Assembly: GCA_018648265.1 (NCBI GenBank)
Contig: JABGRN010000010.1
Coordinates: 1-64,000, forward strand
Direction of reading: 5' to 3'
DNA: 64,000 nucleotides
Source: Prolixibacteraceae bacterium
GTDB taxonomy: Bacteria; Bacteroidota; Bacteroidia; Bacteroidales; Prolixibacteraceae
Shown here: positions 1-64,000 of the stretch, one piece after another
Position numbering within the stretch: position 1 is the first letter of the stretch
Layout: each line of letters opens with the position of its first letter
The notes under the pieces: generated by a model
The model's database searches: none
Told to the model about the DNA's origin: nothing
What the model saw: only the letters and a program-made list of their open reading frames with translations
Program-made: the position numbers and the translations under genes

Positions 1-1551
1 GTCGGTAAAAAATCCCCAACGAATTAAATCCTGACGTCTGTGGTTCTCTGCAAACATCTCACGTCCTATTTCATTAAATAATTCTCCGCCAGCTACATCA
101 CCGCCTTCCAAATCATAACTCAACGCTCCATCCAAAGAAGCCAGATCTGCAACACCGGCACGATTTCTAATCTGGTTGACCAAAATTAAAGCCTCGGCAT
201 TTTGACCTTTTCGCCAGAGAGCTTCAGCTTTCATCAAAAGTACATCAGCATAACGGAATATAGCATAATCATTGCTCATATTATTGGGCATACTTCCTAC
301 TGCAATTTCCCATTTACCAATTCTCACACCAGACTGACGATAAGCCTGAGGACCCAATTCATTTATCTGGGCCTGGTCTGAACCAATGTTACCAAAATTA
401 AGAGGAGTACCATCGGGGTCTCCAAGCAGAGGTACAGGTGAACGATTTGGCTGAGGGGTTTCAAATCCATCATCCATAACATATGTTCCACCCAGGTTAT
501 ACTGATATCCTGCAATAAAATTACCCCTTCTGGCTGCCGGGCCTTCAGCTGTTCCTGCATCACCTTTTCTTAAATCGGTATCTTCGTATGAATTATAAAA
601 TTCCTCCAGAGTACAGAAACCATTCCATGGCTGGGCAGTTAAATCGTAAGTCTGCTGACTACCATAGTGCAGCGTCCTAACTGCAAGGTTAAATCCCTGA
701 TAAAATACCTGATCATAAGGAATCGCAAAGATGAATTCTTTTGATCCTGAATTTTCAACATTAAAATTGGCAAAATAATTATTTTCCAGGGAATACTTTC
801 CTGAATTGATTACTTGGTCACAAGCAGCAATTACTTTATCCCATTGGGTAGAACCGGCATAAACACCGGCATTAAGGTATAACTTAGCCAACAAGGTTTG
901 TCCACCATAAAAATTCATACGTCCATAAGTGGTTCCATCCACAGCTTTGGACATTTTTGGGACGGCAGTTTCCAGACTGCTGACAATAGCAGTATAAACT
1001 TCTGCTCTTGGTACTGTTGGAGGTGAAGCATTTGGATCAGTAAAATCAAGGGCAAGTGGCACATTTCCATATAAATCGATCAATTGCCAATAAAAAAATC
1101 CCCGTACTGCCTCCAACTCGGCAATATAAGCATCTGCCGTAGCTTGCTCTACCTGACCACTTTCAACAAGGGAAGAAAATTGATAGATCAACCTATTGGC
1201 AGTATTTACGCCACCAAATCCAAAGTTCCATCCACCATTTGTATATCCATCTTCATTGGTCCATGAATGTAAATGGAGCCTTCTCCATTCACCACCATCA
1301 TCCCAGTCTTGCCCCCTTGTGGGAACTACCATTTCATCGGTACTAACAGCCTGAAGTGAAAGTGGATCACCTGAGGCAAAATTTCCGAATTGCGTATATG
1401 CAGCACCTAAGGCTGAAACATTTTCTTCATCCGTATTGAAAAAATTGTCGGGTGTAACTTCTCCAAACAACTCTTCATCCATATTGGTGCATGATTGATT
1501 AAAAGGAATCACCATCAATGCAAACAGGATTAGAAATAGTGATTTTTTCAT
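1..1551 (-). CDS. SusD/RagB-family glycan-binding outer-membrane lipoprotein (3' end outside window)
   Basis: The reading frame is open from an ATG at 1551 to the window edge (517 codons), so the C-terminus is missing. The N-terminus is a lipoprotein signal with the lipobox Cys at residue 21 (NQSC), followed by TNMDEELFGEVTPDNFF, typical of mature SusD proteins. Near the window edge is RRQDLIRWGFF, the conserved late SusD motif. SusD proteins sit on the cell surface and cap the SusC barrel, binding oligosaccharide before import. The gene starts 43 bases after the SusC stop and is presumably co-transcribed with it. The substrate cannot be read from the sequence. The family call is firm; only completeness is lacking. 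Confidence 0.95.
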   Translation of the reverse strand, partial: MKKSLFLILFALMVIPFNQSCTNMDEELFGEVTPDNFFNTDEENVSALGAAYTQFGNFASGDPLSLQAVSTDEMVVPTRGQDWDDGGEWRRLHLHSWTNEDGYTNGGWNFGFGGVNTANRLIYQFSSLVESGQVEQATADAYIAELEAVRGFFYWQLIDLYGNVPLALDFTDPNASPPTVPRAEVYTAIVSSLETAVPKMSKAVDGTTYGRMNFYGGQTLLAKLYLNAGVYAGSTQWDKVIAACDQVINSGKYSLENNYFANFNVENSGSKEFIFAIPYDQVFYQGFNLAVRTLHYGSQQTYDLTAQPWNGFCTLEEFYNSYEDTDLRKGDAGTAEGPAARRGNFIAGYQYNLGGTYVMDDGFETPQPNRSPVPLLGDPDGTPLNFGNIGSDQAQINELGPQAYRQSGVRIGKWEIAVGSMPNNMSNDYAIFRYADVLLMKAEALWRKGQNAEALILVNQIRNRAGVADLASLDGALSYDLEGGDVAGGELFNEIGREMFAENHRRQDLIRWGFFTD

Positions 1552-1594
1552 TATATATCTTTCTTTAGTTTTCATATTATATTCATTTTCAGGA

Positions 1595-4579
1595 TTATAA
1601 ACCAACTTTCACACCAAATGATACCGATCGGGTCCTAAACCATGTGTTTCTTCTATCAACACCAGGAATAAGTGGATTTCCACCGTCTGAATATCTAGGA
1701 TTCGGATCGACACCCTGATAACCGGTTAAATAGAATAAATTGTTACCTGCAACATACACACGGATATTTCTAAAGCCGGAAGTTTCTGGCAAATTAAAGT
1801 TATAACCTATACTCATGTTGTCAAGAGAAACAAAAGAAGCATTTTCAACGTGATAACTTGACAGGACACCCGAAGAGTTATTTAGAAGAGTACCTGTTGA
1901 TTCGTTTCTCATATCTGTTGCTGTTCTAGGCAGATTATAAGACCCGATCATATTAGGAACTTCATAAAAACCACGATAAGTATTTATAAGGTCATGCCCA
2001 AATACACCATTGAAGAAAATACTCATATCCCAGTTTTTATAGGTAAAATCATTTCCAAATCCAAACTGAAAATCTGGCAAACCATTACCAACTACCTGCC
2101 TGTCAGCGGGATCGATAGTTCCATCCCCGTTTATATCTTCAAAAATCAGATTTCCGTCAGCATCTACTTCTTTGAAAACCAACGCCCACAACTGACCAAA
2201 CGGTTGACCTTCCTCTGCCCTTACAAGAGGCACATCACTCTGGCCAGGTGCACCCATACCACCTAAGTCGCGTACTCCATAAGAAAGCTCTGCACCATTA
2301 TATTCGCCCGAAAGAGAAACAAGTGTATTTTCAAGACTATATGAAGGTGTAAAAGTCATACTATAAGAAAAATCTGTTTCCTGAACTGCATTCCATGAAA
2401 GAGCCATTTCCAGACCGCTGCTTTTAATTTCCCCTAAATTCAACCATGCCATATTATATAGGTTTGGTGGAACCGGTACTTCATACTCAAATAATAAGTC
2501 AGTTGTTGTTCTTGTATAAAAGTCAATCGAACCGTATAACTTAGATTTAAAGAATGAGAAATCAACACCAACATCTATTTCACCTTTCTTTTCCCATTGC
2601 AGGTCTGTATTTACATTACTAACAGGTCCGTAACCTGGTACAAAAGCCCCGTTATAGAAGAAATTACCTTGTGGACCAAAACGAAGTAAAGAAAGGTAGT
2701 TTTGAGATGGCTGATTTCCTGTCAAACCATAATTCGCTCTTAATTTGAGGTTATCAATATAGTCAGCATCAATGAAACTTGATAAATCAACTCCACCTCC
2801 AACGGCTGGGAACAAACCCCATTTGTTGTCTGCACCGAATCTGGTTGAACCTTCATATCTGGCACTGGCAGTTAAAAAATACACATCATCAAAATTCAAG
2901 TTTACACGACCAAAAAATGCAACAAGTTTAGAAGAGTTTTTATAACTACTTACCGAACCAATTCCATTGTTAAAATCTAATGCTGCACCAAGATTATTAT
3001 AGGTAAATGCATCGGTAATAAAATCACCACCACGTGCCCTGAATCCTTCATTTACAAAATCCTGGTATGAATAACCTCCCATTGCACTAATATCTATTGA
3101 AGAAGATAAACTTCCTTTCCAATTAGCAGTTGATTCAAAAAGTTGATTCGATGATGAATTGGTACTTCTTTCAGCCATACCATTTCTGTCCATACCTGTC
3201 CAATAACTATTTTTATCATAATACTGGCCACTCAAACCATTATCGCTTTGCATAGAATAGAAAGCATCAATTACAAAGCCATCAAAAAGCTCATAAGCGC
3301 CTCTTAAAGAAATGTTCGAGATCCTGTCTTTTCCTTCATTAATATTTTGTTCCAAAATTTGAACAGGGTTATAATAATCATACAAAACCTGCTGAAAATA
3401 TCCATCGTAAATGGCATATGCAGGATCCGGACTTGTTACCGGAGCGGTTGGGTTATAAATAGAAGCATATCTAAAAGCATCAGTAAAACCGTATTCTGAT
3501 TCCCGCTGTGTAATACTAAAATTCATGGTTATGGTCAACTTATCATCTAATGCTTTTTGTGTAAGATTTAATCGGCCGTTAAATTGTGTTCGGCCAGTGT
3601 TGAGCATAACACCATTTGCATCGCGGTAATTAATAGAAGCCCGGTAAGATGTTTTATCTGTTCCTCCCGATAATGAAAGGTTGTGAACCTGAGATATAGA
3701 CTGTTGCGTGGTTTCATCAAACCAATCAGTATCCCCTCCGAAATCTGTTCCCAAACCAGTTTCTTGTGACAAAGCTCGCCATTCTGTAGCATTCATTACA
3801 TCTGTTGTCTTGGCAATCATTTCAGTAGTAACATAGGCACTGTAATCAACCTGTGCTGTTCCTGGTCTACCTTTTTTAGTAGTTATAAGAATTACACCGC
3901 TCGACCCCCTTGTACCATAAATAGCAGCAGCAGAACCATCTTTTAAAACATCCATTGCCTCAATGTCGTTTGGATCTACATTGTCGAGTGATGCACCGAT
4001 TACACCATCAATAACAATCAAAGGCTGAGTGTTAGCACCTACAGTACTAAGTCCCCTTAAACGGATATCGTATCCCTGATTTGGGTTACCTCCTGGCCTG
4101 CTTATAGATAATCCGGCTACTTTTCCCTGAATCAATTGTTCGGGATTAGTTACATTACCCTGGTTGAATTCATCTGATTTAACATTGGCAACGGAACTGG
4201 TAACTTCTTTTTTCTGTTGAGTACCGTAACCAATTACAACAACTTCATCTAAGGCAACTAAAAAAGGAGCCAAAACAACATCGACTGTTGTTCGATCACC
4301 AACAACCACCGTTTGAGAAGTGAAACCAATTGCTGAGAATACCAAAACAGCGTCAGATCCAGGCACTACTAAATTGTAGTTACCATCAAAATTAGTAGCC
4401 GTACCGTCAAAGGTTCCTTCGATTACAATACTAACACCTGGAATTGGACCTTCCGCTTCCGAAGTAACCGTACCTGTAACCGTTTTATCCTGTGCCAGGG
4501 CAAAGCTAATCGCAAAGGCAAAAAAGAAAAGAAATAAAATACTTCTTTTCCATAGGAGAGAATTTTGCAAATTTCGCAT
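1595..4579 (-). CDS. SusC/RagA-family TonB-linked outer-membrane transporter
   Basis: 994 residues, a normal length for SusC. A signal peptide ends near residue 30 (ALAQ). A carboxypeptidase-regulatory-like beta-sandwich follows (about 32-108), then the TonB-box-like DEVVVIGYGTQ at 111-121. The plug domain (about 125-235) carries LRGLSTVGANTQPLIVIDGV and the DPNDIEAMDVLKDGSAAAIYGTRGSSGVI motif split over 200-230. The rest is a beta-barrel ending in VSFGVKVGL. These transporters import oligosaccharides, or sometimes peptides, using TonB energy. The partner SusD gene lies directly downstream. No sigma/anti-sigma pair or hybrid two-component regulator adjoins the pair here, so its control is not visible. 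Confidence 0.96.
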   Translation of the reverse strand: MRNLQNSLLWKRSILFLFFFAFAISFALAQDKTVTGTVTSEAEGPIPGVSIVIEGTFDGTATNFDGNYNLVVPGSDAVLVFSAIGFTSQTVVVGDRTTVDVVLAPFLVALDEVVVIGYGTQQKKEVTSSVANVKSDEFNQGNVTNPEQLIQGKVAGLSISRPGGNPNQGYDIRLRGLSTVGANTQPLIVIDGVIGASLDNVDPNDIEAMDVLKDGSAAAIYGTRGSSGVILITTKKGRPGTAQVDYSAYVTTEMIAKTTDVMNATEWRALSQETGLGTDFGGDTDWFDETTQQSISQVHNLSLSGGTDKTSYRASINYRDANGVMLNTGRTQFNGRLNLTQKALDDKLTITMNFSITQRESEYGFTDAFRYASIYNPTAPVTSPDPAYAIYDGYFQQVLYDYYNPVQILEQNINEGKDRISNISLRGAYELFDGFVIDAFYSMQSDNGLSGQYYDKNSYWTGMDRNGMAERSTNSSSNQLFESTANWKGSLSSSIDISAMGGYSYQDFVNEGFRARGGDFITDAFTYNNLGAALDFNNGIGSVSSYKNSSKLVAFFGRVNLNFDDVYFLTASARYEGSTRFGADNKWGLFPAVGGGVDLSSFIDADYIDNLKLRANYGLTGNQPSQNYLSLLRFGPQGNFFYNGAFVPGYGPVSNVNTDLQWEKKGEIDVGVDFSFFKSKLYGSIDFYTRTTTDLLFEYEVPVPPNLYNMAWLNLGEIKSSGLEMALSWNAVQETDFSYSMTFTPSYSLENTLVSLSGEYNGAELSYGVRDLGGMGAPGQSDVPLVRAEEGQPFGQLWALVFKEVDADGNLIFEDINGDGTIDPADRQVVGNGLPDFQFGFGNDFTYKNWDMSIFFNGVFGHDLINTYRGFYEVPNMIGSYNLPRTATDMRNESTGTLLNNSSGVLSSYHVENASFVSLDNMSIGYNFNLPETSGFRNIRVYVAGNNLFYLTGYQGVDPNPRYSDGGNPLIPGVDRRNTWFRTRSVSFGVKVGL

Positions 4580-4859
4580 AGTTAGGTTAATTTAAATTAA
4601 TAATATGATTTTTTGTTATAGAATTTCCTGCTTCTTGAAAATTTTGAATCTTTTTTATCCATAATATCTTTAAATTTACATTTTTTTTTATAATCCCAGT
4701 AACTCCCCCGGCAATTTAGATTGTTTTTAAACAAGCTGTTATTTTCTGATACACTGCACTTTACAATTACCGCAAACGATTGCAAAAACACATTCTTTTA
4801 ATGCTACATTTTTCATAATAAACATAAAATCACAATAAAATGGAGAAAGAATTTCTAAT

Positions 4860-4889
4860 ACAATTAATAATTGTGCAAATAATAATTGT
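4860..4889. repeat. Tandem 15-base repeat with internal palindrome, possible operator
   Basis: Two neighbouring units read CAATTAATAATTGTG and CAAATAATAATTGTC, differing at three positions and spaced 15 bases apart. The first unit with its preceding A forms the perfect palindrome ACAATTAATAATTGT. It lies about 280 bases upstream of SusC and 240 upstream of the divergent gene. An operator role is inference; AT-rich sequence can produce this by chance. Confidence 0.35.
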
Positions 4890-5094
4890 CAAAACAAGCT
4901 CGAAAAAGCCACTATTTAAAGATTGTTTTTGCACTCACTACTTTGCAAAACTTTCAAAAAAAAGAAATGATATTATGAAAAAGCACAGATTAATTTTGAA
5001 ATTCCTCAAATAGCTAAACATGCAAAAATTAAATAAAAATTAACAATGAAAAGGAAAAAGAGAAATTGAAAAATAGTTTCGTTTAATAATTTTC

Positions 5095-5102
5095 TAACTT
5101 TG
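5095..5102 (+). promoter_or_regulatory. Bacteroidota -7 box (TAACTTTG)
   Basis: TAACTTTG matches the TAnnTTTG consensus exactly and lies 27 bases before the ATG at 5129. The -33 element is not clear. This promoter would drive the redox, propeller and sulfatase genes at 5129-9302. Confidence 0.55.
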
Positions 5103-5128
5103 TTACCGCTGGGAAAGCTAATATAATA

Positions 5129-5761
5129 ATGAAAAATTTAATGCGTCGAAAGTTTATATATAATGTTTCAATTGCGATGGTTGGAAGTGCAACTTTGGGA
5201 GCATGCTTCAACAATAAAAAAGAAGCAAATAAAATTACATTAGCTCAGCCTGAAAACAAAATTTCTGAAAACAAAAAAATGCCCCGGGATTTGGTAATGA
5301 AATTACTTGATCAGAAAGTAAATAGTTATATGGAAATCTCGTATAATTGTGCCCAAAGCAGTTTTTTGGCATTAAAAGAACAGTTTGGATTGAAAGGAGA
5401 TGATGTATTAAAAGCTCTGACTCCATTAACCGGCATTGCAGAACGAGGAGAAACTTGCGGAGCCGTAATCGGGCCGCTTATGGCACTTGGGTTAATTTAT
5501 GGCCGCGATAAAAACAATTTAAATGATTGGAAAGTTTACAGGGAATCACTTATCCCATCCGGAAAATTTTGCACTCTTTTTGAAAAAGAATATGGTAGCA
5601 CAATGTGCCACGATATTCAAAATGAAAAATTTGGTAGGTGTTTTATTTTAACAAACCCCGATGAACTTAAAGATTTTCAGAAAGCAGATGCCACAACACA
5701 ATGCAGTGCTGTTGTACGAAAAGCGGTGCAGATTGCAGCAAATATAATTCTCGATGAATAA
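5129..5761 (+). CDS. Exported C_GCAxxG_C_C family redox protein
   Basis: 210 residues. The N-terminus (MRRKFIYNVSIAMVGSATLGAC) has a twin-arginine-like start and a lipobox-like LGAC, so export and possibly lipid anchoring are predicted. The body has the spaced cysteines of the C_GCAxxG_C_C family: YNCAQSS near 71, the CGAVIG core near 112, then C near 152, 160, 170 and 190. The family is thought to be redox-active and often sits near electron-transfer genes; a specific reaction is not established. It is followed 30 bases later by the FG-GAP protein and a sulfatase on the same strand. Met1 fits the -7 box; Met5 at 5141 is the alternative start. The export signal is unusual, since I know most members of this family as cytoplasmic. 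Confidence 0.82.
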   Translation: MKNLMRRKFIYNVSIAMVGSATLGACFNNKKEANKITLAQPENKISENKKMPRDLVMKLLDQKVNSYMEISYNCAQSSFLALKEQFGLKGDDVLKALTPLTGIAERGETCGAVIGPLMALGLIYGRDKNNLNDWKVYRESLIPSGKFCTLFEKEYGSTMCHDIQNEKFGRCFILTNPDELKDFQKADATTQCSAVVRKAVQIAANIILDE

Positions 5762-5791
5762 CAATTTAACATAACACATAAATTTTTATAA

Positions 5792-7495
5792 ATGAAGTTA
5801 AAAATCACAGATGAAAGCTATAATATACTAAAAACAGCAATCCGTTCTTTTTCAACAATTTTGTTCGTAGTTATGCCGTTGCTAAATTTATATGCGCAAA
5901 ATGGCAAGGTTAATTTTACTGATGTTACTGAACAAGCCGGGATTGATTTCCGATACACTTTCGGTGACTTTACTTACGAAAATATTCTAGAAAGCAGTGG
6001 TTCGGGAATAACCATTTTCGATTATAACAACGACGAACTTCCCGATTTATATATGTTAAATGGGACTTATCTCGAAGGAATATCCGACCCGGATGGCAAA
6101 GTATTTAAAAACACACGCAATAAACTCTATAAAAATAATGGAGATGGAACTTTTTCTGAAGTCGCGCATAAAGCAGGAGTTGACGACCCGAACTGGAGTA
6201 TGGCTGCTGGTGTAATTGATATTGATAACGATGGAGACGAAGATTTGTATCTATTAAATTACGGACCCAATATTTTTTTTCGCAACAATGGCGATGGAAC
6301 TTTTAGCGATATTACACAATCGCTGGAACTTGAAGGACCGACTCTGTTAAATGGGTTTACAAAATGGAGTGTTGGTGTTGCTTTTTGGGATTTTAATTCA
6401 GACGATAGAATTGATGCCATGGTTGGAAATTTTTTAGCATTTGATCCCAATTATATTTCACCAACAACGCCCGAAATGATGCCTCATCCATCGGAATACA
6501 AAGGACAGGCAACCATGCTATATCAACAATTACCCAATGGAAAATTTAAGGATGTCACAAAAGAAAACGGTTTGTTTTTCCCCGATTCAAAATGTATGGG
6601 AATTACCATTTTCGATTACGACAACGATGACGACCTGGATATTTTTCAGGGAAACGATCATCAATTAAATTTCTTATTCAGAAACGATAATCAAAAATAC
6701 ACTGATGTTGCCATTGCAAGTGGGGTTGCAGCAAACAGCCACGGAGTTCCAACTGGATCAATGCACGGTTCCATTGGCGATATCGACGGAGATGGCTTAA
6801 TCGATTTACTTGTAACCGATCTCAGATATGGCGCAATGTACCGTAATATTGGCAACGGGTTGTTTGAAGATATTACTGAGAAAAGTGGCATTGCATCAGC
6901 GTTTGCAGGGAAAGGTGCCTGGGGTGCTGCATTTTTTGACTATGACAACGATGGTGACCTCGATATATTTTCTGCAAATGGTACGGCCGAGGAACTTATT
7001 CTTCAACATCCGGTGTTGTTGGAAAATGATGGCAATGGACGTTTCAAGGATATTGGACAAGAAAAAAGCAACTATTTTTCAACAAAAAGATCAGCCCGGG
7101 CAGCCGCTGTTTGGGACTACGACAATGACGGGGATTTGGATATAATTGTATCTCACATCGATCTTCAGGCTACAGCTACACTTCTTAGAAACGACGGTGG
7201 CAATTCAAATCATTGGCTTGGATTAAAACTAATTGGCAAAAACGGTCCTGCTTCAGCAATCGGTGCAAAGGTTATTGTAAAAATTGGAGATAAAAAACAA
7301 GTTTATGTAAACCAAAATGCAACGAGTTATCTTTCATACAACGATCCTCGTGTTCATATTGGTTTGGGAAATAATAATAAAATTGATCAAATAGAAATAC
7401 ATTGGTCGAACGGAAAGAAAGAAATTTATGAGAATCCTCAAATCGATCGTTACCTGACAATTAAAGAAGAAATTGGCATCTTAAAAAAGGAATAG
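5792..7495 (+). CDS. FG-GAP/VCBS repeat beta-propeller protein with C-terminal ASPIC/UnbV domain
   Basis: 567 residues. A hydrophobic signal near 18-36 ends in LYAQ, so the protein is exported. Seven FG-GAP-type blades follow, each with a calcium-binding acidic loop, for example DIDNDGDEDLY, DYDNDDDLDIF, DIDGDGLIDLL and DYDNDGDLDII. The last about 100 residues (NHWLGLKLIGKNGPASAIGAKV...VHIGLG...IEIHWSNGK) form the ASPIC/UnbV domain. The architecture resembles CRTAC1-like proteins. In Bacteroidota such proteins are often encoded with SusCD or sulfatase genes and are presumed to bind glycans or calcium, but no reaction is established. It lies 30 bases after the redox gene and about 50 before the sulfatase, so an operon is likely. 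Confidence 0.9.
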   Translation: MKLKITDESYNILKTAIRSFSTILFVVMPLLNLYAQNGKVNFTDVTEQAGIDFRYTFGDFTYENILESSGSGITIFDYNNDELPDLYMLNGTYLEGISDPDGKVFKNTRNKLYKNNGDGTFSEVAHKAGVDDPNWSMAAGVIDIDNDGDEDLYLLNYGPNIFFRNNGDGTFSDITQSLELEGPTLLNGFTKWSVGVAFWDFNSDDRIDAMVGNFLAFDPNYISPTTPEMMPHPSEYKGQATMLYQQLPNGKFKDVTKENGLFFPDSKCMGITIFDYDNDDDLDIFQGNDHQLNFLFRNDNQKYTDVAIASGVAANSHGVPTGSMHGSIGDIDGDGLIDLLVTDLRYGAMYRNIGNGLFEDITEKSGIASAFAGKGAWGAAFFDYDNDGDLDIFSANGTAEELILQHPVLLENDGNGRFKDIGQEKSNYFSTKRSARAAAVWDYDNDGDLDIIVSHIDLQATATLLRNDGGNSNHWLGLKLIGKNGPASAIGAKVIVKIGDKKQVYVNQNATSYLSYNDPRVHIGLGNNNKIDQIEIHWSNGKKEIYENPQIDRYLTIKEEIGILKKE

Positions 7496-7544
7496 CAATT
7501 TTTTATTAATGAATAACGCAAGCAAAAAACTAAACCAAAATACC

Positions 7545-9302
7545 ATGAATAAAATTCTGATTCTTTTAACTATTTCTGTTTTTTTGATTTCATGTTCAAA
7601 AAAGGAAACTCAAACTCAACCAAATATTGTTTTGATTATGACCGACGATCAGGGTTGGGGCGATTTAAGTAGTAAAGGAAATACCAACATTTCTACTCCA
7701 AATATTGATAATCTGGCAGAAACGGGAGTTACTTTCGACCGGTTTTATGTTTGCCCCGTTTGCTCTCCCACCCGTGCAGAGTTACTCACCGGAAGATACC
7801 ATGTTCGTGGTGGGGTTTATTCAACTTCGGCTGGAGGTGAACGTCTAGATCTGGACGAAATCACAATTGCTGATATTTTTAAAGAAGCTGGATATTCTAC
7901 TGCAGCTTACGGAAAATGGCACAACGGAATGCAGCCACCCTACCATCCGAATGCCCGTGGGTTTGATGATTATTATGGATTTTGTTCTGGTCATTGGGGG
8001 AATTATTTCAGCCCGATGTTAGAACACAACGGCGAAATTGTAAAAGGAAAAGGTTTTATTATCGATGATTTAACTGAACACGGATTACAGTTTATGGAAA
8101 ATAACAAGGACAATCCGTTTTTTCTTTACTTACCCTACAATACACCACATTCTCCGATGCAGATTCCAAAAAAATGGTGGACCAAATTTGAAAACATGGA
8201 CTTAGGTTTGCAAAATCGTGACCCGGAAAAAGAAAATATTCTTCACACAAAAGCAGCTTTGGCAATGTGCGAAAACATCGATTGGAATGTTGGCCGTATT
8301 TCCGAAAAAGTAAAGGAATTGGGACTTGCTGAAAATACAATTATAATTTATTTATCGGATAACGGGCCAAATGGCTGGCGGTGGAACGATGGAATGAAAG
8401 GGAGAAAAGGATCAACCGACGAAGGCGGAGTACGCTCTCCATTGTTTATGAAATGGGACGGAAAATTGAAAGCAGGAAAAACAATTTTTGAAATCGCCAG
8501 TGCCATTGATTTGCTACCAACTTTAACTGATTTAGCAGGAATAAATTTTACAACAGAAAAACAATTAGACGGAGTTAGTTTGAAACCTTTAATAATGGAA
8601 GAAAACCCGGAATGGCAAGATCGAGTAATTATTAATTCGTGGCGACAAAGAACCAGTGTACGCAGTCAACAATACAAATTAGGTTGGGAAGGACAATTGT
8701 TTGACATGACAAAAGACCCCGGACAAAACACAGATATTTCGAGTGAAAATCCTGAAATAAAAAAACAACTGATTCAGGCTAAAGAAAAATGGGAGAATGA
8801 AGTTTTAATTGAACTCACTGAAATTGATGAACGAACTTTTACGGTTGGCCATCCTGAATATAAATTCACACAAATTCCTGCCCGAGATGGAAAAGCACAT
8901 GGAAATATTTTGCGCTCGAACCGACATCCAAATTGTACTTTTTTCACCAACTGGACAGGTGTTGAAGATAAAATTACATGGGAAGCAGAAGTTTTGGCCG
9001 ACGGTGATTTCGAAGTGGAAATATATTATACTTGCTCTGCCGAAAATGTAGGATCAACCTTTGAACTTAGTTTTGGCGATGAAAAGATAATAGCAAAAAT
9101 AACCGAACCGCACGATCCTCCATTAACGGGAATGGAAAACGACCGCGATCCACGAATTGAATCATTTGTAAAAGAATTCAAACCTCTTAAAATCGGTACA
9201 ATTCATTTAAAAAAAGGGATGGGTACATTAACACTAAAAGCTCACGAAATCACAGGCTCACAAGTAATGGATTTCAGGCTATTAATGTTGAAAAGAATTT
9301 AA
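7545..9302 (+). CDS. Formylglycine-dependent sulfatase (lipoprotein)
   Basis: The alkaline-phosphatase-fold sulfatase signature is complete: TDDQGWGD metal site near the N-terminus, then CSPTR with LLTGR. The Cys of CSPTR is the residue converted to formylglycine. It also has GKWH, a second metal motif SDNGPNG and the GGVRSPLF stretch. I prefer the ATG at 7545 over 7509 because it gives a clean lipoprotein signal (MNKILILLTISVFLISC). The last about 120 residues form an extra beta-rich domain (from ITWEAEVLADGDFEVEIYY) seen on some Bacteroidota sulfatases and possibly carbohydrate-binding. It removes sulfate from a glycan outside the inner membrane; the substrate is unknown. No maturase (anSME or FGE) is encoded in the window. 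Its stop overlaps the stop of the next, convergent gene. Confidence 0.93.
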   Translation: MNKILILLTISVFLISCSKKETQTQPNIVLIMTDDQGWGDLSSKGNTNISTPNIDNLAETGVTFDRFYVCPVCSPTRAELLTGRYHVRGGVYSTSAGGERLDLDEITIADIFKEAGYSTAAYGKWHNGMQPPYHPNARGFDDYYGFCSGHWGNYFSPMLEHNGEIVKGKGFIIDDLTEHGLQFMENNKDNPFFLYLPYNTPHSPMQIPKKWWTKFENMDLGLQNRDPEKENILHTKAALAMCENIDWNVGRISEKVKELGLAENTIIIYLSDNGPNGWRWNDGMKGRKGSTDEGGVRSPLFMKWDGKLKAGKTIFEIASAIDLLPTLTDLAGINFTTEKQLDGVSLKPLIMEENPEWQDRVIINSWRQRTSVRSQQYKLGWEGQLFDMTKDPGQNTDISSENPEIKKQLIQAKEKWENEVLIELTEIDERTFTVGHPEYKFTQIPARDGKAHGNILRSNRHPNCTFFTNWTGVEDKITWEAEVLADGDFEVEIYYTCSAENVGSTFELSFGDEKIIAKITEPHDPPLTGMENDRDPRIESFVKEFKPLKIGTIHLKKGMGTLTLKAHEITGSQVMDFRLLMLKRI

Positions 9303-9484
9303 CCCGCCTGAATTTCATCGGCATTTGGTAAATGCCCAACTAATTTAGCAGGGTCGTGAATTAAAACCGGGATATGTTGAGGACAAATATAAAAATCGTT
9401 GTCTTTAAATTCAACATGCACCAACGGTACTTCTTGTTGGTCTTTTTTACAGAATACACAAACTTTCTCCATAATTTTTTGCAT
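9299..9484 (-). CDS. Small Cys/His protein, probable zinc-binding
   Basis: 61 residues (57 if started at Met5, base 9472). The sequence has CVFC near the N-terminus and CPQH about 22 residues later. This CxxC...CxxH arrangement suits a single zinc site, and a HDPAKLVGHLPNADE tail follows. No signal or membrane segment. It converges on the sulfatase and the two stop codons overlap by four bases (TTAA). The Cys/His pairing and protein-like composition suggest a real gene, but no function is known to me. Confidence 0.65.
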   Translation of the reverse strand: MQKIMEKVCVFCKKDQQEVPLVHVEFKDNDFYICPQHIPVLIHDPAKLVGHLPNADEIQAG

Positions 9485-9622
9485 CTAATTTTAAGGATGC
9501 AAATATGAGAAAAAATATTAAAATATATTTTATTAGTAAATTTACTTTTTGAAAAGCATCAATCGATTTTCTTAAATGAACTTTTCATGTAAATATTCAT
9601 TTCTATTATAAAAGAAATAAAA

Positions 9623-10039
9623 ATGAAAAAAGTAACAGGAATTGGCGGGATATTTTTCAAAACCAAAGATCCCAAAAAAATGAAAGATTGGTACAATAAA
9701 AACCTGGGATTGGTAACCAACGAATATGGGTCAGTTTTCGAATTCAGAAGTTCAGATGAACCTAAGAAAAAAGGATACTCTGTGTGGAGTCCTTTTAATG
9801 ACAATACCAATTATTTTGAGCCATCAGAAAAAGAATTTATGATTAATTACAGGGTTGAAAATATTGAAAAGCTGGTAATTGAACTTCGTAACGCAGGAGT
9901 TACTATTTGCGATGAAATAGAAACTTTTGAATATGGAAAATTTATACACATTCTCGACCCAGAAAAAAATAAAATCGAACTTTGGGAACCAGTAGATCAG
10001 GTTTTTACCGATATGTATGAGGGGAAAACTACAAAGTAA
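9623..10039 (+). CDS. VOC-superfamily protein (glyoxalase/bleomycin-resistance fold)
   Basis: 138 residues with the paired beta-alpha-beta-beta-beta layout of the vicinal-oxygen-chelate fold. GIGGIFFKTKDPKKMKDWY opens the first module, and MINYRVENIEKLVIELRNAGV with ILDPEKNKIELWEP forms the second. The C-terminal Glu of KIELWEP is a usual metal ligand. The N-terminal metal position normally held by His is Gly/Phe here, so catalysis is uncertain. Cytoplasmic and probably monocistronic. Its stop codon overlaps the first bases of a dispersed intergenic repeat. The family is sound but the substrate is unknown. Confidence 0.85.
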   Translation: MKKVTGIGGIFFKTKDPKKMKDWYNKNLGLVTNEYGSVFEFRSSDEPKKKGYSVWSPFNDNTNYFEPSEKEFMINYRVENIEKLVIELRNAGVTICDEIETFEYGKFIHILDPEKNKIELWEPVDQVFTDMYEGKTTK

Positions 10040-10166
10040 TATCAATTGTACTTCAAAATGCCGCATAGCAAATTTTGAAGTTACAATTGTTAATGCCGAT
10101 AAAACGTCAAAGAAGCAGACTGAACAAAGCGAAAATTTGCGACATTTTGTTGTCAAATCGGTATAA
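10039..10166. repeat. Dispersed two-hairpin intergenic repeat, copy 1
   Basis: The first half is a hairpin: CAATTGTACTTCAAAAT at 10043-10059 pairs with ATTTTGAAGTTACAATTG at 10072-10089, one base bulged, around a GCCGCATAGC loop. The second half is bounded by AATGCCGAT and ATCGGTAT, which pair with one G-T. Related copies lie at 57992-58120 and 59838-59987. The outer ends (ATATCAATT and AATCGGTAT) are imperfect inverted repeats. The left end overlaps the stop codon of the VOC gene. No transposase or ORF inside. It resembles a MITE or REP element, and could also act as a terminator. Confidence 0.75.
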
Positions 10167-10504
10167 TACAAATCAAATTGGTGTGTTTGCAAAATCGCTT
10201 TCGTACTTTTATAAAGCTGAATCCAATTTATCAAAAATGTCAAAATTCTTATGCAGACCAAAAAAATGTGAGAATTCGAATGGTTCAATTAAGATAACCG
10301 ACCGTTAATTTAATTTCAAATACAGCAACCACTTTTGATTTCAGCCGAAATTAAAAAAAGCTCCTTAAAGTTTCTTTTATACCTCAAAAAAAATTGTAAT
10401 TTGCCGTCCTAAAAATTTAAAAAGGTAACTAAACCAATATTGAGAACTCGAAGGTTATCAAAACAATAATTAATATTAATTTTATAATTGATAAAAAACT
10501 TAGT
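10167..10504. other. Intergenic, no gene seen
   Basis: AT-rich sequence between the repeat and the M14-like gene. The short frames here (for example 10075-10308) begin inside the repeat and look non-coding. It should contain the promoter for 10505-14256, but only a near-consensus -7 box (TAATTTG, one base short) was found near 10400. Confidence 0.5.
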
Positions 10505-12517
10505 ATGATCAAAAAACTGCTTAGCTATTTATTGCTGTGTGTTCTGATTGTTTCAGTAAAACAACTTAATGCACAAAGCGAACCTCTGTTCAACAAATAC
10601 CACAGCGGAAATGAGGTTCAGCAAATTTTAAAAACATTGCATCAAAACAATGCTGCTAAAACTCAACTGCACAACATTGCCACAAGTCCGGGCGGTGAAC
10701 AAATTACTGTTTTAGAAATTGGTTCAAACCTCGATGATGCACCGGCAATATTTGTAGGTGCTAATTTCGAAGGTAATATTCCATTGTCAACCGAAGGGGC
10801 ACTCTATTTTGCAAAAATGTTGCTCGATTCTTCGTCTTATACCGAAAATATAAAATGGTTTATTTTACCGCTACCAAACCCTGACGCTGCAAAAGGTTTT
10901 TTTGCCAGTGTAAAAAACAATCGGTCGGTTAACGATTTTGTAGTTAACAACGATATGGACGAAGCAACTAACGAAGATGGTTTCGACGATTTAAACGGCG
11001 ACGGTTTTATCACCCAAATGCGTGTTAAAGATTTGAGCGGAACTCACTTTGTTTCGAAAAACGACCCACGAATTATGGTGCGTGCCGATGCAAAAAAAGG
11101 TGAACGTGGTGAATATAAAATGTATGCCGAAGGTATTGACAACGATGAAGATGGAAAATACAACGAAGATGGCGAAGGTGGTATTAATGTTGGTATCGCG
11201 TTCCCACACCTTTTTTCACACAAAATAAAAGAAGCAGGAATATGGCCTGGGCAAACTCCTGAAGTGTACGGTTTGCTGAGGTTTATTTTCGACCGCCCCA
11301 ATATTGCAATGGCTTATACTTTGGGCAGTTCAAATTTTTGTTTGGTTCCCCCCAAAGGGGGACGAAGAGGGGGAGCAAATCTTGAAAGTATAAAAATTCC
11401 AAGCCGATACGCAAGAATGTTGGGCGTTGATGCTTCAAAAACCTATAAAATGGATGAAGTTGTGGAATTAATGAAAACAATCGTACCTGCCGGAATGGAA
11501 GTTACACCTTCAATGGTTGCAGGTTTTTTAGGTTTGGGGGCAGCTGTTAATCCGCTCGACGACGATCTAAAATTTTATACTAAATTCTCGGAAGATTATA
11601 AAGAATACCTTAAAGCGAAAAAATTCAACACAGAAACACTTGCACCCGTTCCTGCTAAAAATGGCTCTTTTGAACTTTGGGCTTATTACCATCTCGGAAT
11701 ACCTTCGTTTAGTATGAACTTATTTTCTGTTCCAAAAGTAAAAGAAGAGAAGAAAAAAGAAGATGGAACCGTTTCGATGGAAGATGTTGAAAAAATGAGT
11801 GCCGATGATTTTTCAGCTCTTGGGGAAGATAAAATAGCAGGTTTTCTAAAAGCAAATAATGCACCAGAACGATTCACTGCAAAAGGAATAATTGAAATGA
11901 TGAAGTCGGGGAGGTTCTCACCAAAACAAATGGTTGGAATGATGAAGAATATGCCAAAACCTGAAAAAGAAAATGAACTTAGCGAAACAGACAAAGCACT
12001 GTTAGCGTGGTCTGAAAAACATTGGGATGGAAAAGGTTTTACTGAATGGGAGAAAATAACCCACCCAACCTTAGGCGAAGTTGAAATTGGCGGCTATGTT
12101 CCTTACCTGAAATCAACTCCAAACCAACATAAAATTGATTCACTTTTACAGGTTCAAATTCCCTGGTTAATGCAACTTTCAAAAAAACTGCCAAATATAC
12201 TGCCGGCAAAAGAAAAAGTCACCGACTTGGGTGCAGGGGTTTATAAACTTGAAATTTATATTGAAAACAATGGATATTTGCCCTATCCAATTTCAATGGG
12301 GCAACGCAACAACCAGCCTGCACCGGTAGTTGTTGTTTTAGAAGGCGACATTGAAATCCTGGAAGGGAAAAATCGTACACCTCTGGGAAATATTGGTGGC
12401 AACCAGGTAAAAAAATTAACATGGCTTATTAAAGCAGATAAAAAAACAACGATTTCTGCTAAAATCGATTCGGCTGTGTTTGGAAACAATGTGAAACAAA
12501 TTAATATTGGAGGTTAA
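10505..12517 (+). CDS. Peptidase M14-like protein with lost zinc site (probable pseudoenzyme)
   Basis: 670 residues with signal peptide (ends LNAQ, near 24). It aligns along its length with the M14 carboxypeptidase encoded just downstream. All catalytic positions differ: the HxxE zinc motif (His95/Glu98 in the neighbour) is Glu89/Ile92 here, the third ligand His290 is Gly274, and the catalytic Glu360 is Asn405. Two acidic, EF-hand-like insertions (DLNGDGFITQMRVKD and GIDNDEDGKYNEDGEGG) are shared by both. An extra segment of about 90 residues (about 413-500), rich in Lys and Glu, is absent from the neighbour. The two genes are separated by two bases. It probably binds peptide or assists its partner rather than cleaving; this is inference. 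A G-rich in-frame stretch at 11348-11374 is noted separately. Confidence 0.82.
   Translation: MIKKLLSYLLLCVLIVSVKQLNAQSEPLFNKYHSGNEVQQILKTLHQNNAAKTQLHNIATSPGGEQITVLEIGSNLDDAPAIFVGANFEGNIPLSTEGALYFAKMLLDSSSYTENIKWFILPLPNPDAAKGFFASVKNNRSVNDFVVNNDMDEATNEDGFDDLNGDGFITQMRVKDLSGTHFVSKNDPRIMVRADAKKGERGEYKMYAEGIDNDEDGKYNEDGEGGINVGIAFPHLFSHKIKEAGIWPGQTPEVYGLLRFIFDRPNIAMAYTLGSSNFCLVPPKGGRRGGANLESIKIPSRYARMLGVDASKTYKMDEVVELMKTIVPAGMEVTPSMVAGFLGLGAAVNPLDDDLKFYTKFSEDYKEYLKAKKFNTETLAPVPAKNGSFELWAYYHLGIPSFSMNLFSVPKVKEEKKKEDGTVSMEDVEKMSADDFSALGEDKIAGFLKANNAPERFTAKGIIEMMKSGRFSPKQMVGMMKNMPKPEKENELSETDKALLAWSEKHWDGKGFTEWEKITHPTLGEVEIGGYVPYLKSTPNQHKIDSLLQVQIPWLMQLSKKLPNILPAKEKVTDLGAGVYKLEIYIENNGYLPYPISMGQRNNQPAPVVVVLEGDIEILEGKNRTPLGNIGGNQVKKLTWLIKADKKTTISAKIDSAVFGNNVKQINIGG
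11348..11374 (+). repeat. G/C-rich hairpin stretch inside a coding region, REP-like
   Basis: A run of six C, three A and five G, then ACGAAGA and five more G, encodes PPKGGRRGG with codons (CCC, GGG, GGA) unlike the AT-rich surroundings. It resembles the short GC-rich palindromic repeats usually found between genes in Bacteroidota. It could be an insertion tolerated in a loop of the M14-like protein. Confidence 0.35.
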
Positions 12518-12519
12518 TC

Positions 12520-14256
12520 ATGAAGAAATTTATAATATTCACCCTACTATTTTCACTTGCAATTGTTGGTTTTTCAGTCGAAAAAGGAAAAATTGAAGTC
12601 CCCTTGCGTTTCGACAGGTACTACAGCTACGACGAAGTAAATGAAGCACTTAAAGTATTGAACAAAGCTTTTCCCGAACTAACAAAATTGGAAGTACTTG
12701 GGCAAAGCGAAGAAGGACGCGATATTTATGCACTGACCATTAACAACCCAAAAACCGGTGACGAATTAAGCAAACCCGGTGTTTATGTCGATGGGAATAT
12801 CCATGGCAACGAAATTCAGGCAGGCGAAGTTTGTTTGTATTATGCCAACATGCTTTTAACAAAATATGGTGAAAATGAAAAAGTTACAAAAGCAGTCGAT
12901 AAAAATTCACATTACATTATTCCTGTAGTAAATGTCGATGGGCGTTTTCACTTTTTTGAGGATGGTAATACACCCAGTTCGAACCGAAGTATAAGAGTTG
13001 CCAAAGATGACGATGGCGATGGACTGTTTGATGAAGATGCACCCGACGATTTAGATGGCGACGGCAGCATTTGTCAAATGCGGATAAAAGACCCTTTCGG
13101 GAGATACAAAATTGACTCGGAAGATAAACGGATTTTGGTTCCTGTTAAACCAGGGGAAAAAGGGGAATATTCTATGTTAGGATACGAAGGGATAGACAAC
13201 GATAACGATGGCCGGATTAACGAAGATGCTGAAGGTTATTTGGATCCGAACCGGAATTGGGGATTTAACTGGATGCCTCCATATGTACAGCGGGGTGCAG
13301 GTAATTTTCCACTTTCTGGTGTTGGTTTGAAAGCAATTGACGACTACATTTCTGACCGCCCAAACATAATTATCGGATATGCTTTTCACAACACTGGTGG
13401 AATGTGGTTGCGTGTTCCCGCCGAAAAATCAACTGGGATTGCGGCTTCAGATATTGCAGCTTACGACGTAATTGGAAAAGAAGCTGAAAAAATAACGCCC
13501 GGCTATGTTTATAAACCTGCCTACGATTTGTACCCAACTTATGGAGATTTCGATTCGCACCTGTTTTTTATCCACGGAATATATTCATTTGTAGGCGAAC
13601 TATTTATGAGAAGCCAGGAAACTTATACCGTTAAAAAAGAAGGTCCTAAAGAAGACGAATTGGAATCGTTTATGAGGGGTACGCGTACAGAACGAAGCCG
13701 CGAGCAATTAAAATTTAACGATAATGTGGCCCAGGGCGAATTGTACAAAGATTGGAAAAAATTCGAGCATCCAGTTTATGGTGAAATTGAAATCGGTGGC
13801 TGGGTAAAAATGAGTTCCCGTCTTCCCCACCCTTTTATGTTGCCAGATTTGGTGCACAGAAATGCTTCTGTAGTTTTTCTCTCAGCATTACAAACACCCG
13901 AAATTTCGATAGATGTATTTGAAGTAAAAGAAATTGGCAAAAATCTTCAACAGGTACGTGTAAGGTTGCAAAATGCAAAAGGGTTGCCATCAATGTCGGC
14001 ATACTCGGTAAGTAGCAAACTATATCCGCAAGATATGTTGACAGTGTCGGGCGGCAAGGTTGTAGCTGGCGGTAAAATTAGCGATAAACGATTGAATAAA
14101 GTTAATTACAAAGAGAAAAAACCTGAAATTCAATTCCTTTCCGTTCCAAGTTACGGAGTAGTTGAATATCAATTTTTAATTGAAGGAAAAGGAGAAATAA
14201 CTTTTAACTACGAATCGCAAAAAGCAAAAAACATTAATACGTCTGTTAAACTATAA
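12520..14256 (+). CDS. Zinc carboxypeptidase, peptidase family M14, exported
   Basis: 578 residues with an N-terminal signal. The zinc site is intact: DGNIHGNEIQAGE supplies His95 and Glu98, YAFHNTGG supplies His290, and SFVGELF supplies the catalytic Glu360. DPNRNWGFNW (about 242-251) supplies the substrate-binding Asn-Arg. Two Asp-rich, calcium-loop-like insertions lie at about 163-185 and 224-238. The C-terminal about 150 residues form a beta-rich domain. It probably trims C-terminal residues from peptides in the periplasm or outside. It is the second gene of a two-gene unit with its inactive paralogue, and a strong terminator follows 15 bases after the stop. Confidence 0.92.
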   Translation: MKKFIIFTLLFSLAIVGFSVEKGKIEVPLRFDRYYSYDEVNEALKVLNKAFPELTKLEVLGQSEEGRDIYALTINNPKTGDELSKPGVYVDGNIHGNEIQAGEVCLYYANMLLTKYGENEKVTKAVDKNSHYIIPVVNVDGRFHFFEDGNTPSSNRSIRVAKDDDGDGLFDEDAPDDLDGDGSICQMRIKDPFGRYKIDSEDKRILVPVKPGEKGEYSMLGYEGIDNDNDGRINEDAEGYLDPNRNWGFNWMPPYVQRGAGNFPLSGVGLKAIDDYISDRPNIIIGYAFHNTGGMWLRVPAEKSTGIAASDIAAYDVIGKEAEKITPGYVYKPAYDLYPTYGDFDSHLFFIHGIYSFVGELFMRSQETYTVKKEGPKEDELESFMRGTRTERSREQLKFNDNVAQGELYKDWKKFEHPVYGEIEIGGWVKMSSRLPHPFMLPDLVHRNASVVFLSALQTPEISIDVFEVKEIGKNLQQVRVRLQNAKGLPSMSAYSVSSKLYPQDMLTVSGGKVVAGGKISDKRLNKVNYKEKKPEIQFLSVPSYGVVEYQFLIEGKGEITFNYESQKAKNINTSVKL

Positions 14257-14270
14257 TGCTGTTTAATTAA

Positions 14271-14300
14271 AGGAGTGCTAATTCAGTACTCCTTTTTTTT
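14271..14300. terminator. Rho-independent terminator after the M14 pair
   Basis: AGGAGTGCT at 14271-14279 pairs with AGTACTCCT at 14285-14293 (nine pairs, one G-T), with a five-base loop and a run of T to 14300. The minus-strand gene that converges here ends at 14299, inside the T tract. Confidence 0.88.
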
Positions 14301-15048
14301 ATAAATATTGGTTGTTCTCCATTTTCTCTATCCGCCACTCACTCAACTGCTTTATCCGGTTCAATACATTTGCTGTTACCCGGTTGTGAGTATTTTCCCA
14401 AGCCTTATTCACTAATTTATTTGCTTGTTTTTCTTTCCCATAAAAATTAAAACTAACGGCAAAAATCAACTGCGAATGTGCCTTCTCTCCCAGCCCGGCA
14501 ATAGACGAACGAACATACATAGTAAAAATGCCTATTGGATATCCACCGCTACTTTTATACAAAAGATAACGTGCATTATCAAAATCAAATTCATCGGGTG
14601 TTTTTTTAATCCGTATCGAATTCAAATAAAACAATGGGATTAAATTTAATCCCAAAAAATCTTTTTTAATTCCAAATGGGTATTTAGACCATCCAAAAGG
14701 CAAAATCCTGATTTCTTCAATTTTTTCGCCAACACGTTCAACTTTTGCTACATGGTTTGGCCAACAGGTTGAATCGCCGTTCCAATTTAACAGTTCATTA
14801 AAAACGTAACTCACAGGAGCTTCAATTCCAATTTTATGAATATTTAAAACTGAATTCCGATCAACCTCGATGCCCACCCTTTGCATAATTTGTTGATTAA
14901 ACTTTTGCCGTTTTTCTTCGGAAACAAATTTTATCAACGTATTCATTTTTGGTCTGGTCAACAAAAAATACCAAATATCTGAAAGCAAAGTTTTGCTCTT
15001 TGTAGGTGGTTTCCTGAGTTGGTCTTTTAATGCAGTGTTTTTCATCAT
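14299..15048 (-). CDS. Conserved hypothetical protein, possibly SRPBCC/START-like
   Basis: About 250 residues from the ATG at 15048; a start at 15090 would add 14 residues with no signal. No membrane segment is evident. The middle part (SVLNIHKIGIEAPVSYVFNELLNWNGDSTCWPNHVAKVERV) reads like the opening strand and helix of an SRPBCC ligand-binding fold (polyketide cyclase/START type). The C-terminus is helical and charged (NKAWENTHNRVTANVLNRIKQLSEW). I do not recognise a named family, so this fold suggestion is weak. It stands alone, convergent to the M14 pair. Confidence 0.6.
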   Translation of the reverse strand: MMKNTALKDQLRKPPTKSKTLLSDIWYFLLTRPKMNTLIKFVSEEKRQKFNQQIMQRVGIEVDRNSVLNIHKIGIEAPVSYVFNELLNWNGDSTCWPNHVAKVERVGEKIEEIRILPFGWSKYPFGIKKDFLGLNLIPLFYLNSIRIKKTPDEFDFDNARYLLYKSSGGYPIGIFTMYVRSSIAGLGEKAHSQLIFAVSFNFYGKEKQANKLVNKAWENTHNRVTANVLNRIKQLSEWRIEKMENNQYL

Positions 15049-15358
15049 AATTGTAATTTTCTGGCACCAGAAATTGTTTCTGCACACCAAACTATCAGCT
15101 TTCTTCGAATTTTAACAGTTTCAAAGTAATACAATTTTAAAACTTTAAGGCAATATTTTATTAACACTTATTATTTTCACAAAGTCCAAATCATATTAAA
15201 TTTTTTAAATTTGGCCACTTAATATTTTTAATAATCTGTATTAATGTCAAACAAACATCAAGCAATTTTTTGTTTTAGAAATGTAGCAATACAAAGCTTT
15301 ATTATTATAATCATAAGAATTTACGAGACATTTATTGACATTTATAATTAATATTTTT

Positions 15359-15757
15359 ATGAATAAAAATCTAAAAACAAGACCTCCACTTTTAAGCGCC
15401 CTGTGTTTATTGACATTTTTGGGTAACACCCTTGGATTTATCTCATATTTTATTGCATCCATTTTTTTTGAAAAGACTACCGAATTAATAATAAAATATT
15501 CAGCCTGGCATTCAGCAGAAACAATTTCGCCGTTTTATTTTACAACATTAATGGCACTTTTTGCGCTTTCGTTAATCGGGGCCATCAGGATGTGGAAACT
15601 GCACCGCGACGGTTATTTTTTGTATTTAATTGCACAATCGCTAATTTTATTTTTACCCGTTGCATGGATAAACGGCCAGGCTTTTTCAATGGTCAACGCC
15701 ATTTTCACAACCATATTTATTTTAGGGTACAGTTTGAATTGGAGGAACCTAAAATAA
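15359..15757 (+). CDS. Four-helix integral membrane protein of unknown function
   Basis: About 132 residues from the ATG at 15359; the earlier in-frame ATG at 15335 adds eight residues. Four hydrophobic segments are visible: SALCLLTFLGNTLGFISYF, FYFTTLMALFALSLIGAI, YFLYLIAQSLILFLPVAW and AFSMVNAIFTTIFILGYSL. Charged loops lie between them (WKLHRD). It belongs in the inner membrane. No motif points to transport or catalysis. It is flanked by long non-coding stretches and so is probably transcribed alone. Confidence 0.65.
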   Translation: MNKNLKTRPPLLSALCLLTFLGNTLGFISYFIASIFFEKTTELIIKYSAWHSAETISPFYFTTLMALFALSLIGAIRMWKLHRDGYFLYLIAQSLILFLPVAWINGQAFSMVNAIFTTIFILGYSLNWRNLK

Positions 15758-16159
15758 TATGTTATTTGTAATTTGATTTTTCTTTGCTTTGCTTCGTTCA
15801 TTTTCATCAGGAAAAGAATTGCAGCGATGTGGAAATCAGTCCAAGTTAAATGAAAAGAGGTTTGGGACAAAGCCCCAAATATTCAGGTACCCAGATAGTT
15901 AAAGATTATCTGCACCTATTTCAGATAATTTTTCTTTATCGAAGCCATGTTAAAATAAATTATTGAAAACCTTATCCATCACCTTTTACCTCACCTATTC
16001 GTTCCGAGTTTTTTTATTGTGTGCCTCCTTTCAAAAATTAACACTTTTACTAACTGGTACGAAATGGTGTAAACAAGAAACTACCTTTTTTTGATCCACT
16101 TATTTTTGTTGAAAGAAATATTTCTAAATTTGAAAAAATTAGTCAATAAAAATAGTCAA
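15758..16159. other. Intergenic region with promoter for the 16160-19900 operon
   Basis: About 400 bases. A small hairpin TTTGGG...CCCAAA lies near 15861-15880 without a T run. Apart from that and the -7 box at 16125 nothing recognisable is present. An in-frame upstream ATG at 16091 for the next gene lies before the predicted transcription start and is not used in this annotation. Confidence 0.5.
16125..16132 (+). promoter_or_regulatory. Bacteroidota promoter, -7 box TAAATTTG with upstream TTTG
   Basis: TAAATTTG matches TAnnTTTG, and a TTTG lies at 16105-16108, 16 bases upstream, near the -33 position. The predicted transcription start falls just before the ATG at 16160, supporting that start over the ATG at 16091. 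Confidence 0.6.
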
Positions 16160-16696
16160 ATGGAAGAACTAACAATTGGGACACGAGTTGATCATCCCAG
16201 ATACGGAGAAGGTATTATCAGCAAGGATAAATTAACTGCTTACGAAATTTTTTTTGAAAGGGGAGGGAAAATTGAAATCACAAAACGAAATACCGATTTA
16301 ACGGTTATCGAAAAAAATGAGGATTCAATCCCAAAATCAGGGCTTTCAATTGCAGAAATCGAGGAAGTAATTAATTATGTTTTAGATAAACACGGAGCTT
16401 TAAACGAAGTTGTTCCGCTTGGCGAAAAATGGATTGGGGGAACTATGCTTTTACAGCCTGCCAACAAAGATTTATCGCCCAAAGAAATTCCGGTTGAAAC
16501 ATTTTTTCATAAAATAGTTATGCTACGCGACCGGTTGAGGGTTTTAGAACAGAATATTAACAGCCACCATGTTTTAACCGACGAAGACAAAGTAAACCTT
16601 CAACAATACATTACCCGGATTTATGGTTCCCTCACAACTTTTAACGTGTTATTTTCAGAGAAATCAAATTATTTTTCGGGAGTTAAATCAAAATAA
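16160..16696 (+). CDS. Conserved hypothetical protein with KOW/SH3-like N-terminus
   Basis: 178 residues from the ATG at 16160. The N-terminus (LTIGTRVDHPRYGEGIISK...YEIFFERGGKIEI) has the short beta-barrel pattern of the 'V-H-x-x-Y-G-x-G-x-I' type seen in CarD/UvrD-C-like nucleic-acid or protein-binding modules. The remainder is a helical domain (EIEEVINYVLDKHGALNEVVPLGEKWIGGTMLLQPANKDL...ETFFHKIVMLRDRLRVLEQNIN). No signal or membrane segment. It starts an operon with an esterase two bases downstream. The function is unknown; a binding rather than enzymatic role is my inference. Confidence 0.75.
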   Translation: MEELTIGTRVDHPRYGEGIISKDKLTAYEIFFERGGKIEITKRNTDLTVIEKNEDSIPKSGLSIAEIEEVINYVLDKHGALNEVVPLGEKWIGGTMLLQPANKDLSPKEIPVETFFHKIVMLRDRLRVLEQNINSHHVLTDEDKVNLQQYITRIYGSLTTFNVLFSEKSNYFSGVKSK

Positions 16697-16698
16697 AC

Positions 16699-17601
16699 AT
16701 GAATAAAAAAATTTTAGTTTTAGTATTTGTAGTAATAAATATTGCTGCTTTTGCTCAGAATAAAGTAATTAAAGTTTGGCCAAACGGAGCCCCTGAGCAC
16801 AATGGAATGGACGAACCCGAAGAGAAATTTGAAGGAGTCCGCGTTCGAAATGTTTCTGAAGCTGAAATGTATGTTTACCTGCCCGAAGAAAAAAATAATA
16901 CAGGTGCAGCAGTTGTAATTTGTCCGGGAGGGGGTTATTGGATTGAAGCCATGGATCACGAGGGTTTTGAAATGGCAGAGTGGTTAAAATCAAAAGGAGT
17001 GACAGGAATTGTTTTGAAATACAGGCTTCCGTATGGCCATCACGAAATCCCTTCGGGAGATGCACGGCAAGCGATGCGAATTGTACGGATGAACGCAAAA
17101 GATTGGGGAATAGATCCAAACAAAATTGGAATAGCCGGTTCATCGGCTGGAGGGCATTTGGCCGCAACGGTGGGAACCCGTTTTGATAAAGAGGAAAAAC
17201 AGGGCTCTGTACTAATTGAACAAATAAGTAGCCGCCCCGATTTTATGTTGCTCCTTTATCCGGTTATTACTTTTAATGAAGCTTTTGGGCACATGGGATC
17301 TCGAAAAAACCTGATTGGCGAAGGAAATAATTGGGAATTGGTTAAAAAATATTCAAACGAATTACATGTTTCTTCTGAAACACCTCCCACTTTCCTGGTG
17401 CTTGCAGACGATGACAAAGCAGTGGTCCCCCGAAATTCAGTTGAATTTTATTTGGCTTTAAAAAAGAATAATGTCCCCGCCGAAATGCATATTTTTAGTG
17501 AAGGCGGACATGGTTTTGGAATGAACAAAAAGAATTTGCCTGTTGACAAGTGGCCTGAATTATTTTATGATTGGATGAAAGCCCAGAAAATAATTAAATA
17601 A
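16699..17601 (+). CDS. Exported alpha/beta-hydrolase, acetyl-xylan-esterase-like (BD-FAE type)
   Basis: 300 residues with signal peptide ending AAFAQ at 20. The fold signatures are clear: an oxyanion-loop PGGGYW at about 76-81, nucleophile Ser149 in GSSAGG, an acid in LADDDKAVVP (Asp238 or Asp239) and His271 in EGGHGFGM. The opening (KVWPNGAPEHNGMDEPE) is common in Bacteroidota esterases that remove acetyl or feruloyl groups from plant-type glycans. It probably acts in the periplasm. Its stop shares one base with the next gene's ATG, so translation is likely coupled. Confidence 0.9.
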   Translation: MNKKILVLVFVVINIAAFAQNKVIKVWPNGAPEHNGMDEPEEKFEGVRVRNVSEAEMYVYLPEEKNNTGAAVVICPGGGYWIEAMDHEGFEMAEWLKSKGVTGIVLKYRLPYGHHEIPSGDARQAMRIVRMNAKDWGIDPNKIGIAGSSAGGHLAATVGTRFDKEEKQGSVLIEQISSRPDFMLLLYPVITFNEAFGHMGSRKNLIGEGNNWELVKKYSNELHVSSETPPTFLVLADDDKAVVPRNSVEFYLALKKNNVPAEMHIFSEGGHGFGMNKKNLPVDKWPELFYDWMKAQKIIK

Positions 17602-18125
17602 TGCGAAAGACCCATCCTCTGAATGTAATTAAATATTGCCCAAAATGTGGATCGCCAGAATTTAAAGTTTCGGGAGAACGATCGTTGAAATGTAAAAATT
17701 GCAGGTTTCATTTTTTTATTAATTCTGCGGCTGCGGTGGCTGCCTTGATTGCAAACGACGAGGGAAAATTAATGCTGGTAAAGCGTGGTGTGGAACCCGA
17801 TTACGGAAAACTGGATCTTCCCGGTGGTTTTGTTGACCCCGGCGAAAATGCTGAAAATGCCGTTCGGAGGGAGCTTTTTGAAGAGTTGAGTTTAGAAGTG
17901 AAAGAAATAGAATATATTGCTTCGGCGCCCAATGAATATATTTTTTCTGAATTTAGTGTGTTTACTACCGACCTTGCTTTTAAAGTAATTCCAGAATCAC
18001 TTGCAGGTTTAATTCCAATGGATGATATTCTCGATTTTAAATTTTATAGTAAAGAAGAAATTAATTACAACAATATTCCTGCTCCTTCAATAAGAAATTT
18101 TGTACAACAATTTTTTAAATTATGA
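17601..18125 (+). CDS. NUDIX hydrolase with N-terminal zinc ribbon
   Basis: 174 residues. Cys13, Cys16, Cys31 and Cys34 form a zinc ribbon (YCPKCG...KCKNC) as in NADH-pyrophosphatase-like NUDIX proteins. The NUDIX box runs from Gly76 to Leu98 (G-x5-E82-x7-R90-E91-L-x-E94-E95), with Ser97 at the usual Gly. It hydrolyses a nucleoside diphosphate linked to another group; the exact substrate is unknown. Cytoplasmic. It overlaps the previous stop by one base and the next start by four (ATGA), which supports co-translation. Confidence 0.92.
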   Translation: MRKTHPLNVIKYCPKCGSPEFKVSGERSLKCKNCRFHFFINSAAAVAALIANDEGKLMLVKRGVEPDYGKLDLPGGFVDPGENAENAVRRELFEELSLEVKEIEYIASAPNEYIFSEFSVFTTDLAFKVIPESLAGLIPMDDILDFKFYSKEEINYNNIPAPSIRNFVQQFFKL

Positions 18126-19900
18126 ATGAAATACCTAGCCGGATTGAAGCATTGCGATTTGAAATGCTCAACCTGAATTTAGATGCCTGTTACATTTCGG
18201 GAACCGACCCGCACGCAAACGAATATTTACCAAAACGGTGGCAAACCCGGGAATTTATTTCAGGGTTTACAGGTTCGTATGGTGTTATTGTTATTACAAA
18301 CGAAGAAGCCGGGTTATGGACCGATACCCGTTATTTTTTGCAGGCCGAAGAACAATTAAAAGGAACGGGAATAAAAATGTATAAACTTCGGGTTCCCAAT
18401 TCAATTGCCCCTGATGTTTGGTTGACAAATAAATTGTCGGAAGGAAGCAAAGTCGGAATTGATGCTCAAACTATTTCAATTTCAGGATTCCGAAATCTTA
18501 AAAATACTTTAAATGAAAAAGATATTGAACTGGTTCAAACTAACGACTTATTCAATAAAATTTGGAGAGGGAGGCCCGAAATTCCTGAAAATAAAGTTTT
18601 TGAATTGGGCATTGAGTTCGCGGGGTTTTCACGAGTAGAGAAGAAAAATCAAATTACGGACGCTCTAAAAAAATATGGAGCCGATTCTCATATAGTGACC
18701 ACGCTCGATGAGTTAGCCTGGACCTTTAATCTCAGGGGATCTGACATTGATTATAACCCGGTATTTACAGGTTTTGGCGTAGTTGGCAAAAATGAATCGG
18801 TATTATTTGTTGATAAAAATAAAATTTCGCCAGACTTAAAAGTCAAACTTGAAAAAGAAAAAATTGTTCTTCTCAATTATAATCAATTTTATTCGTGGTT
18901 AAAAAGTGTAAAGAATAAAACATTTTTTGTTGATCCTTCATCTGCAAATTATGCCGTTTTCGAAGCATTAAAAAATAAGAATAATGTTGTAGAAGGAACC
19001 TCAGAAATTTCGTTTTTGAAAGCCCGGAAAAATAATACCGAATTGGCAGGTTTTAAACAGGCTATGAAAAAAGACGGGGTAGCATTGATAGAATTTCTTT
19101 TTTGGTTAAAGAATAATTTGGCGAAAGGAAATATTACGGAATATTTAATAGGAAGAAAATTGGCTGAATTTCGTTCGAAACAGGAGGGTAATCGGGGCGA
19201 AAGTTTCCCCCCAATTGTGGGTTATAAAAGTCACGGGGCAATTGTCCATTTAAGCGTTGATGCAAAAAATGCATTTCCCATCGAACCGGAAGGTATTTTG
19301 CTTTTTGATTCGGGTGGCCAGTATTTGGAAGGAACAACCGATATTACACGGACTGTGGCACTTGGTAAGATTTCGGATCAGCAAAAAAATGATTATACAT
19401 TGGTTTTAAAAGGAATGATTGCACTTTCAAAAGCAAAATTCCCAAAAGGAACTTTAGGTTGTCATGTTGATATTCTTGCCCGGAAACCGCTCTGGGAGAA
19501 TGGGTTAAATTATGGCCACGGAACCGGTCATGGTGTGGGGCACTTTTTAAATGTCCACGAAGGGCCGGTTTCAATCAGGCAGGAGTACAATAAAAATGCT
19601 ATTGAAACCGGAATGGTTTTTTCAAACGAACCTGCTTTGTATCGAGAAGGCGAGTATGGGATAAGGACAGAAAATATGATGGTTTGTGTTGAAAAAGAGG
19701 AAACCGGATTTGGAGAATTCCTTGGTTTTGAAACACTCACACTTTGTCCGATTGACACTTCACTTATAAATATTGAACTTTTAACACCTGAAGAAAAATC
19801 CTGGTTGAACAATTATCATAAAAAGGTAAACGATGAATTAAAACCTCTTCTTAAAAAAGAGTTACACGAGTTTCTCGATATGCTGACAATGCCTATTTAA
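18122..19900 (+). CDS. Xaa-Pro aminopeptidase (aminopeptidase P, M24B)
   Basis: 592 residues, the long three-domain form: two creatinase-type N-terminal domains and the C-terminal pita-bread metallopeptidase. Metal ligands are visible: Asp396 (LLFDSGG), Asp407 (TTDITRT), His474 (GHGVGHFLNVH), then the Glu residues of NEPALYREGEYGIRTENM. It removes an N-terminal residue preceding proline in cytosolic peptides. Last gene of the operon that starts at 16160, followed by a long terminator hairpin. The family is certain. Confidence 0.95.
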   Translation: MNEIPSRIEALRFEMLNLNLDACYISGTDPHANEYLPKRWQTREFISGFTGSYGVIVITNEEAGLWTDTRYFLQAEEQLKGTGIKMYKLRVPNSIAPDVWLTNKLSEGSKVGIDAQTISISGFRNLKNTLNEKDIELVQTNDLFNKIWRGRPEIPENKVFELGIEFAGFSRVEKKNQITDALKKYGADSHIVTTLDELAWTFNLRGSDIDYNPVFTGFGVVGKNESVLFVDKNKISPDLKVKLEKEKIVLLNYNQFYSWLKSVKNKTFFVDPSSANYAVFEALKNKNNVVEGTSEISFLKARKNNTELAGFKQAMKKDGVALIEFLFWLKNNLAKGNITEYLIGRKLAEFRSKQEGNRGESFPPIVGYKSHGAIVHLSVDAKNAFPIEPEGILLFDSGGQYLEGTTDITRTVALGKISDQQKNDYTLVLKGMIALSKAKFPKGTLGCHVDILARKPLWENGLNYGHGTGHGVGHFLNVHEGPVSIRQEYNKNAIETGMVFSNEPALYREGEYGIRTENMMVCVEKEETGFGEFLGFETLTLCPIDTSLINIELLTPEEKSWLNNYHKKVNDELKPLLKKELHEFLDMLTMPI

Positions 19901-19954
19901 TTTCTTATTTCTAATATTCGTGTTTTTTGGAAGAAAATAACAAATAACAATTAT

Positions 19955-20006
19955 CAAATCACAAACTTATGCGTCAGTAGCCGCACAGGTTTGTGGTTTG
20001 TTTTTT
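19955..20006 (+). terminator. Long-stem rho-independent terminator
   Basis: A 19-base arm at 19955-19973 pairs with 19982-20000. There is one mismatch and two G-T pairs, around an eight-base loop, followed by six T. The stem is unusually long. It ends the operon just before the convergent histidine kinase gene at 20035. Confidence 0.85.
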
Positions 20007-20034
20007 GAGATTTGTCTTTTCCAGTTTATTTGGG

Positions 20035-21213
20035 TTAGGATTTTGGAATCGTAAAAAAGAATTTGCTGCCTTTGTTTGGTTCACTTTCAACAAAAATTTC
20101 ACCGCCGTTCTTTTCAATAAATTCTTTACAAAGGATCAGGCCCAGCCCGGTTCCCTGTTCATTATTTGTACCCGATCTTTGAACTTTTTCAGTAAGGATA
20201 AATAACTTCTCAACTGTTTTCTGGTCCATTCCAATACCATTGTCAGAAATACAAAACTGATGAAAACTATTTGATGAAGTAGCAGAAATTTCAATGCTTC
20301 CACCGTTGTTGGTAAATTTAGTTGAATTTGAAATCAAATTCCTAAAAACCGTAGATATCATATTTTTATCGGCATAACAAGTAATATCTTCCGGTATATT
20401 ATTTATTATTGAAATACTTTTTATTTCAGCGTTTTTCATCAACACTTTAATATTTTCGTCAACAATGCCAAAAGGTAAAAAACGGGAAGGTTCTACTTGT
20501 ATATTCCCTGTTTGGGCCCTGGACCATTCCAAAAGGTTTTGAAGCAGGTTGTAGGTATTCTTTGATGTAGAATTCAAATCTTTAATAAAATCGATTTTGT
20601 CCTCATCAGGCAAATCCGCCCAATTTTCAATCATAATCTCTGTAAGGCCAAATATTGCATTAAACGGGCTTTTTAGGTCGTGTGCAATAATCGAAAAAAA
20701 TTTGTCTTTCGATGCGTTTGCTACGCTTAATTCCTTTGTCCGTTGTATTACTTTTTCTTCGAGCGATGCGTTAAGAACCAATAATTCTTTGTTTTGTTTT
20801 ATGATTTTTATCTCCTGCAAAAAACTTTTTATTGCTTCCCTAACAGTTAAAACAAGGTCGTCTTTGTCCCAGGGTTTTTCTATGTAACGGTAAAGTTGGG
20901 CATTATTTATGGCATTACTAATTCCTTCGATATTTGCCTGGCCTGTTAATAATATTTTTAGCGAACCGGGAGAAAGTGCATGAATTTCTTTAAGGAGTTC
21001 ATCACCTTTCATTCCGGGCATAATATAATCGGAAATGACTACAGGCACGTTAATACCTTCGTCAATTAATTCTTTAAAATATTCTAACGCATCTTCACCG
21101 CTGTCCGAGGTTTCAATTTCATATTCTTCCCCAAAAATATTATTCAATTGTTCCTCCAATGCCTGGAGAATAATTTCCTCGTCGTCAATACACAAAATAA
21201 CCTTTTTACCCAT
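20035..21213 (-). CDS. Response-regulator receiver fused to a histidine kinase
   Basis: 392 residues, cytoplasmic. Receiver domain 1-125 with Asp10, Asp11, phospho-acceptor Asp62 (ISDYIMPG), Thr90 (LLTGQA) and Lys113 (EKPW). A coiled coil (about 130-165) leads to a HisKA domain with His178 in FFSIIAHDLKSPFNAIFG. The HATPase domain has NLISNSTKFT, DNGIGM and GTGLGL motifs. Such N-terminal receiver-kinase proteins relay a signal within a phosphorelay. The next gene upstream encodes a single receiver and the third a PAS kinase, so the three probably work as one relay. No output domain or DNA-binding partner is nearby. Confidence 0.92.
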   Translation of the reverse strand: MGKKVILCIDDEEIILQALEEQLNNIFGEEYEIETSDSGEDALEYFKELIDEGINVPVVISDYIMPGMKGDELLKEIHALSPGSLKILLTGQANIEGISNAINNAQLYRYIEKPWDKDDLVLTVREAIKSFLQEIKIIKQNKELLVLNASLEEKVIQRTKELSVANASKDKFFSIIAHDLKSPFNAIFGLTEIMIENWADLPDEDKIDFIKDLNSTSKNTYNLLQNLLEWSRAQTGNIQVEPSRFLPFGIVDENIKVLMKNAEIKSISIINNIPEDITCYADKNMISTVFRNLISNSTKFTNNGGSIEISATSSNSFHQFCISDNGIGMDQKTVEKLFILTEKVQRSGTNNEQGTGLGLILCKEFIEKNGGEIFVESEPNKGSKFFFTIPKS

Positions 21214-21222
21214 TTTGTTTAA

Positions 21223-21627
21223 TCAAAAATCTTCAATTTTATTTAATCCTTCTTTTATTACTTTTTCCAATTGCTCGGTAGTCCATGGTTTACTTAAATA
21301 CGCAAAAAGATTGGCATTTTTTTTAGCATTTTCCACCGCCGACTCGTCGGCCTGCCCTGTTAACATTACTTTAATAATTTTGGGGAATTTTTTGTGGACA
21401 TCTATTAAAAACTCATCACCTTTTTTTCCTGGCATCAACCAATCCGAAACAATTATCAAAACATTTATGTCGTCGTTTGCAAGTTCTTCTATCACTTCCA
21501 TCCCTTCGCTTGCATTTTCAGCAAATTCATAAATAAATTCGCCCCCAAAAATATTTTCAATCTGTTCGCCAAGACTATTAAGAATAATATTTTCATCATC
21601 AACACAAACGATAGCTTTTTTTAACAT
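21223..21627 (-). CDS. Single-domain response regulator receiver
   Basis: 134 residues, receiver only: Asp10, Asp11, Asp62 (VSDWLMPG), Thr90 (MLTGQA) and Lys113 (SKPW). It resembles the receiver of the downstream hybrid kinase in the LTGQA and KPW motifs, suggesting duplication. It lies nine bases before that gene and five after the PAS kinase. With no output domain it would act as a phosphotransfer or protein-binding intermediate. Confidence 0.92.
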   Translation of the reverse strand: MLKKAIVCVDDENIILNSLGEQIENIFGGEFIYEFAENASEGMEVIEELANDDINVLIIVSDWLMPGKKGDEFLIDVHKKFPKIIKVMLTGQADESAVENAKKNANLFAYLSKPWTTEQLEKVIKEGLNKIEDF

Positions 21628-21632
21628 TATAA

Positions 21633-23054
21633 TTAATTTATTGGTAAAGTAACATGAAATGTTGTACCTGCGCCAACAGTACTTTCTAATTCTATCAAAG
21701 CACGATGTTTTTTAATAATTTTTTGTACAATATCGAGCCCGATTCCAGTTCCCTCGCCCGATTTTTTAGTTGTAAAAAATGGCTCAAAAATCTTTGTTTT
21801 TATTTCTTCGGGTATTCCCGGCCCGGTATCTGAAATACTTACTCTGACTGTTTTACCTTGATTATTAACAGCAATTGTTAATCGCCCTTTATTTTCCATT
21901 GCATGTATAGCATTTGAAATCAGGTTAATCCAAACCTGCACCAATTCGTCGGGAAAACAACTAATAAAAGGTATATCGTCAAAATCTTTTACAACCTCGA
22001 TTCCTTGTTTTAGCTGGTTATGCTGAAGTGTCAAAACGGTTTCGATATTATCTATAAGATCAGCTTTATCCATAATTTCGTTGCGATCTTTGTGAACGAA
22101 TTTTTTTAGGGCAAAAATCAACTTGGAAGCTTTGTCAACTGCAAGTTTTATATTTTCTGTATTTTTCCTGACAGAATAAATATCCTTTATTGATTTCAGT
22201 ATAAATTCGGGGTTATCAACATTTAACAAAGGTATTACTTTATCAACCTGGTCGTAAAGGTCGAGGTACATTAACAAATCGGTAATTGAATAGGCGTTTT
22301 CGAATCCGTTTTCCAATAGTTTTGAATTGATACCCTTTTTGTGCTGTCTTTTTTCTTTTGAAGTCAATGATGGGTTGTCTTTTTTGATCAAATCCATTAT
22401 TCGTAAAAAAACCAGCAATTCTTTTTTCGAAAGTTTTGTAAATAATTTATAGAGGTTTTGTACCGATAAATCGAGGGAAACAGAAATATTCCCGGCAGAA
22501 GCATTTATAGCGCCAATTGGAGTATTAATTTCGTGGGCAATCCCGGCAATTAAATTCCCCAAAGCCCCCATCTTTTCAGATTGAATTAACTGGGCCTGGG
22601 TATCTTTCAGGTTTTGCAAAATTTCCTGAAGCTCATCCTTCTGAATCCTTAGTTCAAGGTTCTGCTCCGTTATAATTTTTTCTGAATCCTTCCTCTCGGT
22701 AATATCGTGGGCAACACCCTCAACCGATATAATTACACCGTTATCATCGTAAAGTGGCGACTCAGTTATTTCGATTACCCGAATATCTTTTTGTTTTGTA
22801 TAAAGTTCTAATTCAAATGTTTTTTGTTTTTCCCCACTTGCACTTTTTGTCAGCGTTTCAATAGTTTTTCTATTCAATTCACTGTCAGTCATGTGTTTTA
22901 CTAGCCCTTCGAAAGCCTCTTTAACAGAATATCCAAGTACTTTTTCGACCGATGGGCTAATGTAAAGGTATTTACCGTCCATCCCGTGAGAATAGAAAAA
23001 ATATTCATTTTCGAGACTTTCAATTAACCTTTTGTATTTTTTAAGATCTTCCAT
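21633..23054 (-). CDS. PAS-domain sensor histidine kinase
   Basis: 473 residues from the ATG at 23054; the in-frame ATG at 23090 adds 12 residues and seems less likely. No membrane segment. A PAS/PAC sensor domain ([25 protein letters not shown]...VAHDITERK) is followed by a coiled coil. The HisKA domain has His174 ([13 protein letters not shown]), and an extended helical insertion of about 150 residues separates it from the HATPase domain. HATPase motifs are [22 protein letters not shown] and GTGIGLDI. First of three co-directional signalling genes. The signal is unknown. Confidence 0.92.
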
Positions 23055-23183
23055 TTTATAATTTAAAAAATTGTAGCCAGTTATATACACAAAAAACCCG
23101 GCAGAAAATTATATCAAAATATAATTGTGTTTGAAGATAATATATTTGTTAAAACTGTAAGCTTTGCTTGTTAACAAATTAAT

Positions 23184-24521
23184 TTATTTAGTTCTTTTTA
23201 ACATAGAATTAAAAGAGAAGAACAGCAAAATTGAGTTTAATATGAAAGAAGAAATGATAATTAGATTACCCAATAATTCTTCGTGAAAAACATTAATTAT
23301 TTTACCGCCCAAAGCAACAAACCCACCAGCAATCATTGCTAAAACAACCCTCTTCTTAATCACCTTTACATTTAGTAAGCCCGCCAAAGTTGGAATAACA
23401 AAAGCACCCGAAAAAAAGGTGAGTGCAAAAAGTAAGGCCTGAATTATGGAAGTTACAAAAAGTGAAATTACAATACTTAGAATGCCAACAAAAATTACAA
23501 AAATACGTGTTGTTTTTAGCGATTTTGTTTGGTTTAAATTCCCGGTAATTAATTCATTTAATATCATCGACGAAGTTAAAAGCGTAGTATCTGCCGAAGA
23601 CATAACTGCAGAAAGAAGCGCGGCAATAAAAAGTCCGTACGCCCAACCCGGTAATAAGTTTTGTGCAAACGAAACTATTCCTTCATTTTGAAATTGTTGA
23701 GAGTAAATTCCCAGCCACGTTAACGAGAAAGAGATTGGAATTAAAATAAGTGCCACAATCAAAATACTCCGGGCTGCTGTTTTTTCGTTTTTAGCACAAA
23801 AAATACGTGAGTAAATATCTGGTCCGACAACAAAAGTTACAGAGTAGGTTAAAATCAAAATTAATAAATCGATTGCAGAAAAAGAGTTGTTAAACAACGT
23901 GTTAATTGAAAGCGATTCAGTTGTCATTGCAAAACTATTCTGTGAAGCAAAATATAGCAGTGCGCCCAAACCTGTTACAATAAGAAATGCTTGTAATGCA
24001 TCGGTTTTCAAAATACTTAATTGTCCGCCAAGCAAAGTATAAACTATAAAAATTACACCCGAAATTATTGCAGCTTCCGGGTAGCTTAAAAATTCCAATC
24101 CACTTAGAATTTTTGCGGCAGCAATTATTTGTGCAGCCACAATTCCCACCCAAGAAATTGGAATGATAACTGAAGAAATTATCTCAGCTTTTTTCCCGTA
24201 AAAAGTTCCCAATAGTTCGGGTAAAGTAAAGTTCCCAAATCGTTTTACATATTTCGAAATAGGTATGAAAAGAAACAAGCCAAATGCTGCGGAAAACAAA
24301 AACCAAAGTGCCGCCCAACCTATATTCTGGCTTAATTCAATGGTGCCTAAAATGGCAGAACCTCCTAAAATTGTTGCCAGCAAACTTCCCGAAACCGGCA
24401 ATAATCCAGCTTTTTTCCCTGCTACATAATAATCGGTAGGTGTTTTTATTTTAAATGCGGAATAAACTCCAATAGCGAGTATAAACACAAAATAGACTGC
24501 TATGATAATTTCTGTCTGCAT
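23184..24521 (-). CDS. Sodium/solute symporter (SSS family)
   Basis: 445 residues with about 12-13 hydrophobic segments. The start (IAVYFVFILAIGVYSAFKIKTPTDYYVAGKKAGLLPVSGSLLATILGGSAILG) is the SSS signature, including the DYYVAG loop and the GGSA unwound helix used in sodium and substrate binding. It imports a small organic solute with sodium across the inner membrane. The substrate cannot be told from sequence. Divergent from the prolyl oligopeptidase gene with a 71-base shared promoter region, and downstream of it lies the PAS kinase. Confidence 0.92.
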   Translation of the reverse strand: MQTEIIIAVYFVFILAIGVYSAFKIKTPTDYYVAGKKAGLLPVSGSLLATILGGSAILGTIELSQNIGWAALWFLFSAAFGLFLFIPISKYVKRFGNFTLPELLGTFYGKKAEIISSVIIPISWVGIVAAQIIAAAKILSGLEFLSYPEAAIISGVIFIVYTLLGGQLSILKTDALQAFLIVTGLGALLYFASQNSFAMTTESLSINTLFNNSFSAIDLLILILTYSVTFVVGPDIYSRIFCAKNEKTAARSILIVALILIPISFSLTWLGIYSQQFQNEGIVSFAQNLLPGWAYGLFIAALLSAVMSSADTTLLTSSMILNELITGNLNQTKSLKTTRIFVIFVGILSIVISLFVTSIIQALLFALTFFSGAFVIPTLAGLLNVKVIKKRVVLAMIAGGFVALGGKIINVFHEELLGNLIIISSFILNSILLFFSFNSMLKRTK

Positions 24522-24592
24522 AATTTATGCGACAAATATCGTAATTTATGTTTCAATATTGTATTTTCGGCAATCACTTAAAAACGAAAAGA

Positions 24593-26698
24593 ATGAAACG
24601 AATAATTTACTTGCCAATATTCATAATAATATTTTTGGCAGCTTGTACAACAAAAGAAAAAATTATGCCACCCGAAGCGAAAAAGATTTCGAAAGAACTA
24701 ACCACACACGGCGACACACGAATCGACAATTATTACTGGATGAACGATCAAGAAGATCCGGAAGTAATAGCACATCTCGAAGCTGAAAATACATACAAAG
24801 ATGAAGTGATGATGCACACGCAACCACTTCAAGATAAACTGTTTGATGAGATAAAATCGAAGATTAAACAAGAAGATGAATCGGTGCCTTATAAAAAGAA
24901 CGGATACTTTTATTATTCAAGAACGGTTCCTGAAAAAGAGTATAATTTAGTCTGCCGAAAAAAGGAAACAATGGCTGCAGATGAAGAAATAATGCTTAAT
25001 GTGAATGAAATGGCGGATGGCCATGAATATTTTGCAGTTGGCCGATCTTCTGTTAGTCCCGATAATAAATTGCTTGCTTACGGTGTTGATAAAGTAAGCC
25101 GCCGGAAATATACCATTCATTTTAAAAACCTGGAAACCGGTGAAATTTTGAAGGATGCAATTCCGCTAACAACTGGAGGAGCAACCTGGGCAAACGACAA
25201 TAAAACAGTATATTATGTTTTAAAAGACGATGTTACCCTGCGTTCAATGAAAATTATGAAACATACTTTGGGAACACCGGTTAACGATGATGTTGAAGTT
25301 TTTTATGAAGATGATGAAACTTTTTCAACCTTTATTTATAAAACAAAATCAGAAGATTATTTAATTATTGGGAGTCAAAGTACTTTGACTTCGGAGTTTC
25401 GTTTTCTTGATGCAAATAATCCGGATGGGGAATTTAAAATTGTTCAACCACGTACCCGTGAATTAGAATATTCTGTTGACCATTTTGGAAATGATTTTTA
25501 CATTCGGACTAATTTGGATGCGTTGAATTTCAAACTGGTAAAAACACCAGTTACAGCAACCGAAAAAGAAAATTGGCAGGAAGTAATTGCTCATCGTCGC
25601 GATGTTTATTTTTCCGATTTTGATATCTTAAAAGACTATCTGGTAGTTTCTGAACGAAAAGAAGGAATTACTCAATTGCGAGTTATGCCTTGGGAAGGTC
25701 AGGAATATTTTATCGATTTTGAAGAAGAGGTTTATACCGTTCGTTCGAATGTAAATCTCGATTTCGATACCGACGTTTTTAGGTTTTCTTACACATCTAT
25801 GACCACTCCGAATTCAATTTTCGATTTTAATTTAAAAACAAAAGAACGCGAATTATTAAAACAGACTGAAGTTTTAGGCGGTTTTGATAAAAGCAATTAC
25901 GAAACCAAACGCATTTATGCAACTGCAATGGATGGAACAAAAATTCCGATGTCGGTTGTTTACCGAAAAGGAATGGAAAAAAATGGAAATAACCCGGCTG
26001 TTATTTATGGTTATGGTTCGTACGGATATACAAGAGATCCCTCGTTCAGTCTTTCAATTTTGCCACTTCTCGACCGCGGTTTTGTATATGCAATTGCACA
26101 TATTCGTGGCGGGCAGGTTAACGGGCGCGCATGGTACGAAGATGGAAAACTGCTAAAAAAGATGAATACTTTTACCGATTTTAACGATTGCGCCCAATTT
26201 TTAATTGACGAAAAATATACCAGTTCTGAAAAACTTTTTGCCAAAGGTGGTAGTGCCGGCGGTCTTTTAATGGGAACTTGTGTGAATCTAAAACCCGATT
26301 TATATCAGGGAATTATTGCCGCTGTTCCATTTGTCGATGTGGTAACCACAATGTTAGATGAAACAATTCCTTTAACAACCAGTGAATTCGACGAGTGGGG
26401 AAATCCTAAAATTGAAAAATTCTATTATTACATGAAATCGTATTCGCCAATCGATAATGTTGTGGCAAAAGATTACCCGGCAATGTTGGTAACAACAGGT
26501 TTGCACGATTCGCAAGTGCAATATTGGGAACCTGCAAAATGGGTTGCAAAATTGCGCGAGCTAAAAACCGATGATAATTTGTTACTGTTTCATATTAACA
26601 TGGATTTCGGGCATGGCGGAGCTTCTGGCCGTTTTCAATGGATAAAAGACACTGCACTTGAATATGCATTTATTTTTGATCAATTAGGAATAGAATAA
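24593..26698 (+). CDS. Prolyl oligopeptidase family S9A (oligopeptidase B-like), lipoprotein
   Basis: 701 residues from the ATG at 24593; an upstream ATG at 24548 only adds 15 residues before the signal. The lipoprotein signal ends FLAAC. The N-terminal beta-propeller (about 60-410) is followed by the alpha/beta-hydrolase domain. The catalytic residues are Ser554 (GGSAGG), Asp639 (LHDSQV) and His674 (FGHGGASG), counted from 24593. The opening IDNYYWMNDQEDPEV and GYGSYG match oligopeptidase B, which cleaves short peptides after basic residues. In Bacteroidota these are often anchored in the periplasm. A terminator follows. Confidence 0.93.
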   Translation: MKRIIYLPIFIIIFLAACTTKEKIMPPEAKKISKELTTHGDTRIDNYYWMNDQEDPEVIAHLEAENTYKDEVMMHTQPLQDKLFDEIKSKIKQEDESVPYKKNGYFYYSRTVPEKEYNLVCRKKETMAADEEIMLNVNEMADGHEYFAVGRSSVSPDNKLLAYGVDKVSRRKYTIHFKNLETGEILKDAIPLTTGGATWANDNKTVYYVLKDDVTLRSMKIMKHTLGTPVNDDVEVFYEDDETFSTFIYKTKSEDYLIIGSQSTLTSEFRFLDANNPDGEFKIVQPRTRELEYSVDHFGNDFYIRTNLDALNFKLVKTPVTATEKENWQEVIAHRRDVYFSDFDILKDYLVVSERKEGITQLRVMPWEGQEYFIDFEEEVYTVRSNVNLDFDTDVFRFSYTSMTTPNSIFDFNLKTKERELLKQTEVLGGFDKSNYETKRIYATAMDGTKIPMSVVYRKGMEKNGNNPAVIYGYGSYGYTRDPSFSLSILPLLDRGFVYAIAHIRGGQVNGRAWYEDGKLLKKMNTFTDFNDCAQFLIDEKYTSSEKLFAKGGSAGGLLMGTCVNLKPDLYQGIIAAVPFVDVVTTMLDETIPLTTSEFDEWGNPKIEKFYYYMKSYSPIDNVVAKDYPAMLVTTGLHDSQVQYWEPAKWVAKLRELKTDDNLLLFHINMDFGHGGASGRFQWIKDTALEYAFIFDQLGIE

Positions 26699-26720
26699 TC
26701 AAACCATATAATTTTTTATA

Positions 26721-26752
26721 AAAGCTTTCCTTTTTAGGAAGGCTTTTTTTTT
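26721..26752 (+). terminator. Rho-independent terminator
   Basis: AGCTTTCC pairs with GGAAGGCT (eight pairs, one G-T) around a five- to six-base loop, followed by nine T. It closes the prolyl oligopeptidase gene. Confidence 0.85.
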
Positions 26753-26822
26753 GCATTAATCCCGTTTTGAAATGTATTTAAACTTAAATAATTATCTTGT
26801 AAGAAGTTTAAACTAATTCAAA

Positions 26823-28244
26823 ATGAAACTAAACCATCAGTTAATTATTTCTTTTCTGCTTATCGGTTTTTTAGCCATTTTTAATGTGAATTGCACACAA
26901 AAGAAAAAACAACTAAATATTATAATTTTTGTTGCCGACGATTTGGGTTATGGCGATTTAGGTAGTTACGGATGTACCGATATTCAAACACCCAACATCG
27001 ACAAGCTGGCAAAACAAGGAGTACGGTTTACTAATTTTTATACCAACGGACCGGAGTGTACTCCAACCCGTGTTGCACTTTTAACCGGTCGGTATCAGCA
27101 ACGTGCGGGAGGATTAGAATGTGCTCTGGGAGCAGGAAATGTTGGTCGATACGACGAAGCAATTTGGTTGAGTGAACAAAAAGAGCTGGGTTTGCCGGTT
27201 TCTGAAAACTCTTTGGTGCAAACCGTAAAACGAGTTGGTTACGAAACTGCAATGTTTGGGAAATGGCATTTGGGTTACGAAAAGAAATTTCGCCCGAATA
27301 AGCAGGGATTCGATTACTCATTTGGCCCGATTGGTTATGGCGGCGATTATTTTTATCATACCGAGCAGGTTAATCATGGCTTGTCAGATTTTACAGGAAT
27401 GCACACTTTGGCCGAAAATGGAAAAGAAGTCGATTATACCGGAGAATATTTTACTGATTTAATTTCGAATAAAGCAGTTGCTTGGTTGCAAAATAGAAAC
27501 AAAGAAAATCCTTTTTTACTTTACATGCCTTATACCGCGCCACACTCACCATATCAGGGACCAAATGATAAAATCGAGCGGCCATTGAAAGCAGATGAAT
27601 GGAACTTGGGAAGCCGCGAGACTTACATAGAAATGACAGAGGCACTGGATAATGGAATTGGTAAAATTCTCAATTATTTAACTGAAAACGAATTGGATGA
27701 GGAAACCCTGGTGATTTTCGTTTCAGATAATGGTGGAACTAAATTTGCCAATAATGGAATCTTTTCGGGATTTAAAGGTCAGGTTTACGAAGGAGGAATT
27801 CATGTGCCATGTATAATACGATGGCCTGGAAAAGTGCAAGCAAATTCAACTTCAAAGCAAACATGCATTTCAATGGATTTAACCAAGTCGGTAATAAATC
27901 TGCTCGATTCTGAAAATGAAAGTCTGGAATTAGATGGATACGACATTTTAAATCACGTAATTCAAAATAAACCAGACTTTGATCGCTCTCTTTTCTGGCG
28001 GGCAAAAAGGGGAGACCGGATTCAAAAAGCAATACGCGATGGCGATTTTAAATATCTTATTAGATTAGACAATGATTCCATTTCCGACGAAAAGTTATTC
28101 AACCTAAAAACCGATCCTTCTGAATTAAATGATTTATTAAAATCCTCAGACGAAAAAGCTGAAGAATTAAAAACTAAATTGAATGAATGGGAAAAAGATG
28201 TAAAATCTCCAAGATTGGAAGTGTTTGAGAACATTCTGAGATAA
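26823..28244 (+). CDS. Formylglycine-dependent sulfatase (lipoprotein)
   Basis: 473 residues. Lipoprotein-type signal ending NVNC (Cys24). Metal and active-site motifs: ADDLGYGD near 38-45, Cys79 of CTPTR with LLTGR, GKWHLG, and SDNGGTKFANNG. Cys79 is the formylglycine precursor. It is shorter than the sulfatase at 7545 and lacks the extra C-terminal domain. Its late region (FWRAKRGDRIQKAIRDGDFKYL) matches subfamilies acting on glycan sulfate esters, but the sugar is unknown. It lies directly before the oxidative glycan block at 28401 and may feed it. Maturation depends on an enzyme outside the window. Confidence 0.93.
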   Translation: MKLNHQLIISFLLIGFLAIFNVNCTQKKKQLNIIIFVADDLGYGDLGSYGCTDIQTPNIDKLAKQGVRFTNFYTNGPECTPTRVALLTGRYQQRAGGLECALGAGNVGRYDEAIWLSEQKELGLPVSENSLVQTVKRVGYETAMFGKWHLGYEKKFRPNKQGFDYSFGPIGYGGDYFYHTEQVNHGLSDFTGMHTLAENGKEVDYTGEYFTDLISNKAVAWLQNRNKENPFLLYMPYTAPHSPYQGPNDKIERPLKADEWNLGSRETYIEMTEALDNGIGKILNYLTENELDEETLVIFVSDNGGTKFANNGIFSGFKGQVYEGGIHVPCIIRWPGKVQANSTSKQTCISMDLTKSVINLLDSENESLELDGYDILNHVIQNKPDFDRSLFWRAKRGDRIQKAIRDGDFKYLIRLDNDSISDEKLFNLKTDPSELNDLLKSSDEKAEELKTKLNEWEKDVKSPRLEVFENILR

Positions 28245-28325
28245 GTTCAAAAATTTTTAAGTAAAAAAACAGTACGAATACTATTTTTGTGTTGTGCAAC
28301 ATCAAACAACACATTGAAAAATAGT

Positions 28326-28333
28326 TAATTTTG
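28326..28333 (+). promoter_or_regulatory. Bacteroidota -7 box (TAATTTTG)
   Basis: TAATTTTG fits TAnnTTTG exactly and would give a leader of about 60 bases for the DUF1080 gene at 28401. No good -33 box is at the right spacing. A small hairpin (TGTGTTG...CAACACA, about 28288-28314) precedes it. Confidence 0.45.
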
Positions 28334-28400
28334 TGATTGTCGTGTTCGCACACGGGAATTAACTTAAATCAATAAAATATAACTTAAATTCAAAGTAATA

Positions 28401-29744
28401 ATGAAAAAAATCTTCTCTTTTTTAATTCTGTTTGTATTCATTATGAGCGGAGTAACCGTTGCACAAGACGGTTGGACAAATCTATTTAACGGTAAAGATC
28501 TTACCGGCTGGGAACAACTTAATGGCGAAGCAAAATATGATGTCGTTGACGGAATGATAGTGGGGACGACTGTTATGAATACACCTAATTCATTTATCCG
28601 TACCGCAAAAGTGTATTCCGATTTTGTATTTGAGGTGGATCTCTTGGTTGAAGAAAATATGAATTCAGGGATTCAGTTTCGAAGCGAAAGCAAAGCCGAT
28701 TACAATAATTATCGGGTGCATGGTTACCAGTGTGAAGTGGATCCTTCGGAACGTGCGTGGAGTGCAGGAATTTACGATGAAGCCCGTCGTGGTTGGTTAT
28801 ATCCACTGACTTTAAACCCGGATGCACAGTCGGCATTAAAAATGGGTAAATGGAATAAATACAGGGTCGAATGTATTGGAAGTTCAATTAAAACCTGGTT
28901 AAATGATGTTGCCGTGGCTCATATTATCGACGACATGACACCCGAAGGATTTATAGCTTTGCAGGTTCATGGAATTGGAACGAACAAAGAAAAAGAGGGC
29001 CAGCAAATCAAATGGAAAAATGTTCGTATTAAAACCGAAAACCTAAAACCTTCTAAGGGCGAAGGAATTTATGTAGAAAATCTTCTTGCAAATAATTTAA
29101 GCGATTGGGAAAAAGAACAAGGATTTTCATTGTTGTTTGATGGTGAATCAACAAAATGTTGGAAAAGTGCAAATGCCGATGAGTTTCCTAAGCAAGGTTG
29201 GGAAGTGAAAGACGGAGTTTTATCTGTGCTGGATAATAGTGGCGACAAAACTAAAAAAGGTGGTGATATTGTTACCAAAAAAGAGTTTGGTGCTTTTGAA
29301 TTAAAATTTGATTTTAATTTTTCAGAAGGTGCAAATAGTGGTATTAAATACGGACTTGGTAATAATGGTCCAAGTTTAGGTTTGGAGTATCAAATTCTTG
29401 ACGATGCAAAACACCCCGATGCAAAAATGGGTGCTGCGGGAAATCGTACTTTGGCTTCATTGTATGATTTAATTCCTGCGGTTAAAGAGCGTAGGTTTAT
29501 TAAAGGTGCCGGAGATTGGAATCGCGGTAGGATTATTGTTTATCCTTGCGGAACAGTTCAACATTGGTTAAATGGCCGAAAAGTTGTGGAATACAAACGT
29601 GGTGATGCCATTTATAAAGCGTTGGTTGCAAGAAGTAAATATGCAAAACATGAAGATTTTGGTGTGGCAGAAAAGGGTCCGATCTTAATTCAGGATCATA
29701 ACAATTTTGTGCAATTTAAAAGTATAAAAATTAGAGAATTATAA
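28401..29744 (+). CDS. Exported double-DUF1080 protein (3-keto-glycoside hydrolase/hydratase type)
   Basis: 447 residues, signal peptide ending VAQ at 22. Two DUF1080 (PF06439, concanavalin-like) domains are in one chain. The first, about 24-212, starts DGWTNLFNGKDLTGWEQ. The second, about 238-447, starts FSLLFDGESTKCWKS and ends FKSIKIREL. Each has its own 'WNxxRI/V' strand (GKWNKYRVECIG and GDWNRGRIIVYP). Family members were shown to hydrolyse 3-keto-disaccharides or hydrate the enone made from 3-keto-glycosides. Single-domain forms are common; the two-domain chain is less so. It is followed two bases later by the TIM-barrel gene, matching that pathway. The reaction here is inferred. Confidence 0.88.
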   Translation: MKKIFSFLILFVFIMSGVTVAQDGWTNLFNGKDLTGWEQLNGEAKYDVVDGMIVGTTVMNTPNSFIRTAKVYSDFVFEVDLLVEENMNSGIQFRSESKADYNNYRVHGYQCEVDPSERAWSAGIYDEARRGWLYPLTLNPDAQSALKMGKWNKYRVECIGSSIKTWLNDVAVAHIIDDMTPEGFIALQVHGIGTNKEKEGQQIKWKNVRIKTENLKPSKGEGIYVENLLANNLSDWEKEQGFSLLFDGESTKCWKSANADEFPKQGWEVKDGVLSVLDNSGDKTKKGGDIVTKKEFGAFELKFDFNFSEGANSGIKYGLGNNGPSLGLEYQILDDAKHPDAKMGAAGNRTLASLYDLIPAVKERRFIKGAGDWNRGRIIVYPCGTVQHWLNGRKVVEYKRGDAIYKALVARSKYAKHEDFGVAEKGPILIQDHNNFVQFKSIKIREL

Positions 29745-29746
29745 TC

Positions 29747-30592
29747 ATGACAAACAGAAGAAAATTTTTAAAGGCTGCCGGATTGGGAATGGCTGCTGCT
29801 GCAGTTCCCGGTTTAGCAAAAGCATCAGTTTCGCAAGCTGTACCAGCAAAAGGTAAATTCAAATTTACACTTGGGGTTGCTTCTTATACACTTCGTAAAT
29901 TTTCTACCGAACAAGCGTTAGACATGACTTTAAGGTGCGGTGTAAACCGGATAACATTTAAAAGCATGCACCTCCCGCTTGATTCAGGAGCTTCGACAAT
30001 TAAAAGCACTTTGGCTTTATGCAAAAAGAAGGGTATTACTTTGTATGGCGCCGGTGTTATAACCATGCGGACAAAAGAAGATGCCGACCAGGCATTTGCG
30101 TATGCAAAAGCTGCCGGTTTAGATATGATCATTGGTGTTCCACATCCACCAGTATTGGAATATGTTGAGAAATTGGTGAAAGAGAACGATATTAAACTCG
30201 CCATCCACAATCACGGACCAGGCGATGATCTTTATCCAAGTGCCGAAAGCATAAATGATAAAATCAAAAATATGGATAAACGAATGGGAATGTGCTTAGA
30301 TATTGGCCACACCCAACGAATTAATCGAGATCCTATTCAGGATCTTAAAGATTATTACGATCGCATTTTCGATATTCATATTAAAGATGTGTTTCCAACA
30401 GATGATCATCCGGAGGGAACAACTTGCATAATGGGACGTGGAAATATAGAATTAGTTAAATTCCTAAAAACGGTTATTGATTTGGGATATAGCGGAACTT
30501 TGGCTTTAGAATACGAAGCAGATGCAGAAGCACCACTTCCGGGAATGATGGAAAGTTTTGGTTTTGTAAAAGGTGTTTTAGCAACAATGTAA
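29747..30592 (+). CDS. Tat-exported TIM-barrel sugar isomerase/epimerase-like protein (PF01261)
   Basis: 281 residues with a twin-arginine signal (MTNRRKFLKAAGLGMAAAAVPGLAKA). The rest is a xylose-isomerase-like TIM barrel. Likely metal-site residues are His154/His156 (IHNHGPG), Asp185 and His188 (CLDIGH), His211 (DIHIKD) and Glu255 (LALEYE). Members encoded beside DUF1080 and Gfo/Idh proteins have been described as lyases that eliminate the aglycone from 3-keto-glycosides. That role fits here but is inferred. Two bases after the DUF1080 gene and 17 before the next oxidoreductase, so one operon. Confidence 0.88.
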   Translation: MTNRRKFLKAAGLGMAAAAVPGLAKASVSQAVPAKGKFKFTLGVASYTLRKFSTEQALDMTLRCGVNRITFKSMHLPLDSGASTIKSTLALCKKKGITLYGAGVITMRTKEDADQAFAYAKAAGLDMIIGVPHPPVLEYVEKLVKENDIKLAIHNHGPGDDLYPSAESINDKIKNMDKRMGMCLDIGHTQRINRDPIQDLKDYYDRIFDIHIKDVFPTDDHPEGTTCIMGRGNIELVKFLKTVIDLGYSGTLALEYEADAEAPLPGMMESFGFVKGVLATM

Positions 30593-30609
30593 ATTCAAAT
30601 AAAAAAAAT

Positions 30610-31953
30610 ATGAGTTCAAATAGAAGAGATTTTTTAAGAAAAGTAACAGCTGGTGCTGCTGGAGTTGCAGTTGGTGGTTCGGCAATGGGAATGTCGGCGC
30701 GAAGTTATGGTAGAATAATTGGTGCTAACGAACGAATAAATGTTGCAATTTTGGGTTTGGGACGCCGTTTGGGTGCTTATTATGAGCCAATCGGTCAGAA
30801 AGAAAACAATGTTGAATTGTTGTATTTGTGCGATGTAATGGAAAGCCAGCGCGAAAGAGCCGCTGAAAGATTTTCAAAACACATCGATTATAAACCAAAA
30901 CTCGAAAATGATTTCCGTAAAATTATTGCCGATCCTAAAGTTGATGCGATAATAAATGCTACTCCCGACCATTGGCATGCTCCCGGTGCTATAATGGCGT
31001 TAAAAGGTGGAAAACATGTTTATGTTGAAAAACCCGGTAGCCATAATATGAATGAAAGTGAATTACTTGTTGACGCTCAGAAAAAGTACAATAAAGTGGT
31101 ACAAATGGGTAACCAACAACGTTCATCGGGTCATACTCAAGAAATTATTAAAGAAATTCACAACGGAATTATTGGTACTCCATACAAAGCACTTGCATTT
31201 TACACAAACAAACGTGGAGAAGTTCCTGTGCAGAAAAAAGTACCGGTTCGTCAAGGTTTGGATTGGGATCTTTTCCAGGGACCTGCACCTCGCCGCGAAT
31301 ATACCGAAGAATCGTGGGATTACAATTGGCACTGGTACGGTTGGGATTTTGGAACAGCTGAATCGGGTAACAATGGTACACATGAATTGGATGTCGCACG
31401 TTGGGCTTTGCAGGTTGATTATCCAAATCGTGTTGATGTTGATGCTGGTAAACGACATTTTAAAAACGATGGTTGGGAAATGTACGATACAATGTTTGCC
31501 ACATTTAAATTCGATAATGACACTGTAATTAACTGGGACGGAAAAAGTCGTACCGGTCATGATACTTATGGCGGCGGACGTGGTACAATTATTTATGGTA
31601 GCGAAGGTTCTGTTTTTGTAGATCGTGGTAAATATATTTTATACGACAGAAACGGAAAAAAAGTAAAAGATAATCAATCCACTTCAAACGAAGCCGGAAC
31701 AGCTCTTGGCGGCGGTGGTGATATGACAACCGGACACGTTGTGAACTGGTTCGAAGGAATTCGTGGAAAAGGGAAATTAAATGCCCACATTGCTGAGGGT
31801 TTAATTAGCCAGGCAATGGTGCATTATTCAAATGTAGCTTATCGGATTGACAAAGGATTTGATATTGATACTGTTTCTGGAAGGATGTACGATAGAGACG
31901 CCATGAAATTGTGGAGTCGTACTTATGAACCCGGATGGGAACCAACATTATAA
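30610..31953 (+). CDS. Tat-exported Gfo/Idh/MocA oxidoreductase
   Basis: 447 residues. Twin-arginine signal MSSNRRDFLRK with an Ala/Gly-rich hydrophobic stretch to about 30. Rossmann part starts INVAILGLGRRLGAYYE (43-58). The EKP catalytic motif is at 140-142 (HVYVEKPGSHN). The C-terminal domain holds GTHELDVARWAL, where His and Asp sit near the sugar. Such enzymes oxidise a sugar hydroxyl with tightly bound NAD(P). Tat export fits a protein folded with its cofactor. Last gene of the unit with DUF1080 and the TIM barrel, closed by a terminator. It probably makes or reduces the 3-keto sugar; direction is not readable. Confidence 0.9.
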   Translation: MSSNRRDFLRKVTAGAAGVAVGGSAMGMSARSYGRIIGANERINVAILGLGRRLGAYYEPIGQKENNVELLYLCDVMESQRERAAERFSKHIDYKPKLENDFRKIIADPKVDAIINATPDHWHAPGAIMALKGGKHVYVEKPGSHNMNESELLVDAQKKYNKVVQMGNQQRSSGHTQEIIKEIHNGIIGTPYKALAFYTNKRGEVPVQKKVPVRQGLDWDLFQGPAPRREYTEESWDYNWHWYGWDFGTAESGNNGTHELDVARWALQVDYPNRVDVDAGKRHFKNDGWEMYDTMFATFKFDNDTVINWDGKSRTGHDTYGGGRGTIIYGSEGSVFVDRGKYILYDRNGKKVKDNQSTSNEAGTALGGGGDMTTGHVVNWFEGIRGKGKLNAHIAEGLISQAMVHYSNVAYRIDKGFDIDTVSGRMYDRDAMKLWSRTYEPGWEPTL

Positions 31954-31965
31954 AACCTAATTTGA

Positions 31966-31997
31966 AAGGATTTTCAGAAATGGAAATCCTTTTTTTT
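31966..31997 (+). terminator. Rho-independent terminator
   Basis: AAGGATTT at 31966-31973 pairs with AAATCCTT at 31984-31991 around a ten-base loop, followed by a T run to 31997. It separates the 28401-31953 unit from the next Gfo/Idh gene. Confidence 0.8.
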
Positions 31998-32029
31998 ACT
32001 TTACTTCTTTAACTTAAAAATTAAACCTA

Positions 32030-33475
32030 ATGACTTCAAGAAGAAAATTTATAAAGAGATCGGCTGCAACGATTGGGGCTTTTACGATTGTCCCAGGTCA
32101 TGTTCTATTTGCCAAAGATGAAATTAGAAATGCTACCGGTGAATTAGTTCAACCAAGAATTGTTGCACCAAGCGATAAAGTAAATATGGCATTTTGTGGA
32201 ATTGGAAACCGTGGTGGACAGATTCTAAGAGCGCACAACGAAACCGGAATGATTAATACAACTGTTCTGTGTGATGTGGATATGGGAGCCAAGCACACAT
32301 TGAGAACTTTGGAAGCTTATCCAAAAGCAAAACAATATCAGGACTTCCGCGAAATGTTTGAAAAATCGGCAAAAGAGTTTGATGCTGTGTGTGTCGGAAC
32401 TCCTGATTTTTCGCATTTCCCAATTACAATTCTGGCCATGTCTCAAGGAAAACATGTATATGTTGAAAAGCCATTAACCCGGACTTTTAACGAATCGGAG
32501 TTGTTGATTAAAGCTGAAAAAAAATATGGAGTTGTTACTCAGATGGGAAATCAAGGACACTCCGAGGGAAATTATTATCAATTTAAATCGTGGGTTGAAA
32601 ACGGCATTATTAAAGATGTTACTAAAATTACTGCCCACATGAATGGCAAACGCCGTTGGCACGGTTTCGAAGTTAACATGAAAAATTACCCGGTTAACCC
32701 TGTTGTTCCTGAAACATTAGATTGGGACGTTTGGTTAATGACGGCGAAAAAACACGGTTACCATGAAGATTTTGTAAACGGACAATGGCGATGTTGGTAC
32801 GAACACGGGATGGGCGCACTGGGCGACTGGGGAGCTCATATTATCGATACAGCACATCAATTTCTTGATTTAGGAATGCCTTATGAAGTTGATCCGGTTA
32901 GAATTGAAGGACATAATAAATTGTTTTTTCCAATGGAAACCACGCTGGATTTTAAATTTCCTAAAAGGAAAAAAATGCCGGCTTGTACAATAACATGGTA
33001 CGACGGACAAAACAATATTCCACAAGTACCAGAAGGTTATGGCGAATTAGAAATTGACCCAAATATTCCGCCTGCAAGTAATGGTGTAATGCAACCTGCA
33101 AAATTAGGCGCAGGTAAAGAAATTTATGGGAAAGACCTTACTTTTAAAGGTGGTTCGCATGGAAGGACTTTGACAATTATTCCACCTGAAGCGGCAAAAG
33201 ACATGGAATCTAAATTGCCAGAGGTGCCGGAAGCTCCATCAAACCATTTCGAGAATTTCCAAAGAGCAATCCAGGGCACAGAAAAAACAAATTCCCCTTT
33301 CGAAGTATCCGGTCCTTTAAGTCAGGTTTTCTGCTTAGGAACCATTGCACAACGTTTAAACACTAAAATTAAATTTGACAGGAAAACAAAACAAATTACC
33401 AATAATAAAGTGGCAAACCAGTTACTGGAAGGAACACCACCACGCTTAGGTTGGGAACAGTTTTACAAATTGTAG
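32030..33475 (+). CDS. Tat-exported Gfo/Idh/MocA oxidoreductase (second)
   Basis: 481 residues, twin-arginine signal MTSRRKFIKRSAATIGAFTIVPG. Nucleotide-binding VNMAFCGIGNRGGQIL at 51-66, EKP motif at 146-148 (HVYVEKPLTRTFNES), and GDWGAHIIDTAHQFLDLG in the substrate domain. It differs from the preceding oxidoreductase by long insertions rich in Pro and Gly (YDGQNNIPQVPEGYGELEIDPN). It belongs to the subgroup often found as a second dehydrogenase in 3-keto-glycoside loci. It has its own transcription segment between two terminators, and its 3' flank carries a MITE. Confidence 0.9.
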   Translation: MTSRRKFIKRSAATIGAFTIVPGHVLFAKDEIRNATGELVQPRIVAPSDKVNMAFCGIGNRGGQILRAHNETGMINTTVLCDVDMGAKHTLRTLEAYPKAKQYQDFREMFEKSAKEFDAVCVGTPDFSHFPITILAMSQGKHVYVEKPLTRTFNESELLIKAEKKYGVVTQMGNQGHSEGNYYQFKSWVENGIIKDVTKITAHMNGKRRWHGFEVNMKNYPVNPVVPETLDWDVWLMTAKKHGYHEDFVNGQWRCWYEHGMGALGDWGAHIIDTAHQFLDLGMPYEVDPVRIEGHNKLFFPMETTLDFKFPKRKKMPACTITWYDGQNNIPQVPEGYGELEIDPNIPPASNGVMQPAKLGAGKEIYGKDLTFKGGSHGRTLTIIPPEAAKDMESKLPEVPEAPSNHFENFQRAIQGTEKTNSPFEVSGPLSQVFCLGTIAQRLNTKIKFDRKTKQITNNKVANQLLEGTPPRLGWEQFYKL

Positions 33476-33489
33476 AGAAAATATTTTAA

Positions 33490-33756
33490 TAACCTGAGTT
33501 CGATTAAAAAAATATCACACAGAAAGTCGATGTTGTGCTAGATTTGGATTAAAAAAAATGAAATAATAACGGGTTATTCTGAGGTTTTTTTAATTCGAAG
33601 ATAGTGCAACATAGACTTTTTCATTTAGACTTCGATAATTTTCCAATATCCTTCCTTAAATTTTCTTGAATTATCCCGATAAACCTTCAAAAATTTAAGT
33701 TGCCTATTGAAAAATTATCTAAAGCTGTGTGCATATTTTTAATCGAACTCAGGTTA
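33490..33756. mobile_element. Non-autonomous MITE-like element, copy 1, with perfect terminal inverted repeats
   Basis: The ends are perfect inverted repeats: TAACCTGAGTTCGATTA plus four A at 33490-33510, and the complement at 33736-33756. Total 267 bases, no ORF of note. A related element with the same ends lies at 59990-60197 in the opposite orientation, sharing an internal GGGATAATTC-AAGAAAATTT-like core. The flanks suggest TA or TTAA target bases. It sits between the oxidoreductase stop (33475) and its terminator (33769). No transposase in the window. Confidence 0.8.
33523..33619. repeat. Internal long imperfect palindrome nested in the MITE
   Basis: About 48-base arms run from AAAGTCGATGTTGTG inward to AATAACGGGTTATT at the centre (33565-33578), then back out to GCAACATAGACTTT. 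The arms pair with scattered mismatches. The centre resembles the MITE's own end (AATAACC...). The sister copy lacks this segment, so it is a nested insertion or a fold-back duplication of one end. Confidence 0.65.
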
Positions 33757-33768
33757 ATAGATTAGAAG

Positions 33769-33802
33769 ACTCCTTGATAAAAATTATCAGGGAGTTTTTT
33801 TT
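33769..33802 (+). terminator. Rho-independent terminator
   Basis: ACTCCTTGATAA at 33769-33780 pairs with TTATCAGGGAGT at 33784-33795 (12 pairs, one G-T) with a three-base loop and eight T. It probably ended the 32030 gene before the MITE separated them. Confidence 0.85.
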
Positions 33803-33857
33803 ATTTCTATTTTTACTAGATTATTATTTAACTTTTCTAAAATATCAAACTTAAATT

Positions 33858-35138
33858 ATGAAAACTAAAATATTTTTTTCATTTCTTTTTGTGCTATTTA
33901 TTTCTGTTCAAATTTTTGCACAGCCACGTCGCGAACTGGTTAAAGTTATTGTAACTCCCGATAAAACTGATTGGACATACAAAACCGGAGAAAGGGCTGA
34001 ATTTTCAATTTCAGTTATAAAAAATAATGTAAGATTAGATGGAATTGAAGTAAACTATAAAATTCAACCAGAAAAAGTAGAAGTTTGGGATGAAGGTAAA
34101 ATCACCTTAAAAAAAGGGACTGCAACAATAAAAGCGAAAAAATTTAAAGAGCCCGGTTTCCTTCGATGTCACGCTTCGGTTGAAGTTGATGGAAAAACCT
34201 ACACGTCGTATGCCACGGCAGGTTTTTCACCTGAAAAGATTGAACCAACCACAACTTTACCCGAAGATTTTGAGGAGTTTTGGAATAATGGAAAAGAAGA
34301 ACTTTCTAAAGTTGCTATAAATCAGGTTATGACTTTGATGCCCGAAAGATGCACGGATAAAGTGGATGTATATCATGTAAGCATCAATAACATTAAAGGG
34401 AAAATTTACGGGATTTTATGCAAACCCAAAAAGGAAGGAAAATATCCGGCTATTTTACATGTTCCTGGGGCCGGAATTCGTCCTTACTACGGTGATGTCT
34501 GGGAAGCCGAAGCAGGTTTTGTTTCATTTACCATTGGAATTCATGGTATTCCTGTAAACCTGGATCCTGTTGTTTACAACGATTTAATGCAGGGTGCTTT
34601 AAACGGATACTGGACTACAAATATGGATGACAAAGATAATTACTATTACAAACGGGTTTATCTGGGATGTGTTCGAGCGGTTGATTTTATCGAAACCCTT
34701 GATTGTTTTGATGGCGAAAATATTGGCGTAACCGGTGGAAGTCAGGGTGGTGCGCTTTCAATTGTCACAGCCGGTTTGGACGATCGGATTGATTACCTCG
34801 CAGCATTTTATCCGGCATTGTCCGACTTTACCGGATTTTTGCATGAAAGAGCTGGCGGCTGGCCACAAATTTTTAGAAACGATTACACCAACAAACCTGA
34901 AAAAATTGAAACCTCGAAATATTACGATGTTGTTAACTTCGCTCGTTTTGTTCAAGTTCCGGGTTGGTACAGTTGGGGATACAACGATAATGTTTGTCCG
35001 CCAACTTCAACTTATGCTGCTTACAATGTAATTCAAGCTGAAAAAGAATTGCATATTTTTCAGGAAACGCAACATTGGACTTTCCCAGAACAGCACGAAT
35101 TAAAAAATGATTGGCTATTTGAGAAACTTAAAAAGTAA
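33858..35138 (+). CDS. Exported acetyl-xylan esterase-like hydrolase (CE7 type)
   Basis: 426 residues, signal ending IFAQ at 22. An Ig-like N-terminal domain (about 25-120: DKTDWTYKTGERAEFSISV...KTYTSYATAGFSP) precedes an alpha/beta-hydrolase of the acetyl xylan esterase (AXE1) group. It starts LPEDFEEFWNNGKEEL, which is typical of CE7. Ser295 (GGSQGG), Asp377 (YNDNVCPP) and His406 (TQHWTFPEQHE) form the triad. It removes acetyl groups from sugars or oligosaccharides. First of five closely packed genes; its stop is directly followed by the ApbE start with no gap. Confidence 0.9.
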   Translation: MKTKIFFSFLFVLFISVQIFAQPRRELVKVIVTPDKTDWTYKTGERAEFSISVIKNNVRLDGIEVNYKIQPEKVEVWDEGKITLKKGTATIKAKKFKEPGFLRCHASVEVDGKTYTSYATAGFSPEKIEPTTTLPEDFEEFWNNGKEELSKVAINQVMTLMPERCTDKVDVYHVSINNIKGKIYGILCKPKKEGKYPAILHVPGAGIRPYYGDVWEAEAGFVSFTIGIHGIPVNLDPVVYNDLMQGALNGYWTTNMDDKDNYYYKRVYLGCVRAVDFIETLDCFDGENIGVTGGSQGGALSIVTAGLDDRIDYLAAFYPALSDFTGFLHERAGGWPQIFRNDYTNKPEKIETSKYYDVVNFARFVQVPGWYSWGYNDNVCPPTSTYAAYNVIQAEKELHIFQETQHWTFPEQHELKNDWLFEKLKK

Positions 35139-36059
35139 ATGAGCGAACAACCAATTTTTAACGACTCTTTTTTTGCCATGGGAACCCGCTGCGATGTTGT
35201 ATTTTTAAATATCGAACAGGAATTTGGTGAGCAAATATTCCATCTTATAAAAAATGAGGTGACACATTTAGAGCATCGGATGAGTCGTTTTATACCTGAT
35301 TCTCCTTTATCGGAATTAAATAAAGCCGGTAAAAATGAATGGATTCCAGTAACCGATGATTTATGGAATATCCTGACCATCTGTTTCGATTTTTATCAAA
35401 TGAGTAACGGGGCTTTTGATATTACCGCTGCACCAATAATCAAGCTTTGGAAAAGTAATAAACCTCCTACTAAAGATGAAATTGAAAAGGCAAAACAAAT
35501 TAGTGGTTTTGATAAAGTGGAATTTGATTTTGAAAACCAGAAGATAAAATTTAAGACTGATGGGCTTGAATTCGATTTGGGTGCAATTGGAAAAGGGCTT
35601 GCTCTTGATTCAATAAAACCAATAATTTTGAAACAAGGTATTGAAAACGGAATTATTAGTTTTGGCGAAAGTTCAATTTTAGCTTTGGGTAAACATTCGA
35701 ATGGAAAAAACTGGCCTCTGGGTATAAGAAATATGTACAATTTTAATAAATTTGTTCACGTTTTTTCAACCAGTAACGAAACCATTACAACGTCAGCTAC
35801 AATTTTAAATACCGATGATGGGGGCGTTAAAAAAAGAAAACACATTATTAGTCCTGTTTCAGGATTACCGGTGGAAGTGAACAAAGCAGTATCAATAAAA
35901 TCAGAATCAGCAACCTTGGGAGAGTTTTTATCGACAAGCTTTTTAATACTACCAGAAAACGATAAAATAATCCTATCCGAAAAACTAAAAAAGATTGAAA
36001 TTTTGGAGGTGGAATATTTAGATGACAACAACTTTAAATCAAAATTAACAATACTTTAA
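35139..36059 (+). CDS. Divergent ApbE-family protein (FAD:protein FMN transferase-like) without export signal
   Basis: 306 residues. The ApbE fold is recognisable from FFAMGTRCDVVF, FDITAAPIIKLW, FDLGAIGKGLALD, HIISPVSGLPV and SATLGEFLSTSFLIL. ApbE enzymes attach FMN to Thr/Ser of exported flavoproteins and are usually signal-bearing. This one starts directly at the mature-like sequence, and no longer start is possible because the upstream stop adjoins it. Consensus residues differ: the usual HIIDPxTG is HIISPVSG, the ADALST metal motif is GEFLST (Asp to Glu), and the NAGGDIxALG stretch is SFGESSILALG. Cytoplasmic location or altered activity is therefore likely. No FMN-binding target is visible nearby. 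Confidence 0.85.
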   Translation: MSEQPIFNDSFFAMGTRCDVVFLNIEQEFGEQIFHLIKNEVTHLEHRMSRFIPDSPLSELNKAGKNEWIPVTDDLWNILTICFDFYQMSNGAFDITAAPIIKLWKSNKPPTKDEIEKAKQISGFDKVEFDFENQKIKFKTDGLEFDLGAIGKGLALDSIKPIILKQGIENGIISFGESSILALGKHSNGKNWPLGIRNMYNFNKFVHVFSTSNETITTSATILNTDDGGVKKRKHIISPVSGLPVEVNKAVSIKSESATLGEFLSTSFLILPENDKIILSEKLKKIEILEVEYLDDNNFKSKLTIL

Positions 36060-36067
36060 AATAGATT

Positions 36068-37345
36068 ATGGAATCAAAGATCAAAAATAGAAGGGATTTT
36101 TTAAAAGAGATGGGAGTTTATGCCAGTTCTACTGCATTCCTTGCTTCAATTCCCTGGTTAGATGCTTTTGCACAAGAAAATGGAAAAAATGTTGCAGCGT
36201 CAGATCGGGTACGAATAGCGGTTATTGGTGTAGGTAGCAGGGGCAGAGCTTTGTTAATGAATTTGCAACAAGTTGAAAATGTTGAAATTGTTGCAGTTTG
36301 CGATAACTACGAACCACATTATTCGCGCGCAATTGAATTAACCGATGGTAAGGCAAAAGCTTTTTACGATCATAAAAAAATGATCGACGCGGTAAAAGAT
36401 ATCGATGCAGTGGTAGTTGCCACTCCTCTGCACGAACATGCCCATATTGTTGTTGATTGCCTGAATGCAGATATCCACGTGTTCTGCGAAAAAGCAATGG
36501 CACGAACACTCGTGGATACAAAATTAATGGCAGACACTGCAATTGCAAAGGGGAAAATTTTGCAAATCGGACAACAACGTTTATTTAACCCTGTTTATTT
36601 AAATGCATTGGAAAGAGTCAGGGCAGGCGAAATCGGGCAGATTACCCAGGTGCGTGCTTATTGGCACCGCAATGCAGACTGGCGTCGTCCGGTTCCAAGC
36701 CCGGAATTGGAACGTAAAATAAATTGGCGGATGTACAACGAGTATTCCGGTGGTTTAATGACCGAATTGGCGGCTCACCAGGTTCAGGTTGCTAACTGGT
36801 ATATCGACAAAGTTCCTACACAGGTTATGGGATCCGGAAGTATCTGCTTTTGGAAAGATGGTCGCGAAGTTTACGATCACGTTGCACTGGTTTACGATTA
36901 TCCCGATGGATCAAAATGTACCTACGATTCGATGATTGCCAACAAACATCATGGTTTGGAAGAACAAATTATGGGAAACCTTGGTACAATCGAACCGGAA
37001 ATAAACCGTATTTATTCTGAGAATCCACCTCAGGCTCCGGGGATTCGTCAGTTGGTTCACGACATCGAATCTAGTATTTTCGATGTAATACCAATTGGAG
37101 GTGCAACTTGGATACCGGAAACGGCGGTTCAATATCGTGGCGATGTTATTGCTCCTTATGAAAATAACGATAGTTTTTTGCAATTTGTTGGTTTCGCAAA
37201 AGCTGTAAAAAATAATAAACCTTACCCTAATTTGTTGCGCGAAGGATATCATGCTACCATTGCCGTGTTGTTGGGATTGCAAGCGATGGATACCAACGAA
37301 ATAGTTGCCTGGCCCGCTGAATACGTTATGGAAAAGGATGTATAG
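36068..37345 (+). CDS. Tat-exported Gfo/Idh/MocA oxidoreductase (third, EKA motif)
   Basis: 425 residues, signal NRRDFLKEMGVYASSTAFLASIPWLDAFAQ (8-36, twin-arginine type). Rossmann start VRIAVIGVGSRGRALL (48-63). The usual EKP motif reads EKA at 141-143 (VFCEKAMARTL), keeping the Lys. The substrate domain has GGLMTELAAHQVQVANWYID. It lies eight bases after the ApbE gene and in one operon with a CE7 esterase and a PmoA-like protein. Probably a third sugar dehydrogenase of the exported oxidative system; the natural substrate is unknown. Confidence 0.9.
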   Translation: MESKIKNRRDFLKEMGVYASSTAFLASIPWLDAFAQENGKNVAASDRVRIAVIGVGSRGRALLMNLQQVENVEIVAVCDNYEPHYSRAIELTDGKAKAFYDHKKMIDAVKDIDAVVVATPLHEHAHIVVDCLNADIHVFCEKAMARTLVDTKLMADTAIAKGKILQIGQQRLFNPVYLNALERVRAGEIGQITQVRAYWHRNADWRRPVPSPELERKINWRMYNEYSGGLMTELAAHQVQVANWYIDKVPTQVMGSGSICFWKDGREVYDHVALVYDYPDGSKCTYDSMIANKHHGLEEQIMGNLGTIEPEINRIYSENPPQAPGIRQLVHDIESSIFDVIPIGGATWIPETAVQYRGDVIAPYENNDSFLQFVGFAKAVKNNKPYPNLLREGYHATIAVLLGLQAMDTNEIVAWPAEYVMEKDV

Positions 37346-37391
37346 AAAAGGGTAAATTTTAAATACTAAATCAGCAAAAAAAAAGATTATA

Positions 37392-37628
37392 ATGAAAGAT
37401 ATAACAATTACCGGTTCAAGGATAAAAAAAGAAATAATCATTGCAGTGGTCAGTCTTCTCGCTGCGATAATTTTAAATATATTCTCAATCGCAAAGTTTA
37501 AAACCGACTGGAGCGAATTATTTGGTCAACTCCATGTTGTGATTCTGGTTGCCATCGCAATTTATATTTTGGTATTAATTTTCAGGTTGATATTTTGGGG
37601 AATTGCCGGTTTGATTCAAAAAAAATAG
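37392..37628 (+). CDS. Small two-helix membrane protein
   Basis: 78 residues. Two hydrophobic helices: IIIAVVSLLAAIILNIFSIA and VILVAIAIYILVLIFRLIFWGIAGLI, with a short loop FKTDWSELFGQLHV. It lies 46 bases after the third oxidoreductase and four before the PmoA-like gene, so it is translated within this operon. No family recognised. It could anchor or connect the exported enzymes to the membrane; that is speculation. Confidence 0.72.
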   Translation: MKDITITGSRIKKEIIIAVVSLLAAIILNIFSIAKFKTDWSELFGQLHVVILVAIAIYILVLIFRLIFWGIAGLIQKK

Positions 37629-37632
37629 AAAT

Positions 37633-38547
37633 ATGAATCGACTTATCTGGTTTTTATTTTTTGTGATATTAGGGGTTTCAGTAAACGCCCAGGTTAAAAT
37701 GCAAAAGTCGGAGGGCGGTTTGATTTTTACCGAGGGAAATGAAAATATTTTGTTTTACCAGATTGAACCCAAAAATCACGAAGGTGAATACGAACGTTGC
37801 AATTATATTCATCCGCTTTGGGGAATTGATGGGACGGTTTTAACTGAAGACTTCCCTGCTGACCATTTGCACCACCGTGGTATTTTCTGGACCTGGCACC
37901 AGGTTTGGGTTGGAGAGCAACGAATTGGCGATCCCTGGGAAATAAAAGAATTTGACCAGGAAATAACAGATGTAGAATATTCAGCCAGGAAAAATGGGAC
38001 TGCGATTTTAAAAACCGAAGTTGATTGGAAATCGGACAAATGGAAAAAACAAGGTGAAAAAATTCCTTACCTAAAAGAAAATACAACAATAACGATTCAT
38101 CCAAAATCTGATAATTACAGAAAAATTGATTTTGAAATTCAATTGCTGGCCATGGCAGAAAACCTAAGAATTGGAGGTTCAGAAGATGTAAAAGGTTACA
38201 GTGGTTTTTCCGTTCGAATGGTTTTGCCCAACGATGTTCTTTTCACCGGACCAGAAGGAGAAATCGAGCCGCAAAATACAGCGGTTGAATCGCTTGATTA
38301 TGTAAATGTTTCAGGTAGTTTATTGGAAAATGATAAAAAAGGTGGAATTGTAATGATGGACAATCCGGAAAACCCGGGTTATCCGCAATCGTGGATTCTC
38401 AGAAAACAAAGGAGTATGCAAAATGCCGCTTATCCGGGAAATAAAACAATTGCTGTGTCAACCACAAAACCACTTATCTTAAAATATTCGTTGCTGGTTT
38501 ATTCCGGAAAAATGAGTGATAAAAAGATTCAAAAAATAATAAAATAA
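37633..38547 (+). CDS. Exported PmoA-like / DUF6807 protein
   Basis: 304 residues, signal peptide ending VNAQ. The family signature is visible: FYQIEPKNHEGEYERCNYIHPLWGIDG, DFPADHLHHRGIFWTWHQVWVG (a His-rich stretch) and SGFSVRM. The PF14100 name 'methane oxygenase PmoA' is a historical label. Members in Bacteroidota lie with Gfo/Idh and DUF1080 genes in glycan loci, and the activity is not settled. The His cluster (HLHHRG) suggests a metal or sugar site. Last gene of the 33858-38547 operon. Confidence 0.88.
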   Translation: MNRLIWFLFFVILGVSVNAQVKMQKSEGGLIFTEGNENILFYQIEPKNHEGEYERCNYIHPLWGIDGTVLTEDFPADHLHHRGIFWTWHQVWVGEQRIGDPWEIKEFDQEITDVEYSARKNGTAILKTEVDWKSDKWKKQGEKIPYLKENTTITIHPKSDNYRKIDFEIQLLAMAENLRIGGSEDVKGYSGFSVRMVLPNDVLFTGPEGEIEPQNTAVESLDYVNVSGSLLENDKKGGIVMMDNPENPGYPQSWILRKQRSMQNAAYPGNKTIAVSTTKPLILKYSLLVYSGKMSDKKIQKIIK

Positions 38548-38586
38548 CTTAGGGGTTTTAGTACTTGGTTTTGTTATGAATTAAAT

Positions 38587-38988
38587 CTATTTCCCACAAA
38601 TTTCGGTTAAAACGCCCAACGTCGATTTCGGGTGAAGAAAACCAATATTTAATCCTTCTGCACCTTTTCTGGCCGTTTTGTCGATCAAACGAACGCCTTT
38701 TTCTTCCAATTCGTTTAGCGAATTATTAACATTGTCAACCGCAAATGCCAGGTGATGAACACCGGGTCCTTTTTTTTCAATAAATCTTCCAATTGGCCCC
38801 TCCGGATCGGTCGATTCGAGCAATTCAATTTTTGTTTGCCCAACCATAAAAAAAGCGGTTTTTACTTTCTGATCTGAAACCTCTTCAACAGCGTAACATT
38901 TCATCCCAAATGTATTTTCGTAAAAAGGGATTGCTTCATCCAAACTGGTAACCGCTATTCCAATGTGTTCAATATGAGAAATATTCAT
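38587..38988 (-). CDS. mce: Methylmalonyl-CoA epimerase
   Basis: 133 residues, VOC fold. Metal ligands: His8 (HIEHIGIAV), His78 or His79 (GVHHLAFAVDNV) and Glu129 (GVLTEICGK). The DPEGPIGRFIEKKGPGVHH stretch is typical. It interconverts the (R) and (S) forms of methylmalonyl-CoA in the succinate-propionate route, in the cytoplasm. The next gene on the same strand is a CoA-transferase, consistent with propionate or succinate metabolism. A separate -7 box lies just upstream, so it has its own promoter. Confidence 0.94.
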   Translation of the reverse strand: MNISHIEHIGIAVTSLDEAIPFYENTFGMKCYAVEEVSDQKVKTAFFMVGQTKIELLESTDPEGPIGRFIEKKGPGVHHLAFAVDNVNNSLNELEEKGVRLIDKTARKGAEGLNIGFLHPKSTLGVLTEICGK

Positions 38989-39008
38989 TTTTGTTTAAAT
39001 TATTTTGT

Positions 39009-39016
39009 CAAAAATA
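39009..39016 (-). promoter_or_regulatory. Bacteroidota -7 box for the epimerase (TATTTTTG)
   Basis: Read on the minus strand, TATTTTTG fits TAnnTTTG and lies 20 bases before the ATG at 38988. Confidence 0.5.
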
Positions 39017-39049
39017 GATTAGAAATTGGTTTGTAATATTCGTCATGTT

Positions 39050-40360
39050 TTACTCCTCGTCCCAAACAAAATGGAAATGAGGGCCGAACCTGTCAAAAGC
39101 CGCTTTGTCCAATTCTTCCTGATGATCGGGGTGCGAAATCGAAATAATAAGTTTTGCACGGTCTTGCAAACTCCTTCCATAAAGATTAACAGCTCCGTAT
39201 TCAGTAACCAGCCAGTGGATGTTTGCACGTGTACTGACAACACCTGCGCCGGGAGTTAGGATGGGTGCGATTTTGCTAATTCCTTTTTTGGTAATTGACG
39301 GAATTGCAATAATTGGTTTTCCACCTTTACTAAGCGACGCGCCTCTTAAAAAGTCGATTTGGCCACCAACACCCGAATAAAATTTCGTACCAATTGAATC
39401 GGCACAAACCTGACCCGTAATATCAATTTGCAGCGCAGAATTTATTGCCGTTACTTTTGGGTTTGTTGCAATAATATTCACCCGGTTAGTATATTTTACA
39501 TCTTGCATAGCTACGCCGGGATTGTCGTCAACAAAATCGTAAAGTCTTTTTGTGCCCATCAAAAAAGTAGCCACCATCCTGCCAATGTCGATGGCTTTAT
39601 TTTTACCGTTAACAACACCTTTGTCAACCAGTGGCAAAATTCCATCGGCAAACATTTCAGAATGTACGCCAAGATCTTTATGATTCCCCAGCATCGTTAA
39701 AACAGCGTTTGGAATTGCCCCAATCCCCATTTGCAGGGTTGCCCCGTCTTCAACCAATTCTGCTACGTACCTTCCAATTTTACGGTCATTGTCAGAAATT
39801 GGTCCGGGATCAGCAGTTATCAACGGACTGTCGTCTTCAATAAAAAGATCAATTTCGTTGATATGAATCATCGCATCGCCAAAAGCACGCGGCACATTTG
39901 GATTTACTATTGCAATTACCGTATCGGCTTTTTCAACTGCGGCAAGAGTCGCCTCAACCGAAGTTCCCAGTGAAACATACCCAAATTTATCGGGAACAGA
40001 AACCTGAATCATGGCAACATTCACTTTTAAATGTCCCTCACGGATTAATCGTTGTGTTTCGTGAAGGAAAACCGGGATATAATCAGCGTAACCGGCTTGT
40101 GTTTGTTTCCTGACATTTCCGCCTACAAAAAAAGATTCAAGCAGAAAAATTCCTTCAAATTCCTTATCGGCGTATGGTGCTGGCCCTTCGGTATGAATGT
40201 GCTGGATGCGGACATTCCTGAACTCCTTATTTCGCCCCCTGTCGCACAACGCATTTATTAACGGGTGAGGCGTTACCGCAACACTGTGCAAATGGATTCG
40301 GTCGTTTGATTTTACAACTTTTACAGCTTCTGCAGCAGTAATATATTTAATGTTTTTCAT
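39050..40360 (-). CDS. Acetyl-CoA hydrolase/transferase family CoA-transferase
   Basis: 436 residues from the ATG at 40360 (MKNIKYITAAEAVKVV). A start 13 codons earlier lies upstream of the predicted transcription start and is not preferred. The catalytic Glu235 lies in GVHSEMFADGI, and GGQIDFLRGASLSKGGKPIIAIPS with the glycine-rich LTPGAGVVSTRANIHW are hallmark stretches. The family contains succinyl-CoA:acetate, propionyl-CoA:succinate and 4-hydroxybutyrate CoA-transferases. The epimerase next to it suggests a succinate/propionate role, but the substrate is not certain. Cytoplasmic. Confidence 0.92.
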   Translation of the reverse strand: MKNIKYITAAEAVKVVKSNDRIHLHSVAVTPHPLINALCDRGRNKEFRNVRIQHIHTEGPAPYADKEFEGIFLLESFFVGGNVRKQTQAGYADYIPVFLHETQRLIREGHLKVNVAMIQVSVPDKFGYVSLGTSVEATLAAVEKADTVIAIVNPNVPRAFGDAMIHINEIDLFIEDDSPLITADPGPISDNDRKIGRYVAELVEDGATLQMGIGAIPNAVLTMLGNHKDLGVHSEMFADGILPLVDKGVVNGKNKAIDIGRMVATFLMGTKRLYDFVDDNPGVAMQDVKYTNRVNIIATNPKVTAINSALQIDITGQVCADSIGTKFYSGVGGQIDFLRGASLSKGGKPIIAIPSITKKGISKIAPILTPGAGVVSTRANIHWLVTEYGAVNLYGRSLQDRAKLIISISHPDHQEELDKAAFDRFGPHFHFVWDEE

Positions 40361-40396
40361 GCTTTTTTGATTAAAAATCAGCTTCTTAATTTGCCG

Positions 40397-40404
40397 CAAA
40401 TATA
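40397..40404 (-). promoter_or_regulatory. Bacteroidota -7 box for the CoA-transferase (TATATTTG)
   Basis: On the minus strand TATATTTG fits TAnnTTTG and lies 37 bases before the preferred ATG at 40360. It makes the longer start at 40399 unlikely. Confidence 0.55.
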
Positions 40405-40730
40405 AATATTAAATCTGTCTTCTAACTTTCTGTTATCGGAAGTACAAATTTGAATGCATTTATAAATATCGCGCAAAGTGTAATATTAATTTGTAGGATA
40501 GACTTAAAGATCGTAACTTGAATACATTCGGAAATAAATTTTTATTTTATTGTTAATTCCTGATTCACAGCATTTTCGTTCATTTAATAAAATCTTAATT
40601 TCAGAATAACAATTCCAAAACTTCCGAAAACATATATAAATGCTTCTCAAAAATATAGTATGAAAATCCTAATTCCCCAATATTTAAAACAAAAATTATT
40701 AATAGAATATTAACCTCAATAAAAATTGTT
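40405..40730. other. Divergent intergenic region, nothing else recognised
   Basis: 326 bases of AT-rich sequence between the CoA-transferase and the large secreted protein. No ORF, repeat or clear promoter for the rightward gene was found. Confidence 0.5.
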
Positions 40731-43700
40731 ATGAAAAAAATTTTACTCATCTCGATTTTATTTTTTAGCTGTGTAACATTTATAATTGCGCAAGAATTCT
40801 GGACATTGGATTTTGAATCTCCAGGTGGATATTTAACAAGTGTCGCTGAATTTTCTGATGGTTCAGGAGATTATTTTACACGAACTGATGGAACTAATAT
40901 TAGTAGTGTTGTTGATTATTCAAATCATCAGGGAAACTATTATTTTGCTGCCCAGGATATTGATGGCGAAGGCGCAACAAAACCATTGTTTATTGATATT
41001 ACGGGAATTGATATTTCTGGTAAAACCGGGATCAGGTTTTCTGTTCATTTGGCCGAAGATGATGCATCTGACGGGGTTGAAGATTGGGACAGTTCCGATT
41101 ACATTCATTTTCAATATAGCATTGATGGTAGCAGTTTTCAGGAATTACTTTGGATAGAAAACGATGGTAATAAATATAACAGTGCCGCATTTATTGACAC
41201 GGATTTTAATGGCGATGGTGATGGCGATGAAATCTCCCCGGTTTTCACCGAATTTACGGTTGCAATCCCTGAAACCGGATCTGGTTTGGATTTAAAAATT
41301 ATTTTCAACAATGATGCTGGCGATGAAGATATTGCCATTGATAATTTAACACTTTCCGGATCTGGAATTGCCACTGTATTGGCTGCACCTGTTTTTAATC
41401 CACCTGAAAAAGATTTCTTTTTCCCGATTAATGTTGAATTAAGTACCACTGCCGAAAATGCAACTATTTATTATACTCTCGACAAATCGTCTCCAACCAG
41501 TCTTTCATTAAATTATTCGGCTCCAATACCAATATCGGGAACAACAACAATAAAGGCCATTTCGCACAATGGCACCGATAGTAGTACTGTGTCAACCGCA
41601 ACTTATAATTACTTGAGTCCGCCACCGCTAATTACCAATATTATTCAAACTCCCCTAAATCCCGATACTGCCGAAACTGTTGTAATAATTGCCAATATTA
41701 CTGATGATCTACACGTAGTTTCGGCTGAGATAAAATGGGGGACAACAGCGGGTAATTTAACCAATACCGAAATTATGGACAACTCTGTAGGGGATACTTT
41801 TATCGGTTCCATTCCTCCACAAAAAGTTGGAGAAGTCTTTTACCAGGTTCAGGCAAGAGACAATGATAATGCTATTTCCAATTCACCGGAGCAAAGTTAT
41901 TTTGTTACCGTACCACCTCTGGGAATCCCGATAGCTTTGCCAGCAATAAGTATTAAAAACGATAACTTTAAGGCCAATTGGAATGTTGTTCCTGGTGCAA
42001 CAAACTATTTAATCGATGTTTCAACTGACCCCAATTTTGAGGGAAGTACTAAAATCAACCCAAATGGGTTAATTATTTCTGAAGTAATTGAAGGAAGCAG
42101 TTATAATAAAGCCATTGAAATTTTTAACGGAACCGGGGTGCCAATCGATTTAAGGGAATATAAAATCCAACGCGATTATAATGGTGATAATAATTTTGTA
42201 CATGAGTTTGCACTTTTCGGGATACTTGAAAACAACAAAACTTTTATATTATGTCATTCAAGAGCTGGTTCAGCCATTAAAAAAAAGGCAAATATTGAAA
42301 ATATAATTTGTAATTTCAATGGCAACGACCAGTTAAGATTAGTAAAAAATTCCACCGTGATCGATCATTTTGGAAAACCTGAAAATTTTGATTTCAACAA
42401 AGATTTAACTTTTGTGAGACTCAAAAATATTTCTTCTGCCTCTGCTTCATATAGAGTTGATGAATGGAAAAAGTTACCTAAAGATCTGTTTGGTTATCTC
42501 GGATCGCATATCATAGACAACTCGATCCCGAATATATTTGTCAACGGTTTTTATCAGTTTGATGTAGGGAAAACAACACAGTTTGAGGTTTCCCGACTTT
42601 ATGCACTATCCGATTATTATTACAGGCTTCGCGCCCAAAGCGAGTACGAAACAACGGTTTCCTCCGATATTATTCATGTAAAAACCGCGGACCCCCCACT
42701 TGCTTATTTAACAGTAAAATCGGACACAATTTGCGAAGATTCGCTCCATGGCGCAGAAGTAAATATTGGTTTGGTATTTACTGCTTTTGTTGATGGGACT
42801 TTGCCAGCGTCTTCATTTATTTTAAAAAATGCACCGCCAGGTCTGGAAATAGAGTCGGTTAATTATCATAATTCTACAAACGCAACTGTAGTTTTTGATT
42901 TTCAGAATAACGATTTTGATGTAGATTTTTCACAACTTACTCTCGAAATTGCCGGACATGAAATAACAAGAAATTATAAATTGGAGAGTAAACCGTTTTA
43001 CCTGAAATCGGTGGTTGAGACAATTTTGCCGGAACCTTCAAATCATGTTTCCGATCTAACTGTTTCAATTGAAAATGTAACACAAAATTCATTCGAAATT
43101 TCGTGGGTTGAAAATGACGAAGGGAATTTACCAAACGGTTATTTAATTATTGCAGACACTTTTGAAATAATTCCACCAATTGACAGTTTCGACCCGATAG
43201 ATTCCGATTTCGATTTATCCGATGGTTCAGGCCAGGTGAAAGTACCAGCAGGAACAACTACTTTTGTATTTACTAATTGTTCACCGGAAACAAATTATAA
43301 ACTGGCAGTTTTCCCTTTTTCAAACGAGTTAACAGATATCGACTTTAAAACTGATGGTTTCCAACTTATAGAAGTACAAACTACCGCCCCGTTTATTGTA
43401 CAAATCCCCCCAGCACCGGTAGCATTAAAATCAACCGGCCATACAAATTCGTCATTTATTGCCAATTGGGACACTTCGGCTTTTGCAACTAATTACTTTA
43501 TCGATGTGGCAAGAGATTCGCTATTTACCGAAAATGGGACAAAAACCTCCGGGATTTTTATTTCTGAATACATCGAAGGCAGTAGTTACAACAAAGCCAT
43601 TGAACTTTACAATGGTACCGGCGAACCGGTCGATTTATCGGAATTCAAACTTCAAAAAGATGTTAATGGAAATAACGATTATTCAACCGAAGTTATACTA

Positions 43701-45059
43701 ACAGGAATTTTACAAAACAACGATGTTTTTATTGTTTGCCACACAAGTGCCGGGGATGCTATAAAGAAAACAACCGATTTACAAAATGGTTGGCTTATCA
43801 ATTTTAATGGAAACGACCAGGTACGATTGGTAAAACTTGACGGTACTTTGATCGATCATTTTGGTTTATCCGGCGGTACTGATTTTGCCAAAGACCAAAC
43901 GTTTGTCCGAAATTCAGAAATAACTTCTGGAAATCTGACGTGGAATATTAACGAATGGACAACTTTTCAGAAAGATGATTTCTCGAATTTAGGCTCACAC
44001 AATGTAAATAAAAGCATTTTGGCAGGTTCTTATATTCCGGGTTATCAAAATCTTGGAGTTGGTGATACTACCCTGATCGAGGTGAATAATTTGGGATTAC
44101 TAACCTATTTTTATCGGATAAGAGCTTCTAATAATCTCGGAACCAGCGAAAATTCAAATGTGATCAGGGTCGATTTATTAAATGAAACCCCAATTACCGA
44201 AGTAGCAAATCTTTCGGAATTGCGTAAAAAAGAAACCGGGCAAGTGTACAAATATACCGGGCAGGCAGTGGTTACTTTTACACAAAATTACCGCAACCAA
44301 AAATTTATTCAAGACAGCACCGGGGCTATTTTAATTGACGATCCTGATGCCCTTATTTCTGAGCCTTATTTTGAAGGTGACGGAATTACAAACCTGATTG
44401 GAAAGTTAAACGAATTTAATGGAATGTTGGAATTTATACCGGAAATTGATCCGGGCGGACCTTTTGCATGCGGCTTGCAAATAGATACTTTTGAAATGGT
44501 TAATTTTTATGAAATTGACTCTGCCTGGTTTGAAGAAAATGAAGCACGACTTGTAAAAATCCCAAACCTAATGTTTGATCCAATTTATGAAACAATTTTT
44601 GAAAACAGGATTGTTTACGATGTGCAACAAGTTTGGTTAACCAGTGGATTGATTGATTGGTTTAATTTGCGCTTCCGCACTTCGTTTTACGATGTCGATT
44701 ACATTGGAACCGAAGTTTTAACAATGATATTTGATATTACCGGAATTTTAAATTCAAACAATGGTGCTTTTTTAACCGCCAGAAGATTGTCCGATTTTGA
44801 AATAGGAACAGGAAATAACGTAATAAAACTTACAAATAACGAAAATATCAGAATATTAGGTTTAAATAAAAAAGTGGAGATTCGAGCTGAAATTTCTGAA
44901 AATATACACATTGAAATCTTCAATGTAGCAGGACAATTAATTTATTCTGGATTTCACTTTTCAACAAATTTTGAAATTCCAATTGGGCGGCGAGGGGTTT
45001 ATTTAGTTAAGTGTAAATCAGAACATTCAAGTAAAATTAAAAAAGTGATTGTAAATTAA
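40731..45059 (+). CDS. Large secreted multidomain protein with two lamin-tail domains and a T9SS sorting domain
   Basis: 1442 residues, signal peptide ending FIIAQ near 22. A beta-sandwich follows (about 25-215), then a chitobiase/HEX C-terminal-like domain (about 225-300: YYTLDKSSPTSLSLNYS), an Ig-like region, and two lamin-tail (LTD) domains. These start LIISEVIEGSSYNKAIEIFNG (about 446) and IFISEYIEGSSYNKAIELYNG (about 942). Each LTD is flanked by the two halves of a fibronectin-III-like domain, so it appears inserted in it. A DUF5689-like region (about 1155-1360) follows, and residues about 1368-1442 are a type A T9SS sorting domain (IHIEIFNVAGQLIYSG...GVYLVKCKS). Secreted to the surface through T9SS. 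No catalytic motif is seen, so adhesion or glycan/DNA binding is a guess. Confidence 0.88.
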   Translation: MKKILLISILFFSCVTFIIAQEFWTLDFESPGGYLTSVAEFSDGSGDYFTRTDGTNISSVVDYSNHQGNYYFAAQDIDGEGATKPLFIDITGIDISGKTGIRFSVHLAEDDASDGVEDWDSSDYIHFQYSIDGSSFQELLWIENDGNKYNSAAFIDTDFNGDGDGDEISPVFTEFTVAIPETGSGLDLKIIFNNDAGDEDIAIDNLTLSGSGIATVLAAPVFNPPEKDFFFPINVELSTTAENATIYYTLDKSSPTSLSLNYSAPIPISGTTTIKAISHNGTDSSTVSTATYNYLSPPPLITNIIQTPLNPDTAETVVIIANITDDLHVVSAEIKWGTTAGNLTNTEIMDNSVGDTFIGSIPPQKVGEVFYQVQARDNDNAISNSPEQSYFVTVPPLGIPIALPAISIKNDNFKANWNVVPGATNYLIDVSTDPNFEGSTKINPNGLIISEVIEGSSYNKAIEIFNGTGVPIDLREYKIQRDYNGDNNFVHEFALFGILENNKTFILCHSRAGSAIKKKANIENIICNFNGNDQLRLVKNSTVIDHFGKPENFDFNKDLTFVRLKNISSASASYRVDEWKKLPKDLFGYLGSHIIDNSIPNIFVNGFYQFDVGKTTQFEVSRLYALSDYYYRLRAQSEYETTVSSDIIHVKTADPPLAYLTVKSDTICEDSLHGAEVNIGLVFTAFVDGTLPASSFILKNAPPGLEIESVNYHNSTNATVVFDFQNNDFDVDFSQLTLEIAGHEITRNYKLESKPFYLKSVVETILPEPSNHVSDLTVSIENVTQNSFEISWVENDEGNLPNGYLIIADTFEIIPPIDSFDPIDSDFDLSDGSGQVKVPAGTTTFVFTNCSPETNYKLAVFPFSNELTDIDFKTDGFQLIEVQTTAPFIVQIPPAPVALKSTGHTNSSFIANWDTSAFATNYFIDVARDSLFTENGTKTSGIFISEYIEGSSYNKAIELYNGTGEPVDLSEFKLQKDVNGNNDYSTEVILTGILQNNDVFIVCHTSAGDAIKKTTDLQNGWLINFNGNDQVRLVKLDGTLIDHFGLSGGTDFAKDQTFVRNSEITSGNLTWNINEWTTFQKDDFSNLGSHNVNKSILAGSYIPGYQNLGVGDTTLIEVNNLGLLTYFYRIRASNNLGTSENSNVIRVDLLNETPITEVANLSELRKKETGQVYKYTGQAVVTFTQNYRNQKFIQDSTGAILIDDPDALISEPYFEGDGITNLIGKLNEFNGMLEFIPEIDPGGPFACGLQIDTFEMVNFYEIDSAWFEENEARLVKIPNLMFDPIYETIFENRIVYDVQQVWLTSGLIDWFNLRFRTSFYDVDYIGTEVLTMIFDITGILNSNNGAFLTARRLSDFEIGTGNNVIKLTNNENIRILGLNKKVEIRAEISENIHIEIFNVAGQLIYSGFHFSTNFEIPIGRRGVYLVKCKSEHSSKIKKVIVN

Positions 45060-45221
45060 GGACATCTCTAAAAACTCATTTCTTTCAAAAAATGAAGATA
45101 ATGAATAATATGCAAGGCATAATTTTTTAGAATAGCCTTAGCTATTTCAAAAAATTATCACGCAGTCAGATTGTTTATTATCTTCATTCCCGAAGGGTAT
45201 TCAGAGTTTTTAGAGATGCCC
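45060..45221. mobile_element. Palindromic MITE-like element (full-length fold-back)
   Basis: 162 bases that fold back over their whole length. The ends are GGACATCTCTAAAAACTC (45060-45077) and its near-complement (45204-45221, one difference). The arms share ATGAAGATAAT and ATAATTTTTT-type blocks, and the centre is GAATAGCCTTAGCTATT. It begins at the base following the stop codon of the preceding gene. No ORF, so it is non-autonomous if mobile. It could also serve as a two-way terminator. Confidence 0.78.
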
Positions 45222-45516
45222 TAAACAAAATAAAAAGATTTGATCAACAAAAAAAAGACTAAATAATTTTGTTACCAGAAACTATTTGTCATTTCAAAAT
45301 AAAAATTTTAGAACAATTTGTAAAAAAAGTTAAGTAACATATTTTTTCATATTTATAATATCATTAAATTTAAGGGTCAATTAAATTTCAAAATTATGTA
45401 CCTGCCAAAATCATCTGCTTTAATAAATGCAATTGTTTTGTTTAGAGTAAGTCCAATTTTGAAAAATTATCATAGAGATTTCGATTTTAAGGTTCATTCA
45501 TAAAAATTGTTTCATT
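45222..45516. other. Intergenic, nothing recognised
   Basis: 295 bases of AT-rich sequence between the palindromic element and the FISUMP gene. It should hold that gene's promoter. Near-consensus boxes (TAAATTTA, TAAATTTC) lie near 45365-45390 but no exact TAnnTTTG. Confidence 0.45.
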
Positions 45517-47415
45517 ATGAAAAAATACACTTTCCTATTAACTTTTATGCTACAATTCATCTTAGTTTTTGCCCAGGACTATGAAATAACATTTGTAGGA
45601 TCGGGAGCCAGCAATACAGTAGATTCTATTTTAGTTGAGAATCTGACTCAGGGGACTTCGATAAAAATGTCAGGAACAGATACACTTATGTTGACAAAAA
45701 TGACCACCGGTATCAATTCTATAAATAGGGATTCAAATTTTCCACTTCTTATATACCCAAATCCATTTACAAAGCGTTGCCAACTTGAGTTTTCCACACT
45801 AAAATCAGAAAATATTACTATTCAAATATATGATTTATCAGGGAAGCTAAACACTTCAAAAGTCGAATATGTTGAACCGGGCAATCATTATTTTCAAATA
45901 AATGGTATTCCACAAGGTATGTATATTGTTCGGCTTCGTTCGGCAAGCTTTTTTCAATCTGCAAAAATATTTAGTTTTAATCAGAATTCAGGAGAAGCGG
46001 AAATAATATACCAAGGTTATAGCCCTGAACCCAAAACTGAACTAATTGAAAAAAGTGGGCGTGCACTCTATAAATTTCTTCCTTATTATAACGACGATAA
46101 CATATTACTGTGGGGATGGGGAGGAAATAAGTTCGTGGTTTCACGCGGATTTTCAATGACTAAAGAACCTGAAATTGAAGAAAATAATGTTTTTACTTTT
46201 AAATTTACACCTTGTAGCGATAAAAATGGAAATAGTTATACCACATGTGAAATAGGAGATCAAATCTGGATGGCAGAAAACTTTTCCTGCGAAACCGACT
46301 TTGGTTCCTGGGCTTTCGATAATGATGAAAACAATGTAGCAACTTACGGTCGTTTATACACGTGGGAAGCTGCAATGGAAAATGCACCAGATGGATGGCA
46401 TTTACCTTCGGTAGATGAATGGGTTCAATTACAGGAATTCCTGGAAGGAAACAGTAACGATAATTTAGTTAGCGCATTAAAGAAAGATTCGGGATGGCTG
46501 CCCGGAGAAAATGGAAATTCTGGCAATGGAACAAATGCCAGTGGATTTGCTGCGATTCCAGGGGGGGCACGATGGTTTTTAAATGGTACATTTTATGGCG
46601 TTGGCACTTCATCTTATTTCTGGACCGGAACAGAATCGGAACCAACCAGAGCACATATGAGAAAATTAACCAGCGACAATAATGAAATGGGCATGGGGAA
46701 TAGTATTAAAGATTATGGCTTTTCAGTCAGGTATATAAAAGATAAGGTTACTTACGGAAGTATTACCGACACACGCGATGGGCAAACCTACAAAACAATA
46801 GAAATTGGGACCCAAACATGGATGGCCGAAAACCTAAAATACACCGGAACTATCCCCGGAATAGCATGGAAACCGACAACCGATGATAAGGAATGGGCAG
46901 AAAAAGGACCACATTCGGGTGACGCATATTGTTGGTATGATAATGATGAAAGTTATAAAGATTTATACGGAGCCCTGTATAACTGGTATGCTGCAGGGTA
47001 TGTCGATCTTTGCCCAAGCGGTTGGCATGTTCCCAGCGATCTGGAATGGGAAACATTATCAGATTTCCTTATTGACAACGGTTATGGTTATCAGGGAAGT
47101 GGGATTGATATTTCAAAGGCCTTAGCAGCAACAACAAATTGGGATTATTGTTTTTCTCCGGGAGACACCGGAAATGACCCGGCAAGCAACAACAGTAGTG
47201 GATTCTCAGGTCTCCCGGCAGGCCATCGTTCTTTTCTGGGAGGTTATAGTCTCGAAGGAAACGGTGGTTATTGGTGGTCAAGAACGCAGTATGATAGTGG
47301 TTTATATGCCATTCAAGATGCCTGGACTAGACAATTAAAATACCAATCTAATTATTTCATGCGAAATTGGGGTGGCTATAATAATGGATTTAGTGTTAGA
47401 TGTATTAAAGATTAA
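45517..47415 (+). CDS. Exported FISUMP-domain protein with internal T9SS-like domain
   Basis: 632 residues, signal peptide ending VFAQ at 20. Residues about 22-65 form a short strand-rich start (YEITFVGSGASNTVDSILVENL). Residues about 75-155 resemble a type A T9SS sorting domain (LLIYPNPFTKRCQLEF...ITIQIYDLSGKL...GMYIVRLRS), but at the N-terminal side rather than the end. Two FISUMP (Fibrobacter succinogenes major paralogous) domains follow, about 235-407 and 418-632. Each has IGDQIWMAENF / IGTQTWMAENL, an APDGWHLPS / CPSGWHVPS core and a terminal GFSVRYIKD / GFSVRCIKD. The function of FISUMP domains is unsettled; surface binding is likely. No partner genes adjoin. Confidence 0.88.
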   Translation: MKKYTFLLTFMLQFILVFAQDYEITFVGSGASNTVDSILVENLTQGTSIKMSGTDTLMLTKMTTGINSINRDSNFPLLIYPNPFTKRCQLEFSTLKSENITIQIYDLSGKLNTSKVEYVEPGNHYFQINGIPQGMYIVRLRSASFFQSAKIFSFNQNSGEAEIIYQGYSPEPKTELIEKSGRALYKFLPYYNDDNILLWGWGGNKFVVSRGFSMTKEPEIEENNVFTFKFTPCSDKNGNSYTTCEIGDQIWMAENFSCETDFGSWAFDNDENNVATYGRLYTWEAAMENAPDGWHLPSVDEWVQLQEFLEGNSNDNLVSALKKDSGWLPGENGNSGNGTNASGFAAIPGGARWFLNGTFYGVGTSSYFWTGTESEPTRAHMRKLTSDNNEMGMGNSIKDYGFSVRYIKDKVTYGSITDTRDGQTYKTIEIGTQTWMAENLKYTGTIPGIAWKPTTDDKEWAEKGPHSGDAYCWYDNDESYKDLYGALYNWYAAGYVDLCPSGWHVPSDLEWETLSDFLIDNGYGYQGSGIDISKALAATTNWDYCFSPGDTGNDPASNNSSGFSGLPAGHRSFLGGYSLEGNGGYWWSRTQYDSGLYAIQDAWTRQLKYQSNYFMRNWGGYNNGFSVRCIKD

Positions 47416-47602
47416 AATTAATTACTCTGACTCCGTTGATTCAGAATTTGCTAAAAACTTTATCCAAATCAGATTTGATACAGGAAATGGCATTGCAAAG
47501 GGTTGTATTCGATTTTTATCTTGAAAATAAGGTTTTATAATCCTTAATACAAAAATTTGCTACTAAGGTTCAGAATTAAAAATAAGGTTAATTAAAAATT
47601 AT

Positions 47603-47734
47603 GAGCCTACACTGAAAAGTGATTTTTCGTCATTGCGAACGAAGTGAAGCAATCTCAACAGACACATTTACAGCGATTTTAGGATTGCTTCTTATCTCAC
47701 AGTGCCGGGCATTTTGAATTTTTGGAGTAGGCTC
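47603..47734. repeat. Short repeat bounded by 8-base inverted ends
   Basis: GAGCCTAC at 47603-47610 and GTAGGCTC at 47727-47734 bound 132 bases. Inside is CGTCATTGCGAACGAAGTGAAGCAATC split over 47638-47664, a phrase I associate with dispersed intergenic repeats in many bacterial genomes. The rest is not structured. Single copy here, so mobility is unproven. Confidence 0.5.
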
Positions 47735-48148
47735 AAATATAATCCATTTCCTTCTACCCGGAAATTTTAATTGTTCTATTGATTAACCTCAATTTTATTA
47801 TTACCAAAACAAATCACTTTTCGGTGTGGATTCGTGATGCTAACATTCCGTTTTTGTTTTGAGAGAAAACTTTTCGCTTGCCCCTCAAAAAATTATTTTT
47901 CATCGAGATACAAAACCAGCTCTTCTTCCTATGCACATTTAATAATTGAGTTGTTAAACAACTTTTTTAATTTCAGGCAAAACAGTAAAAATGTCTTTTT
48001 GTGATTCCCCTCAATTATTATAAAAAATAACTCTTAACCGGAAAAGAAATATGAACTTAAGACATATCCAGAAACTTATATATGATGACAATTCTTCAGT
48101 TAAATTTCAACAAAGGAGACAATGTGGCGCAATTAATTTGTTAAAAAT

Positions 48149-48160
48149 TGACATTTGTCA
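48149..48160. promoter_or_regulatory. Inverted repeat TGACATTTGTCA, possible heat-shock operator
   Basis: Five-base arms TGACA and TGTCA around TT, about 87 bases before the hsp20 start. Position and symmetry suit a regulator site, but no known operator consensus is claimed. Confidence 0.3.
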
Positions 48161-48232
48161 GTTTTTTCTTAGTGGAACAAGAATTGAATAACGGAATGCA
48201 GATTTTAATTTTTAAATATTAACCAAAGAATA

Positions 48233-48238
48233 AAGGAG
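48233..48238 (+). promoter_or_regulatory. Strong Shine-Dalgarno sequence (AAGGAG) for hsp20
   Basis: AAGGAG lies eight bases before the ATG at 48247. Strong sites like this are uncommon among the other genes of this window and suggest high expression. Confidence 0.7.
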
Positions 48239-48246
48239 AAAAAGTC

Positions 48247-48696
48247 ATGAATTTAGTAAGATTTAACAACCCACGTTACCAAACAAACAGAGTTTTAGTT
48301 GATGAGTTATTCAATAATTTTTTCAGGAACGATTACCACGAAAGTTACGTAAACAAAAGCAGATCGAAACCTGCTACAAATGTTTTCGAAACTGAAGACG
48401 ATTTCAAAATTGAAATATTGTTGCCGGGCTTTAAAAAGGAAGATGTTGCGCTGAATTATCAAAAAAATCTGTTGACCATTAAAGTAGAAAATAAGGTAAA
48501 AGAAGAAAATTCGGAAGAGTTTAAATATGTTCACCGCGAATTTGGAGCATTTAATTTCGAGAAACAATACCGCATTCCTAAATCGGTAAACGACGAAAAA
48601 ATTAGTGCACAATTCGAAAACGGAGTATTAAACATTGTACTTCCGAAAAAAGAAGAAGCTTTGGAAAAAGCTCCGGTAGATATTAAGATTTCATAA
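48247..48696 (+). CDS. Small heat-shock protein, Hsp20/alpha-crystallin family
   Basis: 149 residues. The N-terminal part (LVDELFNNFFRND) is followed by the alpha-crystallin domain from about 40: PATNVFETEDDFKIEILLPGFKKEDVALNYQKNLLTIKVENK. It closes with IPKSVNDEKISAQFENGVLNIVLPKKE, which ends in the A-x-x-x-n-G-V-L motif. It acts as an ATP-independent holdase chaperone in the cytoplasm, forming oligomers. Single gene with a strong ribosome site and a strong terminator, consistent with stress-induced high expression. Confidence 0.95.
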   Translation: MNLVRFNNPRYQTNRVLVDELFNNFFRNDYHESYVNKSRSKPATNVFETEDDFKIEILLPGFKKEDVALNYQKNLLTIKVENKVKEENSEEFKYVHREFGAFNFEKQYRIPKSVNDEKISAQFENGVLNIVLPKKEEALEKAPVDIKIS

Positions 48697-48733
48697 GTTT
48701 GGTTTTGAGTGATAGTTTAGTTTAGGTTGATTT

Positions 48734-48764
48734 AAAAGCCCGGCAAAATGCCGGGCTTTTTTTT
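48734..48764 (+). terminator. Rho-independent terminator after hsp20
   Basis: AGCCCGGC pairs with GCCGGGCT around a five-base loop, with four A before and eight T after. A very strong hairpin. Confidence 0.95.
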
Positions 48765-48961
48765 GTTCTGAAAAGTACGTTTCCCTTTTTAAATTGATAA
48801 AACAAATGAGAATTGTAATTCGATAAACCATTGAAATTTTTAGAATTTATGAACTTATGATATTATATGAGAGTTTATTGTTAACAATAATAATTGAACA
48901 TTAGTCTCAAATATTCAATTTATTATTTAACTTTAAAACGCCCAATTAAAATCTTATCTAT

Positions 48962-51673
48962 ATGAAAACCATCAAACTAACCAAAACTACCGGGATTCTC
49001 TTCCTGTTTTTGTTTATTTCATCATTTGTATTATCCCAAGAATTAAAAAGTCAACAATCTTCAAATACTTCTGAAGTATTATTTTATGATGATTTTGAAG
49101 ATGAGGACAACATTGATTTTTCTAAATGGACAACAGAAAATCTTGAAGGATGGCATTACTGGCATATTGTTGCTGGCGGTGGACATGTTATGCGATTTGA
49201 AAAAACAGATATCGCTCAAAACGATTGGTTAATTACAAAGCAAGTTGTTGGTAATAACATCGAGAATATTTTAATCAATTTTGACCATTTTTACTTTGCA
49301 CAAGGTCTAAAACCAAAATTATATTACACCAATCATTATAATGGTCTCGCAAGTGAAAGCAGTTGGAATGAAATTAATTACTCACTTGGAGAGAATGAAA
49401 ATGAATGGTATAATTCAGGCGACATAATTATTGAAAATCCTGGAGACACACTTTATTTTGCCTTTCAATACAATGCTACACCAGAAGAGGCTATTTATTT
49501 TTTATTCGATAATTTCAAAGCCCAAAATTATGCACCTCTTGTCTATGATAAAGTTGGAGAATCTGAACATTTTGAGTTTTATGCAACTTCTGAACAGGCA
49601 AATTATTGGGATACTATTTCAGCCTCAGTCGATGATTGGTTTAAAGAACTTTGTTCATTTTGGGACAGACCCCAAACCGATCCACTATTTCTCGAAAGTG
49701 AAAAAGTAAAAATTTACCTAACAGACAAAAATCAAATAGACGAACAAATTGGTATTACTACTCCTGATTGGAAATATGGTGGATATAAATTACCCGATGA
49801 GATTTACGTTGCTATCCCCCCTGGCGGTGATAATGATATTTATGAAGATTCTTTTAAGCTATTAGTTAAGAATATATTTAGTCAGTTTGTCTTGAAAAAA
49901 AGAAATAACAGAGATCATGGAGGTTATTTAACAGACTATTATTCAGAAGCGTTTGGATTATACCAAAGTGGTTACAGACCAAACAGGGATTCTATCCTAC
50001 ATGCTATTAATGAACTTGGACGACTTCCAATGCTTAGCGATATCGAAAATGTTGCAGGTATTAATAATACTTATAAAAAGGATTTACTTGTATCTTACAT
50101 AGAGTCACTAGTGTTGTCTCTCTCCTATCAAAGTTTGTATCATGGTCATGAAGAAGGGTGGCAAGCTCATCTCAAATACTACTATCAGGCGGAAGAAGAA
50201 AATAGAATGGGATTAAAAACATCTTCAACACATTTCGATATTTATAGCATCGCGCGCGATACAATTTATAATAAACTAATGATTCAACAGCTTGAAGAAC
50301 TATTTATTCATTATACTTCTCTTTTTGAGTTGAATATTCATTGTCGTATTAATATTGTTATATATCCGGATATTGAAACAGCGACTGGTTTAAATGGCGA
50401 AAGTTACAGTATTGGTTCTGCACAAGGTGGTGATTTATTAAATGTACTTTCGCCACACACCGCTGACAATCCAATGGAAGCAGCAGCCGCTGGAGGACTT
50501 CTTGCTCACGAATTTTGGCACGTTGTTCATTTTCATATGCGACCCTACAATGGATATTCCGGGGGATATTTTATTATGGAAGGTATGGCTGATTATATGC
50601 GTGAGGGAACTATTGATATGGTGCGAACAGTTCACGACCTCTGGAAAGTTGAAGAGCTACTTTATAATTATTACAACGAAAATTCAACCGAGCCTACACT
50701 GGAATATATTATGAATAATCCGCAAGTTGTTGAACCTTATTTGTTCGGGCAGATATTTTTCAACTATTTAATTCCTGATGTTGCAAGTTACATAGAAGTC
50801 AAAAATTTCTTTTTAGGAAGATGCGACTGGTTAGCCATTAATGTAGCATATGAAGAGATTGAAAAAGGTTATATCAATTACCTTAAAAGTCTTGTGAACT
50901 ATGCTCCACCAGACACTCTCGTTGAAATACCCTTTGACGAACAATTCGACAATTTTTTTAATGGCTGGTCAAAACCCAATTTTAATAACCCAGATAATTG
51001 GCAAATTAATGATGGAGGATTTGATGGAGGTAATTGCGCTAGATTCTATACTCACAGTGATACAAGTGAACCAATTGAATCATGGTTAATTTCTCCACCA
51101 TTAAATGCTGAAAATATGGAGCAAATTAAATTATCATTCGATTTTGCACGATATGGTGAAGGAATAGAATTAGAAGTTTTTTACACCAATAGTTTTAAAG
51201 GATATACAGATAGTACGAATTGGACCTCAGCAAATAGAATTACAATGCCAAATGACTGGGGATGGAGTAATTCTGGAGAAATAACCATATCTAATCCACC
51301 AGACACAGTTTTTATTGGATTACAAAAAAAATCAACCGGAGAACAACACCTTCAACTTTATATCGATAATTTCAAAGTTAATGGAAATATTACAAATGTA
51401 CCTCTAAATGAACATTCAAAAAATGATTATAGAATTTATCCAAACCCTATAACCAATACATCAATAATTTCATTTACAAATACAAAAACAGAAAATATAA
51501 ACCTTTCAATTTTCGATTTACAAGGAAGGAAAATCTGCACTGTTCTGGATAAAAATATGTCCCAAGGAAATCACTCAATTCCATTAGGAAAACACATTCA
51601 AACGAATGGAGTATATTTTTGCCGTCTGGCAACAACAGAAGGAGTTTCTACTTTAAAACTAGTGGTAAATTAA
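48962..51673 (+). CDS. Secreted gluzincin-type metalloprotease with tandem protease-like domains and T9SS sorting domain
   Basis: 903 residues, signal ending VLSQ near 25. Two choice-of-anchor-J-like jelly rolls flank the protease part (about 35-195: FYDDFEDEDNIDFSKW; about 655-820: FDEQFDNFFNGW). Between them are two similar protease-like modules. The second (about 430-620) has the zinc motif HEFWH (516-520) with Glu540 in FIMEGMADYM, the gluzincin arrangement of peptidase-MA/M1-like enzymes. The first (about 205-420) repeats the opening (EHFEFY against THFDIY) but has no HExxH and looks inactive. Residues about 825-903 are a type A T9SS domain (YRIYPNPITNTSIISF...GVYFCRLAT). It probably degrades protein outside the cell. 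Exact family uncertain. Confidence 0.85.
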   Translation: MKTIKLTKTTGILFLFLFISSFVLSQELKSQQSSNTSEVLFYDDFEDEDNIDFSKWTTENLEGWHYWHIVAGGGHVMRFEKTDIAQNDWLITKQVVGNNIENILINFDHFYFAQGLKPKLYYTNHYNGLASESSWNEINYSLGENENEWYNSGDIIIENPGDTLYFAFQYNATPEEAIYFLFDNFKAQNYAPLVYDKVGESEHFEFYATSEQANYWDTISASVDDWFKELCSFWDRPQTDPLFLESEKVKIYLTDKNQIDEQIGITTPDWKYGGYKLPDEIYVAIPPGGDNDIYEDSFKLLVKNIFSQFVLKKRNNRDHGGYLTDYYSEAFGLYQSGYRPNRDSILHAINELGRLPMLSDIENVAGINNTYKKDLLVSYIESLVLSLSYQSLYHGHEEGWQAHLKYYYQAEEENRMGLKTSSTHFDIYSIARDTIYNKLMIQQLEELFIHYTSLFELNIHCRINIVIYPDIETATGLNGESYSIGSAQGGDLLNVLSPHTADNPMEAAAAGGLLAHEFWHVVHFHMRPYNGYSGGYFIMEGMADYMREGTIDMVRTVHDLWKVEELLYNYYNENSTEPTLEYIMNNPQVVEPYLFGQIFFNYLIPDVASYIEVKNFFLGRCDWLAINVAYEEIEKGYINYLKSLVNYAPPDTLVEIPFDEQFDNFFNGWSKPNFNNPDNWQINDGGFDGGNCARFYTHSDTSEPIESWLISPPLNAENMEQIKLSFDFARYGEGIELEVFYTNSFKGYTDSTNWTSANRITMPNDWGWSNSGEITISNPPDTVFIGLQKKSTGEQHLQLYIDNFKVNGNITNVPLNEHSKNDYRIYPNPITNTSIISFTNTKTENINLSIFDLQGRKICTVLDKNMSQGNHSIPLGKHIQTNGVYFCRLATTEGVSTLKLVVN

Positions 51674-51694
51674 ATGTTGAATTCTAAAAAAACT

Positions 51695-51739
51695 AAGGAT
51701 GACATCTTTTTATTTTAAACTTAAAGAGATGTCATCCTT
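51695..51739. repeat. Hairpin 1 of a covarying tandem pair
   Basis: AAGGATGACATCT at 51695-51707 pairs perfectly with AGATGTCATCCTT at 51727-51739. It lies between convergent genes and may end transcription in both directions. Confidence 0.8.
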
Positions 51740-51763
51740 CTTCTCAGTGTAAACTGAATTAAA

Positions 51764-51808
51764 AAGGATACCATCTCTCATTTCAAAACTTAGAAAGATG
51801 GTATCCTT
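51764..51808. repeat. Hairpin 2 of a covarying tandem pair
   Basis: AAGGATACCATCT at 51764-51776 pairs perfectly with AGATGGTATCCTT at 51796-51808. It differs from hairpin 1 at the two central stem positions, with matching changes on the other arm, so pairing is kept. Confidence 0.8.
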
Positions 51809-51816
51809 ACTTTTCA

Positions 51817-51846
51817 CTCCACTCCTTTGGAGGGGCTGGGGGAGGC
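51817..51846. repeat. GC-rich REP-like motif
   Basis: CTCCACTCCTTTGGAGGGG followed by CTGGGGGAGG lies at the end of the S46 peptidase gene. This resembles the short GC-rich repeats common between genes in Bacteroidota. No other clear copy was found here, apart from the weaker likeness at 11348. Confidence 0.45.
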
Positions 51847-51850
51847 TTCC

Positions 51851-53998
51851 CTACTCCACAATCTCCATTTCATCCAACAAATAACCGGCACCTGCAAACC
51901 TATCGATGAGAAAAAGTGCATAACGAATATCGATGGCAATGTTTCTGCATTGGTCAGGGTCGAACATAATATCGCTCATTGTTCCTTCCCAACCACGGTC
52001 GAAGTTTACGCCAATTAACTCGCCATTTGCGTTTACCACCGGACTTCCGGAATTTCCACCGGTTGTATGATTCGAAGCGGTAAAACAAACCGGAACATCA
52101 CCGTTTACTTCGTATTTACCAAAGTCGCCAGAATTGAAAATTTCTTTTAACCGATCGGGCACATCGTAATCGTAAATCTCCGGATTGTCCTTTTCCATAA
52201 TTCCCGATAAAGTTGTGTAATGTTTGTAAGCAACACCGTCTTTTGGCAAATAACCTTCCACTTTTCCATAAGCCACACGCAAAGTCATGTTAGCATCGGC
52301 AGGCAAAGGTTCTCCGTTTTTCATGTCCATAATCCCGGCCATGTACTTTTTCATATTTGCAGTAATTTCATCATTTATGGATCTTACTTTTGGAGAAATA
52401 TCCATTTCGCTTTTCATTCTCAATTTGTTGTACATCAAAAAGAGGGGATCTTTTCTCAATTTCAACAATTGCTTTTCTGAACCATTTTCTATTAAATCAG
52501 TTAACTTTTCTTTATCAGCTAAAATCGATTTCTGATATACTTTTTTAATTAATTTATCTGATTGGAATTTATTGATTGATTCAGCAAAATCCAATGGCAA
52601 AAAAGTATCATCAACACCTTCAACCAACATTGGCATTAATTCGGCAAACAATTTCTCATCGGTGGTTTGATTAAAATCTTTGAAAAACCTGGGCAAACTA
52701 CCTAACATAGTTTTACGCGATAATTTAACTTTATCCGTTTGTTTATTTTCGATGTTATTTACAATGGAATTTGCCTGCCCTGCCAGTCTAAAAATTTCGA
52801 CTCCCCGAAACACTATTTCCGAATAATAATCGGAAGCATGAATGTATTTTTTATACTGTGCATAAAGAGTTTCAAAATTGCTAAAAACCTCTTGATAATC
52901 ACTTTCCCACTCACCGTTTTCCAGTGCCCATTTTTTAAATTCCTTTTCAAAAGCAAGTTTGCTGTTTACAGCATCCAATCGTTTCAAACCTTTAATTTCG
53001 CCTTGCCATTTTTTCCATGCATTACTAATGCCAGCATATTTTGCTGCGTACTGAATTCTAACTTTCGGATCAGCTTCCATATCCGCACCAATAATTTCTA
53101 ATTTTGTGTCGCGTATTTTAATCCGATTCGGGTCGCGCTGGTTCATTGTAATATCAACTTCCTTCGAAGGCCAGTATTGCATTGTGCTTCCGGGGTAACC
53201 AAAAACCATGGTAAAATCGTTTTCCTGAACTCCTTTCATTGAAATCGGGAAAAACTTTTTTGGTTTGAAAGGAACATTATCCTCCGAATATTCAGCCGGT
53301 TCATTGTTTTTATCGGCATAAACCCGGAAAAGTGAAAAATCACCAGTATGACGTGGCCACATCCAATTATCGGTGTCGCCGCCAAATTTACCAATTGCCG
53401 ATGGCGGAGCACCTACCAAACGAACATCTTTATAAATTTTATACACATAAAGAAAGTATTGATTACCATAAAAGAGAGGTTTTATTTGAGTACTAAATTT
53501 TCCGTCAATCGCAGCCTCTTTCTGAATTGCAGATGAGTTTTTCTTTATTTGATTTTGCTTTTCTTCCTCAGAAATACTTTCTGTTCCCTCCAAAACTTTC
53601 TCTGTAACATCTTCCATGTATTCTAAAAAACGAACAGTTAAACCCGGATTCGACAACTCCTCGCTGCGATTCATCGCCCAAAATCCATCGGTTAAATAAT
53701 CGTTTTCAACCGAACTGTGCGACTGAATATTTCGATAACCGCAATGATGATTTGTAATCAGTAATCCGTCGCCGGAAATCAATTCGCCAGTGCAACCGCC
53801 ACCAAAAATAACCACGGCATCTTTCATGCATGCATTATTCACATCGTAAATATCCTGAGCATTGAGTTTAAAACCCATTTCCTGCATTTCAGCAAGATTA
53901 TATTTTTCAAGTAAAATGGGAATCCACATTCCCTCTTTGGCAAATAAATAACCAACTGATAAAAGAGTTACCAGGGTAAAAAGCACAATTTTTTTCAT
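51851..53998 (-). CDS. S46 dipeptidyl peptidase, DPP11 type (Asp/Glu-specific)
   Basis: 715 residues, signal peptide ending FAKEG near 21. Serine-protease triad: His85 (ITNHHCGYRN), an Asp in the GGDTDNWMWPRHTGDFS stretch, and Ser650 (TTGGNSGSPVVN). Eighteen residues after the serine is Arg668 (GVNFDRGWEGTMSD). In S46 enzymes Arg at this place gives specificity for acidic P1 residues (DPP11), and Gly gives the hydrophobic preference of DPP7. The enzyme cleaves dipeptides from peptide N-termini in the periplasm, feeding amino-acid catabolism. It lies between hairpins and the GH92 gene on the same strand and is probably transcribed alone. Confidence 0.93.
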   Translation of the reverse strand: MKKIVLFTLVTLLSVGYLFAKEGMWIPILLEKYNLAEMQEMGFKLNAQDIYDVNNACMKDAVVIFGGGCTGELISGDGLLITNHHCGYRNIQSHSSVENDYLTDGFWAMNRSEELSNPGLTVRFLEYMEDVTEKVLEGTESISEEEKQNQIKKNSSAIQKEAAIDGKFSTQIKPLFYGNQYFLYVYKIYKDVRLVGAPPSAIGKFGGDTDNWMWPRHTGDFSLFRVYADKNNEPAEYSEDNVPFKPKKFFPISMKGVQENDFTMVFGYPGSTMQYWPSKEVDITMNQRDPNRIKIRDTKLEIIGADMEADPKVRIQYAAKYAGISNAWKKWQGEIKGLKRLDAVNSKLAFEKEFKKWALENGEWESDYQEVFSNFETLYAQYKKYIHASDYYSEIVFRGVEIFRLAGQANSIVNNIENKQTDKVKLSRKTMLGSLPRFFKDFNQTTDEKLFAELMPMLVEGVDDTFLPLDFAESINKFQSDKLIKKVYQKSILADKEKLTDLIENGSEKQLLKLRKDPLFLMYNKLRMKSEMDISPKVRSINDEITANMKKYMAGIMDMKNGEPLPADANMTLRVAYGKVEGYLPKDGVAYKHYTTLSGIMEKDNPEIYDYDVPDRLKEIFNSGDFGKYEVNGDVPVCFTASNHTTGGNSGSPVVNANGELIGVNFDRGWEGTMSDIMFDPDQCRNIAIDIRYALFLIDRFAGAGYLLDEMEIVE

Positions 53999-54103
53999 AA
54001 AAATTCAATTAAAATAATTCCGATAAAAATATCACACGCAAAAAGAGGAAAAAATACAGTATCAAACCATGATATTTTGACTGAGTGAGATATTTTTATT
54101 GCC

Positions 54104-56338
54104 CTAATTTAAATATGATTCTGCCAATTTAAAAAACAATTCCGGGTTACCCCAATCCTTATTTGGTCTTATTCCCATTTCAAACTTTAGTTCGCCTCCG
54201 TCGATTACATTCTGATGTGTAATCCAGGGTCCGTCGAGAGCTTCGCCGTTTAACCAGGCTTTCTGAATGTATTTGTTTTCATCGGAACAATTATCGGCTA
54301 CAATTTTAAATTTTTTACCGCTGTCTAGATTAATGGTTACTTCTTCAAATACAGGGCTTCCAATTGTATAAAGAGGTACTCCGGGAATTACAGGATAAAT
54401 TCCGATACTCGAAAAAACCACAAATGCCGACATCCCACCTCCATCTTCGTCTCCGGGAATTCCAAAAATATTATCGGGAAACCAGGTGTCTAAAAGCATT
54501 CTGATTTTTTTCTGCGTTTTCCATGGCGAACCGGTAAAATTGTAGAGATACGGAATGTGAAAACTTGGTTCATTCCCCATTGAAAACTGTCCAACAATAC
54601 CAGTGAAATCAGGTAGTTTTGCCCAAGTCTGGTATTTACTCCGGTCAAGTCCCTCGCGGAAAAGTTGGTCGAGCCCTTGTTCAAAATTTTGCATTCCCCC
54701 CATTAAATCCATTAAACCCGGAATATCATGCTGCACCTGCCAAAGGTAAGTCCAGCCATTATTTTCATCGTAATAATCGCGGGCGCCCATCCCACCGTCG
54801 AATTTTGGATCGATGTCAATCCAGTTCCCCAATGCATCTTTTGGCATAAAAAATCCCTTTTCTTTCCAATAAAGATTTTTATAATTATTTGCTTTTTTCA
54901 AAAAAAGTTCATAATCATCATTCTTATCAAATTCATTTGCAAATTGTGCCAACGCCCAATCGTCGTAACTATGGCCAAGGGTAACAGCCACAGCCTGTCG
55001 CTTTTCAAACGAATGTACCATCGGTTCAGTTTCCAATTCGCCCGGATGCAAGGCCGGAAAATAATTTAGTACATGATAAAGACTATCTAATGAACCTGCC
55101 GCTCCAATTTTCCAGGGCAACATTGTGCCATTTAAAGCATTTTTTTTCATTCCATCGTAAGCAGAATTCATGTCAAACTGAAGAACATTTTTGCGGTAAT
55201 TATCGAGAAAAGTTATGGTAGAATGAAAACCGTTCATACATGGATTTTCGCCCCAAAGCAAACAAAACTGGGGCATCCACCCACTTTGTTCATACATCCT
55301 GACGTACGATGCCATCATATCATTTTCCAAATCAGGATCAAGCAATGCACGCAGCGGATGATGTGTCAGATACGAATCCCACACCCAATCGTCGATGTAA
55401 AAATCCTGTTCATCTTCATGAATTTTGCCGTCGTAGTTGCTGTAATATTTTCCATCTTCGGTAATGTTGTTCATTCGCTCATAGCAACGATAAAGAGCGG
55501 TGTAAAAAGTTCTTTTGCGCGACTCCGAACCGCCAACAACTTCAATTTGTCCTAAAGTTTCCGCCCATATTTTTTGTGCTTCATTTTTGTATTTATCAAA
55601 CATCCAGTCAGGCATTTCATTATCCAGATTTTTCTTTGCCTGTTCAAGACTAATAAATGACATACCATATTTGAAATTAATCATATTGTTTTCACTTTTT
55701 TCTAAAAAAGTAAGAACCAGTTTTTTATCGTTATTCAACTGCTGGGATGATAATATTGGAGCATCAAATTCACCAAAAACATAAGCTTTCATTCCCTTAA
55801 ATGATTCAACTCCAGAAATTGAATTTTTATCTTCCTGAATCCAGCTTCCAGAATTTACTATGGATAAATTTAATTTTGGTTGTGCAGATTCCGGGAATTC
55901 AATCCTAAAAAAACCTGTTTTTGCACCTGGAACAAATTCGAGAGTGGCATTATAATCTTCGAGCCAAACCAAATAATAATATGGAGTTGCTGTTTCATTT
56001 TGCTGATCCCACGAAGAAACCGGATTTACATTTTCCTGCATATTTCCTACAAAAGGCATTAACCTGAAAAGTTGCCCGTTTCGGTGTGAAATTAAGGAAA
56101 GGGGAAAAGAAGAAATCTGATCATCCAAATAATCTTTCCGGTTTGGGTACATCCTTATCATTTGGTTTGGCAATTGTACTGTCGGACGCGTTGGTTGTAA
56201 AATATGCCCCACCCCTCCAATATTGGGATCAACAAAAGCGGTTGGATCGAAGTCCTTTTTTGAATTGCACGAAATAACAACTGCAATTAAGAATATTGCA
56301 AATATAATTTTACTGATTACCGATTTTGAAAGGTTCAT
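54104..56338 (-). CDS. GH92-family glycosidase (alpha-mannosidase family), lipoprotein
   Basis: 744 residues, lipoprotein signal with Cys24 (VVISC). The GH92 two-domain layout is present: N-terminal beta-sandwich starting FVDPNIGGVGHILQPTRPTVQLPNQMIRMYP and a large helical-barrel catalytic part. The GNEPSFHIPYLYNFTGSPWKTQ motif carries the likely general acid. The later motif reads GDEDGGGMSAFVVFSSIGIYP, while most members have G-N-D-D-x-G-Q-M-S-A-W. GH92 enzymes are calcium-dependent alpha-mannosidases. The substitutions near the base and calcium residues suggest another specificity. It is followed on the minus strand by the S46 gene and preceded by the Tat-DegT gene. Confidence 0.9.
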   Translation of the reverse strand: MNLSKSVISKIIFAIFLIAVVISCNSKKDFDPTAFVDPNIGGVGHILQPTRPTVQLPNQMIRMYPNRKDYLDDQISSFPLSLISHRNGQLFRLMPFVGNMQENVNPVSSWDQQNETATPYYYLVWLEDYNATLEFVPGAKTGFFRIEFPESAQPKLNLSIVNSGSWIQEDKNSISGVESFKGMKAYVFGEFDAPILSSQQLNNDKKLVLTFLEKSENNMINFKYGMSFISLEQAKKNLDNEMPDWMFDKYKNEAQKIWAETLGQIEVVGGSESRKRTFYTALYRCYERMNNITEDGKYYSNYDGKIHEDEQDFYIDDWVWDSYLTHHPLRALLDPDLENDMMASYVRMYEQSGWMPQFCLLWGENPCMNGFHSTITFLDNYRKNVLQFDMNSAYDGMKKNALNGTMLPWKIGAAGSLDSLYHVLNYFPALHPGELETEPMVHSFEKRQAVAVTLGHSYDDWALAQFANEFDKNDDYELFLKKANNYKNLYWKEKGFFMPKDALGNWIDIDPKFDGGMGARDYYDENNGWTYLWQVQHDIPGLMDLMGGMQNFEQGLDQLFREGLDRSKYQTWAKLPDFTGIVGQFSMGNEPSFHIPYLYNFTGSPWKTQKKIRMLLDTWFPDNIFGIPGDEDGGGMSAFVVFSSIGIYPVIPGVPLYTIGSPVFEEVTINLDSGKKFKIVADNCSDENKYIQKAWLNGEALDGPWITHQNVIDGGELKFEMGIRPNKDWGNPELFFKLAESYLN

Positions 56339-56469
56339 TTTTTTGATTTTAAAATTATTCTGGCTAAAGTAACGAATAGTAAAACCAAAAAAAACGGATG
56401 ACGCAGATATCTAAAAATAAATTTTAAAAAGTGTCACACTTTTGTTTGAAATAATTTTTCGAAGTAAAA

Positions 56470-57816
56470 TTAACCTGCCAACGAATCACGGTTCTCGTAA
56501 ATTTTGGTGATAGCATTTACAATGTCATCCATGTCTGATTTGCTGCCCAGCAAAATGCTCTGATAAAATGTTACCGCTTCTTTTGCAAGTTGGTCGTTAC
56601 CGGGTAAATAATTTTCCTCGCGCCATTGTTTCAGCCGTTTTTCAGAAAACAATCGTTTGTATCCTCTTGAATTTAATGCTTCTTCAATCAAGCCATCTTT
56701 ATTTTGTTTCCCATAACCCGATGAACATGGGATTCCTTCAGCACGCAAAGCTTTTAAAAATTGTTCTCTTGTAACATTACCAAATTCTTTGGATACAAAC
56801 CGAAATGGATACATGTGATATGCAGATCTATTATTTCCTTCTACCAATTTACAGGTGTGAATTCCGGGAATTTCATTTAGCTTTTTATCCAAATATAGTG
56901 CATTTTCCAAGCGAATATCGGCATCTTTTTGTATGCGTTTCATTTGCGATAAAAGTGTAATTGCCTGCATTTGCTGCATTCGCCGGTTACTTCCACGCAT
57001 TGGGTAATCTGAAGTTCGCTGAACGCTTCCAAAAGGCCGTCCGCAATTATGAAACGAATAACACTGATCCATTAATTCATCGTTGTTGCCAATAACCGCG
57101 CCTCCTTCGCCAGCCGGTAGGTTTTTAGAATTCTGAAAACTGAAACAGCCTAAATCACCAAGTGTCCCCAACTTTTTACCTTTGTACTCTCCCAGCCACG
57201 CCTGGCACGCATCTTCAATAACTTTTAAATCATGCTTTTTTGCCACTGCATTCACTTTGTCCATATCAACAGGCAAACCATAAATATGCACGGGCAATAT
57301 TGCAGATGTCCGGTCGGTAATTTTTTCTTCTATTTTCGAAGGATCAATTAAGAATGTTTCCGGGTCGGTATCTACAAAAACTGGCAGAGCTTTGTTCATA
57401 AAAATTGAATTGTAAGTTGCAATAAATGTAAATGGCGAAACCAAAACTTCATCACCAGCATCGACACCTAAAACCTGCAAAGCAACTAAAAGTGCGGTAG
57501 TTCCACTGGCAGTTGCAAGGCATCGTTTTGCTCCCATTAATTCGGCATATTTCTGTTCAAAATCGGCTACCGATTCTCCCCTGCCCCGCCACCAACGGCC
57601 ACTTCGTAACATTTCCAAAGTTTCTTTTTCTGCCGACTGATCCCAAACCGGCCATTCTGGCCAATGTGCTGTTCTTACTTTTTCGCCGCCATGAATGGCG
57701 AGTTTCCTCGTATTATTTGAACTAAATGAAGTAAGAGGTAAATTTGCAAATGTACCAAGTGCCCCAACAGAAGTTGTTGCAATTACCTGACGACGGGTGA
57801 ATCTTCGATTTGCCAT
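56470..57816 (-). CDS. Tat-exported DegT/DnrJ/EryC1/StrS-family PLP aminotransferase
   Basis: 448 residues. The N-terminus ANRRFTRRQVIATTSVGALGTFANLPLTSF looks like a twin-arginine signal. The rest is a DegT sugar aminotransferase: TASGTTALLVAL phosphate-binding turn, VIEDACQAW (Glu201-Asp202) for the PLP ring nitrogen, and Lys231 in FSFQNSKNLPAGEGGAV as Schiff-base lysine. HNCGRPFG follows. Usual members act in the cytoplasm on nucleotide-linked keto sugars. An exported form could act on free keto sugars, or might bind without catalysis. It lies upstream of the GH92 gene. Confidence 0.88.
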   Translation of the reverse strand: MANRRFTRRQVIATTSVGALGTFANLPLTSFSSNNTRKLAIHGGEKVRTAHWPEWPVWDQSAEKETLEMLRSGRWWRGRGESVADFEQKYAELMGAKRCLATASGTTALLVALQVLGVDAGDEVLVSPFTFIATYNSIFMNKALPVFVDTDPETFLIDPSKIEEKITDRTSAILPVHIYGLPVDMDKVNAVAKKHDLKVIEDACQAWLGEYKGKKLGTLGDLGCFSFQNSKNLPAGEGGAVIGNNDELMDQCYSFHNCGRPFGSVQRTSDYPMRGSNRRMQQMQAITLLSQMKRIQKDADIRLENALYLDKKLNEIPGIHTCKLVEGNNRSAYHMYPFRFVSKEFGNVTREQFLKALRAEGIPCSSGYGKQNKDGLIEEALNSRGYKRLFSEKRLKQWREENYLPGNDQLAKEAVTFYQSILLGSKSDMDDIVNAITKIYENRDSLAG

Positions 57817-58222
57817 GATTTTAGGTTTAGATTTTATACGAACACTTTGATTTTCTCTTGCAGAAGAAAATGTCGAAACTAAGTTACGGAATTATAAGAA
57901 AATCAGCAATAAAACATCGAATGCTACAAAAAATTATTTCAAATAAAAAAACCTTGTTTAATAAACAGCATATTTCTCTATAGAATCCCATTATACCAAT
58001 TGTACTTTGAAATGCCGCATGGCAATTTCGAAGTTTATAATGGTTAATGCCGATACTACAACAAAGGAGTATGCTGAGTAAAACGAAAGTATGCGACATT
58101 TGATTGTTAAATCGGTATTAATCAAACATCAACAAATAGTAGAGGTAAACTCAAAAAATCTTGCAAATCAAAATTTTTAGTTAGAAATTGAGATGAATTT
58201 CAAAAATCAAAAGAAATAGAAG
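57817..58222. other. Divergent intergenic region containing a dispersed repeat
   Basis: 406 bases between the DegT gene and the next plus-strand membrane protein. Only the repeat copy at 57992-58120 is recognisable; promoters for both genes must lie here but no exact -7 box was found. Confidence 0.5.
57992..58120. repeat. Dispersed two-hairpin intergenic repeat, copy 2
   Basis: Same family as 10039-10166 and 59838-59987. It opens TATACCAATTGTACTTTGAAATGCC and closes TTAAATCGGTATTA. The first hairpin here is extended by flanking CCATTATA and TATAATGG (57988-57995 and 58036-58043), which pair perfectly. This copy is not at a stop codon. Confidence 0.75.
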
Positions 58223-58951
58223 ATGAACCAAACCGCTTTAAAAAATAAAATAAATTATTTCGCACTCTTCATTTTCGCGGTTTCCATGGGATTTCTGGAA
58301 GCAATAGTTGTAATTTATGTCAGAGAATTATATTATCCCGAAGGATTTGCCTTTCCATTAAATGCCTTGCCAGCGAATTTAATAAGCATCGAAATAATCC
58401 GCGAAATTTGTACCCTTCTAATGCTGGGATCAGTTGCCTGGCTAACAGCAAAAACTTCGCTCCGGCGGTTATCGGCATTCCTTTTTTCTTTCGGAGTTTG
58501 GGATATAATTTACTATGTTGCATTAAAGCTCTTCCTCGATTGGCCCGAATCGTTACTTACCTGGGATATCCTATTCCTCATCCCAATTACCTGGGTGGGT
58601 CCTGTTTTAGCTCCCATAATTTGTTCGGCATTAATGATTTTAATGGCAGTAATATTCGAACGGTTTTATTTGACAAAAAAACTAAATGAAATAAAGCGGG
58701 CAGAATTCATTTTTATGGTTGTGGGCGCCGTAATAATATCTTTCGCTTTTACTTACGACTTTGGAATGTTGATTTTAAAAGGTGGATACCTGTCTGATTT
58801 TTTTGCAATCCCCGAAAATCCGGAATTTCTAAAAGAACTAACAACTTATATTCCAACACGTTTTAGTTGGGAGATTTTTTCGATTGGAATACTTTTTATT
58901 TTCTTTGGAATTGGGATGATTGTAAAACGGGTAATTTTAAATAAAAATTAA
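58223..58951 (+). CDS. Integral membrane protein of unknown function
   Basis: 242 residues with about six or seven hydrophobic segments, for example YFALFIFAVSMGFLEAIVVIYV, LSAFLFSFGVWDIIYYVALKLF, ILFLIPITWVGPVLAPIICSA, AEFIFMVVGAVIISFAF and FSIGILFIFFGIGMIV. The first helix carries a Glu and is followed by REL(Y)YPEGF. There is no signal peptide and no known domain that I recognise. It stands alone on the plus strand, flanked by intergenic repeats. Unknown function, inner membrane. Confidence 0.72.
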   Translation: MNQTALKNKINYFALFIFAVSMGFLEAIVVIYVRELYYPEGFAFPLNALPANLISIEIIREICTLLMLGSVAWLTAKTSLRRLSAFLFSFGVWDIIYYVALKLFLDWPESLLTWDILFLIPITWVGPVLAPIICSALMILMAVIFERFYLTKKLNEIKRAEFIFMVVGAVIISFAFTYDFGMLILKGGYLSDFFAIPENPEFLKELTTYIPTRFSWEIFSIGILFIFFGIGMIVKRVILNKN

Positions 58952-59136
58952 TTTATTTGAAAGTACAGCTTCCAAAATAATAGTAGCAATATTTATTCTT
59001 ATTCAATTTTTATTTTTCCTTTGTAATCATAAATTTTTATTCACCAAAAAAGAAAAAACGGGAATAGAATATTTGTGAAAAAAATGTAAGAATGCTATTT
59101 CTTTTAACCAGCTGCCTAATAGATTAAAGAATTAAA

Positions 59137-59838
59137 ATGCCTGTTTTCAAATATATTCTTTTACTTGTTTTTACATTGAGTGTGTTTCAATGTAAAAGCC
59201 AGGTATCCATAAACGAAATAAACTTTAATAAAGTCCCCCAAAAAAAAGTACGAGAGTATTTAATTGGCCAGCAGAACAATCATATTCTGTCGTTAACAGA
59301 TATCAAACCCTCTTTAAGAACTAATATGAAAATTGAAGGGTACAGAAATCATGTAAAAGAATACTTTTTGAAGGATAGTTTGAATAAAATTTGGAAACAT
59401 TATTTAAATACAAATCCTGGTGATTCGTGGAATGGCAGGAAAGTATCATTCGGGATGTTATTTTCAAAAAAAGATAAAAGGATTGTATATTGCAACGAAT
59501 CTATTTCGCAAATCGATACCGGGCAGGTTGTTTATTTAAATTTAAAATTATTAAAAGGTATAGCCAACCTTGCGACTGTTTTTGAATTTACAAATATTGA
59601 CAAGGAAAATCGAATAATCGAATTTAGCTATATTGAAGGTAACATTACCGAGGGAAAGCAACGGCTGCAGTTTTCGGAAACCCCAAAAGGGCACACTTTA
59701 ATTTTGCACACCAGTTTTTATAAAAGCAATTCTACGTTTCGCGACTGGTTTCTATATCCGTTTTTTCATGATAAAATATCCAATGAATTCCATCGAAATA
59801 TGAAAAAACTTTATTATTCCAAATGCATGTCACAATAA
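59137..59838 (+). CDS. Hypothetical exported protein, possibly SRPBCC-like
   Basis: 233 residues. An N-terminal hydrophobic segment ending SVFQC (Cys19) looks like a lipoprotein signal. The middle (VSFGMLFSKKDKRIVYCNESISQIDTGQVVYLNLKLLKGIANLATVFEFTNIDKENRIIEFSYIEGNITEGKQRLQFSE) has alternating strands. The end (TFRDWFLYPFFHDKISNEFHRNMKKL) is a long helix, reminiscent of a helix-grip SRPBCC fold. I do not recognise a family. Its stop codon overlaps the start of a dispersed repeat. Confidence 0.65.
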   Translation: MPVFKYILLLVFTLSVFQCKSQVSINEINFNKVPQKKVREYLIGQQNNHILSLTDIKPSLRTNMKIEGYRNHVKEYFLKDSLNKIWKHYLNTNPGDSWNGRKVSFGMLFSKKDKRIVYCNESISQIDTGQVVYLNLKLLKGIANLATVFEFTNIDKENRIIEFSYIEGNITEGKQRLQFSETPKGHTLILHTSFYKSNSTFRDWFLYPFFHDKISNEFHRNMKKLYYSKCMSQ

Positions 59839-59987
59839 TACCAATTGCTCTTCAAAATGCCGCTTAGCAAATTTTGAAATTACAATAGCCTGTCCCGAAT
59901 CTATTTCGAGAGTTAATACCGATAATACAAGAAAGAAGCAGATTGAACAAAGTGAAGTTTGCGATATAATGTTGTCAAATCGGTATT
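59838..59987. repeat. Dispersed two-hairpin intergenic repeat, copy 3
   Basis: 150 bases, opening ATACCAATTGCTCTTCAAAATG and closing AAATCGGTATT (ends are near inverted repeats). It carries about 24 extra bases (CCTGTCCCGAATCTATTTCG...) between the two hairpins compared with copy 1. The left end overlaps the TAA of the preceding gene. It abuts the MITE-like element at 59990. Confidence 0.75.
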
Positions 59988-59989
59988 AA

Positions 59990-60197
59990 TAACCTGAGTT
60001 CGATTATAAATATCATCACAGTTTAAGTTATTTTTTAGCAGAAATTGAAACAGATTTTTGAAGGACTACTTTTTTGCCTGTGGCAAGAAAAGTCGGGATA
60101 ATTCGAGAAAATTTGGAGCGATTTATGCAAAAAATAACTAAATCCGAAGGAAAAGTCAGACTTTCTGTGTTCAATATTTATAATCTAACTCAGGTTA
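59990..60197. mobile_element. Non-autonomous MITE-like element, copy 2
   Basis: 208 bases. The left end is TAACCTGAGTTCGATTA then TAAATAT; the right end (60174-60197) is its complement with one mismatch. The internal core shares TTTTTGAAGG and CGGGATAATTCGAGAAAATTT-like text with copy 1 read on the other strand. It lacks the nested palindrome of copy 1. Its right end supplies the stop codon of the TolB-like gene (60195-60197). Confidence 0.8.
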
Positions 60198-61685
60198 ATA
60201 GGTAAAAGATACAAATGCAACTTTTTTTGAATCAGGACTCCAGGAAGGGACATTTATTGTTCCCTGTCCGCCATACAAAAATGCAACGGTTTCAATAATA
60301 CCGCCTCCAACAGGCATTATTCGCAACATTACATTTTTGTTTCGAGGATGTGAACCGGCTGGTACTTCTGGCAAATACGATATAAATATCAGTTGTTTAC
60401 CATCGGGCGATGGATGTGCAAACCAGTTTTGATAATTATCAAAAGTTACTTGTTCTTGATCTGATCCATCAGGTTTCATTCTCCAAATCTGCATCATTCC
60501 GGTCCGGGTTGAATTGAAATAAATGTACTTTCCGTCGGGCGAATATTCAGGTCCATCGTCCAGACCTTCGGTTGATGTTAAACGAATTTCTGTTCCTCCT
60601 TTTGTTGGGATTTTATAAACGTCGTAGTTCCCGTTTCTTTCGGCACAGTATGTAAGCCAATTTCCATCGGGCGACCAGCCATGCCAATACGAAGGCCCCT
60701 TTTTAGTAACACGCTCCGGAGTTCCACCGTCAACAGGAACTGTGTAAATAATCGAACGGTTTTTGCCATCGTCTTCAGTACTACTACTAATTGCCAGGGT
60801 TTTACCATCGAATGAAATTCCATGGTCGTTATTATTGGCTGTTATATCACCTGTATAAATTTCTTTTGGTTTTTTCTCTTTTAAATCGAATTTAAAAAGT
60901 TTTCCACCTGAATTATAAATTAAATATTTCCCATCGACCGACCAATTTGGAGCTTCAATATGGGTTTCGGTTTCGTAAATAACATTTCTTAATCCGGTTT
61001 CCAAATCTATAACCTCCAACCTGCTTGGCGAAGGTTTCTGATAACCATCAACATTTTCGCCGGCAGGTTTCTCTATTCTTACATTCCAAAAATCCGCCTT
61101 CTCTTTCACAACTTCGTTATGAGAAGAAATAAACATTCCGGCTAAAACAGTTTCACCTGTTTCTATAACTACTTTTCCAACTTCGGTTAAAGGTTGTCCA
61201 TCCTTCGAAATCCGGAATATAAACTCATTCCCTTTTCTTTCTAATTGTACAAATTCAGGGTCCTTTATTTCAGCAGATTTTTCCAGGGTTTCACCACCAT
61301 TCTTTTCGCGGTATTGCAATGATGTTAAACCATCGCCGTGAACCGCACCATCCATATAAATTGCATTTTCTTCTTTTGAGTTTCTAATCATTAAGCCAAT
61401 TTTCCGATGTGGATCGATACCTTTTCCGATAAAATCCAAATTGGCAGAGATTATAAAATCACCCTCAACTTCCTGCGACACAAAATAAAACTCATCCCTT
61501 TCAAACCAAACATTATAACCAGCACCTTGCAACTCAAATTTTTGCATTTTCTCATCTAACTTAAAATTGCCCTTAAGTTTTGGGTTACCAACATCGTATC
61601 CATCGTAATTTTGAAACATTTGTTGTGCCTGAGTTGTAAATGAAATTAAGAAAACCAGAATAGGTAATAAAGTATTTTTAACCAT
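60195..61685 (-). CDS. Exported TolB-like propeller protein with N-terminal beta-sandwich
   Basis: 496 residues, signal peptide ending TTQAQ near 21. Residues about 25-215 form a concanavalin-like beta-sandwich (DFIISANLDFIGKGIDPHRKIGLMIRNSKEENAIYMDGAVHGDG), as in DUF1349-type domains. Residues about 230-496 form a PD40/TolB beta-propeller with repeats such as APNWSVDGKYLIYNSGGKLFKFDL, GPEYSPDGKYIYFNSTRTGMMQIWRM and FAHPSPDGKQLIFIS. The two parts together suggest glycan sensing or binding rather than catalysis. It may be transcribed with the DUF6786 and fucose isomerase genes, which share its strand. The stop codon lies inside a MITE end, so the last residue (Tyr) may reflect the insertion. 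Confidence 0.86.
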   Translation of the reverse strand: MVKNTLLPILVFLISFTTQAQQMFQNYDGYDVGNPKLKGNFKLDEKMQKFELQGAGYNVWFERDEFYFVSQEVEGDFIISANLDFIGKGIDPHRKIGLMIRNSKEENAIYMDGAVHGDGLTSLQYREKNGGETLEKSAEIKDPEFVQLERKGNEFIFRISKDGQPLTEVGKVVIETGETVLAGMFISSHNEVVKEKADFWNVRIEKPAGENVDGYQKPSPSRLEVIDLETGLRNVIYETETHIEAPNWSVDGKYLIYNSGGKLFKFDLKEKKPKEIYTGDITANNNDHGISFDGKTLAISSSTEDDGKNRSIIYTVPVDGGTPERVTKKGPSYWHGWSPDGNWLTYCAERNGNYDVYKIPTKGGTEIRLTSTEGLDDGPEYSPDGKYIYFNSTRTGMMQIWRMKPDGSDQEQVTFDNYQNWFAHPSPDGKQLIFISYLPEVPAGSHPRNKNVMLRIMPVGGGIIETVAFLYGGQGTINVPSWSPDSKKVAFVSFTY

Positions 61686-61880
61686 TTTATATAAAATTTT
61701 AAAACGCTAAAACTAATGATTTTGAATTCAAAAGTTAACATCTAAATGTATTTTCAATCTAAAAAATTAAATTTAAAAAACTTATTATTTAAACATCGGA
61801 AAAATAGTATTTTATTCAGAAGACTTTGCCTGTTGACTATTATTTTTCACTTTCAAAGTAATACGTAAAAAACCCAATTT

Positions 61881-63128
61881 TTAGAAAATCTCAATTATTT
61901 CCTCAAGCGAAATATCAAAAACCTGTTGGCAAATCGCATTTAGTTCTTCTTCAGTCCCTTCGAAATGAGCAGTTGTTTGTTTGAAAACAGCCGCTTCTTT
62001 TGATTTCAAGGCCAAGGCCGGCGACGAAGTTTCAAGTTCATAAAATGGTCCTAATTGCCCACCGTCTTCAAGTGGGCCATCGTTGTACGAATTAATAGCG
62101 TCGCCTTTAAAAGGGAATTCCTGTATTTCCCACGCCGAATTCACATACTCTGATACCCCCTCAGGAATTTCGCATTTTACAATTGTGAGTAATTTATTCT
62201 CAGCATCGTAACTTCCTAAAACCGGTAAAGCCCTCTGTGGAAGAATTCCAATTTTCCCGCGTTGCTTTCCATCGCCCTTAAAAAAAATAAACCCGTTTTT
62301 CACAACCAATCTGTCTTCCGAAACTTTTCCAAAATAATCGTCTTTTACAATGTAATCCGATTCAGCATCGGTTTTATAAGGGATAATAATTGTAACAGTA
62401 GGCGAAGGATTAAACATCCCAAGCAACCAAATTGAAAGTAGCCCGTTTTCTTTTGTCCATTCTTTTTCGCCGGTATTTTTAAGCTCATTAACAGATTGAT
62501 AACCTACACTTTTTACAGTTTCCTGATAATAAATCCCAAGTTTGTTTTTTATTTCGTCCTGATTTAATAAAACAATTTTACGGTTTACATCAAATTGAAA
62601 CAAAAAATCGCTGTAGTTTTTTAGCTGAATTGATTTTGAAAACTCAGCTTCAGTTTCACTGGTTGCAACCAGTTCAAATGATTCGGTGTCTAAACTGGCT
62701 GGAGTTGCCCAATTTTCAAAATCAAAGGAATCGCCCTTTTTAAAAAATATTGAAAACTGACCACCTTCAGGCCCCAGCCAAAAACGTTCTTCACCGCCAA
62801 CCGGGTTTATTTGTTCCAACACATTGCCCGATGCAATTAAATCGTGATTAATCCAACCATAACTTTTGCCCTCTTTCCCTTCCGAAGTACTGGTCATCAC
62901 TCGTCCCTGAAATTCAGGGGAGATTAAAATGCGGGCATTACCACTTTTTAATTCCACAGGTTTTGTATTTTCCTGTAAAACTTTTAAATCGTAACCATAA
63001 GTCCCTTTTTCAAAAGTTACCATTTTTGATTCTGATTTATTTTTCTGTCCTGAATTTGAACATGCAAAAACAGTAACAAGGAGAAGAATTGCAAAATGTT
63101 TCATTGATAAGCTTTTTTTAGTGTTCAC
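61881..63128 (-). CDS. DUF6786-type lipoprotein
   Basis: 415 residues (407 from Met9 at 63104). Lipoprotein signal ending FACS (Cys23). Recognisable stretches are ILISPEFQGRVMTSTSEG, WINHDLIASG, INPVGGEERFWLGPEGGQFSIFF and NDGPLEDGGQLGPFYELETSSPALAL. This is a galactose-mutarotase-like beta-sandwich pattern known from Bacteroidota proteins of unknown role (DUF6786). The WLGPEGGQFSIFF and DGGQLGPFYELET parts suggest a sugar-binding cleft. It lies between the fucose isomerase and TolB-like genes. Confidence 0.82.
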   Translation of the reverse strand: MNTKKSLSMKHFAILLLVTVFACSNSGQKNKSESKMVTFEKGTYGYDLKVLQENTKPVELKSGNARILISPEFQGRVMTSTSEGKEGKSYGWINHDLIASGNVLEQINPVGGEERFWLGPEGGQFSIFFKKGDSFDFENWATPASLDTESFELVATSETEAEFSKSIQLKNYSDFLFQFDVNRKIVLLNQDEIKNKLGIYYQETVKSVGYQSVNELKNTGEKEWTKENGLLSIWLLGMFNPSPTVTIIIPYKTDAESDYIVKDDYFGKVSEDRLVVKNGFIFFKGDGKQRGKIGILPQRALPVLGSYDAENKLLTIVKCEIPEGVSEYVNSAWEIQEFPFKGDAINSYNDGPLEDGGQLGPFYELETSSPALALKSKEAAVFKQTTAHFEGTEEELNAICQQVFDISLEEIIEIF

Positions 63129-63163
63129 TTGTTCAAAGTCAGATAAGCTACATATTAAACGAA

Positions 63164-64000
63164 CTATTTATACAATGATCCAAAATTTTCACAAGCCCGA
63201 TAATCTGCACCCTCTTTATTTTCACCAAAAGCATTCCACGCACTTGGCCTAAAAACCTCTTCATCATCGACATTGTGCATGCTAACCGGAATTCGCAACA
63301 TTGACGCCATGGTAATCAGGTCCGCTCCAATATGCCCGTAACTTATTGCACCGTGATTCGCCCCCCAGTTTGCCATAACAGAATATACATCTTTAAAAGC
63401 GCCAGCACCAGTTAATTTAGGTACAAACCAAGTTGTCGGCCAGGTTGGGTTAGTACGTTTATCTAAAATATCGTGTACATCATCTTCCAACTCAACAGTG
63501 TAACCCTCAGCAATTTGCATCACGGGACCCAAGCCTTTTACTAAATTTACGCGCGACATTGTGACTGGCATTTGGCCTGCAGTTTTAAACTGGCTGGAAT
63601 AACCACCTCCACGGAAATATCCTTTATCACCAGGGCAAAAACGTGTATTTTCCAAACAAGCTTTTACATCTTCGTTAGTAATTTCCCAGAAGGGTTTCAT
63701 TACCGGATTTCCATTGGCATCTTTTTGTTGTGCCGTGGCGTCCATTGTAGTTGAACCAGAATTAATTAAATGAATAATTCCATCTTTAGCCAATCCGGTC
63801 AACTCTTTTCCTGTAACACGTTTTACAGCATCGGGACTCCAATAAGTTCGTACATCTGAAAAAATCTGAGCCGTATTTGTTAATAAGTGACCGAATAACA
63901 TTGGAACAGCATTTAAGCTGTCGTTTTCAGTGGCAAAAACAAAGGCTTCACGTACTCCATTCCAATCGAAGGAAGTGTTCAGTATAGTTTCAGAAAAATC
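63164..64000 (-). CDS. fucI: L-fucose isomerase, C-terminal part (5' end beyond window)
   Basis: The frame is open to the window edge. Reading inward from the edge gives [42 protein letters not shown], the FucI signature ending in ATENDSLN. Later motifs [33 protein letters not shown] and [22 protein letters not shown] match the family. The enzyme converts L-fucose to L-fuculose in the cytoplasm using Mn2+. At about 590 residues in full, roughly half is visible. It suggests that neighbouring sulfatases and glycosidases may process fucose-containing glycans. Co-transcription with the two following minus-strand genes is plausible. Confidence 0.94.

Follow-up and report, generated by a model that had tools for sequence, protein, structure and literature searches.

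An alternative pathway of glycan breakdown was reportedly described in a 2024 Nature paper. BT2158 of Bacteroides thetaiotaomicron is a periplasmic glycoside 3-dehydrogenase, according to the available part of its report (PMC11300592), and the BT2156–BT2160/BT2158 route (NF058561, PF06439), as far as the excerpts describe it, likewise combines a Gfo/Idh dehydrogenase with a DUF1080 partner in the periplasm. NAD-dependent enzymes outside the cytoplasm raise the question of how the trapped NADH is re-oxidised, and the answer known from relatives is the reduction of another metabolite. DgpA-type C-/O-glycoside 3-oxidoreductases have the Gfo/Idh/MocA fold with a bound NAD, which DgpA re-oxidises with a 3-oxo-sugar, e.g., 3-oxo-glucose; the accessible portion of that report describes NAD only and mentions no ApbE partner (PMC11239390). 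In the 3-ketolactose route, periplasmic 3-oxidation is coupled to a DUF1080 hydrolase, but the dehydrogenase LacABC is a membrane-bound three-part enzyme, and the excerpted text mentions no ApbE-paired Gfo/Idh enzyme (PMC9007349).

ApbE transferases are known from another context. In the parts of the reports at hand, the ApbE gene lies beside its target (NqrC, RnfG, FMN_bind, Flavodoxin_4, or FMN_red), which carries the flavinylation motif D-x-x-[ST]-G-A-[ST] (PMC12052999, PMC11334425). A cytoplasmic Klebsiella ApbE that lacks a signal peptide acts on its partner in the cytoplasm, the partner being a soluble fumarate reductase (PMC12052999, available part). No Gfo/Idh/MocA target of ApbE was found in the literature searched, from which most subscription journals and bioRxiv preprints were out of scope; the only co-mention of MocA and ApbE was in seaweed work, unrelated judging by the title and the start of the abstract.

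The cluster analyzed here (Table 1) lies in the window, i.e., the whole stretch of 64,000 nucleotides that was analyzed, from a relative of Draconibacterium and Maribellus. All nine ORFs, A to I, were verified on the plus strand, and ORF coordinates together with Pfam matches bear out the shared strand and the families claimed in an earlier note on this DNA. A PF06439 protein and a Gfo/Idh dehydrogenase co-occur, as in the 3-keto-glycoside cleavage route; unlike BT2156–BT2160, the cluster has a double-DUF1080 protein and the added genes F, G, and H. The earlier note knew of no description of three dehydrogenases combined with ApbE and a two-helix protein. Exported 3-keto-glycoside systems are already known, and that part is not new; it is the F–G pair that is new.

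Table 1. Features of the cluster, with positions in the window.
Feature	Position	Strand	Description
A	28401..29744	+	Double DUF1080 with two PF06439 stretches (Pfam); Sec-like signal; 3-keto-disaccharide hydrolase-type
B	29747..30592	+	PF01261 TIM-barrel (Pfam); Tat signal; solved relative 3lmz_A (E 2e-54)
C	30610..31953	+	Gfo/Idh/MocA dehydrogenase (PF01408); Tat signal; glycine motif GLGRRL, EKP present
D	32030..33475	+	Gfo/Idh/MocA dehydrogenase; Tat signal; solved relative 8tdf_A (E 5e-53)
MITE-like repeat	33487..33759 (273 bp)	unassigned (.)	Between D and E; terminal inverted repeats
E	33858..35138	+	CE7/AXE1-type esterase (PF05448); Sec-like signal at N-terminus
F	35139..36059	+	ApbE homologue (PF02424, 7.8e-53); without apparent signal peptide
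G	36068..37345	+	Gfo/Idh/MocA enzyme; Tat signal; predicted to be FMN-flavinylated
IPIGGATW (G residues 341–348)	37088..37111	+	Conserved columns; Thr347 is the predicted flavin acceptor
H	37392..37628	+	78 aa; two hydrophobic stretches (by eye); after G; possible membrane partner
I	37633..38547	+	DUF6807 (PF14100); Sec-like signal; the 'PmoA-like' protein of the earlier note

The PF01408 scores of C, D, and G were 58, 63.6, and 70.3 bits, respectively, against a Pfam cut-off of 24, and F scored 180 bits with PF02424 (cut-off 25.6). The hallmark motifs of Gfo/Idh/MocA enzymes are GxGxxG and EKP. Both are present in D; G has GVGSRG and EKA, and C has EKP with GLGRRL replacing GxGxxG. Among solved structures, 8tdf/8tdh matched C, D, and G best, DgpA was a lower-scoring relative, and the one closest to A was 4jqt_A (E 6e-142). 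None of the three dehydrogenases reached the 750-bit cut-off of NF058561 (BT_2158_fam), D being the nearest with 284 bits, followed by C (151) and G (114). From these homologies, A is predicted to be a lyase/hydratase acting on 3-keto-glycosides and B an exported isomerase/hydratase-like partner.

Export signals were compared across orthologues, with RR-x-hydrophobic within the first 30 residues as the Tat criterion. A Tat start was conserved in 32 of 33 rows for C (row 33, the lone exception, has a wrong start site), 8/8 for D, and 5/5 for G; the narrower pattern RRx[FLIVM] within the first 20 residues occurred in 5 of 397 other ORFs of at least 200 aa from the same loci. Of the 16 B orthologue rows, ten began with a Tat signal and the other six with a stretch resembling a Sec or lipoprotein signal, so export is kept while the type of signal changes, which independently backs the export of B. 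Homology supports the claim of an exported system of the 3-keto-glycoside type, and the exported enzymes probably break glycosidic bonds by oxidation. The further claim that the whole route operates outside the cytoplasm is not supported: no signal peptide was apparent in F by eye or hydropathy, and therefore not all parts would act there. N-terminal hydropathy was 1.87 in the F relative of L048 versus 1.81 in the lipoprotein ApbE, and ranged from 0.77 to 1.49 in L105 and the remaining 21 rows of the F type.

Hairpin-plus-T-run patterns were found in both the C–D and the D–E gaps, and the MITE-like repeat has a second, 99% identical copy elsewhere in the genome. Because these patterns and the repeat interrupt the cluster, a single operon is doubted; the genes may be split into several transcription units (A-B-C, D, and E-to-I). 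Synteny, proposed earlier as a check, was conserved in part: C followed A directly or past B in 32 of 40 loci, but the full A-to-I order was seen in only one of the 40, in one other genome (L018). The order from A to F was kept in L016, where the contig ends.

In a set of 395 genomes from the phylum, an F-like score of at least 237 bits and a G score above 700 bits picked out exactly the same ten. The gap in G scores arises partly by construction, since seven of the nine genomes other than that of the cluster contributed rows to the profile; G342 and G258, which contributed none, likewise scored above 700 bits. F lay directly upstream of G in all ten. We refer to G-type enzymes as class III, to a sister clade of Tat-signal Gfo/Idh enzymes as class I, and to other ApbE-linked Gfo/Idh enzymes as class II. 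Only part of the profile matches were fetched as DNA, in two sets of 20 regions picked by score and place and not by motif, and the class I and class II counts cover these regions. With each gene counted once even when fetched under two locus ids, F immediately preceded G in 27 class III loci out of the 30 seen. The exceptions were L180, where a contig edge falls 93 bases before G and an in-frame stop is present; L134, where G is cut short and F absent; and L193, where F is downstream of G. A scan of genome contigs with F gave 12 loci, 11 from relatives at 41–59% identity and one weak match at 25%.

Residues S219, H235, and E262 of F align to the ApbE catalytic triad, the conserved Ser241, His257, and Asp285 of Vibrio cholerae ApbE in the available part of that study (PMC12052999). 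Canonical ApbE has Asp at the acid position, and the canonical ApbE of the same genome has all of Ser, His, and Asp. The Ser-His-Glu triad was intact in 25 of the 28 loci with a readable F beside G, compared with none of 21 genomes that have F but lack G (Fisher p 5e-11, a value that ignores relatedness); because all 21 belong to one genus, the loss may represent one or a few events. L179, with F cut by a contig edge, falls outside the 28, and L016 (S-H-E, contig ending after F) was counted in neither group. His was lost beside G in G174 (L104) and in G033 (L193), and G139 aligns as A-H-E. The degraded F of the 21 genomes stands beside another Tat Gfo/Idh enzyme, c9.

G also departs from the known pattern. 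In place of the canonical motif, the G of the cluster has IPIGGATW, with no Asp at −6 and Gly for Ser/Thr at −3. Both MAFFT and hhalign (E 7e-88) place IPIGGAT on DGVSGAT, and the class I form DGV[ST]GA[ST] corresponds to IPIGGA[ST]W in G-type enzymes. Among the fetched class I enzymes, 15 of 16 have the exact motif of known ApbE targets, and the remaining one has VDGVAGAT. It was carried by 17 of 856 ORFs of at least 150 aa, 16 of them Gfo/Idh proteins, in a set that includes the fetched Gfo/Idh loci and so over-represents this family. Every class III row aligned has Ser/Thr in the acceptor column, and the glycine motif and EK were each present in 15/15. Class I and class III were each monophyletic and, together with L130, formed a supported group (98/94). 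L130 (labelled 'oth') sits beside class III in the tree and follows an ApbE-like frame, and has no motif. L116, L128, L134, and L135, which are either overlong frames with a wrong start or a fragment, were dropped from the 55-row alignment. Three of them (L116, L128, and L135) are preceded on their own strand by an ApbE-like match and stand outside all class counts. L051_11, outside the tree, carries DSVTGAS.

Each of the 15 class II enzymes has an ApbE just upstream on the same strand, with NAT/DAT in place of GAT and EA, EF, ES, or EV in place of EK. An ApbE with a signal-like N-terminus was found just upstream of two of the 16 class I genes. An ApbE was found in all 18 genomes tested that carry a class I or intermediate enzyme, which is a weak point because 7 of 14 control genomes have one as well.

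Taken together, G is probably a Gfo/Idh enzyme with an FMN that F attaches in the cytoplasm ahead of export by Tat. As homology suggests, C and D would use tightly held NAD to oxidise C3 of a glycoside, for which the DgpA-type enzymes serve as a model, A with B would eliminate the aglycone and then hydrate the product, and E and I may trim or modify the substrate. G would belong to a Gfo/Idh/MocA clade with covalent FMN on a Ser/Thr of the C-terminal part; the dedicated cytoplasmic ApbE F would place FMN on Thr347, after which folded G would be exported. With both NAD and FMN, G could serve as a redox outlet (or inlet) between the cycle of bound NAD(H) and 3-keto-sugar and the membrane, possibly via H. 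The earlier idea of ApbE for redox coupling, vague as it stood, is sharpened here, with F paired specifically with G, the third dehydrogenase. We judge this explanation as a whole, an oxidative glycoside-cleaving cluster with flavinylated G, somewhat more probable than its negation.

Neither F as a transferase nor the motif of G conforms to its canonical counterpart. Such a divergence of target motif and cytoplasmic ApbE would mean that the flavin is installed before export without cross-talk from canonical ApbE, and we give an even chance to a Tat-exported clade with bound NAD and covalent FMN, in part of which, the cluster here included, both co-evolved away from the canonical pair. If so, NADH re-oxidation would have a second solution in a Gfo/Idh enzyme bearing a covalent flavin of its own, ApbE would have a new type of substrate beside DUF1080 glycan-cleaving genes, and the periplasmic 3-keto-glycoside route would gain an outlet for electrons that does not depend on the 3-keto-sugar. 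Class I enzymes, with their textbook motif, make flavinylation testable.

F could instead be a binding or maturation protein, e.g., for cofactor loading or proof-reading, that keeps G or another Gfo/Idh enzyme back from Tat export until it has bound NAD. Its lack of an apparent signal peptide and the Glu for Asp in the G-paired forms agree with this, and since degraded F persists beside c9 in 21 genomes without G, a role other than catalysis is possible for homologues of F. A pure binder would have no need of the catalytic Ser and His that are kept at nearly every locus with G, however, and the sister clade has the canonical motif at the matching place, so we consider this unlikely. The absence of the exact motif from G and the remaining cluster proteins, together with two FMN_bind proteins elsewhere in the genome, would also fit an F that flavinylates another protein, the Ser/Thr of G being retained because the fold or the binding of substrate requires it, with the pairing reflecting shared regulation only. 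The FMN_bind proteins are the expected clients of the lipoprotein-like canonical ApbE, we infer, and the active site of F is lost where G is missing; this reading seems less probable still.

The least probable, in our estimate, is an ordinary exported 3-keto-glycoside cluster in which F and G are mechanistically irrelevant passengers. With 31 PF06439 matches and 53 G-profile matches (some of them split pieces) in the cluster genome, such neighbours are to be expected, and gene content flanking A and C is highly variable across loci. The F–G pair is nevertheless kept in distant families at 31–38% identity for F and 47–57% for G, with the rest of the cluster mostly absent, and flavinylation of G by F remains our preferred reading.

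Other flavin carriers were considered and rejected. B has SGAS at residues 80–83 but no Asp three places before, and among proteins of the c9, c39, and c40 groups, none of 11 had [ST]GA[ST] and one had a GA[ST] run (VGAT, c9 of L013). H gave no Pfam match and was rejected as a heme protein, its single His missing in L018, L031, L048, and L104; an electron route through H is speculation. An H-like protein followed G in 7 of the 15 loci inspected. In the three Pfam-annotated class I loci (L131, L141, and L142), a two-stretch PF06439 gene adjoins the enzyme in every case.

The gene content that the earlier note had proposed for this region was recovered by ORF calling and Pfam analysis as nine genes, A to I, all on the + strand at 28401–38547. 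The nearest solved structures of A and B were 4jqt (E value, 6e-142) and 3lmz, respectively, and the best solved relatives of C, D, and G were the dehydrogenases 8tdf and 8tdh. All of the window enzymes scored below the curated threshold set for the BT_2158 family of glycoside 3-dehydrogenases. BT2158 is placed in the periplasm by PMC11300592, and PMC9007349 proposes a DUF1080 3-ketolactose hydrolase in the same compartment. Therefore, an exported 3-keto-glycoside system is of a known kind. A Tat start was found in all aligned rows of C (33/33, one start site corrected), D (8/8), and G (5/5), compared to 5 of 397 other ORFs searched with a slightly narrower pattern. Of the 16 rows of B, 10 begin with a Tat signal and the other six with a Sec- or lipoprotein-like stretch. 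TatC is encoded in the genome. With 31 PF06439 matches and 53 hits to the G profile, some of the latter being split pieces, the organism has many loci of this kind, the cluster being one. The glycine motif of C was GLGRRL, not GxGxxG.

Genes of the cluster and neighboring features in the window
Feature	Position	Strand	Description
Sulfatase	7509–9302		PF00884
Sulfatase	26823–28244		PF00884, adjoins A on its upstream side
A		+	Double PF06439 (DUF1080) protein, Sec-like N-terminus
B		+	PF01261 TIM barrel, Tat signal
C	30610–31953	+	Gfo/Idh/MocA protein, Tat signal
D		+	Gfo/Idh/MocA protein, Tat signal
MITE-like element	33487–33759		Located between D and E; 273 bp, with terminal inverted repeats
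E		+	CE7/AXE1-type esterase
F	35139–36059	+	ApbE homologue, no apparent signal peptide
G	36068–37345	+	Gfo/Idh/MocA protein, Tat signal
H		+	78 residues, two hydrophobic stretches
I		+	DUF6807 protein
MITE-like relative	59987–60200		Diverged relative of the element between D and E

Conserved synteny of the whole set, which the earlier note proposed as a check, was borne out only in part. Among the 40 within-family loci surveyed around orthologues and paralogues of A, C followed A directly or behind B in 32, but the complete A-to-I order appeared in a single locus, L018, where ORF calling placed a small additional ORF between C and D, and the other loci were variable. B was present in 15 of the 40 by clustering, and L016 carried A to F up to a contig end. 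Two distant-family loci showed the orders A-C-F-G-H (L104) and A, a Gfo of protein cluster c40, F, and G (L103). The named relatives were Draconibacterium, Maribellus, a Prolixibacteraceae record, and one record labelled Chlorobiota.

F and G were closely paired. Of 395 genomes from the phylum, ten had F-like matches of at least 237 bits (next score, 175), and exactly the same ten had G matches above 700 bits, with F directly before G on the same strand in each. The height of the G scores is partly by construction, because seven of the other nine genomes had supplied rows to the profile, yet G342 and G258, which contributed no row, also scored above 700. Within the window's own family, a search at E 1e-55 detected G in 19 of the 140 genomes, along with one class I–like enzyme (see below) in genome G034. 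In class III, comprising G and its F-paired relatives, F lay immediately upstream of G in 27 of 30 distinct loci seen; of the remaining three, one had a damaged G close to a contig edge, one had a truncated G, and one had F downstream of G.

The canonical ApbE residues are Ser, His, and Asp according to PMC12052999, and these are kept in the other, lipoprotein-like ApbE of the window's genome. F and its G-paired relatives carried Ser-His-Glu at 25 of 28 loci, the exceptions being S-N-E (L104), S-P-E (L193), and A-H-E (L179, from an alignment of cut F). In 21 genomes of the same genus, F was present with no G at E 1e-55 and was followed by another Tat Gfo/Idh (cluster c9; L197–L210, L212, L213, and L215–L219). 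Ser-His-Glu was kept in none of them: His was lost in 21, Ser in 20, and the acid in 20, although these genomes are close kin and the loss may represent few events. F thus seems to be catalytically active when G accompanies it and inactive when G is missing, and the homologue beside c9 is, judged by its residues, a putative ApbE-fold pseudoenzyme. Since the replaced triads differ (AKA, TKA, AQE, SKA, AQQ, APA, FYA, DVA, and TLA), the loss looks like drift after release, and these G-less genomes show that degraded F is retained for some other reason.

Near its C-terminal end, G carries IPIGG followed by Ala, Ser/Thr, and Trp; of the first 14 sequences, 13 share this pattern and L048 shows IPIGGESW, and remoter class III members vary (e.g., LPIGNSS, VAVAGTS, and LPFAGTS). 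The predicted acceptor column (Thr347 in the window) was Ser/Thr in every aligned class III row, preceded by Ala, Glu, Ser, Pro, or Thr. The closest fetched Gfo/Idh relatives without an F-type partner formed a monophyletic group of 16 rows, class I, which grouped with 15 class III rows and L130 (support, 98/94). D-G-V-[ST]-G-A-[ST] was present in 15 of these 16 enzymes, with VDGVAGAT in the other, and fits the ApbE flavinylation motif given in PMC12052999. A scan of four ORF sets (856 ORFs, minimum length 150 aa) located D-x-x-[ST]-G-A-[ST] in 17 ORFs, of which one was not Gfo/Idh and 16 were: the 15 class I enzymes and L051_11, the third gene behind A and C in G034. The class I motif and IPIGGAT shared one column in MAFFT and were again matched by hhalign on separately built alignments.

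An ApbE with a signal-like N-terminus lay just upstream of class I in 2 of 16 cases (L140 and L141). ApbE was encoded in all 18 tested genomes with class I or intermediate enzymes, a weak test given that 7 of the 14 control genomes also encode one. A two-stretch PF06439 gene adjoined class I in all three loci annotated for PF06439 (L131, L141, and L142), and the Gfo gene adjoining class I fell within the C group in L136 and L138 and beside it in L146. L131 (8–7860) contains, in a row, GH106, the PF06439 gene, a Gfo, the class I Gfo, and a Bac_rhamnosid6H gene. This row, with the PF06439 gene between rhamnosidase-type genes, suggests that some class I systems act on rhamnosides.

A third monophyletic clade of 15 rows, class II (L105, L117–L127, L129, L153, and L155), has ApbE just upstream on the same strand, with no apparent signal peptide in those examined. 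Ser-His-Asp was found in all ten class II ApbEs read (L105, L117, L119–L121, L123, L125, L126, L128, and L129), including that of L128, whose Gfo partner is not among the tree rows. The site is NAT or DAT in place of GAT, and the EK pair is replaced by EA, EF, ES, or EV.

In the simplest account, the exported Gfo/Idh enzymes of one clade would have become substrates of ApbE. Class I retains the canonical motif, and its modifying enzyme could be an exported ApbE; in class III the motif would have changed jointly with a dedicated ApbE remaining in the cytoplasm, the compartment in which Tat cargo folds. Because class III keeps the NAD-type glycine motif and EK (15/15 each), NAD and FMN would share one enzyme. 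For DgpA, NADH is re-oxidised by reducing 3-oxo-glucose, according to PMC11239390; a flavin on G would instead permit electron transfer to the membrane, and we infer that such transfer might occur, with a possible role for H. From its pairing with F and its sister clade, G is predicted to be an ApbE substrate. The window's own G lacks the canonical motif and the assignment is a sequence-based prediction, so G is not filed as an established ApbE substrate. A literature search for MocA and ApbE together, with subscription journals mostly outside it, found one paper that names both, on an unrelated subject.

Of the two window sulfatases, one lies directly upstream of A, and the cluster's substrate may therefore be sulfated; a sulfatase immediately precedes A in only 2 of 40 loci, L026 and L046, both low-identity. 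The MITE-like element between D and E has a second copy at 99% identity elsewhere in the genome (G000:C12:34793–35065), and its diverged relatives, besides the one at 59987–60200, also occur elsewhere.
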